Origin: Tetrahymena thermophila SB210
Lineage: Eukaryota > Ciliophora > Oligohymenophorea > Hymenostomatida > Tetrahymenidae
NCBI RefSeq assembly: GCF_000189635.1
Contig: NW_002476368.1
Span: 582,489-646,488, forward strand
DNA: 64,000 nt
Direction of reading: 5' to 3'
Below are positions 1 through 64,000 of this stretch, piece after piece. The translations under genes and the position numbers were made by a program. The notes under the pieces are model-generated. The model was not told the DNA's origin. It saw only the letters and a program-made list of their open reading frames with translations, and made no database searches. Each line of letters starts with the position of its first letter. The stretch's first letter is position 1.

Positions 1-3000
1 AGTCATATTTTGAAATTAAAAACTGATATCTTACAATTTTTAATTTTTAATTTATATACTTTAGAAATAAATATTTTAAGAAATATTATTAAATGTCAAT
101 AGCTAGGCTTATTATGATTATTAATTAAAAATAAATTCGAAGCCTTTGATAAGTATATCTTTTTTATTAAAATTAACAAATGTTGCAGGAGCTATCTAGA
201 TTTAGCTATTGTACTATGAAGCTGCCTCTATTTGAGCCAAATTGTTCTATGAGTAAGGGACAATTGTGATTTATCCATCACGAGTAATATCAAAATTTAT
301 TTCTTAAAGATTATTACTTTCTAAATAAATAGTGTAAAAATTATTGTATGTCTAATTTAAAATAGGTGAAATAGCCAACTACGATGGTTATTAAACACTA
401 GGGGGTTTAATCAATCCTATTGTTTGCGCCATTTGAAGTGAGCTGATCGATTAGATATTTAAACTACATTATGAATAACCTAATATACTCTGGTCATTAT
501 AGTAACCTAAGCTATATTACTAATCAAATAAGGTATCTTAAGACACTCCAATAACTCTGAGCTATTATGAAACCGAATCGAATATGGTTTTTGCTATCAA
601 TAAATTACTTATAGTAATTTGATCTAATAGGGAAATAGTTTGTTGAGTAAAATCAGCTTTAATAAATTCAAATCTTAATAGGTAAACAATAATATAATAT
701 GTACCATTATTAAAAACTCTAAAATCAATTATTTCATCCATAATATTTTACCTTCTTATGCTCATAATGTATTAAAGATTATCCCTCTAATGGATGTTTA
801 ACTAAAAAGTGCAATAGAAAATAATTTAATTATCAGTTAGCATTATTTTATTATATGAGCTATTAGGAAACTATAAATATTTAATAGCAAGATTAGTAGC
901 TAGAGTTGATATATCAATACATCTGATAAGTTTTTCACCTAAATAGCTTAAATAGATTCGATTGGTATATTATACTGTACTATTATTCACTCTTTCATCT
1001 GCAAAAAAGGTTGTTAACTTTTTATTTTGGTTATTAAATTAACTTAGATCATATTTGACAGAATTATTTATATTGGTTTTATCAATTTACAGTATTATGG
1101 TTTATTGTGTTGCTATAAAGATGTAGCTTTGTGTTTCTATTATAAACTTAACAACATTATAGATACTTTAGCTTTATTTCAGATTAAAATTAGTATATAA
1201 TGTGCTTGCAATTTAATAAACAAAAACAGTTCCATCATTTAATCCTATGACTAAATAATTAATGCTTGATAGGTATTTATAACAGGTTAGCCATTAATTA
1301 TTTTAAAGACTTATAACTTTAAGCTCAATTTATTGTTAAAAATTATAATGAACTATTTTTTTGTCTATTGTATAAAATAAATTTTCTGCTAAGAAGTATC
1401 TGAACTAATAACCTGTAACAACTTTAAAAGATTTTTAATTTTGAATATTGAGCGAAAGCTAGTATGGCTAAATAGAAGCATCATATATCTGAAACGAAGA
1501 GGTCAATCCTAAAACTAGTAATTAGGATTCTTTGATCAAGATCATATCTTTCACTACATCTATAGAATTAGCTATTCTTGAAAAATATTAAAATTAAAAA
1601 TCTGAGTATAAATAAAATTAGCTATTAGAACCTAAGATAAGTATTTTAATATCATTTTATGGGTTAAGTTAAGGAAGCTCAACAAAATAATTATTTTATT
1701 TTAATGAGTGGACTGTTTATTTGTTTAAAAGCTCTGCAAAATTTTGCTAAAATATTTAGATTTAGCTAAACAATAGCAAGTTATTAGTGCTAGGATTAAA
1801 ATTTAATCCTACTGGTAAGTATGTTGGATTATAATGAAATTCCTTAATAAGCACAAATGTTATAGATTGATATGCTCCAGAAGAGTAATCATAAATACCA
1901 AAATTTCCTCCGAAGTCAAATAAAACTAAGTAGTTTTAATTATAATCGAAAAATAAATCACAAATCATTAATGGATTATTTTGTGTATAAGATTATTTCA
2001 AGCTTTATATAAGATTAAAAGTGTCTAAACTATAAATAAAAGCCTAACCAAATCTAATTAATGATGAAGTAGCTATTATATGATTGTATGGTTCAATATA
2101 AAGTATTTTAAAAATATTTCCTGTTCCTCCACCTGGAATGATTGTTGCCAAAGATGCAAAAGTAACTCTATCTAGAACTTATATATCTTTAATTAAAAAT
2201 TAAAAATATTTAACCTGATAATAAACTTATTAATTTTCAAACATATAAAACAAAAATGAAAATCTTAGTAGGAAAATTAAAAATTTTATTATTTTATCTT
2301 AAAAAAAATAAATTTATTTGAAAAAAATCGTTTTAGATATTTTTCTTAAGATTAATACAATAATGTTTTTTTAATTTTAAATAATATTGAAAAAAAAAAA
2401 TTTAAAAGAAAAAAAAATTTACATGTTTGGCACACAATTATCATCCTTTTTCCAAAGAATTTCAGATCAGTTACTTAAAGTAAACTAGTGTAGAGTTTTT
2501 GCTTAAAATTTCCTTTAGTGCTGTATAAATTTACATCAACAGAGCAAACAATTAAATTTTGATTGAGCTCATCAACTCCAAAAATATAATCATTTTAGTA
2601 TTTTGGCTTAAATTAATAAGTTACTTAATTCTTTGATAGACTAAAAATCATTAATTATTTATTCTAAAGTTTGCAAATTAGTGAATCTTCAGTAGTTTAA
2701 CAATTTAAAACACTGAAATCCATCGTTAAGTGTTTTAAAATTTTTAAATTTAAATCTAATTAATTAACTGATTGACCATATGAAATGATTCTAATAGCTG
2801 AGTTGTTAGTTGGGTCATTATAAAGTAAAATATTAGAAATAATTGAAGAACCACTATCAAAATAAATAGTTTCTTATGAAGAAAAATCGTAAATAAATAT
2901 TGTGAATTATTTACAAATTATTACTTTTTGATATTACTCTAATACAAAATATTATATTATAGTATCGTCTGGGTAATTTTGAGAATTTATTGAATTAATA

Positions 3001-5762
3001 AATAGATTAGTGTTAATATCATAAATTTCTACTGAATTTTTTATTATTAGGAAAACTCCTAAAATATAACTCTAGTACACTTTTGAAATAAAATTTCCTT
3101 TATTTATAGATTACTAATCTAACTAGTAAATGCTACTATAATAATCAAGTTAAATTAGTTTAGTAGCTACTGTGCCTAAATTATCTCCAAGGACAGCATA
3201 TTTTTAGTCTTTTGTAAGAGTAAGTTTTGCATTAAGAATATTATTTGCAACAAGAAGATTTCTAAATGTATTAGCCTATCGAGACACATCAAATTCAAAT
3301 TCACCTATAGCCTATATAATTCCGAAGCTCTAACCCATCTTCATTCTATATATTGTGCTTTAAGCAAACTGATCATAATATTTTGTTGGCGGAAATAATT
3401 AATTCATTGCACTCACTTGATAGGCCAATAAAACCAGTTAAGTATCCTTGAATACCATATAGGATTCATATAGATATTAAGTTGATTTTTTTGATGTCAA
3501 TCCACCAATCACGTAGCCATTGTCCAACGGGTCAGCTACAAAGTTTAAATCTATAGCATTTGAAAGCTAAATACCCTAAACCTTTGAGAATTAAGATAAA
3601 TCGTCATGGAGAAAGTACATAGTTTAGCTATTCATAAATAAAATAATTTCAAACAAAGCATTTAACTAAGTTTGGTTAGGGGGACTATAATTTTTTATTC
3701 TTAATAGCTAGATTGTATCGTTGGGATAAGAAATTTATTTAGCTTAAGTTACTGTAAATTGTGTTAAATCTACTTTAGAATTAATTAAAATATTAGAATT
3801 TAATTGGATGATAAGAATGTTATTTTATTAGTAAGATATTAAATTAATAATCCCAGGTATTTAAAAATCTAATGGTTATAAACTATTAGTATTTTGTTAT
3901 ATTATAAATAATTGATTATTTATTAAAATTATTGCCAAATTATTTTAAACCGATACTTGCAGACCCTTATATTGGTTATTATTAAAGTTCCATTATTAAA
4001 CGATTGTACAAGAATAAGTGTCAAAAATAAATACATTTTATTAAGTCAATATTATAATTGTTTGCTCATCATTTGTGTTGAATTAAACTATTTAATTATT
4101 CTAGCTACTAGGTAATAAAGTTCCACATATCAATCTGGCGTTAAATATATTTGCAAAATCCCAAATGTAAAGATTTCCAAGATTATTACTTGCTATAAGG
4201 AGTTAGCTTTGCTCTAAAATTAATACACTCTAAATCTATCCATTTATCTAAGGTAATCCCAAGCGAAAATTTTGGACCAAATATTCTTATTTTTCTAAAG
4301 AAATAGAAAAATCAACTTAATCTAGTAATATTGACTAATAATCGATTCCTAGTATAAAAAGTCTAGACGCGAAATTTCCATCTTAAGTTTTAGGAAAATA
4401 TGCCAACTATTTTGCATCATTAATTCCAACATTATATGTTAAAATTTGGCTAATTGATGCTAAAGAGTTTGTAAATTAGATTTATAGCTAAAGTACAAAT
4501 TGTTTACTAGTCGCTTGCTCAATAGCTAAAATATAAATTTGATAATTATTTTATATTTAAAGAGATTATGCCATGTGTATTACTTGGTATTTAGTCAAGC
4601 TGAAGCTCTATGCAGTTTTAAAATTTTAGTCAAGGATAACGATTCCTGAATTAGTTAGAATAATTACATATTCCAGATTATTGTAATAAATTAAGTCAAA
4701 TTTTATAATTAAATCAGGTAAAATCTAAATTTTGCAGCTTTATTAGTCAATTATTGTAAGTTGTACAGAATTTTTATTTATTGCCAACATCAGATTTTAG
4801 TTTAAAAGTTTTTTTAATTAAATAAAATTACTTAGTGACGAGCATATAAATTGAGATTGTGTAAATTCGTTCAAACTGATTAAATATTAAGCACTTGAAT
4901 AGATTTCTGTTATTCTGATTTAGTTACTTAAGAATCTTACTATTAAGTTATCGAACCATTATACTGTTTCTTATGCGGTATATACAATTTTAAACTACTA
5001 ACTAGAAGTAATAGGCAAAAAAGTTGGGTAAATGATATGAGATTATATAGAGATAGTGAAAATTTCGCTATAGAGACCTATAGATATTATTACTAAATTA
5101 CTAACATTTACAAGTTCTATTTTATCAATATTATCTCTCAACTAGTTAAAAAAGCATAAGGGATATAATTTATTTGTAGATATGTCCCAGCTCCTTATAC
5201 TTTAATCTTTTTAAGACATGACTATTAACTAATCTTTAAAAACAGCATATTCTATGATATTATTATCAATTTAAAGACTTTGCTAAAATACCCCATCAAC
5301 CCTAGTCATTTGTAGAAGAATTATCTGATGAAAAATAAGAATATATTAGCTTTAATATGAATAGATTGCAGTGATTAAATCACCTTGGTTTAAGTTCGAT
5401 TAAGTCATAAAATTTAGTGAGCAATGCTAAAATTTAGTACAAATATTTTGCTATTAGTTATGATAGTAGTTATTATCACATATAGCTACACATATTTGAT
5501 TTTAGGGGTCTAAGTTACCATTTTGATCAAATTTAGACTAAAGAAAAAATCCATATTCGCAATTTTGATAAACACATAGATTACTTGCCTAGTTTAAAAT
5601 AAACCCATCCTAACACTATTTGCATTGTAGTTTGCTATTTCGCTAAATACATCCATCTGAATTCTGGCAACTCACTAAAATATGAAAAATGATGAAAATT
5701 ACAATCTTTTTTGTAAATTTTTAAATCAAAATCTTGCTATCTATATGACTATTAATACTCAT
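1..5762 (-). CDS. giant cysteine-rich surface membrane protein, 3' part beyond the window
   Basis: The start is ATG at 5762 (MSINSHIDSK). Exon 1 runs 5762-2423, a phase-1 intron spans 2187-2422, and exon 2 runs from 2186 past base 1 without an in-frame TGA, giving 1842 codons so far. A hydrophobic segment at about residues 21-35 looks like a signal or anchor. Next comes a cysteine-rich module with CxxC pairs and a CVAICDNNYYHN block at roughly residues 40-110. The rest is a long beta-rich region without an obvious repeat. It is a paralogue of the gene at 13359-22408: the N-terminal module aligns block for block, and the intron sits at the same place in the same phase. By that comparison about 1100 residues, including the membrane domain, lie to the left of the window. 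Ligand and function are unknown; a cell-surface or secretory-pathway location is inferred. Confidence 0.85.
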
Positions 5763-8097
5763 TAATAATGCTTTTTATACTTATTCTTTTAACAATAAGA
5801 AAAACTAAATGAATTATTTATTTATCTATCTTCTTAATCAATATTTATCTAATGAGTTATTTTGTTATAAATCAATTCACTCTACAATATGAACATAAAA
5901 CAAAACCATCAAATTTAAATTAACCAAATTATTATTTTTCTCTAAGTAATGAAGACCTAACCAATAATTTCTAATATAATCACATGGCATTACAGCTACT
6001 CTATTAATAAGGAATATTAACTCCACTTTTAAATTCACACACTCTGCTATTTAATATTTGAAATTGTATTAAAAATTGAAGTATTTTTAAAAAAACATCA
6101 TTTTTTGTAAAGAATAAAAAAATCCTTATAAACGACAAACGGACTGCAAAAGATAATTAAAGCTTAAATTTTATTTAAAACTAAATATCAAATATTCAAA
6201 CATATTTATTTTGAAAATATTGTTATAATGTGAAATATATTTTCAAAATATTTATTTTTATATTTATTCCTCACTACTTTATTTTAAAAAATTATGTAAT
6301 AATAAATACAGTATATTTTCATGTTTTTATGATCAGTATATAGTATATTTATACAACTTTAATTTTATTAATTTATTGATTGCTTTTCCTACTTAGTCTT
6401 TAAGCAATTAAAATAAATGGAAACTAAGTTTTTATATATTAAAAAAAATAAATATAAATTAATTTGTCATTTACATATTACTAAAAATAAATTTTCGCAT
6501 TATTAAATTATTATAAAATTAATAAAAAGTTTATTAATTAATAACGTCACCTTATTTTTTAAAAGATCATAAATAAATTGTGTTACAGAAATAATTATTT
6601 TGATAAATTTTACTCATATTCAATAATAATTCAGTATTCTAAATATTTTTAACATGAAAGTACTTTACCCAAAAGTATATCTTTCAAAATTAACAATTCT
6701 AAATGATCTAGATCTTAAAATGTATATAGTTGAGAGATATTTACAAACTATAAATTAATCTAAACAAAATATTACAAATTATACAGACTTCTCAATATTA
6801 TCTTTAATATATGATTAAATAAACAAAAAAGTATATAACTTTAATTATTTTTACTTCCCCAAATAATTTTAGATTATATTTACAAATAACAACACTTGCT
6901 AATAAAATAGGTTGTTTTTAAGTTTGTTTGAATAATATATTCATATAATTTATCTTTTTTACATTTTTTAATAAACATATGTAAAAATAAAAGAAAAACC
7001 TATTGGTATAAACAAATTATCTAATATTTAAGCTCTAAAATATTAAAAAATTGCAAACTATTTTTTTAAGATACTTAAAAAATAATTTTTTATTGAAATT
7101 TATTAATTTTACATAAAAAATTTTAATTCTACTCTATAAATATTAATTGAATAAAATTTTTAACATTTTTTTCGGTAAAATGATAAAATAAAATCTTTCT
7201 AACAACTATTTTATTAAAAATAATTTATTATTACTAAATATCTTTTATCTTAATCTATTTATTTTTTATCTTCATAATGCAAATTAAAAAAATATTTTGT
7301 AATTACTAAAATTTTTTTTGTATTCTTTGCTCTTTTTGTTTTAATATTGGCCTTATTTAAATAATTTAAATATATACCTCATTTAAAATTTAATAATTAT
7401 ATTTCCTCTATAATATAAAAATATGCCTGATCAGTGCTTTGAATGCTAATTTTAATTTTAAAAATTTAGGTAACAATCTGATTTTCTTGAATTTCATTAA
7501 AATTTGTATATTTTTTAGAAATAATTTGAAATTAAATCTTATATTTAAACCTGTACTAATTAATACGATCAGAAAATTTTTGGATTATTATTAATTTTCA
7601 TAATTAATTCTTATGTCTATTTTAAAATTTTTAAGATATAATACTTTCTGAAATATTAATAAAAAGTATAATGAAAAGAATTAATTATTAATTTAGTATC
7701 AAATATAAATCTAAATAAATCTTATTTAAAAATATTTAGTGAACTAAAGATATGGAATATTTATTGTGAACTTTTATAAAAAAACTAATTAAAATTATTA
7801 TTATAATTAAATTTTAAAATATTATTTTGAATACTTTTTATTTTATTGCTTAATATAAATATATGATATTATTTCATATACTTAATTGGGAAAAAAATAG
7901 ACAAATTAATCATTAATTTTATGATTAGGCTTCTCTAGTAAAAAGACACTTCATCTGATCAAATGTCATTATGTGATTTAATTTTTCTAATTAGGAGATA
8001 CTTCATTTATTTATATAATAGTTGAATCTGTATAAAAAAATAAAATTATGTTTTTGTAATTATAATTTTTAAATTTAAATTAAAAATAAGTAATAAC
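5763..8097. other. AT-rich spacer between divergent genes
   Basis: This 2.3-kb spacer separates two divergently transcribed genes, so it should hold both promoters. It is dominated by A/T runs with no sustained open frame under the ciliate code. Slightly less AT-rich patches lie at about 5870-6060, 6120-6160 and 7920-8020. No recognisable RNA gene was seen. Confidence 0.7.
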
Positions 8098-11000
8098 ATG
8101 GTTAAAAATAAAAATCAAGACAAAGAAAAAAGTGATTATTTTTAGTCTCATAACATTTTCTTTTCAAAAATTTCAAAATTCATCAATAAATGTAATCATT
8201 TGAATGAGGAGAAATATATATAAAATGAAGATGTAGACCAATTTATTGCTTAAAATACAAATGTTCAATCTCAAATTGAGCAATTAGAAGAATATCTATA
8301 ATAAAATAAGATGGAGTTTCAAGAAACAAAATTTAATTTGCTTAAAGTGTATCTATATATGACTGGGTTACCTCTCTTGAAAGGCTTTATTTTGTAAATG
8401 ACTAATGAATTACAATCAGCTTTAGGAATTTTCCTCCTTGATATGATTACTAACTAATTTAAGAAATTTAGCTAAACTGACAGAGAAAAATTATAAATTT
8501 CTTTAGTTTTAATTGCTATAGTGGTTAATTACACAGTTAAAAATTTTGCTCATGTTTAATTTGAGTGGATTAAATTTAGATGGAATGCATTATGTAGAAC
8601 TACTTTGTAATATTTAGTGTATAAGAAGTCCCAAAAGGTTCTGAGTTTTTCTAAAGCTAATTCTGAAGTAGTAGATGAAAAATAATAAAATGAAGAAAGC
8701 GAATAAAGCTTAAAAAATATAGATAGTATCTCTTTTGAAAACAATAACCCAGATATTAATAATTTGCTAACAACTGATGTAGAAGGTTCTTTAGATATGT
8801 TTTGGGGTATTAACTAAACAGTTGGAAGTCTATTAGTTATATTTACAACTTTGATCTACATTTACTCTAAAGTAGGTTTCTATGTGATCTATGGAGTAGC
8901 GATGTTGCTTTTTTCAATTCTTTTTAGTATTGTTATGGGCTATCTAATTAGTGTAATTTATTAAAATTATAGAAAAATACAAATATTTTAATTCATAATC
9001 TATCTTATTTAATTTAAAAAGAGAACAATAAGCAAAATGAGTATGTTTAAAGATTAAAGGGTATCCATGAGTAAAGATGTTGTAGAAGGCATAAAAAATA
9101 TAAAATTTTTAGGCTGGGAAAATATTTTCTCCTAAAAGCTCAAAGAGTTAAGAAAGAAAGAATTCAAATAAATATCTTTTGTTAGAATTTTAGATGGTTT
9201 ATAGACAACTTTTTTCATTAGTTCATCATATTTTCTTTTATATATTTTGATATCATCATTTGTAGATGATGGTAATAACTTATCAGATACAAATGTTTTT
9301 ACAATAATAGCTTTGTTTGGAAATTTAGCTCATCCAATAGGAATGATTCCATTTTCAATTAGGTGTATCTCAAAATCAAGAATTTCTTTTATTAGGATTC
9401 AAAATTTTTTAAATTTAAAAGAAATAAATAACACCAGAGGTAAAAATTAATTATTTAAATATTTTTTCTAAAAAATTATTATGAAAAGTCTAAACTTAAA
9501 TTACAGAATCTTCACAATCCTAACAAGCGATACTCATTAAAAATGGTTAATTTTAATGGCCTGATTTAGAAAGAAAACATAATTTACCTAAAACCGATAC
9601 CAAATAAACAAATCAAAACTATTAGTCATAATCAACCTTGATAAAGTCTAAAACATCGTTCGATATTTTCTAACTATAAATAGAAAATTTAAAAGTGAGC
9701 AAAGGCACTTTAAATTTTGTAATAGGCAAAATAGGTAAACTTTAACTACTATTTTGATTATATTTATCTAATTATTTGATAATTTAGGTTCAGGTAAAAC
9801 AGCTTTACTGCTTGCCATATTAAATGAAATGGAGTAAATATCAGATGCAAGATAATCAGGAGTAGATAAAGCAATCAAATGTGAAGGAGAAAAATAAACT
9901 TAAGTTTATGTTTATGGAAGTATTGCCTATGTAAGCTAAAACCACTGGCTTTAAACTTAAACGATATAAGAGAATATTTTATTTGGAAAACCATATGAAG
10001 AGGGATTGTATAACAAGTGCTTGGAGCTATGCTGTCTCTAAACGGATTTTTCAAACTTTTTAAAAGGAGATTAAAAGTTTGTTTCATCTGATGGTAGCAA
10101 TTTAAGTGGTGGGTAGAGATAAAGAATTTCCTTATGTAGAGCATTATACCAAGAAAAAGATATTTATTTACTTGATGATATTTTTAGCTCACTAGATATT
10201 CATGTTGCATAATATATCTTCTAAAATGCAATTGTTGACTACCTAATCAAATAAAAGAAGAAAACAGTAATACTAACAACTAGCAATTATGGATTTATTT
10301 CAAACTAATATGCTGTTGATTTTTAAGTTTTATACTTAAATGAAGGAAATTTAATCTAAAAAGAGTAAGATATCTAAAATTACATTTTTTAGACTGAAAT
10401 AAACTAAATAAAGCATACAGAAAATAATATAAGTATTAAATAATCTAATGTAATTAAAGATAAAAATTCTATCCAACTCCACAATGATAAAAACGATTTC
10501 ATAGATTAATCAGCTGAAAATTTTTTAAAAACTCAAGGAAATATTGAACATGTTCAAAATTCTCCTTATTTTGAGGGTTAATTAAAGTAAATTAATCTAA
10601 AATAAGATCAAGAAGAAACTAAGAAGTTTAGTGATGAGGAATAAGAATAAAAAGAAAATGAAACTATTAAATTAGAAACTCTAATGACATATCTAAAAAG
10701 CTAAAACCTCATACTACTATTTTTACTATTTTTATCTTATGGTTTAGTAGAGGCTACAACTTTGCTAATAGATAGTTGGTTAAAAGATTAATTAACATTT
10801 AAAGACATTTAACAATCTAAATTTTTAATTATTAACTAATGGTTTTCTAGTTTTTCTAAAACTCTTTAATTTCTAACTATAGTGCAGCTAATATTTACTT
10901 TAGTTTCATAGACATTTTTTGTTATAACTTCTTTGCTTAGTTCTTAAAGAATTTTTAATAGACTAAACAATGCTATTATGTTTAGCAAATCAGTTTTCTT

Positions 11001-12569
11001 TGATAAAACTCCTGTAGGACATATAATTACTAGATTATCAAGTGATATGAATACTGTAGATGACTCTCTACCTTATTTTTTTATAAAATCTGTTACATTA
11101 CTTGCTTATGCAGTTGGGTAAGTTAATAAATTTAATTATGTCTAATTTCATTATTTCAATTAATAGGTATTCAGTAGGCATATCGATACAAATTCCTGAG
11201 ATGAGTATTTTCTTTCTTCAAGCCTTTTTAATCTCCTATTCAATATCAAAGCTTTATAGATGTGCTAATAGGTAAATAAAAAGATTAAATTAGATAAATG
11301 AAGGGGATTATTAAAGTCATATTTCAGAATCCTGTAAAGGCGTAGTAGTAGTTAGATCAATGCAAAAGTAAAGTTATATGATTTAGATGTATATTTAAAA
11401 GCTTTCAAAAAGCATTAATACATTTATTCTTTCACTTTCAATGGAGATGTGGATGTTTGTTAGACTTTATACTTTTACTAATATAGTTTAATTAATAGCT
11501 GTTTTAAGAATAATTTACTCTATATATACTGAAGAGCAAGCAGACTAAAATATGATAATATAATGTCTATCATATATTATACTTTTTAGTGGATCTATTT
11601 GTGATTTGGTAAATTATTCTTGTATGTTTGAATAAGAATTAATAAGTGTTGAAAGAATTAGATAGTATTTTAGTAACAAATAGGAGAAATTAGATCAATC
11701 AATTTAAAATGATTAAATATTGAATGATAATGATAAATCTATTGAAGATAAATAGTATTCTATCATTTTTAAAAATGTTAGCTTAACTTATGAGTAAATA
11801 AAATAAGATAACATTTCCAGCATAGAATATGCCCTTAACGATTTTAGCTTAAAAATTAAAAGAGGAGAAAAAATTGCTATTTGTGGGAGAACAGGCTCAG
11901 GTAAAACATCCATCCTAAATTGCTTGTTCAGATTATATGATTATTAATAAGGATCAATTTTTATAGACAACTAAAATATTCTTAGTATGTCATTAAAATA
12001 ATTAAGAAGCAAAATGTCTGTTATACCATAGTTTGGTTTTTTATATAATTCATCTTTAAGAAATAACATAGATCCTATTTAAGAAAAATCTGATCAATAA
12101 ATCCAAGATTTTATTTCATATGTTTACAAGTAGTCTGCTTAACAAGAATAAAAGTAAAATTTTTTTTAATTTTAATTTTTACCTTAATTAATTTCAATAA
12201 ATAAGTCAATACTTCGATAACTTAAACCTAGAGATTTAAGATGGAGGAAAAAATCTATCAAATGGATAGAAGTAAATAATTAATTTCGTTAGAGCCACAT
12301 TAAGAGATTCTGAAATAATATGTCTAGATGAAGCTACCTCTAATATGGATCCAAGTACTGATAAATTGATTCACACAAAATTATTTGAAATTAGTTAAGA
12401 AAAAACACTATTAGTAATAACTCATAGATTAGAAAACATATAAAAATACGATAGAATTATTGTACTTAACTAAGGAAAAATAGTTGAATCTGGAAATTAT
12501 GGTGATTTAATAAAAATAAAAGGAGGATTTTTTAATAAACTCTTATTGTAAAATTTAAGCAACTAATGA
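8098..12569 (+). CDS. ABCC/MRP-type full ABC transporter
   Basis: ATP-driven exporter of the ABCC class, 1416 residues in five exons. Introns are 9440-9506, 9735-9787, 11118-11166 and 12154-12205; exon lengths sum to 1417 codons ending in TGA. The order is TMD1, NBD1, TMD2, NBD2, with no extra N-terminal TMD0. NBD1 has Walker A GKIGSGKT (residues 521-528), signature LSGGQRQR (629-636) and Walker B ending in DD at 653-654. The usual catalytic glutamate is aspartate and the H-loop histidine is absent (ILTTSNYG). NBD2 has GRTGSGKT (1207-1214), LSNGQ (1313-1317), LDEATS and THRLE, so it looks catalytically complete. This asymmetry is typical of ABCC proteins. Both glutamines of the NBD1 signature are TAG and TAA, direct evidence for the genetic code. 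Intron 2 splits the Walker A glycine codon. The substrate cannot be inferred. Confidence 0.95.
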
Positions 12570-12794
12570 ATAAAAAGCTTGATTGAAATTATAAAATTTA
12601 TTTTTTTTATGTAAAGAATTTTATTTGCTCATTTAGTAAATTATTAATACATTATTTAAATCAATATTATTTTATTTTTAACATTTACTTTTATTCTCAA
12701 AATTATTTTAAAAACTTTAGACATTATCATCAATCAATCAAGATAAATAAAAAGTATAAATGTATTTGGTAATTTCAAACTAATCTTTAAGAAA

Positions 12795-12866
12795 TCCGAG
12801 ATAGTATAGTGGTTAGTATTCCTGCCTGTCACGCAGGAGACCCGGGTTCAATTCCCGGTCTCGGAG
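12795..12866 (+). tRNA. tRNA-Asp (GUC)
   Basis: A complete 72-nt cloverleaf. The acceptor stem TCCGAGA pairs with TCTCGGA and the discriminator base is G. The anticodon loop CTGTCAC carries GTC, and the T arm has CCGGG/CCCGG closing TTCAATT. A run of T at 12868-12873 is the expected RNA polymerase III terminator. There is no intron and CCA is not encoded. Confidence 0.98.
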
Positions 12867-13358
12867 CTTTTTTGTAATAAATATTATCTTTTCAAAAATA
12901 ATTGATTTATTTATTAAAACTAAAATAAATAAGTTATATCAATAAAATAATATTAATTAAAAATTAGATTTAATTATTTTGATTAGATGAAAAATAATAA
13001 AGTAGATGTTTTAAAAATTACATAAAAAGTTTTTAGTTTAAATTAAGAAGAGCAAATTGAATTATTAATATTAATAATTATGAAAATTACTTTTATAATA
13101 AATATATAAATATAAATTTCCTTTTTTTAATTTAATAATAATTTTTTAATTTTAAATTCTAAATATAAAATTTAATATATATTGCAGTTTTATTGATTTT
13201 TTGATTGATAAAATATAAGAATTACATATTAAATAATACTAAAAATATATAAGTAAAGCTTAGAAAACAATTTTAAATTTCAAATTATTTAAGCTAATAA
13301 TTTTTTAAATTTTTGATATTTTTTTAAATAAATTTATTTCACAACTATAAAAAGTGTG
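12867..13358. other. AT-rich spacer, nothing seen
   Basis: Roughly 490 bp of A/T-rich sequence between the tRNA-Asp terminator and the stop codon of the giant protein on the minus strand. No open frame or structured element was recognised. Confidence 0.6.
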
Positions 13359-16300
13359 TCATCTTTTTTCAAAATTAAAGTTTTCAACTGAGTTATTTTC
13401 ACTAAATATTGATTTGCTCTCCTTGTGGTTCCTTTTATCTGAGAAAATAATAGTTGATGCCACATAAGGAATTTAACAGTTATTTGTTTTAGTATCTCCT
13501 TCTGTAGAATCAATAGTTTCTACTATCGGAGGTAATGAGTCTTTAAAAATTAAGGTCTTTGGCTAAAGTTTCTTGCACAATTGTGTATTTAATTACTTTA
13601 CTCCAAATTTATTCTAACTTATTAAACTATCAGGAGATTCATTATAAAAATCATTTTCTATTTCTAAAAAAATTAATAAATTAAAATAAATGTAATTTTT
13701 AAATTGTATGATTACCTTTATTGGTATTTTAAGCAATTATTATAGGTTTTACTTTTAAAAGCTTATTGTTTTATTTTTTATAAGATTTTTTCAAGATTAA
13801 ATGAATCTTTATTTTTTTTTTGAGTATTTTCCATCTTTAATAAGTAGAGAATTGTACTCTCTTTTTTTTAATGAATTTTAAGTAGAATGATTTAGAACAT
13901 ATTCTTTCAATGATCCATTTCAGAACTCTTCCAAAAATGTTAAACTCTGAATGTAACTTTTCATCAAATATCATATATAAGCAAGAGAAGACAAATGAGC
14001 AAAAGATTAAATATGTTAAAATACTTAATGCAAAAATATTGTATTACATATTTAATTTTGTCGTAATAATTAGGACTATTATAACTAAAATAGAGACTAT
14101 TTCTGTTTTTTATAGATCTTTATTCACAATAGGATTAAATTTCAAAGCCATTTTAATATAAATTAATAGGACAACTACTACTAGTAAACTGTAAAATGAA
14201 ACAAAATCAATTAGTGTAAATATAAATACAATAGCTATTCTGATATACATTCTGATGAACTCCCAATAGTAGAATTTTTTATTATATTCTGAATAAAAAT
14301 ATCCATACTAAAATTTTGTTTTGCAATAATCTAAAATATTTCTTTTTAATCTAAGTTAATACAAAATAATGAGAGGTATGCATATCCAAAAAGATAATAT
14401 GGATATAGAATATGGTATAGCAAATTACATGTATGTTGGGTTATTGCATTAAATAAGGTAATCAATTTTAGAATATTAATATTTTCCTAATTCAATACAA
14501 CCAACTGCGTTTGTGAAATAGGTTATTTAACTAGGTTAGAATAAAACTATCATTAGATTAAATAAAGTTCTTTAATAGGTGCGTTATACATTAATAAGCT
14601 TTAACTTGAATAGCAATTTTACTACAAGAGAGACTATTATCATGCAAAAAAAAGGAAAAATTCCAAGAAGAAAAGAAATCAAATTAGTTCTTGAAATTCT
14701 GTTTCTTACTAAACTATTTATCAGGCAATCTATAATGGATATGAAATAAAAAGTTGGCGACTGTAAAATAAAAAGTGAAGTATTTACTTAATTTGGAAAT
14801 AATTTACGTGTTTCTATTATGTAAGATGTTAGTTGTAAATAGTTTATTAAAATTTTTAAGTAAAAGCTTGATTAATCCCTAAAACAACTTTTTGATACTG
14901 GCAGCAAATCTAATTTTCTTAAGTAGAAGCATATTTAGTAATGAGTAAAACTATTTAAAAATATAATCATAGTCCAAAGACTATATAGAAGAATTATAGA
15001 AACAAGTATTGAAATCAGAATGAATGGAACGTATAGTTTATTGCATTTAACGCATTCATAATTGTTAAAATAAGAAATAGTGTAATGCTCTCCTCCCCAG
15101 ACTTCACCAAAAGAATCACATGAAACACATAATGGGCCTACCATTCCTTCTAAACAGCTTTACTTAGTTTAGTAATTATGTACACAATTTGGTGGCTTAT
15201 CTGAGCAATATAATATATCATCATTTTCAAAATCACTTCTCCAATAACCTTCCTTTAGCTAAATTATATCAGCTTAACAAAATTTAGCTTCATCTGGGCA
15301 AGGGATGCACTTTTAATCAACTAATTAATCTTATATTTCTTTTTTTTAGTCTTTTAAGGAATAATAATTGTTTGGGCATTCAAAGCATCTGTAAATGTTT
15401 TAATTTTATTATTGAACTATTTCTCCTTTTTTACAGCTTCTGTAGTTTATATCTATCAGTATTGGATTGAATTTATATGATAAAAAAGTATTATAAAACA
15501 TATTTAATTTTGATGAACCATTTGGAGATGAAACGATTTATATATTATCAAATGTATAGGATTTATTATTTTGATTATAATTTTAATATCCTAATTACGT
15601 GACTCCACTAATAAGAGTATTAATATTGTCTTAGTTGACTATCTTTAATTAGATTTCTTATAATTCACTAATAATAATTTAAGGATATTTTTAATTTATC
15701 AATTCATTTTAATTAAAACTGATAGATTCTCCAAACTCGTTTTCTAGGTTAATAGTAATCGAAATAAATGATCCACTATTTATATTATTAATTAAAAGTT
15801 TTCCTGAATATTTATCTTATAGTTGTTTATCTAGCTCAAATTATCTAAGAAATTAAAAATCTATTTTTTTGTTATTTTCTTTAATTTTAACTATACTAAA
15901 TTTAGAAATGATAGTAGCTATATCTTATCCATATATCTTAGCATTATTATTATTAATATTAGTTTAGAATTTTAATGAATGAGATAATTAAAAGAGATTA
16001 TTATTTTATATCGAATTATATATTCTTACACCTCCTCCAATCAAAGCTTGGTTCTTAAAAATTTATGATTGCTTATCAAAAAATACATCACCATAAACTT
16101 CTTATAAAAAGATTGCCCCTCCATTTGCATAAGCAACATTTGAATAAAATGTGCTATTTTATACACTTATACTCTTTGAATTTTAATTAACTGATAAAGC
16201 ACCTCCATTTTCATTTATATTTTAAAAAAACTATGATGATACTATATTTATAATTTAAGTCTATTACAAGAGGATATTGCATTCATTATCATAGAAATTT

Positions 16301-19300
16301 AAATTTTCTAAAAGTATAATAGCTGCATTTACATTTATAAGAGAAATACCATTATCTCTATTAATCTTATTTCCAGTAAATTATGAATTTGCAACACTAA
16401 ATTGAACTTATTAAAGTCTAATAAATATTTACTCAACTTAAAGGACACTTGAAGATTCAATAAATGTGATATCTTAATTATTAAGCATATTTACGTTAAT
16501 AAATTTTTAGACACTAACAGCTGAAATTGAAAAAATAACAGAGAAATTCTATAAACTTGGTAAAATAGGATTGATCATCATCATATTTTAAATCAATATG
16601 GTTTCTACTGTTAATTCAAAAACATCATTTATTTTTATTATAGATGATTATACTTAGCTCTTGATAATTGTTAGATTTTTTATTACTATTTATTAAGATT
16701 GATTAATTTTAATTAATGAATTAGTGTTACTGATGATTGTAATATTTTTTATAAAAAGCTATTCTATATATATATATTTACAATTAATAAAAGAGAAAAA
16801 AGGTTCCTCGGAACTTTTTATATTTAGTGTAATGTTCTGTATTTCTAATACCTTTATTACTAGAGTATATAAATTTTAAAATAAGATTTAGTTATTAAAT
16901 AAGCTTTAGTTTTAAATTTTTACATTCTATAAATAAACTTATTGTATGTTTTGATTAAAAGATATTGTTGAATTAGGGCTCTTAATAATAAAATTAAAAT
17001 TTTTCATATACAAATTGTTTTTAGAATAGTTTTCTAGTTCTTTATTTGGTAATATAAAGTCTTGCATTAAACCTAAAACGCTACTATCACTATAGGGGGA
17101 AATTATGATATCACTTTCCTAAGTTATATTTATATTTAGATCTGATAAATCTTGCTTTTTTAGATAATAATTGATTTATCTTTGTTTAAATTAAGTTACG
17201 CTTGGAACTATTCCTAGAAGCGAGGGCTTTTATGTATAATCAGATCTCATTAATTTAACTTATTAGGTCATTTACAAATAATTTAATCCAATAATATCTA
17301 ATCCACAAATTTAGTTTGTTTGATCCAATTAACTATAAAGATATATATTTAAATTATAGGATTAATCAATTATTTGATACTAAGAAGTTCCAACAACTCT
17401 TAAAATATTTTTGGTTTCATCTAATTTCACCATCATTATATTAAGAGAATCAACTATTACTTGATCTATCAAAGTTTATTTTTAACCTTTTTAATCAACT
17501 TGAATCAATTCAAATTTACCCTAGGATAATACAAGATAAAACTGATCTTAAAACACTTGCACTGTTTAAATTGAGTCATACATACCCTATCTTCTGATAG
17601 AACCTATATACTTAAGAGTTTTCCTATTGAAAATATTTAACTATGAAGTAGAGTAAAAGATAATTTGAGTGCTAGATAGAGTAATTGTATTTAATTAATT
17701 ATTTGGGAAAGACAAAATTGTGTATTAATAATTCGTGATTTATTTAATATCAAAGCATACTATTTTTTTTTCTTGCTAAAAGCTTAAATACATCCTTTAA
17801 TATAAGTCATCTATTAAAAAAACTGTTAATTTATTTCCTTGTACTGAGGCATATGAGCTGTAATCTAAAACAAGATACTAGTTTAAATTTGATTTTTATA
17901 TTTACAAAACTTAAGCAGAAGTTGTTGCAATCCATAAATAATTAACTGTTTCAGATATATAGCGTATTAATTTTTAGATTTAGTTTGAAAAAGGTTGTAT
18001 TGTTTAATAGTTTTGTTTTGCTGTATTTAGAAAGATTATAGTACCATCATTTAAACCAATAACTAACAAATTTAGAGATTATACTGAATAACTAGAGAGA
18101 ATAATTTAGTTATAAAGAAGAGGAATTTATTATATAATTTATTATTGAAAAAAATCATATTAAATAATTTATTATGTTAGTGAATAAAAAACTCCTGTGC
18201 AAAGAAAATAGCTAAACTATAAGTCATTTAAATTATAACTTTGATAACTAACAACAGAGTCTATAAGATTATCAATACTTAAATCAACTTATAAAATGTA
18301 ATAATTGGTTGTTAACATCAATAAAATTTAATCAGAAGACAGTAAACTTATATCTTTAATCAGTTAATTATCTTAAAGGTAATAAAAGAAAGATGATTTA
18401 AAGTTTGAATATTAATACAAAACATTTTATTAACCTAGCATTATAAAAATATCTTAATCAGGAGAACCATATAGTTATACTTAGCTTCTAATAAAAATAT
18501 TATTTTGTGTGATAGAATAAACTATTTATTTTTCAGTAAAACTTCCATAATTAACAGAAAACACACTAGTTTAATTAAAAATAAATAACTCATTTTTTTA
18601 TTTAATTAGCTACATAGCTAAAGGAATGGTACCATCATATAAAAATTCTTTAATTATCATAAGGTTTACTATTTCATACGCACCAGAATAGTCCAAAGAA
18701 TAAATATTACCATTTTAATCAAGATATGTGAGAATGCTAGCATAATTATCATAAAACATATCAATCACTAAACTAGGATTATTATAACTGTATGGATTAG
18801 TAAAAATTTGAATTTGTTCAAGATTTAAAAGACTATACACAAATATTTATCCATTCTTTATTGTATCACCAAATACAACTATATGATTAAAATCCTAAAT
18901 AAATAATATTTTTTAAATATTCCCTCCTAAAAAATTGTAGCTATCCAAATAGCTAAAATCTTATACACTAAATACATCTATATCTATTCATTAATAAAAT
19001 TTTATTTAATAAAACTTTTAATTTTTATTAAAAATTATAATAATAAAATATTTTATATATTTATTTTAATTAATTAAGATATGTAATATATTTATTTTAT
19101 AAAATGATTAAATAAATAAAAGAAAACTTACTATTAGAAGTGACCAGTAATGTGTAATTGCTACAGATTTGAATCTAATTAATAGCCTAACCAATCGGCA
19201 AGATTGCATTAATTAATGTCCCATATATACTAAATATTTCTACTTTATATGTGCTGAAAATATAAATATAGTTCAAGTTGCTATCGTATTATAATTAATA

Positions 19301-22300
19301 GTTATTTTTTATGTGTATAGGCTAAATTTGCTAAGTCACAGTAAATGTAAAATAATCAATAACAAATATTTAAGAGTTTTAGAATTAAAAAATAACTTTA
19401 GTAGATGTAGCAAAGAATATATTCTTTACAAATGAATTAGTTGGATACTGTAATGTTCTATTTACTGTAAGATTTAGGTTGAATTTTGTTATTTAATCTG
19501 CTGCTATAATAATAGATGGGTTATATTTATCTTCTGATATTGTAAATTAACTAAAAGGTTAAGTTGATAATACTTGATATGTGCTGTTTGTATCATAATT
19601 TTTAGTAAATAAAATATTTTGCTTTGTTGCTACAATTTGATTAAATTATTTAGTTGGTTAAAATTATTTAATAGGATTTGATGTATTATCTATTTAAATT
19701 GTTTCTATGTACTCTCTTGTATGGATGTTAAATACAAAAATGTTATTTGTTATAATGAAGTATTTAGACATTGTATAACTGTGTTATAAATTAATTATAG
19801 TTATTCCTTGTAGTTATTCTGTATGGCTTATATTAAAAGCTAATTTATATTACTAAATTTTAAAGTTACCTACATTAATTGTTCCTTAGTAGTTTTTTCC
19901 ATAGAGGATCTTCATATTTTGACTAACAGTAAATTTAATACCTGTTTTTCCCAATATATTTTACTATTATTCTAAAAGTATGCGATTTCGTTTAGGATCA
20001 TAACTATTTGTTGTTAAAGTAGACATAGATCCTTTATTAGAAAGTACCTTCAAATCGTAAATTGAATTATTATATGAATCATAGTATTTGGTTGGTGGTA
20101 TAAATTAAGATGCGTAAGTGTATTCAGAAATAAGAGTAATTTATTAAAAATTTCTCTACACTGAATATAGAGAAAATGGATAAGTAGAAATAGTTTTATT
20201 GTTCTTTCCAATCATGAAATATAGAGGATCATTAGGATCACTATTAATAAACTAAATATCTTGAATTGTTGAGAGCGGTATACCTTTGATTGTTTGATAA
20301 GGAACAAAATTTTATCCCATTAAAACAAATTATTGATCAGCTGTAAACAAACTAATTTCGAAGCTGGTAGGTATTTTTAATGTATTTTAGGATATGTCTC
20401 TTATCTTAAAAAATAAAAGTTTACTAGAGAGTAAGTATGATGATATTTTATTTAACTAATTTATTGCTAACTAGTACAAATCTATTGAATTGTTTCTCTA
20501 AACAATTAAGTATTTTGCTTGTTAGAAAGTAATGTTTTAAATATCATTTATTGGTCCATTAAAGTTGAGATATATTTAATTTTTATAATTTTAAATAAAA
20601 TAAGTAAAGTTTGAATCAATTAAAATAGCTAAGCTATTATTATTAACAGAATACTTCATTTTAAGATTTTACTACTACCATTAATATTTTATATTCAAGC
20701 TTATAACGTCGATAAGGAATATTGTTTTGTTAAATACAGCTATAATATCGCTAGGATTTGTAACATTAAATTGAATCAGCTCAATACAGGGATCTTAAGA
20801 AAGTTAAACACTGTATAAATACTAATCTTAAAACACATTTGATATATCCCAAGCAATAAGTTATCCATCTTTAGAGCATCCTACAAGCATCATAATATTT
20901 TCAAGAGGCAGCAAATTTATAATTCTTCTATAAGTTTTTTGCTTTAATTAAAAGTTGCTAACAGTATAATTAGTTTTTTCTTGTAAATTAGGAAGCATTA
21001 AATTATTCTATTAGATTAAAAATGATTAAACATCTTAGTTAGCTACAAATAGTCTTTTTGCATAAATTAAATTATTATTTTAGTCACGAGATTCATCTAA
21101 AGTAAATAAAAATTGTGGTTTGCTAATTAAAAGCTAAATAGGTTGACTATTAATTTAGAAATTTAAAGTAGAATCCTAGTTAAAAGTTATGTTATATGAA
21201 GTAAGAGTTGAATCATTTTTTAACAAGAAAATTGTGGTTAAATAATTTTAAGCTTAATAAATTTATTGCGTAATAAAATCGACTACTTAAAGCTGCTAGG
21301 AAGAAAAGTCAATTTGATTTAAAAATTGGAGCTAATTATTAAAAACTTGAATAGAAGAGGAAAATTAGATTATTAGGTAATCTTAATTATTAAATGTACA
21401 AATTTGAGATTTAAGAGGAATTAAAGTGGTTTATTTGACGGTACAAGACTATTTACTTATTAAAACTAAATTATTCGTTTAGTAAAGTAAAATTAAGATA
21501 TTTTAAGAAAAAATACCTCTTGAGAGAGAAATTATTTATTAAATTTGAATATTTTAACAATTAAAGTAAGCAGTTTATGATATTTAATAAGTATTTGTCT
21601 AATTAATTTAAATTACTCTCATAACAATACCATCATTTATGAATAAAAAACCTTGAATAAATTGTATATTATCAAGTTTTTTAAATGCTATTTCTATTTG
21701 TTATAAATTTAGAACAGGAGCTAGCTCCTTAATTTCCAATAAAGAACCAAAAATTATTTTATATTAATCAGAATCTATTATTTAATAACTTAAAAAGTTA
21801 TTTATCTGTACTAACTATACTTAGTAGAGTTAAATGTTATCATATGAAATTAATGATAAGTATTTCTTTGTACTACTAATAATATCTAGTGAATAAATAA
21901 TATAATCTTAAGAAAGGTAAAGCACATTGTTTCCAAAAAATTATATTTAAATTATATTTTATGGAAATTCTACAGTTTATTAATACTCTCCATTTTCTCT
22001 TTTTATTTGGATAAAGTAATTCGAGTGTTGAATAAGTATAAATTCTTCTTCCTAATAATTGTAAGCCATAATATTTTTCACTACATCTCCTCTATTTACA
22101 TTTGAGTTCATAGAAAAAGATAGACTGCATGGCTATAACTACTAGCAAGTATTCTAAATTTTATTGCTATAATAATTTGTATCACAAATAGCTACACATT
22201 CTTTCAAATTATTGTAGTCATGAACTTATAAAAAGAGACCATTTTAGCATTAAGTGTATACGCAATTAAAACTTTATGGATCTAACACATAACCTTCTAA

Positions 22301-22408
22301 GCATTAGTTACAATTTTGGGTTTGTAAATCACAACTATTACAGCCATCTGCACTGCATGTAGCTCTTATTATTACTAATTAAATGCTATAAAAAGCAATT
22401 GATATCAT
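13359..22408 (-). CDS. giant multidomain transmembrane protein (Cys-rich, beta-helix, 7-TM-like)
   Basis: A complete gene of 2949 residues. Exons are 22408-19132, 18983-13716 and 13663-13359, both introns are phase 1, and the sum is exactly 2950 codons with TGA at 13361-13359. A hydrophobic N-terminus (MISIAFYSIQ) precedes a cysteine-rich module at about residues 18-95. A very long beta-rich region follows. Around residues 2020-2080 GGA-type repeats (NGGALSV, NGGAIFLQ, GGGVRIYN) resemble polymorphic outer-membrane-protein or pectin-lyase-like beta-helix repeats. A second cysteine cluster (CIPCPDEAKFC, GPLCVSCDSFG) lies at about 2275-2400. About seven hydrophobic helices follow at 2410-2820, then a ~125-residue tail. 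This matches the large 'transmembrane protein, putative' families of Tetrahymena. It is a paralogue of the gene at 1-5762. A sensory or adhesion role is only a guess. Confidence 0.92.
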
Positions 22409-23671
22409 GATTAAAGCAAACATATTTAGTTATTTGGTCTTAGTAATAAGTTTTACGAAATATTAGAATTTTTACAAGTTAATTGATTATGCTTACTTAC
22501 TTTATTTATCAAAAAAATAATAATTTAATTTTCAAGCATTTAGATAAAGTAAGTAAGCCTTTTATAACATGTTAAAAATAATGATATTTATTAATACATA
22601 ATGAATTGGTAAGCATATTTACTAAACCACTAAAATTTTTAATAATAAATGACTCTCATATTTATTAAAGCAGTATTACATTAGTCTCATTTTATTAAAA
22701 ATATATATTTTATAGAATTGAATAATATATGATTACATTTAACATGATGGTGATAATGAATTTTGTATTAAAAAATAACTCAAAACAATATAAGTAAATA
22801 AAATATTTATTTTCAAAATTTGTTTTATATTTTCTTTTATATTTAAATAAACCTCTTAAGATTTAAGATAAAATATATTTTTCTGAAAATCCTCCAGTTT
22901 GATGCATGAAAAATCTAGATATATTATTTTGAAATTCAACTACAAATTATTCTGTTAAAAAAGTAATAAACAAATTTGATTTCTTATTAATTCTTCAAAA
23001 TTTTATCTACTAAAATATTTAGAAAGATGGGTTACCATTATTAAAAATATTAAAATAATAAATTATAAAAACAATCCAGTTATAATAAAAGTTAATTTGG
23101 TTTAGAAATAAATTTAAACAATTGAGACATTTACTAATAATTTAATATTAAAGAATAATTATAATAATTTTTTAAAAACTATCTTATATTAATTGCTTAA
23201 GTCCTTATCTAAATGACTTAAAAAACTTAATTAGAATTACAAATTAATTTTATTTTTTTTGAAATATGTTCATTAATAACTCTTTATTTCTTCATCTTTT
23301 TTTTCAATTTTAAATGATTATCATTTAAATAGTCAAAACTTTTAAACAAAAAATAAACATTATTTTGTAATTTATATTTATATAAAAAAGTTCAATTTAC
23401 TGAATTAATATTTAAATTTTACTATTTTTAGATAAAATTTTATTAATGTGATAATATAAAGTGGTTCATTGGTATATATAATGTTTAAAAAAGCTTTTTA
23501 CTAAAAATATTTTTGATAACTGAAATTTAAAAAAAAAAATATTTTAAAGTGAACTAAAGAAGATATACTAAATTACTAAAAATAAATACTACATCACTAA
23601 ATTACTTTAAAACAATTAAAATGGTAAGTATAATTGAAATATTTAGCTTTTTAAATACAAAAATTTGTTTA
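22409..23671. other. AT-rich spacer with a hairpin-forming inverted repeat
   Basis: This spacer lies upstream of the giant gene (start 22408) and downstream of the TPR gene (stop 23672), so it should contain the promoter of the former and the 3' end of the latter. Apart from the inverted repeat at 22491-22558, only long A/T runs are visible. Confidence 0.6.
22491..22558. repeat. inverted repeat, 15-bp perfect arms
   Basis: The left arm GCTTACTTACTTTAT (22491-22505) is perfectly complementary to the right arm ATAAAGTAAGTAAGC (22544-22558), with a 38-nt A/T-rich loop. It lies 83 bp upstream of the start codon of the giant membrane protein, so it may sit in the promoter or 5' leader. No similar element was seen upstream of the paralogue at 5762. 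Confidence 0.85.
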
Positions 23672-24745
23672 TCACCACCACTCAGTTAACTTTTTTTAGA
23701 ATTTTGATGGGTCAATTTCTTTAGCTTTTTGAAGATGGTATTCAGCTAACTCAATATTAGGTTATTCTCCTTTTTTTAAACATGAAGCATACTAAACATG
23801 AGCTTCAACATGGTTTGGATTATTTTTTAAGCAAACTCTGTAAAATTTTTTTGCTTCTTCACTATTTTTTGAAATATGTTACAAAATTTACCCTACTCTG
23901 AAATTCATGCTAGAAATCATATCCTATACTTCATCTTCTTACATAAACTAGTTTTCACACTTTTTAGTAGCTATATTTTCAGCTGCTTCTCTCATAATCT
24001 TGATTCCTTTTTATTGATCATAATGAAAAATTGCTTCACCATAAGCCCATTGACTTGCAAAATCGTTTGGGTTCATTTCTAAGCTTTTTTAAAAATGATC
24101 TTAAGCTATATCAAATTTTTGTTATTCTGCATATAACAAAGCTATAAATTAATGACAGTAAGAAGGTAGATAATTTAGCTCTATTGATTTCATGTATGTT
24201 TCTAGTGCTTTATCATTTTAATTTAGCATCTTATATAAACTTGCTAAACCAACTAATCCTTCTTTACCCATTTCAGTGTAGTCTATTTCAATTCCTTTTT
24301 CTAAGTATTTTACTCCTTCTTCTAGTTCCTCAAGTTAGACAAATAATGTTCCTAACTTACAATTTAATCTAGCTGAATTAGGGTATACTTTTAATGCTTC
24401 AATGTATATGTTTATAGCTTCTTCTACTCTTTCTATTTCTAAATACTATTAAGAGAGTACTACAATTTATTCTATTACATCTTGATTGCTTTTTAGCTCC
24501 TATAGAAGTTACACACTTATTTTATTTAATTCTTCAAAGCTAATTTATGCATTAGAAAATTTAAATGCTGTAACATAAGTTAATTACTTAGGAAAAGCTT
24601 TAGAATAATTATACTTAAATGTATGATAACTTTATCTTAAACTTTAAACTTAAAGCTGTATGCTAAATGGCTTAAAGTTTTATAAAATTTATTTATTTAA
24701 AACTTATTTTTAGTATTAACCTAATAGCTTTGTAAGCTTATGCAT
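23672..24745 (-). CDS. TPR-repeat protein, possibly mitochondrial
   Basis: A single-exon gene of 357 residues from ATG at 24745 to TGA at 23674-23672. From about residue 95 onward it is a chain of tetratricopeptide-type helical pairs, for example AINIYIEALKVYPNS, ALETYMKSIELNYLPSY, AQDHFQKSLEMNP and AKKFYRVCLKNNP, each with the spaced small, aromatic and proline positions of TPRs. TPRs bind other proteins, so a scaffold or assembly role is likely. The first ~80 residues contain many K, R, Q and S residues and no D or E until SFEELNK, which would suit a mitochondrial presequence; that is inference. It ends in KLTEWW. No named orthologue is recognised. Confidence 0.9.
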
Positions 24746-26180
24746 TTCTATATATTTATTGATTTAATTAATAAAAAATATCTTTATTTACTAATTATTT
24801 TTTTTTCTTAGAATGTTCTTTTTAACATTTGATTTAAAATTAAAGTAGAAATTATTTACTTCAAATAATAAAGAATTGTTATATTTTAATACACTAATAA
24901 ATATATGTGGATAAATACTTTTTAGAATAAGAAAAACCATATAATTAGTAATCAAATTTATTTAAGAAAGTGTGTTAATAAATTTTTAATTTCCTAAAAA
25001 ATTTTTAGTTTCTACTTAAGTATTTAAAAAAAATTAAAGCTTCAAAATATTATATCAAAACATTTACATCATAAGTATTTTTATCAAATAAAATTCTATA
25101 TAATGTAGATTAAAATATGTTTTTAATCAATTTTATTTTTATAAATTAATAAATAAATATACAACAAAATTAGCTAATTTCATAATCAAAACTATAGTTT
25201 TTGATTACTTTTAAATATTTTAAATTTTATAAAAACAATAGCTTTTAAATCATTTTTATTTATTAAAATTTAGTATATTTAACTTCAATCTAAGCCAATA
25301 AAATATGTAGAATTAATCAGGTTTTAAGAATCAAAACAATATTTTAATAATTATGCAAAGAGAATTTATTTGAGTGTATAAATTTTTCAGCTAAGTAACA
25401 ATAAAATACCAAAATAAAAATACTATTATTTTTTTATATGTTTAAATTTAGGGTTTTTTATTATAAAAAAGCTGGATTTTTTCTGATAAAATATTAAAGT
25501 ATGAAGAAATATTACAAATTTGGTTATAAAGTATATAATTAGTTATATCTCAATTATTGAATTCATAAGTAATAATTTGTGTTTTTAAATAATATTTAAT
25601 GTTAGCATATCAAAATTTATTTTTAGTGGCTGTCTTTTTACATTTACACTTTAAAAAAATAGAACCATTAAATATTTAATTCAAGATTAAGATAAATTGC
25701 TAGTAAAGTTACAATCTCCTTCTTCTTTAATATTTCTTTTTTTTTTCACTTATTTTAAGTATATATTGAAAAATAATACTTTTATTTATCAATTCAAACA
25801 AATTTATATCCCTTATTCCTTAACAATAAATGGTTAATTCTAAGTCTTAAATATGCTAGTTATATTCATTCATTTTGAAATGAGTCAATAGATTTGATTT
25901 ATGATATTGACCAGAGATACTTAGATGTTAATGCCAAAATTTATTACTTAACTAAAAAAGGGATTTTGCTTTGTTTAATATTCAATATATTAATCAATTT
26001 ACTTAAATAAATTCATTATTTTATATAAGAATAAACAAAATAACACATCACTAAATTGCTTTCAATACCTAAAAGTTGGTTGATTAACTTTCAATTTAGC
26101 TATTTAAAATATAAAAATAAAGTAGAATCAACATAACTTGTTTAAATTAGGAATAATTTAGTTAGTATCAGCAAAAAAGA
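24746..26180. other. AT-rich divergent promoter region
   Basis: A 1.4-kb spacer between the starts of the TPR gene (minus) and the RhoGEF gene (plus). A slightly richer patch at 25680-25980 has no usable open frame; an ATG at 25829 reaches TGA after 17 codons. No other element was recognised. Confidence 0.6.
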
Positions 26181-29100
26181 ATGAGCAGGATCATTAAAGA
26201 GCCCGAATTTTTTTAGTCAGGTATATTTTTAGAATTTTTTCAGCTTTTATCATCAAAGTTAATATAATGTATTATAGACAATAACTTTTCAAAAAATGGT
26301 TTTTTGTTTAATGCAAGGAAATAATAAGTTTGGTTTTCAAAGATAGGAAGAAATTTAAGTGTAAATACCTTTTTGTAATTAAAATAGATAGTAACAGAAG
26401 CTCAGTCATTACAAACTAAAGAGTATCTAATCTTAATGATTTATTAATACGTGCAAGAATCATATCTTTCAATTCCAACAATCGTTTAAGCAATATGAGT
26501 TAAATTTCTTAGTTAGATTTTGAGCAGTACTATTAAAATATAGACTTAAATTTGATAGTAAAGATTTAATCTTATGGCAAAATGATTTTACAGCGCAAGA
26601 AATATATCAAAATGCTATAAAAAGCCAAGTACAGATTATAGGTAATTAGAGAACTAGTCTGTACAGAAGAAAATTATGTCTAAAAACTACAACAATTGAG
26701 AGATGTTGTATATATACCTTTATTAAATCAAAGCAAGCCTATAGATCAGAGGAAAGATATTAAAGAGAACTAAATGCTTTAACAATAAACGTTTTAACTA
26801 CTTTAAGATGTTCAAATAAAGTAAGCTGATGTAGAAAATATTTTTGCAAATTTATAAGCGATAATAGAGCTAAATTCTAAGTTTGCAGAAGAAATGAAAC
26901 GCAGAAAAGAAAACCTACAATATAATGGAGTATTCACTGATGTGTGCGTTTAGTACGCTCCTTAATTAAAAATATATGTTACCTATTTAAACAATTATGA
27001 AAATGCAACAAAAATATTAAATAATTTGAAATTGAATAATCTCAATTTCAAGAAATTTTGTAATTATTTGGAGAATTATGATTTAAATGGCTATGATTTA
27101 TAGGATTTTCTGATTAAACCTGTTTAGCGTTTACCAAAATATCTATTATTACTAAAGGATTTGTTTAAAAACACTTTACCATCTCATTAGGATTATATCC
27201 ATGTGTAGACAGCAATAAATGAATTTAATGAGGTATGCTCTCACAACAATGAACAAATGGACAAATTTATTAGAGATAACAAGCTCATTGAGTTGCATCG
27301 TAAATTTTGTCTTCCTTTTTAATAATCAAACGAATAAAATAATTCCAATAACTCTTCTCTAAACTTGAGCTCAATAAAAAACACCCCTAAGAATTCTTAA
27401 CCAAATTTATTAGAAAGAAGTAAAAAAAGTATTTTTTTATAGCCTTTAAAGTAACCAATTTAAAATGCTAATGCAAATGGTGAGCTATAATTAATTTAAG
27501 CAGGAGTTAACAGAGAATTTCTATGGGAAGAAAACCTTTTTTTAGTTTAAGGTGATACTCAAAGGCAAGTTATTGTATATTTTTTGAATGACATTATTTT
27601 AGTTTCTGTAAAGGATAACTAGGAAAGAGAATACTTAATTAAATATTTGCCCTTGAATGAACAAAGCTCCTATAAGAATATGCCAGACTAAAAATATTTA
27701 AGTAATCTTTTTAGGATAATTGGAAAGAGCGATTCACTCACTTTTGTATGTGAAAACGATGAATTAAAAACATAGCTAATTAATAAGATTAATTATCAAA
27801 TAATTAGACCCTTGAGACTCAAGGCCAAACAAAAGATAAAGGAAAGAATTCCAGAATAAATTAGTCAAAGCAAACAAAATTCAACAAGTGAAGATCAAAA
27901 GAATTCAGTATCATAGATATCTTCTGAAGGATAAAAGGTAGAAGATGATTAATCAAAAGTAAATCAAGATTAAGATAGTAATAATAGAAGCTATTCTGAT
28001 AAAAGCCCAGTTAAATTAGATATTTGTGATGACTATTAATTTCCTATTGTAGTTACCGTTTTAGGTACAGAAGAAAGAAATTCTTCAAATTAAATGAAAG
28101 AAACTTACACAGTTTATATAGCCTAAATATAGATAGGAGAATCAATAAAATAAAAAATCTTTGTTAGGTATTCAGAAATGATTGAACTCAAGAAATTTAT
28201 AGAAAAATATATTAAGGAAATAACAGATTTAGAAAAGCTTCCAAAAGTTTTTATTTTCCATCATAAAACAAAAATTATTGAAAAAAGAAAAATCTTAATT
28301 GAAAATTTTCTTCAAAAAATATTATCAAGCTAATGTTTAAAAAACCATATTTTCTGTTCCTATATTTTATCTTAATTAGGGCTTCCTAATAACTTTTACT
28401 AGTTACCTTTAAATATTGGTGAATCCAACTTTGATTTTTTAAATGACATGGATAAAGAAGAAAATGCCACTAAATTAGTTATCTAAAGTAGATCATAATC
28501 AAAGTAAAATAAATAATATTTATTAATAAAATATTTTTATTTTATAACAATGCAAAGATTTATTTATTTTCATTTTCAAATAAATTATTTACCTATTTTC
28601 TATTTAACTTAAGTAATAATGAAGATGACTCATAGAATGAAGAGGATTCATTTAATTATGAGAACGGAAATGAAGAGGAAAATGACATGAACCGTAGTAA
28701 CAAAAATCAGTAAAGATAAATTTCAGTAGGAGCTAGCAGTTTTTATTAACCAAAGAATTATTTAGCTATGAAATAAAAGCTTTAAAGTAGTAGTGATTAG
28801 AACCAAATAGGTTAATTAAATGGGTAAGAAGATGGAGACTCAAATAACTTATCTAAGATGAATGAATCTTAAGATGTTTCTATGTCTTAAGTAAAGTAAT
28901 TTAATTCTTCAGGAATAAGACAAGCCCACTCAGTAAATTCAAGCAGTATCTATATCAATGATAGTACTAATAGTAGTATATAATATGCAGATAAGTAATA
29001 AAACACTTCTTTCAGTTAAGTTAATTCCAGCTAAATACTAAACAATTCTCTTTTTTATGAAGAGAAAGAAATAGAAATATTCACTCTTGATAAGAAAAGC

Positions 29101-30408
29101 TACAAAATAAACATCAACAGAAGCACAAAAGCTTTAGATGTATGCGAAATCCTGGCAAAAAAGTTATAATTAATCAGCTTTCTTGACTTTAGATTGTATA
29201 TCGAAGACGAAAAAAAGAAAATTCGTTTCTTGGATGATGATGAAATTATTTTTAAGCTTATGTTCAAAGATGAATTCAAAAAGAATGAGCTTGAAATGAA
29301 AATAGAGAAAGAATCTAGTAAGAAAAAGATTTTAGATTTTGGAGAAAGCATATTAAATAAGCTAGGATTAAAACATAATCATAAATATAAATTGAAATTT
29401 TGTAAATATATGTGGTTAGAAAAAGACTTAGAAGAATTTGATTACAAAAGCGATCCAGTTAGATTATAACTTATGGCTTCTCAGATATTGAATGATATAT
29501 CACAGATGAAATATGTGTTTAATGATAAAGACTACTTTCTTTACAGCTCTTTATATTTATTTATTAACCACCCAGAAGTTATATAATCAGCTAAAAAAGA
29601 TGGTGCATCAAAATAAGTAAAAAGTACTATTTACACTAAAATTAAAGAATTTTTACCAAATGAAATCATCAAGTAAAATAAAGAAAATGTCTGGGTAGAA
29701 AATCTCCTTATTTACATAGAAACCTTTTCAAATGAATTAGCAGAATCAATAAAGACAAATAAATAAATGATTAGAGAATCTATTAACTTATAAGATAATT
29801 AAAATCAAACACCCTCAGACGATATAAATGCAGCTATAAAAAGTTTTCAAGCTTCGAGCTAAAATGAAGAGTAAAATCAAGAAATTAGCCCAAGCAACAA
29901 ACTTGCTTAAAATAATTATTCCTAAAACTAAAATAGATAATCAACAATTTAAGGTATAGGGCATTTGCAATAAATAAGCACATCGATTATCACAAATAAA
30001 AAAAATATGGCATGTATGGTTTTATTAGATACCTTTAAAAAAACTCCATTATATGGTGCTACACTATTTTAGTGTGAAACATACAGCAAAACTATTAAAG
30101 AATCAAAAAAATAAATACCATAAAATGTTTTCATTTGTGTTAAATGTGACTCTATTCAAATACTGGATTCTTAAAAGTAAAAGAAGAAATAATTTAGTTT
30201 TCAAGATATTAAAGGAACTAGAGTTTTTCCTTCATCAATTACATTCATTCTCCGTAATGAATCTATTGCTTACAGATTCGATACTAATTAAAGTTTTGAA
30301 ATTAGCTAATTAATAACAGCTTATCAAAGTATATTAGTTGATATTGAAAAAAATGCTATGACTTTAGATGAAGAATCAAACAAATTTAAAATTTAAAATT
30401 AAATCTGA
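26181..30408 (+). CDS. RhoGEF with DH, PH, PX and FERM modules
   Basis: Predicted activator of Rho/Rac GTPases, 1316 residues. Proposed exons are 26181-26220, 26388-28503 and 28614-30408; they sum to 1317 codons with TGA at 30406-30408. The DH domain starts near residue 95 (VIRELVCTEENYVQKLQ) and includes DFLIKPVQRLPKYLLLLKDL, the conserved last DH helices. A PH-like segment spans about 386-503. A PX-like segment spans about 564-683 (VRYSEMIELKKF, then KLPKVFIFHHKTK, then a helical end), suggesting phosphoinositide binding. A Q/S/N-rich acidic linker follows. The C-terminus is FERM-like: ubiquitin-like F1 at about 879-975, helical F2 at 1004-1100 and PTB-like F3 at 1184-1295 (PLYGATLF, SFQDIKGTRVF, YRFDTNQSFEI). 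The first exon and intron are the least certain part; the frame requires a shift of 2 between the ATG and the DH frame, which the 167-nt intron supplies. It probably acts at membranes in actin or phagocytosis control. Confidence 0.88.
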
Positions 30409-30689
30409 ATTTATATATATTGATCAGTTAAATTAATTAAGCTGTTTTGCATTAATATCATTTTTTAAGTTAAAAATTTATTTTAAATTAATTTATCAAA
30501 TAAAACTTGTATTTTCAAAAGTATCTTAAAAGTTTAATGGAAATTTATACAAATTCAATAGATTTTTTAAATAATAAAAAGTAAAAATATACTAATCTTT
30601 TACTATAAAAATATTTATTTTAATAAGTAGTAACTGCTATGATAAATTTATTTATATTAATTTCAAAAAAGGATATTTGAAAAAAGTTG

Positions 30690-31127
30690 TCACTAATACC
30701 TATTTGATTTATAAAAAGATTAGTCATTTATTAACAGGGTTTTAAATTTGTAATATTTTTTGTCAAAATAGTCAAAAAATTTTTTTGACTGGACCTTCAG
30801 TCTAAGAGACGGAAGAATTTTTAAAACAATTTTTATTCATTTTACATAAAATGTTAGATTTTAAAATGTAAAGTACAAATAACAAATATATACCAAATAA
30901 AATATCTATATTATTAATTATTATAATCTCTAATTGCTCTATAAAAATCAAATTCTTCTTATCAGGGTCATTAGTATCCACCATCAGCATTATCTTCTTT
31001 TTACTTTAGAGGAATTGGTTATTTAATTGATAGAAAGAAAATAAAAAAATTACTTTTTCAGTACAATATTTTCTTCACCTAATCCATTATTTTTTTTTTA
31101 GTTCAGGTTCGAAACCTCTTGCGATAC
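30690..31127 (-). CDS. possible HP1 chromoshadow-like C-terminal fragment
   Basis: Three short coding-like stretches on the minus strand can be joined in frame. Exon A (from 31127) reads GIARGFEPELKKKQWI, close to the GFARGLEPE opening of HP1 chromoshadow domains. A GT-AG intron leads to KKKIMLMVDTNDPDKKNLIF, positioned where HP1 has its strand with LMFLMKW. A second intron leads to LKVQSKKFFDYFDKKYYKF, positioned like the final chromoshadow helix (VVISFYEERL), ending at TGA 30692-30690. Chromoshadow domains dimerise and bind heterochromatin partners. No chromodomain or start codon was found upstream to 31784, so this may be a remnant, a gene with distant exons, or coincidence. The joins are not uniquely determined. 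Confidence 0.35.
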
Positions 31128-31784
31128 CTTTTTTTATTATTTTAAATTTTCTTTAAATTTTTTAAATAATATTTATTATTCTACTAAATATTTATTTCCT
31201 ACTACAGAAATAATTATCAGAGAATAGCAATAAACAAAAGAGAATAAAATATTGTTTATTCTTTTTTAAAAAGCAATATTTTTAAAATAATTTACTTTGA
31301 TACAAGCACTTGATTGAGTGAACAATTAGCTTTAATTAAATTTATTTTCCTAAATTTATATCATTATCAAATTCAAATTATAAAATTTGCTAACCTCTAT
31401 TAAACACTTTCTGACGAATCTATTTAAATATCAGAATAGAAATGATATTCGGAGATCAAATAGTATATTGATAAGAAATTAAGATGATTTATTATCAAAA
31501 AAAAAATAAAACTATTAAGCTCATCAGAATTAACGAGTTAATAGAAAACATCAGTATAATTATTTAACAATAAAAGAAATACAAATACACTTATTATGAT
31601 TTTTAATAGGTAGATGATCAGACAGAGTCTTACTAAATATAGATAAATTTATTATTTTTAACCAAAGTGATTCATTTAATGTTTGCTTATAGTTACTATT
31701 TAAAAATTTAAAACATCATTAATAATAATATATAAATAAATAAACTAATAATAAATAAATATATATATATATTAATTTATTAAA
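31128..31784. other. AT-rich spacer, no firm gene
   Basis: The region upstream of the tetraspanin-like gene. It could hold missing upstream exons of the chromoshadow-like fragment, but I found no chromodomain motif. Short hydrophobic open stretches on the minus strand near 31540-31670 were not convincing. Confidence 0.5.
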
Positions 31785-32787
31785 ATGTAAAACGAACAAC
31801 TTATAACTGAGCCTAAAGATTTCAGAACTGAGATTAAAAAATCTAATAAAGCATTCTTAATTTTCTTTTAAGTTTTAGCTTTCTTGGTTGTGATATCAGA
31901 AGTCCTATTTATTATTTCATCATGTATGCTTAATTCAGTAGATTTAGAAGTAACCTTATAAATTCTTATAATTATTTCATCGTCTACTGCAATTGTATGC
32001 ATTATGATATCTATATACCTATTTTGCAGATTAAGAGGGAGCTCAAAAGATTTTACAATTATCAGCTATGTTGCTTCCTTGCTTATATGGACAAATATAG
32101 CCTTGGCGATTTTAACTTATATTTTAAGTGGGTTAGATACATTTTGCCACAGTAAAATAAAGTTTTTTTTTATTTATTTCATAAAAACTTACACTAAAAA
32201 AATTAGATTATATGATACATCATTCTGGTTATTATGATGGGTCTTATATATCAGTTTTCATGTCTACTGATTAAATATAATGCTATTCAAATGTAGATTA
32301 GACAGATCAAGTTTATATAAATGCAATAAATTACCTTTAAAAGGTTTGTAAAAGTGATGCATCTTGCATGGATTTATCTTCTTTACATGTTTATTTCATA
32401 AAAAGAGAACTTTCGTTATAATTAGCTGCTATTTTTATCGGTGCAATAATGAATATTATTTATCTCTTTTCTTTATTAAAACTAGTACGAATAATTAAAT
32501 TAACTGAAGAGAAAATTGCTTAAAGTCTTTTGGTAAATAACTATAATAACATTTAAAATTAAGCTAACATAAATATGAGCTCAAACAATAATATGTAATA
32601 CTAACCTGCATGCTTTTAAGGTAATACTAATCCACCTCTTGTTTAATAAAATTAGTAGTAATAAAATTAATTTTAGTAGTACAACTAATAAAACAATCCT
32701 TTAAATATTCCTAATTATACTAACAATAATTATTAATATGTAAATCAAAATTAATAATAATATTAATAAAATTAATTTATTAATTGA
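31785..32787 (+). CDS. four-TM tetraspanin-like membrane protein
   Basis: 315 residues from two exons, 31785-32151 and 32207-32787, split by a 55-nt phase-1 intron. Three hydrophobic helices (around FLIFFQVLAFLVV, LQILIIISSSTAIV and YVASLLIWTNIALAIL) precede a loop of about 90 residues with four cysteines. A fourth helix follows (LAAIFIGAIMNIIYLF). The C-terminal ~75 residues are almost all Q and N, largely TAA and TAG codons. The topology of short N-terminus, small loop, three TMs, large Cys-bearing loop and TM4 is that of tetraspanins, but the diagnostic CCG motif is missing, so this is tetraspanin-like by architecture only. The intron lies at the start of the large loop. Location is presumably the plasma membrane or vesicles. 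Confidence 0.85.
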
Positions 32788-33247
32788 AATGATTAAAGTT
32801 TATTTAAATTATTATAAAACCTTTAGATTAAAATTATTTGCTGTTTATTTTTGATTGAGCAAATTTATTATTGCATTGCTTTATATTTATAATAATTCAG
32901 TTATTTTCTTAATTTAAAATCTTAAGATAATAATATTAAATTTTTTAATTATATAAATTTTATTTTTAATTTAAATATTAATGTAAATTAAATATTTTTA
33001 ATAATTTGATATAAATCAAGAAAAATTTACTTAAATATTTTGTTATGAAACTAATTTTAATGAATTTATATGTTTAGCAAATTATTTAATATCAGATTAA
33101 TAGAAATTCTACTTAAATAAATTGTTCTAATTTTCAAAATATGTTGCATAAAAATTTGTATAAATATGTTAATTTTTAAAATTATCAAATTTATTTAAAT
33201 TAATTCAAAGTATCTAAAAAATCAAAAAGATATATAAAATATAGGAG
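32788..33247. other. AT-rich spacer, nothing seen
   Basis: A 460-bp spacer between two tandem plus-strand genes, presumably holding the 3' end of the first and the promoter of the second. No motif was recognised. Confidence 0.6.
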
Positions 33248-34627
33248 ATGTACGGAAGAATAAAAGAATAGAAATTAAGAACTAACAATATAAATTTCTC
33301 AGTAGAATCAGTTAAAAATGAATTAGAGGGATTTATAGATGATGAAAATAAAAGAGTTAATATAGATTCAGCTAAAAAAAGAGCAGTTTTATAAGGTAAC
33401 ATCTAATCAATATTGTATTAGGCATATTAAAAATTTGCAATTCATTTATAATGGCTGACAAATTCATATGCGAATTTGCTCTTAATTTATTAAAATATTA
33501 TTTAATAAAATAAATAGGAATGGATTATGGTGGATTTAGATAAATGGTTTTAGGCGCACATTTATTTAGCATTAAATCGAAAGAACTTATAGATATGAGT
33601 GCAGATAGAGTAAATAAAAAGAATGGTAAGATTTATTATTTACTCATTATAAAAATTAAAAATGCATGCATATAAATAAATAGAAATTGTGCTCAATAGT
33701 AGCTTGACAACTTTCAATAACGTTGTAGATTTAAGCGCAAGACAAAAGGAAGAAATAGAGTAAATAAATCTAAGAATAGCAGAGATGTTAGCAAATAATG
33801 AGCTTTAAGCCAATAGTTTTAGAGATTTTAAGAAAAATTTTGATTCTCAATACAAATTTCCTATTGATGATGTAGCAGCTCAAAATATTTACTTGTATTT
33901 AAATTATAAAATTAATGATGATAAATATTAAAAATTATTTTATATTTAAAATAATTAATTATGAATAAGCATAATAGAAATAATAAAAGCGAAGAATAAT
34001 ATTTATTTGATTAGAAATGGAAAGTTTAATAAGTATTTATTTATATTATTTTTAAATAAAAATCAATAGGATATTTAAATCATAAAAGGAAGAAAACTTT
34101 AAAAAAATATTTTCTCTTGATTTTGATGTTTCGTATTTCATCAAAATTATCAAAGTAATGAAGTATGTAATTTAAGAATCTCTTGTACCAAATTAAAATG
34201 CTTTAGAGTTACTTTTCTTAATGGAATTTTTAGATTGTAATATTGAATTCTTTTTTAAAAATGAATATTCAAAATAAATTTTAATAAAGAAATGAGCAAA
34301 GTTAAAGACTTCTAGTTTTCTGTGCCTAAATTTTTAAGTTCTAAAGAAAAAGTGGAGTTAAAAGAATTTATGGAGTTTCTAAAGTAGAGCATTTAATAAG
34401 TGTAATAAACAAAGGTAGATTCTCAAGATAAATAATTAAAAGAAAAATCTGATGAGAATTAGATAGAATAAAATAATGAAGTAGAAAATGATAATAAAGA
34501 AAATTTATAAAATGAATAATAGTAATTAGATTAAGAAAACAGTAATTCAGATTAATAAAATTAACAAATTGACGAAAAAATATTACAAGATTTGTTTAAT
34601 AAGCTCGAATCTTACTACATCAGATGA
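33248..34627 (+). CDS. CCDC103: CCDC103/DNAAF19 dynein arm attachment factor
   Basis: 335 residues from six exons: 33248-33395, 33518-33625, 33684-33894, 33978-34032, 34089-34236 and 34290-34627. They sum to 336 codons. CCDC103 is needed to attach outer dynein arms to ciliary microtubules. The N-terminal third matches the dynein-attachment-factor domain: KKRAVLQGMDYGGFRQMVLG corresponds to the human [22 protein letters not shown] region. Residues of about 135-250 match an RPAP3_C-type domain (FRDFKKNF, EENFKKIFSLDFDVSYFI, MSKVKDFQFSVPKFLSSKEK), as in animal CCDC103. The final ~70 residues are an acidic Q/N/E-rich extension ending in a short helix. The introns between 33895 and 34289 were chosen because they keep frame and restore the domain. 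A free-swimming ciliate needs this gene. No other dynein gene is nearby. Confidence 0.88.
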
Positions 34628-35824
34628 TTAATTATTTTAAAAATATAAGCTGGTCATAATTTTATAAATGTAATTTAAAATTTAAAATGTATGAAAAAAA
34701 ATATTTACTTATTTTTATTTTGTCTTAATGATTAAATTAGCTATAAAATATTAATAATATCTTTAAATAAAAAAAATATTCTGTTCGAAACTCACTACTG
34801 CTTAATGTAATTTATTCTTTTATATAATTTTTAAAAATATATTATGTATTATTTATTATCTAATTAGCATTAATCTTTTTAAACACCAATACATTATTTA
34901 TTTTTAAAAATGCAAACGCTCTTTTTTTTTAAATATTTTTTATTATTTTGAATTATTGTATAAGTTTTAAGAATAAATATTTTAAAGTAGATTATAAAAA
35001 TGTTTGGATTTAAAAAATTAAATTGTATTAAGTTTTAAATTGTTAGGATCTTCATATTCTATATGGAAATTAAAATATTAAAAAACTATGAAATATTTTA
35101 AGTTGGTTCTCACTAAAAGTGTAAAATAAAATAAATGACCCGATTATTGTTATTAATTTTGAAAATCAAATTAATTTGTTCTTCAATTTTAAATATAGAA
35201 ATTTTATAAAATAAAATTATAAATTTTTAGTTTAATTTTTAGAAATAATATTTTGCAAGTAATTTACAAATTTGTGAAATAGATTACATGACTGGTTATA
35301 ATTTATTATTAATAACTTTTTATGCATATTTGGTTCGGTTTTTTGTATGCTTCACAAATTAAATTAATTGTACAAAAATAAAAGAAAGGAGTAAATTGAA
35401 AAAGTAAAATAAAAAGCATAAATAGTATCGATTAATTTGGATGAGAGATAATAGAAATAAGGGTAGTTCATTTCATACCTTAAAAATGCACGGCCTTATT
35501 TACTTCAGAATATCAAAAATTGCAAAAAATAAATTAATCAATATATTTTAGATCAAGTACTTTGATAATATTAGATAAATAAATAGATATTTTCAGGGTA
35601 GCTACATATTTTCTTTCTAGTTTTACATAAATTAAAAATCATAAGTGGATAGTTGAAAGTACATATTAAATCTTTCACTGAAAAAGGAATTAATAATTAA
35701 TAAACAAAGAAAACTTACATCTGATTTATTAAAAATTTTTAATTTTTTGTTTGATCGATTGATCAATAATCTAACTTTCTATAAAAAAACAAAGAAAAAT
35801 AAGAAGTAGAGTAAAAATTAAAAT
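34628..35824. other. AT-rich spacer, nothing seen
   Basis: A 1.2-kb spacer between tandem plus-strand genes. The stretch 35440-35530 is slightly richer in G/C but has no extended open frame on either strand and no recognisable structured RNA. Confidence 0.6.
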
Positions 35825-38707
35825 ATGATTAGAAAACTTGCTAATTACATTATTAGGCCATAAAGGTAAAATAGTTAGACAATGATTAGCATTTTAATAC
35901 TTTTGTCATTCATTAAAAAGATTAAAGATGGCATTTTGTAGCTAAATTTCATATTTATAGGGTAATATATGAAGATTCTGATTTAGGTGAAAAGCAATTT
36001 ATGCATAATTATTCAATGATACATCGAGAAGATTTTGATGTAATAATTTTCTAAATTACTGCTTTAAAAAGCAGTTTAACTAAAATAAAATTGAATAAAA
36101 TAACAATTTAATTATTTAGTTAAAAAATAAGAGAGACCAGACAATAAAATGTAGTCTTTTCAGGTAAAAAAGCTATGAGTTTGGGGTAATAATTTGGTTA
36201 AAATACAAATATTGAAAAGGACTTTTATGGCAAAGCATAAATAATTAAAATAGAAAATTAAGAGTTTATATTATTTAGTAGTAATTGTATTTTCTTTTCT
36301 AAATAAAGTCTTAATAGAATTGTGTTATATTTTGCCATGGTAATTCTGGTAATAGAACCGCTATCTTTGAATGCCTCAATTTTATACTTGATAGAGGATT
36401 TCTTGCATTTTGTTTTGATTTCACAGGGTAATATTCTTGGCTAAATTTTTTATTGATGAATGAATTTAATATAGCTATTTTATTTTTTTTCTTTATAATG
36501 AAATTTTGTATTGTTTATTTCTGATTACTATTGTAGAATTTCAGAGTTGTTTTCTAATTGTTTTTTCTTAATCGTAAAGTTGTGGCAATTCAGATGGAGA
36601 CCACATTACTCTGGGCTACAAAGAAAGCTAAGATTTAGAAACTGTAGTTGATTATGTTAAATCTTTAGGTTACGTCAATAAGTAATTAATTTAGCTATCA
36701 ATTTAATTTAGTTTTTTTTGTTAACTTACTTGTAATATTTCAAAAATCTAAAAGTAATAAGCTGGTTTGTGGTTTATTTGACAAATTTTTCAATTTTCTT
36801 GTAAAAAGTAAATAGTAATAAAAACTAAGTATATATAAAAATCTAATTGCCTATTATACTTAACTCTAAATAAAATCCACAAAAAAAAAATTTTAATCTA
36901 ATTCTTTGATTTTGAGTAAAATAACTGCAATAATTATAGTTATAGTCAAATGTTAAAAAACTAGATAAAAAATAACATATAAACAAACAAACAAAAAGAA
37001 TATTAAATAATAAATATATAATAGAATTGCAATTTGGGGTAGATCAATGGGCGCTGCAACAACCCTTTTATATGTAAAAGAAAATCCTAACGCTGTAGAT
37101 GCTATTTGCTTAGACTCTCCATTTGCGAACCTCAAAATATTGATTTATGAATTCATTTAAAAATTCAAAGTAGTTTGATTTGATGTTTGAGTTTTAAAAT
37201 TCTTTATATGTCTTTTAAAATAAAAATAAAGGTATTCGCTGACATTTTTGGTGATATCTTATACCAGAAAGTAAAAGCACAAATCGAACAAGACTGGAAT
37301 GTTAATATAGAGTAAAATTTTAATCAAATTATATAGTAATTAAAATTATGTAAATTTAAATAAATAAAAGCAATATAAATCCAATCGAATGTACTCAGCA
37401 CGTGAGAATTCCTGCTATATTTTTGCATGCCCTTCATGATACTATCATAAATAAAGATCACTCAGATAAAATAGTTAAAGTAAAATATATATTATTAAGA
37501 AATTATAACTCTTGCATAAATTTAAAATATAATTGAACCAGTTGTTATTTCTATAAAGAATAATTTAATTCACATTAATTTTTTATCAAATTTGATTTAA
37601 TTAAATTAAAAGCTGTATAAGGGCAGGAAAAAATATTATAACTTTAGTGGTGGACATAATGACATAAGGAATGATTAGCTATACAATGAAGTTATGAATT
37701 TTTTTGAAGAAATCTTTGGAAAATCTCAAACCAGCATTACAAGTTGCCATAACCTAGAAGATTATAAGCAAGATAATATTTAATCCTTCAAGTAAATCAA
37801 TAAATTTGTTAAATAAACATGCTCTTTCATATTATAATTTTTACTTACATAGTCCAATTAACTTTAGTACATCAAGCTTTGGTGGCGATAGCGATATAAA
37901 AAATGATCTATTGACAGAATAACAGAAAGATAGACTTTATGTAAATAGATAAGCAAAAAGATCTAAAATTTTCTTTAAAACAGGTACAACTAATTTAATT
38001 CATTTTTAAAAATAATTTGCTAAAATTAGTTTTAATTTAAACATTAAGAGTAAACATATTTTTTATATAAAAAGAAAATCTAATTAATAAAGATGGCGAT
38101 AACGATGCCATGAATAGAAGTTTTGTGAAAATAAGAGATCTAAACATCTAAAGAAGAATAAGCAAAAAAAGTTAATCAAATTAATATATTTAATTATTTT
38201 TTAATTGTTATTTTGTCTAAAGAAACAACAATTCTACTTAAAAACTTCGTTGAAATGACTGAAGATAGTGATGATGACTATTATGAAAATTAAGATACAA
38301 AAACTTAATATAATAAGATACTTACTTCAAATGGTAATATAAAAAACGAATTCTAGTAAGACGATAACTTACCCATAAGAAGCAAAAGTAACAGCATTCT
38401 TAAATCTAGCACAGTTGAAATAATAATAGATAACTAAGGTAGAGAGAGAGGCATCTCTCCTAGCAAAAAAAACTAGCTCTCAGGGCGTTAATTGCATTCG
38501 TAAGAATTTGAAGTAGATGATGATGAGTTTGACTGTGAAGATAACCAAAAACATATGCCAAACACAAACGAATGCTTTTCTTTTAAAAAATATTCTATTT
38601 ATAAACATGCTTCTTCAAATAATCACGAATAAGTAAACTTATTATTATCATAAATTAATCTGAGATTATTGTTTTTTTAAATAAAGTTTGAAAAGACTTC
38701 ATTTTGA
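35825..38707 (+). CDS. alpha/beta hydrolase with acidic C-terminal extension
   Basis: A gene of about 12 exons starting MIRKLANYIIRP, a typical ciliate start for this family. Exons as read: 35825-35865, 35961-36039, 36120-36163, about 36279-36427, 36580-36681, 37025-37169, 37232-37311, 37371-37479, 37613-37791, 37853-37983, 38075-38170 and 38223-38707. The core has the strand-turn CVIFCHGNSGN, then GCGNSDGDH, the nucleophile elbow GRSMGA with the catalytic Ser, an acid region (LHALHDTIIN) and the catalytic His in SGGHNDIR, so the triad looks intact. It resembles ABHD17/BAAT-like serine hydrolases; substrate unknown. After the hydrolase core there are ~250 extra residues rich in S, D, E, N and K. 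The junction between 36163 and about 36279 does not keep phase with the acceptors I can see, so one small exon is probably missing there. Confidence 0.82.
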
Positions 38708-40286
38708 AAGAAACTTCATACAAATATTTAAAAATTACTGAAAAAAACTTTAAAAGCAACAATTATCACAAAAATAAATTTAATAGCAAAAATAAAATAA
38801 AATAAACAAAATTTAAACATTATAATCAAAAAGTTATAAATTACTAAAATAAATTTAAATTATTGGAGGTTTTTCTTTTATTTCACAAAATTATTCTCAA
38901 ATTCTTCACATTCAATCAAAAACTACTTACTAAACAGAAAATTAAAATACTTAAATAAAATAAATTATCTTTATCATTTACACTTATTTAAACTTTTCTA
39001 TTTTAGCTTATTGGTCTATATGAATTATCAGCTGAATTTTACTAAATTTTGCAAAAATTAAAAACTTTTTGATTGATTATTGAACTTAGATGAATTTTAT
39101 AAAATAAAATTATTAAGGCATAGATATTATAAAAAATTTAGATAGATTATTAATTAAAAAGAAATTATTATAAATAAGTGATGGACTAGTATTAAAAAAA
39201 ATAGATTTTATAGACCTAAAAACTCCTACTACTAATAAAATAAAATGTTTCAAAAAATATTACTTTATATTGTTAAGAAATTTTTCTTCTAATATTAATA
39301 ATAACCATTTTCTTAAAAACAAACTTGACATAAAATAAATTTGCAATAACAACATTTGACTTAAAATTCATTAAAATAAAATAAGGATAGATATTAAATT
39401 TGTTAAAGAATATTTTATTTTCTTATATCATTCACAAATATACAATTGCTTGTTAGTATTTATTGAATAACTCATTTATATCTTTTAATTTAATTGTACT
39501 TTCACAAACTATTTAAAAAAGATGTCTTGATAATTTTTTGAATTCTTAAAATATTAAAGCTACAGTCATATATTTAAAAAATTCCATAAAATTTAAATTA
39601 AAATCTGCAAATATTTATAAAAATAATTTAGAAAAATTTAAAGTTGATAAATTTAAAAACCATTAAAATCCGATAATACTTTAAATATATTAAACTTTTA
39701 ACAAAATAATTGTTAATAAACATAATCAATATTTTAGTAAGCTACATTAAAAATTTATTTATCTATAAATTAAACTGATTTTTGATATTAATAGTAATAC
39801 AAAAATGATATTTATAAATGATGTCTAATTAATTATAAGCATTCATCACTATCTTATTTATCTATAAGTTTTAGTTCTTAATTTTTTATTTCATCTTATT
39901 TATTAGCTTATTTTTTATTTTATCTAGCTATAGTACTATTAATTTATATAAATACAATCCATTTTATTAAAAATAGGATGAATTATTAAATTATTTGAAT
40001 ATATTGGAAATTTTGTGTATCTTGTCATGTTTATAAGAAAGAACTTGAGATCATTCAAAATTATATTTTTTAAATATTATTGATTAGATAATATGTTTAA
40101 ATTTAAATTTGTGCTTTTTATAAAACCTTTTTAATTAAAATATATTCTATCTTAAATATAAAATTAAAGCTATAGTTTAAAAATATTTATTTTTTTTACT
40201 TTTATTTCATTATCGTATTAATTTACAAATTTAATTACTAAAATAATATAAAAATATGCATTTTCTTTCATATAGAAATACATCAA
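38708..40286. other. AT-rich spacer between convergent genes
   Basis: A 1.6-kb spacer between the 3' ends of the hydrolase (plus) and TAM41 (minus). It consists of A/T homopolymer-like runs with no open frame and no recognised element. Confidence 0.65.
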
Positions 40287-41309
40287 TCATCTTTTTAATA
40301 TTCCTTTTTGTAATTTCTTGAAAACGTAATAAATATTTTTAGTAGGAGAAGTTGCTAATGTATTGTATAAAATTAGTTTTTAAGAGGATCCCATATTAAT
40401 TTTTCTGATTCTTTCAATAATCTATCTTTAAACGTCTTCCAAATTAATAATTTTAACATTTATTTCATTAGTTCTTGCAAATAAACCTAAACCATCAGGG
40501 AGACAATTTACAAGTTAATAAACAGTCTCAGAGTTAGTTTCGAGCTTGATATGCTCAGCTCTATTTCCAACTACTTGGGCTAAGCTATTAATTGGATTGT
40601 TTTATTCTATAACATCTTTATATAAATGAGTAAATCTATCATAGTTTCCTTCTACCAAATTTTAAATTTTGTTTTTATTCTCTGCTCCAAATAAAAATCT
40701 AACATCTCCAATATAAGAAAGAGAAGCAATAGTCATTAAAAACTCTTTCATTTCAATATAGGGTTTAAAGTTTAAGAGCAAGCTGATTGCTGTTGCTTGA
40801 ATTAAATTGACCCTTAAATCAGAATTTAAAGTAGGATTTTGGACTTAATCAAGCTAAATAATTTTAACAGGTTTGTGAAGTCTCCCGCTGCAAGTGAGAA
40901 TATTCCATTTTAACAAATCTTTGCTAAGCTATTTAACATCAACAACTCCATATTTAATATTAAGTTTCCTTTTTTAATCAAATGAATCAACTTAAATGCT
41001 TGGATTGAAATGAACTGGAGTGATGTATTATTATAAAAAATGTAAATATGATGAACCTAAGTAATAACCCAAACCACTATAGTGTGAAGGGTTTTTTATT
41101 AAGTTCATTCTATGCCATTCATCTGCATCTTATACTCCAAATATTAAATCGATCATAGGTGAATCTTTACTATAATCATAACCTATTTATCTAAAAACTC
41201 CTGAACCATATCCAAATGCGAAATCTATTTTTGGGAAATCCCTTTAAATTATTGAATCAAGCTAAAGCTCCTCAACTAAACTCTTTTCTTCCTATTTTAC
41301 TTATGACAT
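40287..41309 (-). CDS. TAM41: TAM41-type mitochondrial CDP-diacylglycerol synthase
   Basis: A single-exon gene of 340 residues from ATG at 41309 to TGA at 40289-40287. It is predicted to convert phosphatidic acid and CTP to CDP-diacylglycerol at the mitochondrial inner membrane, the first committed step towards cardiolipin. The family hallmarks are clear: FAFGYGSGVFRQIGYD (nucleotidyltransferase loop) near residue 27, MIDLIFGVQDADEWHRMN, NPSHYSGLGYYLGSSYLHFL, and the central KYGVVDVKQLSKDLLKWN. Length is close to animal and fungal TAM41. No clear cleavable presequence is visible, so targeting may be internal. The gene is isolated, with a tRNA-Ala cluster starting 189 bp upstream of its start. 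Confidence 0.95.
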
Positions 41310-41497
41310 TTGTATATTCTTTTAAATAGAGTTAAAAATTCATAAATTAATCAATTATAACTTATGTTTCCAGAAAATATCCTTAAAACAATCAAGAAAT
41401 ATCTATGCAATTTCTTAAAATAATCAAAATAAGTAAACTGTAGAATATAATATAAACTTATCCCAGCCATAAAAAACATAAATTAATAAAAAATTTT

Positions 41498-41570
41498 TGG
41501 AGAACCTGGGCATTGATCCCAGTGCCTCTCGTATGCTAAACGAGCGCTCTACCATTTGAGCTAGATCCCC
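41498..41570 (-). tRNA. tRNA-Ala (AGC), copy 1
   Basis: 73-nt cloverleaf on the minus strand. The anticodon loop TTAGCAT gives AGC, and the acceptor stem contains the G3:U70 pair, the alanine identity element. The T loop starts with A (ATCAATG), as in other eukaryotic tRNA-Ala. It is followed by a T run on the minus strand. All five copies in the cluster are identical. Confidence 0.98.
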
Positions 41571-41853
41571 TTCACAATTTTTTCTCTAATTTACAAGTTT
41601 ATTATCATTAAAAGTATAAAATTATAAGTTTTAAAAACTTGGAATCGACTAACAAATAAAATGTATCTATCTACGCTATTAAATAAAAATGTTCTTAAAT
41701 TTATAATAATATTAAATTTAATTCTTATGTAGCCTCTACTTATTGATAAAAAAAATTATCTTTTTATGTGTTTTTACATTAAAATTATTTTATGTAAATG
41801 CTTATCTATAAATTTTATAAAAATTTAAATATTTTGAAAATAAATAAAAAAAT

Positions 41854-41926
41854 TGGAGAACCTGGGCATTGATCCCAGTGCCTCTCGTATGCTAAACGAG
41901 CGCTCTACCATTTGAGCTAGATCCCC
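41854..41926 (-). tRNA. tRNA-Ala (AGC), copy 2
   Basis: Identical in sequence to copy 1 and on the same strand, 283 bp from it. It is followed on the minus strand by a seven-T terminator. The flanks are unrelated to those of the other copies beyond A/T richness. Confidence 0.98.
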
Positions 41927-42022
41927 TTACAATAATTTAATTAGTAGAAAATTTTTTCTTTGATTTTTTTCATATTAAAAATAATAAAACTTAAAAAAAA
42001 TTAATTTTTAAATCAATATGAA

Positions 42023-42095
42023 GGGGATCTAGCTCAAATGGTAGAGCGCTCGTTTAGCATACGAGAGGCACTGGGATCAATGCCCAGGTTCTCCA
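42023..42095 (+). tRNA. tRNA-Ala (AGC), copy 3
   Basis: Identical to copies 1 and 2 but on the plus strand, 96 bp from copy 2 and head to head with it, so the pair forms a long inverted repeat. The T-rich terminator begins just after the gene. Confidence 0.98.
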
Positions 42096-42259
42096 AAATT
42101 TTTTTATTTAAATAAAATGCTTTTAAAATAAATAATTAATATGAGGCAAATTAGGATAATTATTATTTTGCTTGATCTAAATAAAGTAGAAAAATAAATA
42201 ATTTTATTTATTAGCAAAAATAAAAAGTTATGAAAAAAATACTCTCAATATTTTGTGAA

Positions 42260-42332
42260 GGGGATCTAGCTCAAATGGTAGAGCGCTCGTTTAGCATACG
42301 AGAGGCACTGGGATCAATGCCCAGGTTCTCCA
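42260..42332 (+). tRNA. tRNA-Ala (AGC), copy 4
   Basis: Identical plus-strand copy, 164 bp after copy 3, with a T-run terminator. Confidence 0.98.
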
Positions 42333-42455
42333 ATTTTTTTATAAAATAAATGAAAAGATTGAAAAGATATTCAAATTTCTTTAGTTTATATTCAATTATT
42401 TATTTATTTAGAAAAAAAACAAAGTAAAATAAATTTTAAATAAAAATAGTATGAA

Positions 42456-42528
42456 GGGGATCTAGCTCAAATGGTAGAGCGCTCGTTTAGCATACGAGAG
42501 GCACTGGGATCAATGCCCAGGTTCTCCA
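42456..42528 (+). tRNA. tRNA-Ala (AGC), copy 5
   Basis: Identical plus-strand copy, 123 bp after copy 4, with a T-run terminator. It is the last gene of the cluster. Confidence 0.98.
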
Positions 42529-43450
42529 ATTTTTTTAAAACCTAATTATATTTACAATTAACTTTTTTAAAAATTTTTAGTTTATTATCTCATAAATCTC
42601 TTAGAATATATATGAATTTTTAGAATTAATACAATTTATGAAGAATTTAATTAAAGCTTTATCCCAAAATAATTTATTATTTAAATACATTCTAGAAAAT
42701 AATAAAAGAGTATTAAATGTTAAAAATTTATCTTTAAATTTCACAATTAAAAGCAATAAAATAATAATAAAGAAAATAAATAAAACTGTTTAACATAATT
42801 AGATAAATTAAAAATCTTCACTACTGTAATTTCTCAAATATTAAGACTAAAATAAATTGATGAAATTAAGAAAAATTAGGTTTAATTAATTCTCAGATTC
42901 AGCGAATCAACTAAAATTCAAGATCCGAATTTGTGAGGAAGTACAGTATTTTTATAGAAGCATAGAAATTTATATAAAAGACCTAAAAAATTAAAACCTG
43001 AAAAAAATTAAAATAAAATTTTTATTAAATAATATTTTTTAAGACAATTTCATCATGAATTAAAATAGAAAAATAAATAAATGATTTGATTTTAATAATT
43101 AATTCTACAAGAAAGTAAACTGTTTTAATAAAATGTAAACTAACAAAATTTCATTTTCTTTTAGGAAATTAGTAAACATAGAAGACATTTATTTTACAAT
43201 TTTTATTATTTTATTATTTTAAATCTGTACTATTTAATTAATTATCAACTTTTTTAAGAATGTTAATTCTATTAATTTTTTTTATTAAAGTCTATTTCTT
43301 AAATAAATATTTATCAGTAAAGAATTAATAATCAGTTTCAATTTTTATAATAGTTTAAATTATTTTCTTTATAATAAAAATTAATAAAATAAATTTATTT
43401 GAACAAATTATTGATTTTTTTTAATTTATAATTATTACTTTTATTAATAA
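42529..43450. other. AT-rich spacer, nothing firm
   Basis: A spacer between the tRNA-Ala cluster and the 3' end of the channel gene. The stretch 42885-42960 is less AT-rich but gives no convincing coding frame on either strand and no recognised RNA fold. Confidence 0.55.
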
Positions 43451-46400
43451 TCATACGACATTTAATAACTCTCCTAAGTTTTATTTTAAATTATTTTTTG
43501 GATACAATGATTCTGACTTTTATGAGACTCCATATGACAAGAAAGTTGGCTTATAGCTTGCTAAATTAATTTGTGATGTTGCATTTTACAATAATCCATT
43601 ACAAAATTAAGACTTTCTTGGTAAATTTAACAAAATATTTTACCTCCTTTCTTTAATTGGAGGAGATATTACTTTGTTTGGTTTTAGCTTTTTAAATAAA
43701 ATTTGTTTTTTATTTTTATTTTTGCTAAATATATAGTTAAAATTATTATGAGGGAAAAATTTTTTAAAATTATTTATCAAATCAAACTAATCCATAATAA
43801 GCTCATTATATTTTGAATCCTCATCATTAGTAGATCCTGAACGCTGATTCCTTGCCGCCTCAATATAATAATCAATGCTTTGCTTATTTAAGAGTAATCC
43901 CAGTTGCTGGGGATTAGAAAAAATTTCATTGTTGGCAGGAATACCTAAAAGTTATAAAGCTTATTTGATTTCTTAATTTTTATTTAGCTGCTTTTGGCTT
44001 TATTCTTGGAATTTACTGCTTTGGTTTTATTTTTTCAAGTTATTAGAAGAATTATTTTATTAAGCATTCTATATGTAATTGTAAGCTAGATTTTAAAGAT
44101 AATTTTAAAAGTGATTTTAAGATTTTGGCTCTTCGAATTTAACTGATGCTCCTCCTTTTACCTCTACTGAGCTATTTTATATAGATTCGTTGTAGAAACT
44201 TTGAATCGTATTTTTTTCTATGTAAGACTATATGCTATTAGATACAAGCATCTCTATCGAAGGTCTTAGACCCATCTCAGAAGATAGCATCTTGGCTGGT
44301 TTTTTATTAGAACTACTATTTTGACGGATAGAGCTTTAAAGTGACCTAAGCTTTTCTTCATTTTAATTTGTGCTTGAGCTTAATTCATCATAACTATTTC
44401 TTTTTTATGTTTGCTAAATTATTTAAGTGGTCATATTTCTTTTTTTATCTTTCTTTCTAATTTTATATCCTTCTTAATAGTTATTAGCTATTGAATCTTT
44501 TATAATTTGATTTGATTGTTAACTCTACATTTTTGGAACTTATTGCAAATTAGAATAAATTAAATCTTCATTTTTTTCATTTTCTAATATTTAACTATCT
44601 AAGTATTACTCTCTATCTGACTTTTAGCAAAAACTTTCTACTTTTTATAAGTCGTTTTAGTAATCATGAGGATACTAGTTTTATTCGGCTTGGGAATTAA
44701 AGCTATTTGATAATTAAGCATTTTTTGAAGCTAAATTACTACTTTATTCTCCATTTAGAAAGCTCTCAAGATACTGAAAATCTTTATAGCTATTAAAGAT
44801 TTGATTAGTTTCTTCTTTTTTTATCGATTATAGGTTTTTAAACGATTTTTTAGTCTTCATTTTCGATTTCATTTTTTTCATGCTTTTAGTTTTCTCGCTT
44901 TTAAACATAGAACTTTTTTCAATTTAAGTAGGATAACAATTTAATGAAGAATTTGAACCTTATTATTCATTAGAAGAAGACTAATTTGAACTAGAGCAGT
45001 ATTCTTAATCGCTTTTATTATCATTAGATTCTTAAGATTTTAGTTCATTATCAGTTTTAAACAAAATTTCAACCATCGAATTATAATATTTCAAATTTTA
45101 TTTTAAAACATGTTAAATTTTTTTGTTATTTTCAATATGTATCCTATTATTTTAAAAGTATAATAAGTTTTATTTTATTTATATGTAATACAATATCATA
45201 AATCTCAATTGCAAATTAGATTTATGACAAATTAGTTATATGATTACTGTAAAATTAAAGTTTTTGTTTCTTTTTATTAAATAGGTTATATAAAATTTTT
45301 TTACCATTAGGAATATTGTAAATAAAATTTTCTACAAACTATGTTGGTTGAAAAGATTTTAAGAAATTACAGTAAATTGGATTTATTAATTTATAAAATA
45401 GGATAAAAAAAATAATTACCAAGGATCTATTCTACTCTTTTTATGAGATCTTTCAAAAAATTGCCTATCTTAAAATATACTGAAATTGTATTTCAAGATT
45501 TTATATTATTTATCGAATATTTAATGTATTTTTGGACAGTTGCAAGCGATATGGCCTCCTTATTAGCAAACATAGCATGATATAAAAACTTAAGGTAAGT
45601 CTTATTGTATTTTTATTTATTCTTCCATCATTTTAAATCTTTCAAAATCTTCATCATTTTCTTTAACCAAATCAATAAATTTTTATCTGTCAATTTTATA
45701 TAAAGTTGATAAATTTAAACTTCTTGCACATGCCTTTCTGGCTAACCCAGAAAAAAAGGATATTTCTCCAAAAAGCTCATTTTGTTGAATTTATTTTATC
45801 ACATGAATGTTATTTACACTGTTACCACTAAAATTACTCGCGCTTAAACTTGGAGGGCTTATTTGATAAATTTCAATAGCTCCACTTTCAACAAAATATA
45901 TAGATTAATCATTATGATCTTCTTGCTCAAATATAATTTCGTTGGGAGAAATAAGAACTTCTTCCATTATGAAAACTAATTTCCTTAAAGTTTAAGATGA
46001 AAAATTTGCAGTGAAAATTGAAAAATTTTTTAATATTCTTGAATTTATTTCTATCGTGATTTCATTTCTTAATTTATTAGATAAAGTTTATAAAATTTGA
46101 TTTTCTTGGCTTTAATTTCTGTCTTTCTACTCCTCAGCCAAGAATGATAAATAATGTCTTACTCTACTTTTAAGTGATATACAAACATTTTTTCTGTTAA
46201 GATACCTTTAAATTAAAATATTTAATTTAATTACATGGACAATTAATTCATATAAATTACCTCTAAATAGTAGTTATGTTATCATTTAATTGCTTAGATG
46301 ATTTTTCTATTTCTTAGAGTATAAACCCAATATTATTTATAGAATACGCAAAGACGCAACTAAATAGAATCATTGATATCGATATGAAAAGTGCTTCTAT

Positions 46401-48271
46401 ATAATTGCATGCTGATATATCTCCATATCCAACTAGATTTATTAATTTATTTTTTAAAAATTGTCATTAGTTTTGATTTATTTTGTGTATTTAATATACC
46501 TGTAGTCATTGTTGTTATAGCCCAATACATCGAATAAATGTATTTCTATAATTAAGTTAATCCATCTAATTAGTATTTTTATATCCATGGATTAGAAAAA
46601 CCATTTTATAGCTCATATAAACCTAAAAAATACCAACCAAGACTTACTATATATATTAAAACAAATAAAATATTTAATTTTTGTGGAGAATTAATTAAAA
46701 GAAAAAAGGTGGATTAAACTAATAAATTAAAAATAGAATCAGTAGAAAAATTCTTTTTATTTAATTTATTTAAAATCTGATTAATTCGCTTAATTAAAAA
46801 ATTAACGATTAATAGAGAGGTTTGCAATTATATTATTTAGTAAATTTTAATTAATTTGTAAATTGAGGTTAAAATATTAAAAACCTGTATGAGCAACTGC
46901 AAGGACAGTTAGTAGCTAATTAAAAAGCCTAATCACATGCTTTTAGCTTTCTTTTAGTGTGAATGCATAGCTGAAGCGATTTATTTTTGGCTGAATACCA
47001 TTTAACTTAAGGAAAATTAACAAATTCACTACAAAAGTGCTAAATGAGTTAGAGGGATTGTAGACTAAATTTGTATTTTTATTTGTTACCTTATATCCCA
47101 TAACAAAAAGAGAGATAGAATCAGTTAAGAATATTATAGAGGTTAAATACTTCAAGGATATCTTTTTTCTATTTGTGATGATAGAATCCTGATTAAAATA
47201 TGCTGTATTGAAGTTAACCAAAATGTCAAATAAAAACACTATGAAAGTGTACAGAAAGTATTATTCGGTAAAATACGAATCATTTTGATCTTAAAAGAAG
47301 AACATTAAAATTGAATAAATATAAATGAATGAAAAGGTAAATAAAACTTAGAAGATATCCCAGTACACTCTAATTAAGTCAGTAGGCATAAAAACAGGTA
47401 GAGGCTTTTTAAGCTCAAATAACTAGTATAGCTTATAAAAAAGTAAATAGATTGACTTGTTTTTACTCTTTTTTTGATGAAAGTAAACCAAGTCATTCAA
47501 TATTTTAAGCTGATTCTCCGATAAATCTTCAAACTTTCTGTTATTCATCCTGTATTTAAGTTGTAAGATAAAATTTTCAACATGATTATTCACACGCTAA
47601 ACTCTACTCATAGATTTATTTATAATACTGTTAATTATATTTGCAGCTTTTTAATAGTTGTATATACTTTATCTTGCATCTGCTGGGTTGTTATTATTAT
47701 TTACTGGATTATTTTAAATATTATTTTTACTTTAAATTTAGACATGTTATTCTATATTTTGGCAAGATTCTGGGTCCGCTAAATCATCCTATTTATAATC
47801 TTCTGAGCAATTTTAGTTATCATCATTTTTTAATGAATTATTTCTCAAATTCTATTTATTTATTTTATGGAATTAGCTATCTGAATCTGCTACTGAATCA
47901 TCTTATTTGTCATTTTAATTTCTTATTCCAGTGCTATCACCAACATTTTGTTTTATCAAAGTAGATGATTGCTCACATAAAATATTTAGTTGACTTATTA
48001 ATTAGGCTTCACTAAACTTCTTGACTAGCTTACTTTCATCCATGAAAGTTTCTTGGAATTGCTGTTTGTTTTCATTTAATATTGAAAAGCTTTTTCCCTC
48101 TTATGCTGCAATAATATCTTTATCATCTTTACCATAATAATGTGATGATGATGAATTAATATATTCATGATCTCCTTTTAAGCTTTTTACTCCATTCTAA
48201 TCAAATATCCTCCCTTGTATTGATTTATTTTAAAAGTTTTATATATCACTAGAAAAGCTTACTTTACTCAT
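43451..48271 (-). CDS. cyclic-nucleotide-binding K+ channel with zinc knuckle
   Basis: 1394 residues from five exons: 48271-46885, 46646-46500, 46432-46261, 46205-45420 and 45143-43451. They sum to 1395 codons. A ~300-residue N/Q/D-rich cytoplasmic N-terminus precedes six hydrophobic segments. The pore reads WAITTMTTVGYGD, the K+-selective filter, with V512 formed across a spliced codon. The S4-like segment is poorly charged. A C-linker is followed by a cyclic-nucleotide-binding fold at about 647-757 (EQEDHNDQSIYFVESGAIEI, NELFGEISFFSGLARKACA). Directly after it is CYVCQQGGHIACNC (779-792), a CCHC zinc-knuckle spacing. The last ~560 residues are S/N/K-rich and low complexity. It belongs to the CNG/HCN/EAG superfamily, greatly expanded in ciliates, and probably sets ciliary or plasma membrane potential. 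Confidence 0.93.
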
Positions 48272-49151
48272 TTCGCTAATTTAATCTTTTTTTTGTTATT
48301 ATTATTATTTCTATCAATTTTTTTCGCTTCTTATTTTAATTCTACTTAAATTTTGTAATTATGTTCTAATAGTTATAATTACGAAAAAAAAATTAAGGTG
48401 TTTTGTTTTTGTAATTATTAAATGTAAAATAATATGAATTATTGACCATACGAATAGATTAAAATAATGTTCAAATGAGATTACCTGTTTATAAATATAT
48501 CATTTATATTTTTAAGCTTAACAAAAATAAATAAAATTGCTTTTTATTTGTAAATAAAATGGGTTAGGAAAGCTGTTTATAATAAATTTGATACATATTA
48601 ATAATTTTCACTTAATTTTGATAAGTATTTGCTTTATTTAAATTGAAAAACTCATTTATTTAATTATTTTAAATATTTAGATCTTAAAAAAATAATTAAT
48701 TTACCATAGAATAAAAAGAGACAATAATAAAAATTAAAGTTTCAAATAAAAAGTTAAAATTTAAAATACCTTAATATTATACTGTAATTACTGAAATATT
48801 AAGATCAGCTCTGAAAAAACTTTTTGGCCAAATTATATTTAATTTGTAAAAGATTAGATCAAAAAATTTTCTAAGCAAATCATTATGGTAATAATGATGT
48901 AATTACATTAAATATAATTTTGAATAGGAGAAATAATTAAACTAGAATTTTATACCAAATTATTTTAAATATTAATTAATAACTAAATAAATTTGAATAT
49001 TAATTATTTATTATTTGTTTTTTTTTAGTTAATTTTTATTAATAAATATTTTAAATTGCACAAATCATAAATTTACAATAAATGGTTTAAAGTGATAAAT
49101 TTTATTAAGTTAAATAATTATCAAATAAATAATGTCATCAGTTTATTTGTC
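48272..49151. other. AT-rich spacer, nothing seen
   Basis: A spacer upstream of the channel start and downstream of the LRR gene stop. It should contain the channel promoter. No open frame or element was recognised. Confidence 0.6.
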
Positions 49152-52100
49152 TCAATCCCAATAACTATAATATGTTTATTAGACTAACCTTTTCATTTTT
49201 TTAATTTAATTTTCAAATCTTTCTACCCCTTCTTCTTCTAGATTCTGACATGCACTTTAATAGGATAAATTTAGGTTTGATGAAAATTTATTCGATTTAT
49301 ATATATTTACCTAATGTCATAACGAAGAGTTGTAACATTTTAGCATTATATTAAGCTATGTCCTAGTTTAAACGCTTGGTCGTTATCAATATCAGTATCA
49401 CTTTAAAATTTTTATCAATTTCAAATAAAATAAAATTTGCTTTTATAAATTATAATAATAAAAATCAATACTTTATATCAATATCTAAAGTTTTTAAGTT
49501 TTAGAAAAGACTCAAACCTTAACCTATCAACGATGCATTATCTGTACAAACTATATTCTTACTATTTAGAAATAATCCTTTTAAAAAGAAAGTTAATTGT
49601 GTATAATTTTACCCCAAGTTAAGCTTTATAGACTCTAACAAAACTGCCTTTGACAAACCTTAAAGAAAATCAAATGCACCACCATCACAAATTTAATTAT
49701 GTCTTTTTAAATTATTTTTATATCAGTTAATTTATATAAAATATCTCATTTTTTGTAATTTTATAAATTTTTTATTTTAATTTGTAAATTAAAAAAATTG
49801 AGTTATAATTTAATATAGATATTTTGGTAATATTTTATGTATCCTAATAAAATTTCCATTTTTATTTTAATTGAAGATTTATTTTATTAAAATGAGTTGC
49901 TTGCTTTTATTAATTATTTGGATAAATGTTATATTGTTTATCTTTAAAAGTGTGTTTTATTTAAGAAAAATATTTTATTAGATATTAAATTACTAAAAGT
50001 TAATATCGATTTCCTTAAGACTTGTGCATAATCCTATATTTTAGCCTAATTCCTATACTATACAATCATCAATTGAATCCCCTCTTTATTGATATTAAAT
50101 TATTTATTTTATATCATTTATTTATTATAAATATATTATTTAAAGGAAAAGCTGAATATAATTCAAAAGATAAATAAAATATTTGCAAAGTAAACTTACT
50201 CAAGACAAAGAGTTAAATTAGTTAATTTTTTGCATTTCCCTATCCCTTCTCCTAACACAGAAATATCTTTGCTTGACAAATAACTTTAAAAAACATATTT
50301 TTTAAGATAGCAAATTCATTAAAAGTTATGAGAAATGTAGAATAAATCAATTTACTTCATATAAATTTCTAAACTTTCTAAGATTTCACAGCAGGATATT
50401 CCTTTACTTAAATGAGAAATATCTATACGTATCGGACCATATTAATTCCTTTTGTGTTTATAAAATTATTGGTTAATGAGATAGAGACATATGATGTTAA
50501 ACTATTTAATTTACATAATTGCGATAGTTAATTTTTTAAGGTTGATCATATTGCATAAAAAATTATTCAATTCAAATAAGGGACCATGATTTTCTTCTAG
50601 ATATATCTATAAATCAGATAGATTTACACATTATTTTAATCTTGAAAAGATATTAGCAACATTTTCTACATTTACTTTTCTAGTTTTTTTTAATTTAAGT
50701 TTTATTTTAAATATATTATTTAAAACTAATTAAATAGTTAATTATTACCTGAAATAAACTTTTAAAAAACTTAAATTTACTAGTTTTCCTATGTTTTCTG
50801 CTATCTTCTCACTTTCTTTGTCTTAAATGGATCTTTTAATTTATCAGATAATTATATAAATTAATATTTATATGATTTTATATTAGAAACTACTGAAAAT
50901 AAACATTTACACTAAATTAAGTTCTAGATGACTCAAATTCTTAATTTCAGAGATTCCAGTTGTTAATTCTTTTGATATCTAAGAATTTATACTATCCAAA
51001 AATATTTATTTATTTTTCATTTTTTTCTTATTTATTTTACTCAAATCCAAATTATAATATGTTTAGTTTAGATAAAGTCTTCAAGCTGGTAAAGAAATCT
51101 TTATTCGTCTATGATATCATTTTTTAGATACTTTTATTAAAAATCATAAATTAACTTCTCACATAAATTATTAATAAATTGAGCACTTACTCGAAATTGA
51201 CTTTTAGTCTTGTAAGATTTGTACATTATGCTATTCCTTGTGCCAAAAATAAAGCTCCCTAATCAGAGATATCATTTTATCTAAAATAAATTTTTTTTTA
51301 ATTTGAAAAGCTATTCTAACACATATTATAAATATTCTAATTCTTCAATAAATAAATCGACAGTATTAATCGAGCCACAATTTTAGTAGAAAATTTTTAA
51401 ATTATAAATTTAATAATAATATTGAAAGGTTTTGTTTTCCCATTTAATTAGGGACCACAGTAAAGTGTAAAATAATCAATTAAAATTAATTACTCTATAT
51501 TTATTTCCAAGCATTAAAGCTTTTAAAATTTAGCTAAGATGGCTCCTAACTTACTTGCCCCTTTAGAATTAATTTTATTTTAGCTTTTGTTATAAAATAA
51601 TAAATTAAAATAAAAATTATTATCTCAAAAAAAAATTAAAAACTTTAAATTGAGATCTAATTGATTCACATTTTCACATTAAAGTATAGTTTTAGTCAAA
51701 AATTATACTCCTTTATCACCAATATTATTAAATCTTTTCATTTAAAATAATTTATTTTTAAATATAAATAAACCAAAATATTACAAAACACTTTTTTATT
51801 GCTTTATTACATTTTGTAATTTTAAAAGGAAAACTATTTTTTTTAATTAATTCTTAAAATTTCATTTTAAGTTTTTCTTCATATTAATCAACAGCAACAG
51901 TAAGTGTTGAATAATTTAAAATAGTAAAAAAAATTAAAATTAATCTATTATTTAAAAAAATAATTATTGAAAGAAAATACTTACCCTAAATAAATGGTTA
52001 AGTTATTTAAGTGAGTAAAACTTTGTTAAAGAGGTTATTTTTGGAACCCATCATCACCAATCATATTCTACCTAAAATAATAAAGTAATTTATATTATAA

Positions 52101-52798
52101 GACCAAGTGCTATCAATTTTTTATTAGATTAAATAACCTTAAAGCAAGTTCTAAACTTGAAATTTTTAAACAATTTCCTAGGCTATTGCACAAATCTATG
52201 AATCCACTTTCTTTAATTAAGTTGAAACTATTTTTTTTAAATTAATTAAATTAAAAATAGATATTTATTTTTCGATTTAGTAAGAAAAATACTTAATTTT
52301 TAAGGAATTTAAAAAAAGATGTTTATTTACCTAAAGTCAAGTTTTACTTGAGACAAATTTAAACATTAAGAAATTTATTTAGCAAAATTAGAAGCTCCTT
52401 GATTTCCTATTTAATTTGAACTTTTATGATATTTTTATTAAAAATTATATATATCATTCATTATATGCATCAAGCAAAATTTTAGAAAGTATTAACATTT
52501 TTAAGGAAATAAAATTATTTACCTTAAAAATATAAATAACTCTATCAGGTTAGTGCTTCTAGAAGATATTTCTTTAGATAATATGGTAGCTTATTAGTCA
52601 TCTAGATTAAAATTTCTATTTTTTAATTTGATTTTAAATCACAGTAATATTTATTAAGTTTATATCAATTACTTTTTTTCTAGCTTGTAAGTTTAGCAAG
52701 AACTTAACTAATTTTAAAAATATTTTTATTAGTATATAAAGTATTTTTATATCAAATAATTCATAATTTTCAAATTAATTTACTTATTTAGATGTCAT
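49152..52798 (-). CDS. leucine-rich-repeat protein, about one repeat per exon
   Basis: The start ATG at 52798 (MTSK, exon 52784-52798) joins 52673-52707 and then a long series of short exons, each encoding about one LRR of the ribonuclease-inhibitor-like ciliate type. Examples are 52523-52615 (LSKEISSRSTNLIELFIFL), 52331-52420 (IGNQGASNFAKQISQCLNLS), about 51640-51735 (IGDKGVQFLTKTILQCENV), about 51190-51290 (QGALFLAQGIAQCTNLTRL) and about 49310-49405 (AFKLGHSLIQCQNVTTLRYD). About 17 such exons can be seen, separated by introns of roughly 50-150 nt. Where I could place junctions the repeats share phase 2. The last exon, 49152-49254, ends KKMKRLVQQTYYSYWD and TGA. LRRs bind proteins; the partner is unknown. 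No other domain or signal peptide is visible. The exact borders of several middle exons were not resolved. Confidence 0.85.
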
Positions 52799-54758
52799 TT
52801 TATTTTATTGTTTTATTATTTCTTCCTTTTACTTTTATTTTTAATAATTTATATTTAGTAAATAAATTATAAAATATCCTGTTCAAAATCACTACATTTT
52901 AACTTAGTAAATAAAACCAAATGTAAACACAACTGATCAGGTAGTTAAAGTATAAAGATAATAATTAAATAAATAAATAACAAAACCATTCTAGACTAAA
53001 CTCTGTTATTATAAATACGAGCTTGTGAAAAATTATAATAAACTCACTGAAATAAACCATAAATAAAAAAAAGATTTGCATAGAATCATAGTATTTATAT
53101 ATATTATTAAGTTTTATTCTATCATATTTTTTCTATAACAATATAGAGGTAATTTGATACTCAATACTAAAAATATCAAAATTATTAGTTTATTTTTTAT
53201 GAAAAATAAATTAAATTATTTTTATCTTGGCGGAAATCTGAGTCAAATTATTATTTAAGTGTAATCTACCTATTATCCTTTTCAGGGTTTTAGATATACT
53301 TAACTATAAGTCTGATAAGTCTTTCTTAAGAAAATATTTAACCCATAGTTTGATTTTTGAAAAAATTATTCTTTATTTAAGATTTGAATAATAATAAAAA
53401 AACTATTTAAAAATAATTTAGTTTTGTATTCTATTTTATTTTTTGCAAAATTAAATGGAAACATTTTGATAGTGAAGACTAAAAATATCATAAATATTAA
53501 TTTAACTACCTTAAAAATAAATTGAATAATTATTATTTTTGCGGGGTTCTCAATCATAAATAAAATACAATATAAATCTTAGCCAAAAGGGAGATAATAT
53601 TGATACTTAATGCTAAAAATATCGCAAGTGTTTTTTAAGTAAATATGAAAAATAAATTAAATTATTTTTTTGACTGAGTTTTGAATCAAATTGTTATTAA
53701 AGTGTAAAATTCCATATTATCATCTTCAGAGTTTTAGATATACTTATTAACTATTAGTTTGATGAACCTTTTTTAAAAAATAATTGAGCTTAAAGTTTCA
53801 TTTTTGCAAAAATTATTTTGTATTGAAGATATGAATGATAAAAAAGTTTTTTATCATAATTTGTTTTAATTTTCTACTTTAATTTTTATAGGATTCAATG
53901 AAAATATTTTGTTACTGATAACAAAAAATATCAAAAATATTAATTTATCTGGAAAATAAATAAAATAAATATTATTTAAAAGGGGTTCTCAATCATAAAT
54001 AATATGTGTATAAAATCTCCGGATAATTTAGTTCAGGATTTGGAATAAATTATCTTCTTGATTAAGCTTTTAAGAAAATAAGTTAAACCTTAAAATTTAG
54101 ACTTTCAAATATTAGTTTATTATTTAGAATAATCATCTTAAGTTAAAACAAATAAATATTAGCTCTTGAAAATATTCTATTTTATACTACATTCAAGCAG
54201 TTTTTCATACTGAAAATGAAGAGCATTAAAAAAATAAATTAAAGACTTGACTTTTTACAATGATCCTAAACATGCATGTTGCTTAGTAGTAAGCTTTATA
54301 AATTAAATTTCAGATGAAGTTATTAAAATATTTATTTACTAAAGCTAAAAAATACTTCCTTAAATTCTAAAAAAATTTCCAATATTTCTTTCATAAATTA
54401 ATTTATTATAATTTTTCTTTAAATGGAAGAATAGAGTTAGCCAACAATTTAATAATTGCATAAAAATTATATTTTTATCAAAATAATTAAAATAGTGTAG
54501 CATGAATCAATGAATTATTACATTTTGTCTACTCAAAATAGCTTAAAATAAGATTAAATTTTAAAATAATTTAATGCTTTTAAAAATTTTTATATAAAGT
54601 TTAAGAATTTTTCAAAAATTTAATTTTTATTAACATTTGAAAAGAAAGCAGTTAATTTACTTATTAACGAATATACATTCATTATCCTTACATTTAAATT
54701 TATTATTAAGTTTTATAAAAATATTATATTTTAATTTAGACTTTTTTCAGCAAGTTCT
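52799..54758. other. AT-rich spacer containing a diverged tandem duplication
   Basis: A nearly 2-kb spacer between the LRR gene start and the carboxypeptidase stop. Its core is a two-copy ~440-bp tandem repeat, listed separately. The rest is A/T-rich with no coding frame. Confidence 0.6.
53146..54018. repeat. diverged ~440-bp tandem duplication
   Basis: Two units, about 53146-53578 and 53589-54018, share blocks in the same order at a constant offset. GAAAAATAAATTAAATTAT occurs at 53201 and 53647, GTTTTAGATATACTTA at 53287 and 53731, and GGGGTTCTCAATCATAAATA at 53543 and 53982, giving offsets of 439-446. Between the blocks the copies differ by many substitutions and small gaps. A weak third partial copy may begin near 54020. 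Neither strand has a long open frame. Confidence 0.85.
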
Positions 54759-56497
54759 TCACAAGGGTTGACCACTGATGAAGAGGTTAAGCATTTCAAG
54801 AGCAGCTTGAGGTTGATCCATAGGAACCATGTGACCAGCTTAGTAGACTCTTAAGAAGGTGAAGTTATCAACAGTCTTGTAAGCACCGAAGTTTTACCAT
54901 TAAGTGTATTCGGTTTATTAGAATTCTTTTTGTTTGCTCCATTAGAGTTCGTAGGTCCACTTTTCACCACCTCTGTTAAAATTAGGAAAATAATGTAAGT
55001 AAGTAAATAAATAAATAAGTAATATTTAAAGTTGGTTAAATAATTTGTGATATATAGATTACCTCCAGTTGCAAATGAAATCTTAGTCACCAGAGTAAAC
55101 GAGGACCTTAACACCCTTAGATAAGAGGTAAGAAACTTGAGGAGAAAGATCTAACATCCAGTCAGCAGTTAAAGCTAAGTGAACAGGCTTAGAGCATTCA
55201 ACCCACTTTCTGCCTTGAGTACCAAGAGCTTAGATAACTTGAGGTAAAGCAAGGAACTTGTCAATGTTAGAGAAATCGTAACAGAGAGGAGGAGTAGAAC
55301 ACTTGTCTCTGATATCGTAAACATTGAATTTAGGTTTTAAGGGATTACCCAAAATGCTGGTAACACCTAATTGGCATTCTTCCATGGTAGCTAACCAAGA
55401 GACACCTGCCTTAATTAATTGTTGGCAAGCCCAGAAAGCTCCCTTTAAGATGTTGTATTTAACCTTACCGATCAAGTTATTTTCATAAGCAAAGTTAGCA
55501 TATTCGGGGTATTATTAGTAAGGAGATACCTATTTTAATAATTAAAGTGAAATTTTAAAAATTATATTTAACAAGATTAAATTAATAATCATCCATTTAT
55601 TTGTCATTAAAGTTTGTTACAATATTTAACAGAAACTTATTTATTTGAATGAACATTTAATTCACAAAATAAGCAAGAAAAACTTAATAAATATCTTGAA
55701 TATTTACCAAACCGTTACCGATGGCAGAACCAGCGAGCTTGATCCATTAGTTGTTTTCAGAGACAATCTTAGCACTGATGGCAGGGATGTAGTGACCTGC
55801 GTATGATTCACCAGTAATGAAGAGTTTCTTACCCTTGAATTGAGGGAAACGACCATAAAGACCGAGTAAGAATTAGTAGAAATCTTCAGCAATTTAAGTT
55901 TCGTTGTGAGTGAATTCATTGAAACCAGCTCTGCTGTATCCAGTACCTTATTAAAATAGAAATTATCGATTAAACTGTCAAAATAGAAAGGAATCTTAAA
56001 ATTTAAAAAATAGTAAATCTTAGGTTGCTTTCCTTATTTTAATTATACTTATATAATTTTAATTTATCGTTTGGATTTGATTTTGAATGCTTATAAATTA
56101 TGAATAGAAATCAAGTAAATAGAGAGTGAGAAGTAATAACAGTAAAAAACAATTAAATGATGTTTTTGTTCTTACCTACGGGTTGGTCAACGAAGACGAG
56201 GTTAGCATTGGAGTTCCAAGAGTAGGCGTTGGAGGAGAGAGTAAGATCGTCATTGACCTTGAAAGGACCATTTTCAGCAAAAAGACCAGTGAGGGAAGAG
56301 CAACCAGGGCCACCATTCAACCAAATGACCAAGGGATCAGTGGAAGGGTTTGAACGAGAGTCAAATTACCAATAGAAAATGTCGCTATCCTTTCTGATCT
56401 TAACAAAACCAGTGTTGTAAGTTTCGTTCAAGAAAATGGGGTTTTAGTCAGCGAAAGCCAAACTCAAAAGAGCTAAAAGAAGGACAATCTTTCTCAT
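54759..56497 (-). CDS. secreted serine carboxypeptidase (S10 family)
   Basis: 413 residues from four exons: 56497-56176, 55946-55708, 55529-55063 and 54972-54759. They sum to 414 codons. It removes C-terminal residues from peptides, probably in lysosomes/food vacuoles or outside the cell. A classic signal peptide ([17 protein letters not shown]) is followed by [15 protein letters not shown] and the ENGP motif. The catalytic triad is intact: Ser155 in [11 protein letters not shown], Asp335 in YSGDQDFICNW and His390 in [10 protein letters not shown]. Length is typical for the family. Codon use is strongly biased to GGT, AAG, CTC, ATC, TTC and GTC, and exons are much richer in G/C than any neighbour, the pattern of a highly expressed Tetrahymena gene. 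All three introns are very AT-rich. Confidence 0.97.
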
Positions 56498-57935
56498 TTA
56501 ATGTTAACTTAATATATCTAATATTTTTAATTAAATTTGTTTGTTTTGCTTTGGAGATCTCTAAGGAATTTCTTGAAGTACCTCCTATTAATTATAAAAG
56601 AATTTTTACAGATGAATTACAATCCAAAAGACCTTTTCTTCTAAATTAAATTATTAGCTTATTCTTTTATCATTGTTCCGAATTGATATCATTTGCATCA
56701 TTTTTCGATATAAATGGATTACTAAATATAAAAATGAATGATAAGCATAAGTTATGTAAAAATATTTAAAAATAATTACGAGCAATTTCTAAATTTAGCA
56801 ATATCGCTTACACATTCATCAATAAATAAATATTCATTAATTGGAATCGTTAATTGTTAAAATAAATACCAATTTTTGTAAAGAATTGTAATCAAATATA
56901 AGCTTAAATAAATAAACAAAGTCTTTCTATTTCATTTTTTTTATAAATTAGCTATTATAATAGTTAATATAAATCAATTTAAAAATAGATTTTTAAGTTA
57001 ATTTAAATCTTTGAAAACCCTAAAACACAATATGTATACTCATGTCTACCAGTTGATAAATTTAATTTTAGCTTCTCTAAATTATTTATCCGAAATATAA
57101 AAGAATTGATTCAAAAAAGTATAATTGTTATATCCCTGATTTAATAAATTTTATTGTATTTTAGCGTATTATATTAATTGATTGATTTATTGATTTATTG
57201 ATTGACTGATTGAATCTAAACCTATTTATTCATAAATTAGAATTTCATTAAAGTGTAAGAGAGAGCAACCAAATTCAACCAATTTTTAGACTTAATAATA
57301 AATAAATGAATGTAAATAATTTAAAACAGATTATTTTAATATAAATAAATACTTAACAGTTATAAATAATTATTAATAATTAGATTTAAGGTTAATTTAA
57401 TTTTATAAAAATTATTTTTAATTTGAAGATCTTTCCTAAAGCAAATTAAAAATGAGAAGTGAAAACAATTTATTATTTATCTCTATCAAATGAATTTAAA
57501 ATAGAAATAAACAATAATTTTTTCTCTCTGGTGTATCAAGAAGTACTATAAATTGCCTTTTCTGCTTTCTCAATTATTTAACTAAAATAATAAAATTTAA
57601 TTTAACTATTATTAACAAAATTTATTAATATTTTTATAAAGCAAAACCTTTTATTAAATTTAGAAGTAATGTGCAAATTTAATACTCATAATAAATAATT
57701 CTCTTAATCAATAATGAGTCAACAGAATAATAATTATTTTAATTAATTTAATTAAAAAAATTGTTTTACCTATTCTATTGAATTTGATTTTAATGGATAC
57801 AAAACACTTTTTTACATCCTATATTTTTGCAAAAAAGTGTTGACAATTCCACTTTTTTTGTTAACTAAGTATTTCATTTATTTGTGTTACTATTTAAATA
57901 TTAAATTGAAATGTAAATAATTTAAAATAAATAAT
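56498..57935. other. AT-rich spacer, carboxypeptidase promoter side
   Basis: A spacer upstream of the carboxypeptidase and downstream of the unknown gene at 57936. Apart from the short TTGATT-type repeat at 57178-57215, only A/T-rich sequence is seen. Confidence 0.6.
57178..57215. repeat. imperfect TTGATTGA / TTGATTTA microsatellite
   Basis: About 38 bases made of alternating TTGATTGA and TTGATTTA units, ending TTGACTGATTGAAT. It lies about 680 bp upstream of the carboxypeptidase start and is probably neutral. Confidence 0.8.
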
Positions 57936-59765
57936 TCATATTACTTCTATTTTTTTTCGAATTACATCTATCAACTATATTAACGAAAGAATCTAAATCC
58001 AGTCTATAGTTTGCTTCTTAAAAAGGACTTTTTATAACTCTTTGTTTTGAATCTCTTGTTTCATAATTCTTTCAATCGTTTTTTAGAGAATACTCTGGAC
58101 CTTCTTCTTTACACTTTGTGTTTCAATAATTTATTTTTTCTAATTGACTTCTTGTATATGCTGGTTTTTCTCTTGAAATTACTGTATAAATAAATAAATA
58201 ACATACTTATTTTAATAAACATAATATTCTGTATAATATATTTTACTGATTCCAACACCTTTTATCTTTTTTCTTAAGAGAATTCAGATACATTTTTTCT
58301 ATTATGATTAATTATGTCACCAAACTTGCTTTGCTGAATTAGCTTTTCTCTTCTCTTTAAGTAAATCTAATCTAAAAGAAAAATGATTTTCTATCAAATA
58401 AATTTTAAATTACAAATTTCTTCCTGCTACTAGACAATGTCTATCTCAGTATTTTCTCTTCTTTTTTATACATATTTTGCATCTACTTTTGGGTTGCTAA
58501 TTTTTATTTAATCATAGGAGAGTTTCATCTTTCGATACTTTTATAGATTTAAATCTTTTTTTATAAATATTCAATTTTAAGATTTTAATAAAGATTTTAA
58601 ATGCTTTTACCAGTAAACCAAAATTTTATTTCGATGAAGTTGTAATTTTAAGAAATAAAACCAAGATAAACAAATTCAGGTTTTTGATATGTTTCCTTCT
58701 GATACTGGTTCAGGTCTATTTTCCATGATTATTCTTTTGTAACATCTATGCATGCAAAGTTCTTTTTTTGATACAAGTTTGTTCCAGGAGTAGGATTAGA
58801 TACAGACCAATATATCTTAAATTAACCATTCAATTTTAGCACCTAAATTGAAAGGGGAAACTGTTTATCTTAGCAATCAATCTTAAAGAATTCAAACTTA
58901 TTCTCAATCAAAGTGATTTACTCCTTCTTATTTTCTCTTAAAACTTTATAAGTAAAGTAGAAGTTATCGAGTAGATAGATATATAATAACAAAATTATTG
59001 CTGACAGCATCAAATTATTTTAAATAAATAGAAGAAAAGCTAACAAAATCTATCTTTACCTGGCGAATAGAAATTCTTTTACTGACTTTTTTGAAGTGTT
59101 TCCTCGATTTCAACCTGATATGGTTAGTTCAAATTTAGAATTCTAGAATCTGCCATGTTTAAAAGGTACATACTTTATTCTAATAATTGTGAAGATTCCT
59201 CAGAGTAAATAGAAAATTTTTAATGAGTGGGTTATGACTTTCTAATTTTATTTTTTATAAAGTTAACAAAATTTTAAGAGGTATAAATGAGTCTTCCTTA
59301 TTATGGCTTTTAAAAACATTATTCTAAGTTCTGATTAATGTAATAAGCTGAGTTTGTGTTGCTAATTTGAGATGAATTCAAATCTAATGGTTTTTGAATT
59401 GGGCTAGAAGCAATACTTAGCTATTTTTTATAATTATTGGTTTCTCCTTGATCGTGTGAAAATTTTTAACTCAAAAACAGTTTATCTTTAAATTTATTTT
59501 TTATTATAGCTTAAGGCGTATTAAAATGTATGTAAGGCATCTTATCATTAGAGCTTTTGGAATTAGTTTTAGGAGTTGTTGATAGCTATTGAGATCTTGA
59601 TTATCGCAAAATTAATTGCCCGCTTTGAATATTTGCTTAATCCTTCAGGTCTTTATTCTGAATATCCTATTCTATAACATTAGAGCGTTGATAGTTGCTT
59701 TGAAGTTTGTGCTATATCATTTTGTAAACATTTCTTTATCTAAACGATGAGTTATCTTAAATCAT
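57936..59765 (-). CDS. unrecognised protein with TM, beta-rich domain and coiled coil
   Basis: 535 residues from five exons: 59765-59060, 59000-58611, 58554-58414, 58371-58247 and 58181-57936. They sum to 536 codons with conserved phase throughout. The first ~235 residues are polar, Q/S/N-rich and probably disordered (MIQDNSSFRQRN). Exon 2 opens with a short hydrophobic stretch, AIILLLYIYLL, which could be one membrane helix. It is followed by ~120 residues alternating hydrophobic and aromatic residues (TYKVLRENKKEQITLIE, QFKIYWSVSNPTPGT, FVYLGFISQNYNFIEIKFWF), which suggest a beta sandwich. The C-terminal ~170 residues are basic and helical with coiled-coil character (VKKKVQSILQKTIERIMKQE). 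I do not recognise a family. Confidence 0.8.
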
Positions 59766-60715
59766 TTGGTTGAATGATGATTTTTTGTTAATCTTTGATA
59801 TTGCTTTTAATATACTTAATTCTAGTTTTATTAATAAATGAACAAAAATTTAGCAGAAATTATTTGTAATTGGGAATGTTTGGCTTTTAATAATTAAATA
59901 ATTGAAATAAATTCTCTGGTTTATTCTACATTAAAAATGATATAAATTTTAAAATAAATTAAATAGTTATTCTAATTTAATTTTACTCGCTTTTACTTAA
60001 AAAATTTATTTTTGATCTTTTTAAAGATATATCACACAAATTTAAGTATAGCTACTAATTCGAAGTTCAACTATACATCTACTACCTATTATTATTATTA
60101 ATTTAAAGGATTAATTCATATCATAATTTCAATTATAAAACTAAGTTTAATAATTTGTATTGTCAAAATTATTTTTCAGTCACTAATAAACAATGTGCTT
60201 TTATTTTTCGTAATATGAAAATTAATGATTTAAGACATAATTATATCTCTATCATTTATCATTAATTTATTTATTTAATTAATAATATTATATTTTATTT
60301 TAGAGAAGTTAGTCTTAAATAACTCTAGATAGAGCATGTTTAATTATTAATTTATTGTATTAAATTTATTCATTTTTTAAAGTTTATAAAGCTCAGCTTT
60401 TTTTAATGTAATTTTAAAGTAAAAGAGAGAGTTTTTTTCCATTAAATTAATGTTTTACTTTAAAATTTTATTTATGATGACGAATACCATCATTGCTTAT
60501 TATATTTTATGAGTTTATCTCTCATTTATTTTATAAATGTAATGTATCAAATTTAAATGCATTTATATTTAAATTTGTTGAATACTAGTTTATGTATTAT
60601 TTTTTACTTTGATAAATAATTTGATAAAGAAATTTATTTATTCGTTTTTAATTCAAATTTTTTGTAAAAACAAACATCTTAATAGCTAATTTTGATTTGA
60701 AATACAGCAAGTAAT
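59766..60715. other. AT-rich divergent promoter region
   Basis: A 950-bp spacer between the starts of the minus-strand unknown gene and the plus-strand secreted protein. No element was recognised. Confidence 0.6.
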
Positions 60716-61111
60716 ATGATTAAAAGTAGATATTTAATTTTAGGCTTAGCATTTCTGTATCAAGTATAGTTCACTCTCTAAGTATATTAGTGCTAAGAGT
60801 AATGTGAGTTTTAAGTGTGTTACCTTCCTTCGTAATACGATGATATTAATGAATAGGATTGCGTAGATAGCTTAAATATTGGACAAGAATGCTTTTTGCA
60901 AAATTGTTAAGATAAATCTTTAATTTGCGCTTTGTAAAGTGATTGTATAAATAACGATGTATAAAAATAATTTTTTTACTGCATTGTTAGCTGCAACGAA
61001 AGAAGCCCTTGCTTAAAAGAAAATGAGCCTTCTGAAATAAAATATAATTTGCAAAATAAAAATAAACTCAAAAGTATTATTAAACATACTTTTAACAGGT
61101 AAGATCCTTGA
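60716..61111 (+). CDS. small secreted cysteine-rich protein
   Basis: 131 residues in one open frame from ATG 60716 to TGA 61109-61111. The N-terminus MIKSRYLILGLAFLYQVQ is a likely signal peptide. The mature part carries 13 cysteines in short spacings (QCQEQCEF, ECFLQNCQ, YCIVSCNERSPC), so a compact disulfide-bonded secreted protein is likely. The C-terminal ~30 residues are basic and cysteine-free. A donor-like AACAGGTAAG at 61093-61102 could start an intron that would replace the last few residues by a short downstream exon reaching TGA near 61209, so the C-terminus is uncertain. No family is recognised. Confidence 0.72.
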
Positions 61112-61882
61112 TAGATTATAATAAACTTGATACAATATCTTTAGTAAATGTAGATTGTTTCGGATTTTATTAAACTGTAAAATAGGTCATATTATAATTG
61201 AAATGAGTTGATAAAATGTTATGCTTACTATTATAGCAAATAAATTAATATTTTTTCTACTTTAATTTAAAAAAATATAAAATATTATTAATTAATAGTC
61301 TAAGTCTACTTTTTTCAAATAGAATTAAGTCAGGTAGATCATTTGTTTTAGATTTATTAAATAGATTCTAAAATATCTTAAATAAAAGTGCTAAATTTTT
61401 AAATGGATTTGCTTGATAATTAGTTTTATGATAAAATATTTATTTTATTTTCAAAAATGTTAAAAATAAATATTAAATTGTATATTATATTTTCTCTACA
61501 AATGAATTCAAAATCATAACAAAAATATATTTTAAATATTTAACAATAAATAACATGAATATTTCTTGAATGAATAGCCTACTTTTTTAAAATATTAGCA
61601 ATTATAAAATTTTTTTTGCTTTTAGCTACTAATTTATCTAATATACATTTTTTACCTTACAGTTAATTATATATTTTAATGGCTAAAATATTTATTTTTT
61701 TTTTCCTTTTTTTACTTATTTAACTATTTTTAGAAAAAAATTTTTTTATTAAAAAAAATTTTCAAAATTTATTTTTTTTTTTTTACACTAAATATTTGTC
61801 AATATTTCTTTTAATTAAATATTAATTAGCAATATTTATCCAAAATTAAAAAGGCATTTTACTCTATAAATAAAAAACATTT
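61112..61882. other. AT-rich spacer between convergent genes
   Basis: The spacer between the small secreted protein and the subtelomeric membrane protein, with long T runs around 61690-61790. It may include a short terminal exon of the upstream gene at about 61159-61209. Confidence 0.55.
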
Positions 61883-63559
61883 TCATTCAAAAATATCGTA
61901 GAAGATTATTTTAGGATTGAATATTTATTCTAAAGACATATGTTTTGTGAATATCATAAATTATATTATAGTCCTTTGTATTACTTTGACATATTGATTG
62001 TAATTTTTTATCTTAGTGTTTTTTTTGTCAATAAAAAATGTTATATCTAGGTTTATTATCTTTATAAATATATTACTTTGATAAAAAAACTGAATTATAT
62101 TTTCAAAATCTGATATTTTATTAGCAGGTATTTCAAACTAAGCTATTGATGGAAGAATTTTCTAGTAGCGAAATCCTTCTTAAAATAATTTAGCATTAAC
62201 TGGTTCCTAAATTTTTACAGATTAAAATTAGTTTGAATTAATTATAAAAGTCCTTTAATAACTTTAAGATTTAATCTCAAGTGTTCCAAAAGAGCAGAAT
62301 AGACATTTTATTAAATCTTTTTAATCTAAGTAATGTTCTTGTCTAATGAATATTTTAATAGTTTATATGTTTTAAAAGAATTTTCTATTTTAGGAATTTG
62401 ATGAAAGTGAATATAAGTTCATATATTTTTTAAGATCATATACATTATCTATCTCTAATTAAAAGGGATTATTAATGTTAATAATATCTAAATAGTAAAA
62501 TAATCTTCCTGCTTAAATTGATATCGATAATAAAGCTAAACTCAAAGCAAAGTATGAATTTAAAGTAATTTGTTTAGAGAGATATAATTTTATTAAGAAG
62601 AACATCAAAAGAAAGCATTTTTGAGATAAAGAAAATTTTATTGTTTGGTTTAGTGTAAGAGATCCGATAGATTCATAATTTTGTAAAGGAACTCTTATCT
62701 CAACATCAATGTGCATAAGCAGTTTAATTACTAAAACAAAAGACAAGAAGCTGAAGTAGCAATAATTTGCTCTATTTTTAATTGATTTGTAATAAAATAG
62801 AGAATTTCCAAAGTTAAAAGCAAGAAAACACCAAATGAAATTTTCTATTTCGAAATTTTATGTGAATAAGGTAATGCATGAAGCAAAGTTTAAAATGGTT
62901 ATCATGGATTCTTTAATAAAAATTTTATCTAAACCTAAATCTTCAAATCTAAAAATGAACTGTAGATAAAATATGATATTCATCCAAAACAAGTATTAAT
63001 CAAGAGCCACTGAAGTTACCATAAAAAACTAAACTACAAAATTTCCGTAATATTAATTGTTAACACTCTAAATATAGCTAATTACCTTGCTTAAATGGAA
63101 AACTCCTTGATGAATTTCTAAGAGTTAAAATAAAAATCTAAATTTAGATTCAAAGTCTTAACTTAAAAAAAATATCTATTCTAAATCATCATAATCATCT
63201 TAGTTTTACACTTATGTACTTTGAGATAAGCTGAGATTCAATTTAAGGTAGAAATAAATGTCTTCAGTGAATGTTAGAAAGAGAAACAAAGATTTTAATT
63301 TTGAAAATTAAAATTTTTTTGTGTATAATTTAAAAATAACATATCGATTCACAACTATTGTTATAACAAATATCCAAAAACTCCAAGATTAAAAAGTCTA
63401 GTCCTATTTTTAAAATATAGTTTAAATATTTTTATTACTAAAATTTTTTACATCATAAAGCAAAAATAGCTGATATATTTGAAGTATAAAAGCTAATTTT
63501 GATATAACAAGATAGTAAAATATTAATTATAAGAACTACTTTTTTTATAATCTAATCAT
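61883..63559 (-). CDS. subtelomeric multi-pass membrane protein, unknown family
   Basis: A single uninterrupted frame of 559 codons from ATG at 63559 to TGA at 61885-61883, giving 558 residues, with no intron. It is strongly hydrophobic, with roughly nine candidate membrane helices in the first ~380 residues, for example FWIFVITIVVN, FVVQFFMVTSVALDQYLF, ITILNFASCITLF, IWCFLAFNF, YFSFLSFVLVIKLLM, CFLLMFFLIKLYL and YFALSLALLSISI. The last ~180 residues are soluble and mixed (YLDQKDLIKCLFCSFGTLEI, IAQFEIPANKISDF). I do not recognise the family. The hydrophobicity pattern recalls the membrane domains of large ciliate surface proteins, but no cysteine-rich ectodomain is attached. The start codon is only 257 bp from the telomere repeats. 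Confidence 0.82.
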
Positions 63560-63815
63560 TTTTTGTTTAAATCAATTTACATTAAATTTTGAAAATTGCA
63601 TTTAGTAAAAAATAAAAATAATTCAAATTCATTAATATTTAATTTATTAAATTATTTTTTAAAAATTATTTAATTGGGAGGAGTTTTTAAAAATTTACAA
63701 CAATTTATTTATTCTTTAAAAACTTAAAATTTTTTGTAAAATTTTAAAATATTAATTACTATTTAATTGATATTCCTTATTTTTTAATTTTATTTTTAAT
63801 AAATATTTTTTATGT
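63560..63815. other. subtelomeric spacer
   Basis: 256 bp of A/T-rich unique sequence between the last gene and the telomere, the only space available for its promoter. A GGGAGGAG patch at 63676-63683 stands out. No chromosome-breakage sequence is visible, as expected for a processed macronuclear end. Confidence 0.7.

Positions 63816-64000: not shown

Follow-up and report, generated by a model that had tools for sequence, protein, structure and literature searches.

In the FARP proteins, FERM comes first, two PH domains are present and no PX is known; in SNX17, SNX27 and SNX31, PX is followed by an F1-F2-F3 FERM-type module, with no known DH-PH. FGD proteins carry FYVE instead of PX and are not known to have FERM, talin and the MyTH4-FERM myosins are without a known exchange factor or PX, and intersectin and P-Rex have flanking domains different from those of the protein described here. 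That protein, encoded on the forward (+) strand of a 64,000-nucleotide stretch of Tetrahymena thermophila DNA (the window), resembles FARP1/FARP2 in that a DH-PH exchange module and FERM are proposed for a single chain; unlike in FARP, however, its FERM-type matches are C-terminal and PX lies in between, an order that places it outside that family. The DH-PH-PX-FERM order was not found in the literature searched, among the matches listed, with earlier mention being possible in Dbl RhoGEF surveys, the Tetrahymena genome paper or automated domain databases. An earlier note on this DNA knew of no standard family with the four-part order; with respect to relatives this was too broad, since SNX17/27/31 already pair PX with FERM, and FARP has FERM together with DH-PH. 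The four-part order would unite two ideas that are separate in animals: the cargo adaptor of PX-FERM type and the exchange factor that carries a FERM.

Read with table 6, exons 26181-26220, 26388-28503 and 28614-30405 yield the 1316-residue chain given in the earlier note, open to a TGA stop codon at 30406-30408; none of the other GT-AG combinations among the six tried near the splice sites stayed open throughout. The tentative exon 1 (26181..26220) supplies residues 1-13 and the first base of codon 14, and is open with the 26220/26388 join. The tentative intron 1 (26221..26387; GT-AG, 167 nt) is mildly AT-richer (20.4% G+C vs 25.7%), with codon scores a little below zero in all frames. This intron and the 13-residue first exon are the less certain parts of the predicted model, and the gene start is uncertain because the frame of exon 2 continues upstream without a stop as far as 26084; the domain calls are independent of intron 1. 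Exon 2 (26388..28503) is an open frame containing DH, the PH-like segment and PX, and is followed, 3' of PX, by intron 2 (28504..28613; GT-AG, 110 nt). At 10.9% G+C, intron 2 has a composition equalled by none of 3688 same-length exon windows. Its codon score is below zero in all three frames and the adjoining exon ends score above zero in their own reading frame, with the codon table having been trained on these same exons and hence biased in their favour. Exon 3 (28614..30405), also open, encodes a Ser/Asn/Gln-rich linker and then the putative FERM.

The position of intron 2 raises the question of whether a DH-PH-PX gene and an adjoining FERM gene have been falsely joined across it, as it falls between PX and the linker and, left unspliced, the two frames differ. 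Besides the intron-like composition of this segment, the evidence here comes from a second RhoGEF gene on another contig, the sole other RhoGEF found in the genome, which encodes a diverged paralogue in the same order, DH-PH-PX-F1-F2-F3, at 31-44% identity per domain. There, an ATG starts a single open frame, 1170 codons long and without any TGA, that holds all six segments. Because the whole order is read in one open frame, a two-gene merge is strongly opposed and is very unlikely indeed, as is the split near 28504-28613 that the earlier note had named as refuting its reading. The paralogue's DH scores above the Pfam cut-off, and its PX does so in the unspliced frame, being just below it in the split piece.

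The DH (RhoGEF) domain of the window protein (residues 99-301; 26642..27250) matches PF00621 at 1.9e-40, above the Pfam cut-off and with the full profile (1-180) covered. When a two-sequence DH profile was compared with PDB, the best matches, among the matches listed, were intersectin DH (1.3e-17) and P-Rex (8.9e-17), the best matches so listed also including Tiam1. FGD6 DH (6.4e-15) and FARP2 DH (1.4e-13) were likewise among the matches listed, and FARP1/2 chains, titled FERM, RhoGEF and pleckstrin domain-containing, were among the PDB matches of DH. Likeness to the FGD family extends to the pairing of a Dbl exchange factor with a PI3P reader. Intersectin, P-Rex and Tiam1 are exchange factors for Rac/Cdc42. 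Glu107 (CR1), Lys270 and Asn301 (CR3), at positions with a catalytic role in DH domains, are invariant between both paralogues. By its DH match and this retained Glu/Lys/Asn set, the protein would be a Dbl-type RhoGEF with predicted exchange activity.

After DH, a conserved PH-like segment (residues 378-489; 27479..27814) shows 37% identity to the paralogue. PH is the sole Pfam family common to both paralogues' segments, at 0.13 in the window protein and 0.074 in the paralogue, both below the cut-off, and was absent from the Pfam matches of the whole exon-2 piece, even at E up to 10. This segment is thus a putative PH domain, assigned mainly from position and weak scores.

The PX domain block (residues 565-680; 28040..28387) matches PF00787 at 1.4e-7, above the Pfam cut-off. 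A PX profile search gave 14 matches, including nischarin (2.6e-4), the CISK PX (2.8e-4) and SNX16, as well as the SNX27 PX (0.0031 and 0.0052). Arg607, Tyr608 and Arg647 line up with the Arg-Tyr and Arg of CISK and nischarin, and the Arg-Tyr and distal Arg are kept in both paralogues; these are PI3P-pocket contact positions in PX domains. By eye, PX is without a clear PPxxP loop, such that lipid binding could be weak. A PX profile search of the genome returned 32 matches, the paralogue not among them.

The C-terminal part begins with a Ras-association-like F1 lobe (residues 871-951; 29068..29310), matched by PF21989 RA_2 at 2.7e-7, above the Pfam cut-off, and by RA at 0.004, below it. An F2 lobe (residues 998-1091; 29449..29730) matches PF00373 FERM_M at 0.0011 and a PTB/PH-like F3 lobe (residues 1212-1293; 30091..30336) matches PF02174 (IRS/PTB) at 0.0028, both below the cut-off. 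In the paralogue, all corresponding matches are sub-cut-off, namely RA_2 (4.7e-5) and Ras_bdg_2 (7.6e-4) for F1, FERM_M (0.0029) and DdMyo7_FERM (5e-4) for F2, and PF02174 (0.0019) for F3. With only the window protein's F1 passing the Pfam cut-off, this half could be viewed as a lone Ras-association-like domain joined to unrelated sequence, with no FERM; however, the F2 and F3 families, though sub-cut-off singly, occur in the correct order after F1 in both paralogues. Moreover, a FERM profile compared with PDB matched talin at 0.0013 for the whole chain (the best single stretch, in F3, at 0.025; the F2 stretch of talin is collinear but by itself not significant), and a myosin VIIb chain at 0.031 across the F1 region. 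The same search with F2 alone was not significant, with talin (0.32) ranking below an unrelated chain (0.29), and single-sequence PDB searches with the FERM halves placed talin ninth of 12 (1.5) and gave one unrelated chain. Two reversed and eight shuffled sequences served as controls; none of the 10 had a FERM-type match (F1, FERM_M or PTB-type), and no family matched them better than 0.084; chance FERM matches from Asn/Gln-rich composition are therefore unlikely, and the reading as a lone Ras-association domain is decidedly improbable. The F2 and F3 lobes are, on these profile matches, likely present. The fusion proposed in the earlier note is supported, DH, PX and F1 scoring above the cut-off in one chain whose order recurs in the paralogue, with PH weak and F2/F3 sub-cut-off.

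Talin and the MyTH4-FERM myosins provide the nearest FERM lobes, with the DdMyo7_FERM match in the paralogue representing a further likeness to myosin VII; MyTH4 itself was absent from the window protein's Pfam matches. This bears on whether the protein is first of all an endosomal cargo adaptor of the sorting-nexin type, to which an exchange factor was added such that cargo capture triggers local Rac/actin. SNX27 has been named in the literature as a PX-FERM family member. The SNX17/27/31 layout does have a FERM-like module after PX, the SNX27 PX is among the PX profile matches, and the SNX17-27-31 F1 family PF21273 is weakly present (0.15) in the window protein. However, PF21273 is unlisted for the paralogue, the FERM profile's 21 matches in PDB include no SNX chain and favour talin and myosin VII, and 190 residues separate the PX block from F1. 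The lobes are thus not of the SNX17 type, and a protein that is primarily a cargo adaptor is unlikely. In the genome, a FERM_M profile search gave no matches and missed both known genes, such that absence elsewhere is not implied; an RA_2 profile search found four places, one being the window gene, and missed the paralogue.

The RA_2, RA and Ras_bdg_2 matches could also indicate that active Rac, or some other Ras-like GTPase, is a ligand of F1, with exchange factor and effector combined in one self-reinforcing chain. Against this, FERM F1 lobes share a ubiquitin-like fold and most do not bind GTPases, and we regard such an effector role as quite unlikely.

Two Rac-like GTPases with CAAX-like ends are encoded in the genome, one matching Rac1 at 1.1e-67, together with one RhoGAP locus and one RhoGDI locus; the Rac circuit would thus include at least two Rac-like GTPases, two DH proteins, one RhoGAP and one RhoGDI. 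An exchange factor without a substrate is rejected because of these two Rac-like GTPases. Genome searches for the CRIB effector family and for DOCK DHR-2 each gave no matches, and were run with no positive control, so that absence is not implied. In the literature searched, none of the matches listed described ciliate exchange factors of the Rho family.

Taken from its sequence, the window protein is probably a Dbl-type exchange factor for Rac-like GTPases, with PX on a PI3P membrane and FERM on a second partner. DH would swap GDP for GTP on Rac, PX would anchor the protein to a PI3P-bearing membrane (most likely the endosome or food-vacuole membrane), and the C-terminal FERM, via the long flexible linker, would contact a second partner at the same membrane: F3 would take the tail of a membrane protein, or else F1/F2 would bind a small GTPase or an acidic lipid. 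Rac would then be activated only where PX and FERM are both engaged, so that its output arises on selected membranes only. Lipid choice, location and partner are predictions, as would be any autoinhibition. More tentatively, and with some doubt on our part, DH-PH-PX-FERM may be the ciliates' own and only DH-type design, deployed as a two-gene set for a two-gene Rac family; if true, all DH-driven Rac activation in ciliate cells would be tied to PI3P membranes and a FERM partner. With one pair of membrane-reading modules shared by both exchange factors, so small a Rac circuit would offer a simple setting in which to learn how one exchange-factor design positions Rac activity.

Among remaining matches, CCP_MauG (0.082, window pieces), Perilipin (0.0079), an SLA1-like PH over F3 (0.0039) and lesser Pfam matches were taken as chance, and an NCBIfam search returned low-score, implausible matches only. 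Located 5' of DH is an IQ-like motif (residues 70-86; 26555..26605; Pfam IQ at 0.18, sub-cut-off), which by eye is degenerate in the paralogue.

Joined together, the three exons of the window gene at 26181..30408 on the plus strand (26181-26220, 26388-28503, and 28614-30405) yield a single 1316-residue translation with no internal stops, in a genome where TAA and TAG encode glutamine. This splicing, as proposed in the earlier note, was the sole combination open to the end among six GT-AG combinations tested around both introns. Intron 2 (28504-28613) has a G+C content of 10.9%, as low as in 0 of 3688 same-length exon windows, and a codon score below zero in every frame, against flanking exon ends scoring above zero in the reading frame (codon table trained on the same exons). 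For intron 1 (26221-26387) and the 13-residue exon before it, the proposed model is plausible and less secure, because the exon 2 frame is open further upstream; the domains of the protein are independent of both.

Queried against Pfam as two pieces (exon 2 and exon 3), the window protein displayed over-cut-off matches to (i) a DH domain across the full profile (1.9e-40), (ii) a PX domain (1.4e-7), and (iii) an RA-like domain corresponding to the F1 lobe of a FERM module (2.7e-7). After F1, FERM_M (0.0011) and IRS/PTB (0.0028) matches follow in the right order for the F2 and F3 lobes, both under cut-off. Among 10 controls made from the two FERM halves (2 reversed and 8 shuffled versions), none matched FERM, RA, or PTB, and the best match of any kind reached 0.084. 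The Pfam list for the exon 2 and exon 3 pieces contained no PH match. When the segment intervening between DH and PX was queried alone, PH was the only Pfam family matched by the copy in either this protein or its paralogue (0.13 and 0.074, under cut-off); the PDB matches of its profile were likewise weak, with the Exo84 PH domain (0.71) behind an unrelated ribosomal protein (0.11). Given such scores, a PH domain between DH and PX is probable by position rather than shown. In the proposed DH-PH-PX-FERM order, DH, PX, and F1 are shown, F2 and F3 are likely from their ordered under-cut-off matches, and PH is probable. Also, the residues that we take to be catalytic in DH (Glu107, Lys270, and Asn301) and to contact PI3P in PX (Arg607, Tyr608, and Arg647) are present and are kept in the paralogue. 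Just N-terminal to DH, an IQ-like motif (26555-26605; Pfam 0.18, under cut-off), degenerate by eye in the paralogue, raises a possible calmodulin link.

Across the genome (101 Mb, 445 contigs), RhoGEF matches were found at two places, the window gene and its paralogue; this and all other genome counts are lower bounds, as intron-split genes can be missed. With both halves of the window protein as queries, the DH, PH, PX, F1, F2, and F3 segments of the paralogue were collinear on another contig (C278), in one frame of 1170 codons from ATG across all six segments, without TGA. Identical aligned residues between the two proteins numbered 64/173 (DH), 38/102 (PH-like segment), 57/131 (PX), 26/83 (F1), 40/120 (F2), and 42/115 (F3). 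Inside the paralogue PX lies an in-phase GT-AG stretch of 132 nt that is probably an intron, as its removal restores alignment to the window-protein PX. Pfam detected the paralogue DH at 3.1e-36 (over cut-off) and its PX at 5.8e-4 in the split piece (just under cut-off), passing the cut-off (6.4e-5) when the frame was left unspliced; its FERM region matched RA_2 (4.7e-5), DdMyo7_FERM (5e-4), FERM_M (0.0029), and IRS (0.0019), all under cut-off. A few other matches, e.g., Perilipin (0.0079), were taken for chance. Accidental joining in the gene model or assembly is very unlikely, as the paralogue keeps the six-segment order at such divergence. The main points of the earlier note were right, and Pfam, the paralogue, and the FERM controls now lend them better support.

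Among the best 60 of 63 matches, a profile built from the front halves of both proteins recovered exchange factors (best 1.3e-17), including intersectin, P-Rex, Tiam1, and FARP2, with nischarin and CISK matching its PX part. Of the 14 matches to a PX-only profile, four are chance chains near 0.1; nischarin (2.6e-4) and CISK (2.8e-4) head the list, followed by SNX16 and SNX27. Talin and myosin VII were the chains nearest to the FERM profile of the two genes, for which 21 chains were found at E <= 1: 14 talin (one bearing only a clone name, which we presume to be talin), 4 myosin VII, and 3 ribosomal protein. The best talin score was 0.0013 for the whole chain, its top single stretch (0.025) lying in F3 and its collinear F2 stretch not significant by itself. 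Other results count against this: an F2-only query placed talin (0.32) behind an unrelated chain (0.29), and single-sequence searches with the FERM halves reached talin at no better than 1.5, ninth of 12, besides one unrelated chain.

Human RAC1 as a query had 36 genomic matches, of which two loci stand out, on contigs C130 (78% over residues 57-96) and C199 (65% over residues 56-95), with every piece of the other loci at <= 44%. The former reads as Rac with a CVLI end and, joined by eye, matched solved Rac1 at 1.1e-67; the latter reads as a second Rac with a CTLI end. Both Rac-like GTPase genes (L083 and L085, respectively) are intron-split, that on C199 being more diverged around switch I. 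RhoGAP was represented by a single exon match (L012, C13:974790 region) and RhoGDI by one locus in two pieces. Another frame, just upstream of the RhoGAP match, contains a GIFRKA stretch resembling an arginine-finger exon by eye. Searches for DOCK and CRIB returned 0 matches, were run without a positive control, and say nothing on absence. PX had 32 matches and RA_2 four; among the listed places the two lie close together only in the window gene, both searches having missed the paralogue.

With this domain order, these key residues, and likely substrates present in the same genome, the best reading of the sequence is a Rac exchange factor acting at sites that offer both PI3P and a FERM partner. 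Such a protein would promote exchange on Rac-like GTPases where a PI3P-bearing membrane and the FERM partner meet, the likely site being the endosomal or food-vacuole membrane; here we infer the PH domain, exchange activity, lipid, place, and FERM partner. A self-reinforcing version is possible, in which the RA-like F1 would bind active Rac.

Among the matches listed, the literature searched (full text) gave no description of the DH-PH-PX-FERM order; automated domain databases may show it. According to PMC2837644, RhoGEF and FERM_M are both among PX-associated domains, RhoGEF-PX co-occurrence is rare, and Tetrahymena and Paramecium have many PX proteins; part of the architecture may already be counted there. 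Some Tetrahymena myosins carry FERM or MyTH4, according to PMC2375034; passages of PMC6881465, PMC2386819, and PMC4736243 have no bearing on the architecture. What makes the design notable is that no other DH-type architecture was found in the genome, which has two copies of it and two Rac-like genes (counts being lower bounds). PX-FERM and FERM with DH-PH are known pairings in animals and a rare RhoGEF-PX pairing is also on record, so the four-part chain is a variation on known pairings; the claim that it belongs to no standard family holds for the four-part order in the literature searched and does not extend to those pairings.

Elsewhere in the window, a TPR-repeat protein gene (23675-25054, minus strand) lies upstream of the window gene, with opposite transcription. 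Two minus-strand open frames, 13654-18987 (1778 codons) and 18869-22531 (1221 codons), each without a Pfam match at 0.001, may be adjoining or overlapping parts of a single large gene. Another, 2001-5837 (minus strand, 1279 codons), has one weak WDR3-type beta-propeller match (0.00031, far under its cut-off). Finally, a cluster at 41498-42528 comprises five genes for tRNA-Ala (AGC), all with the same Rfam score; two of them lie on the minus strand and three on the plus strand.
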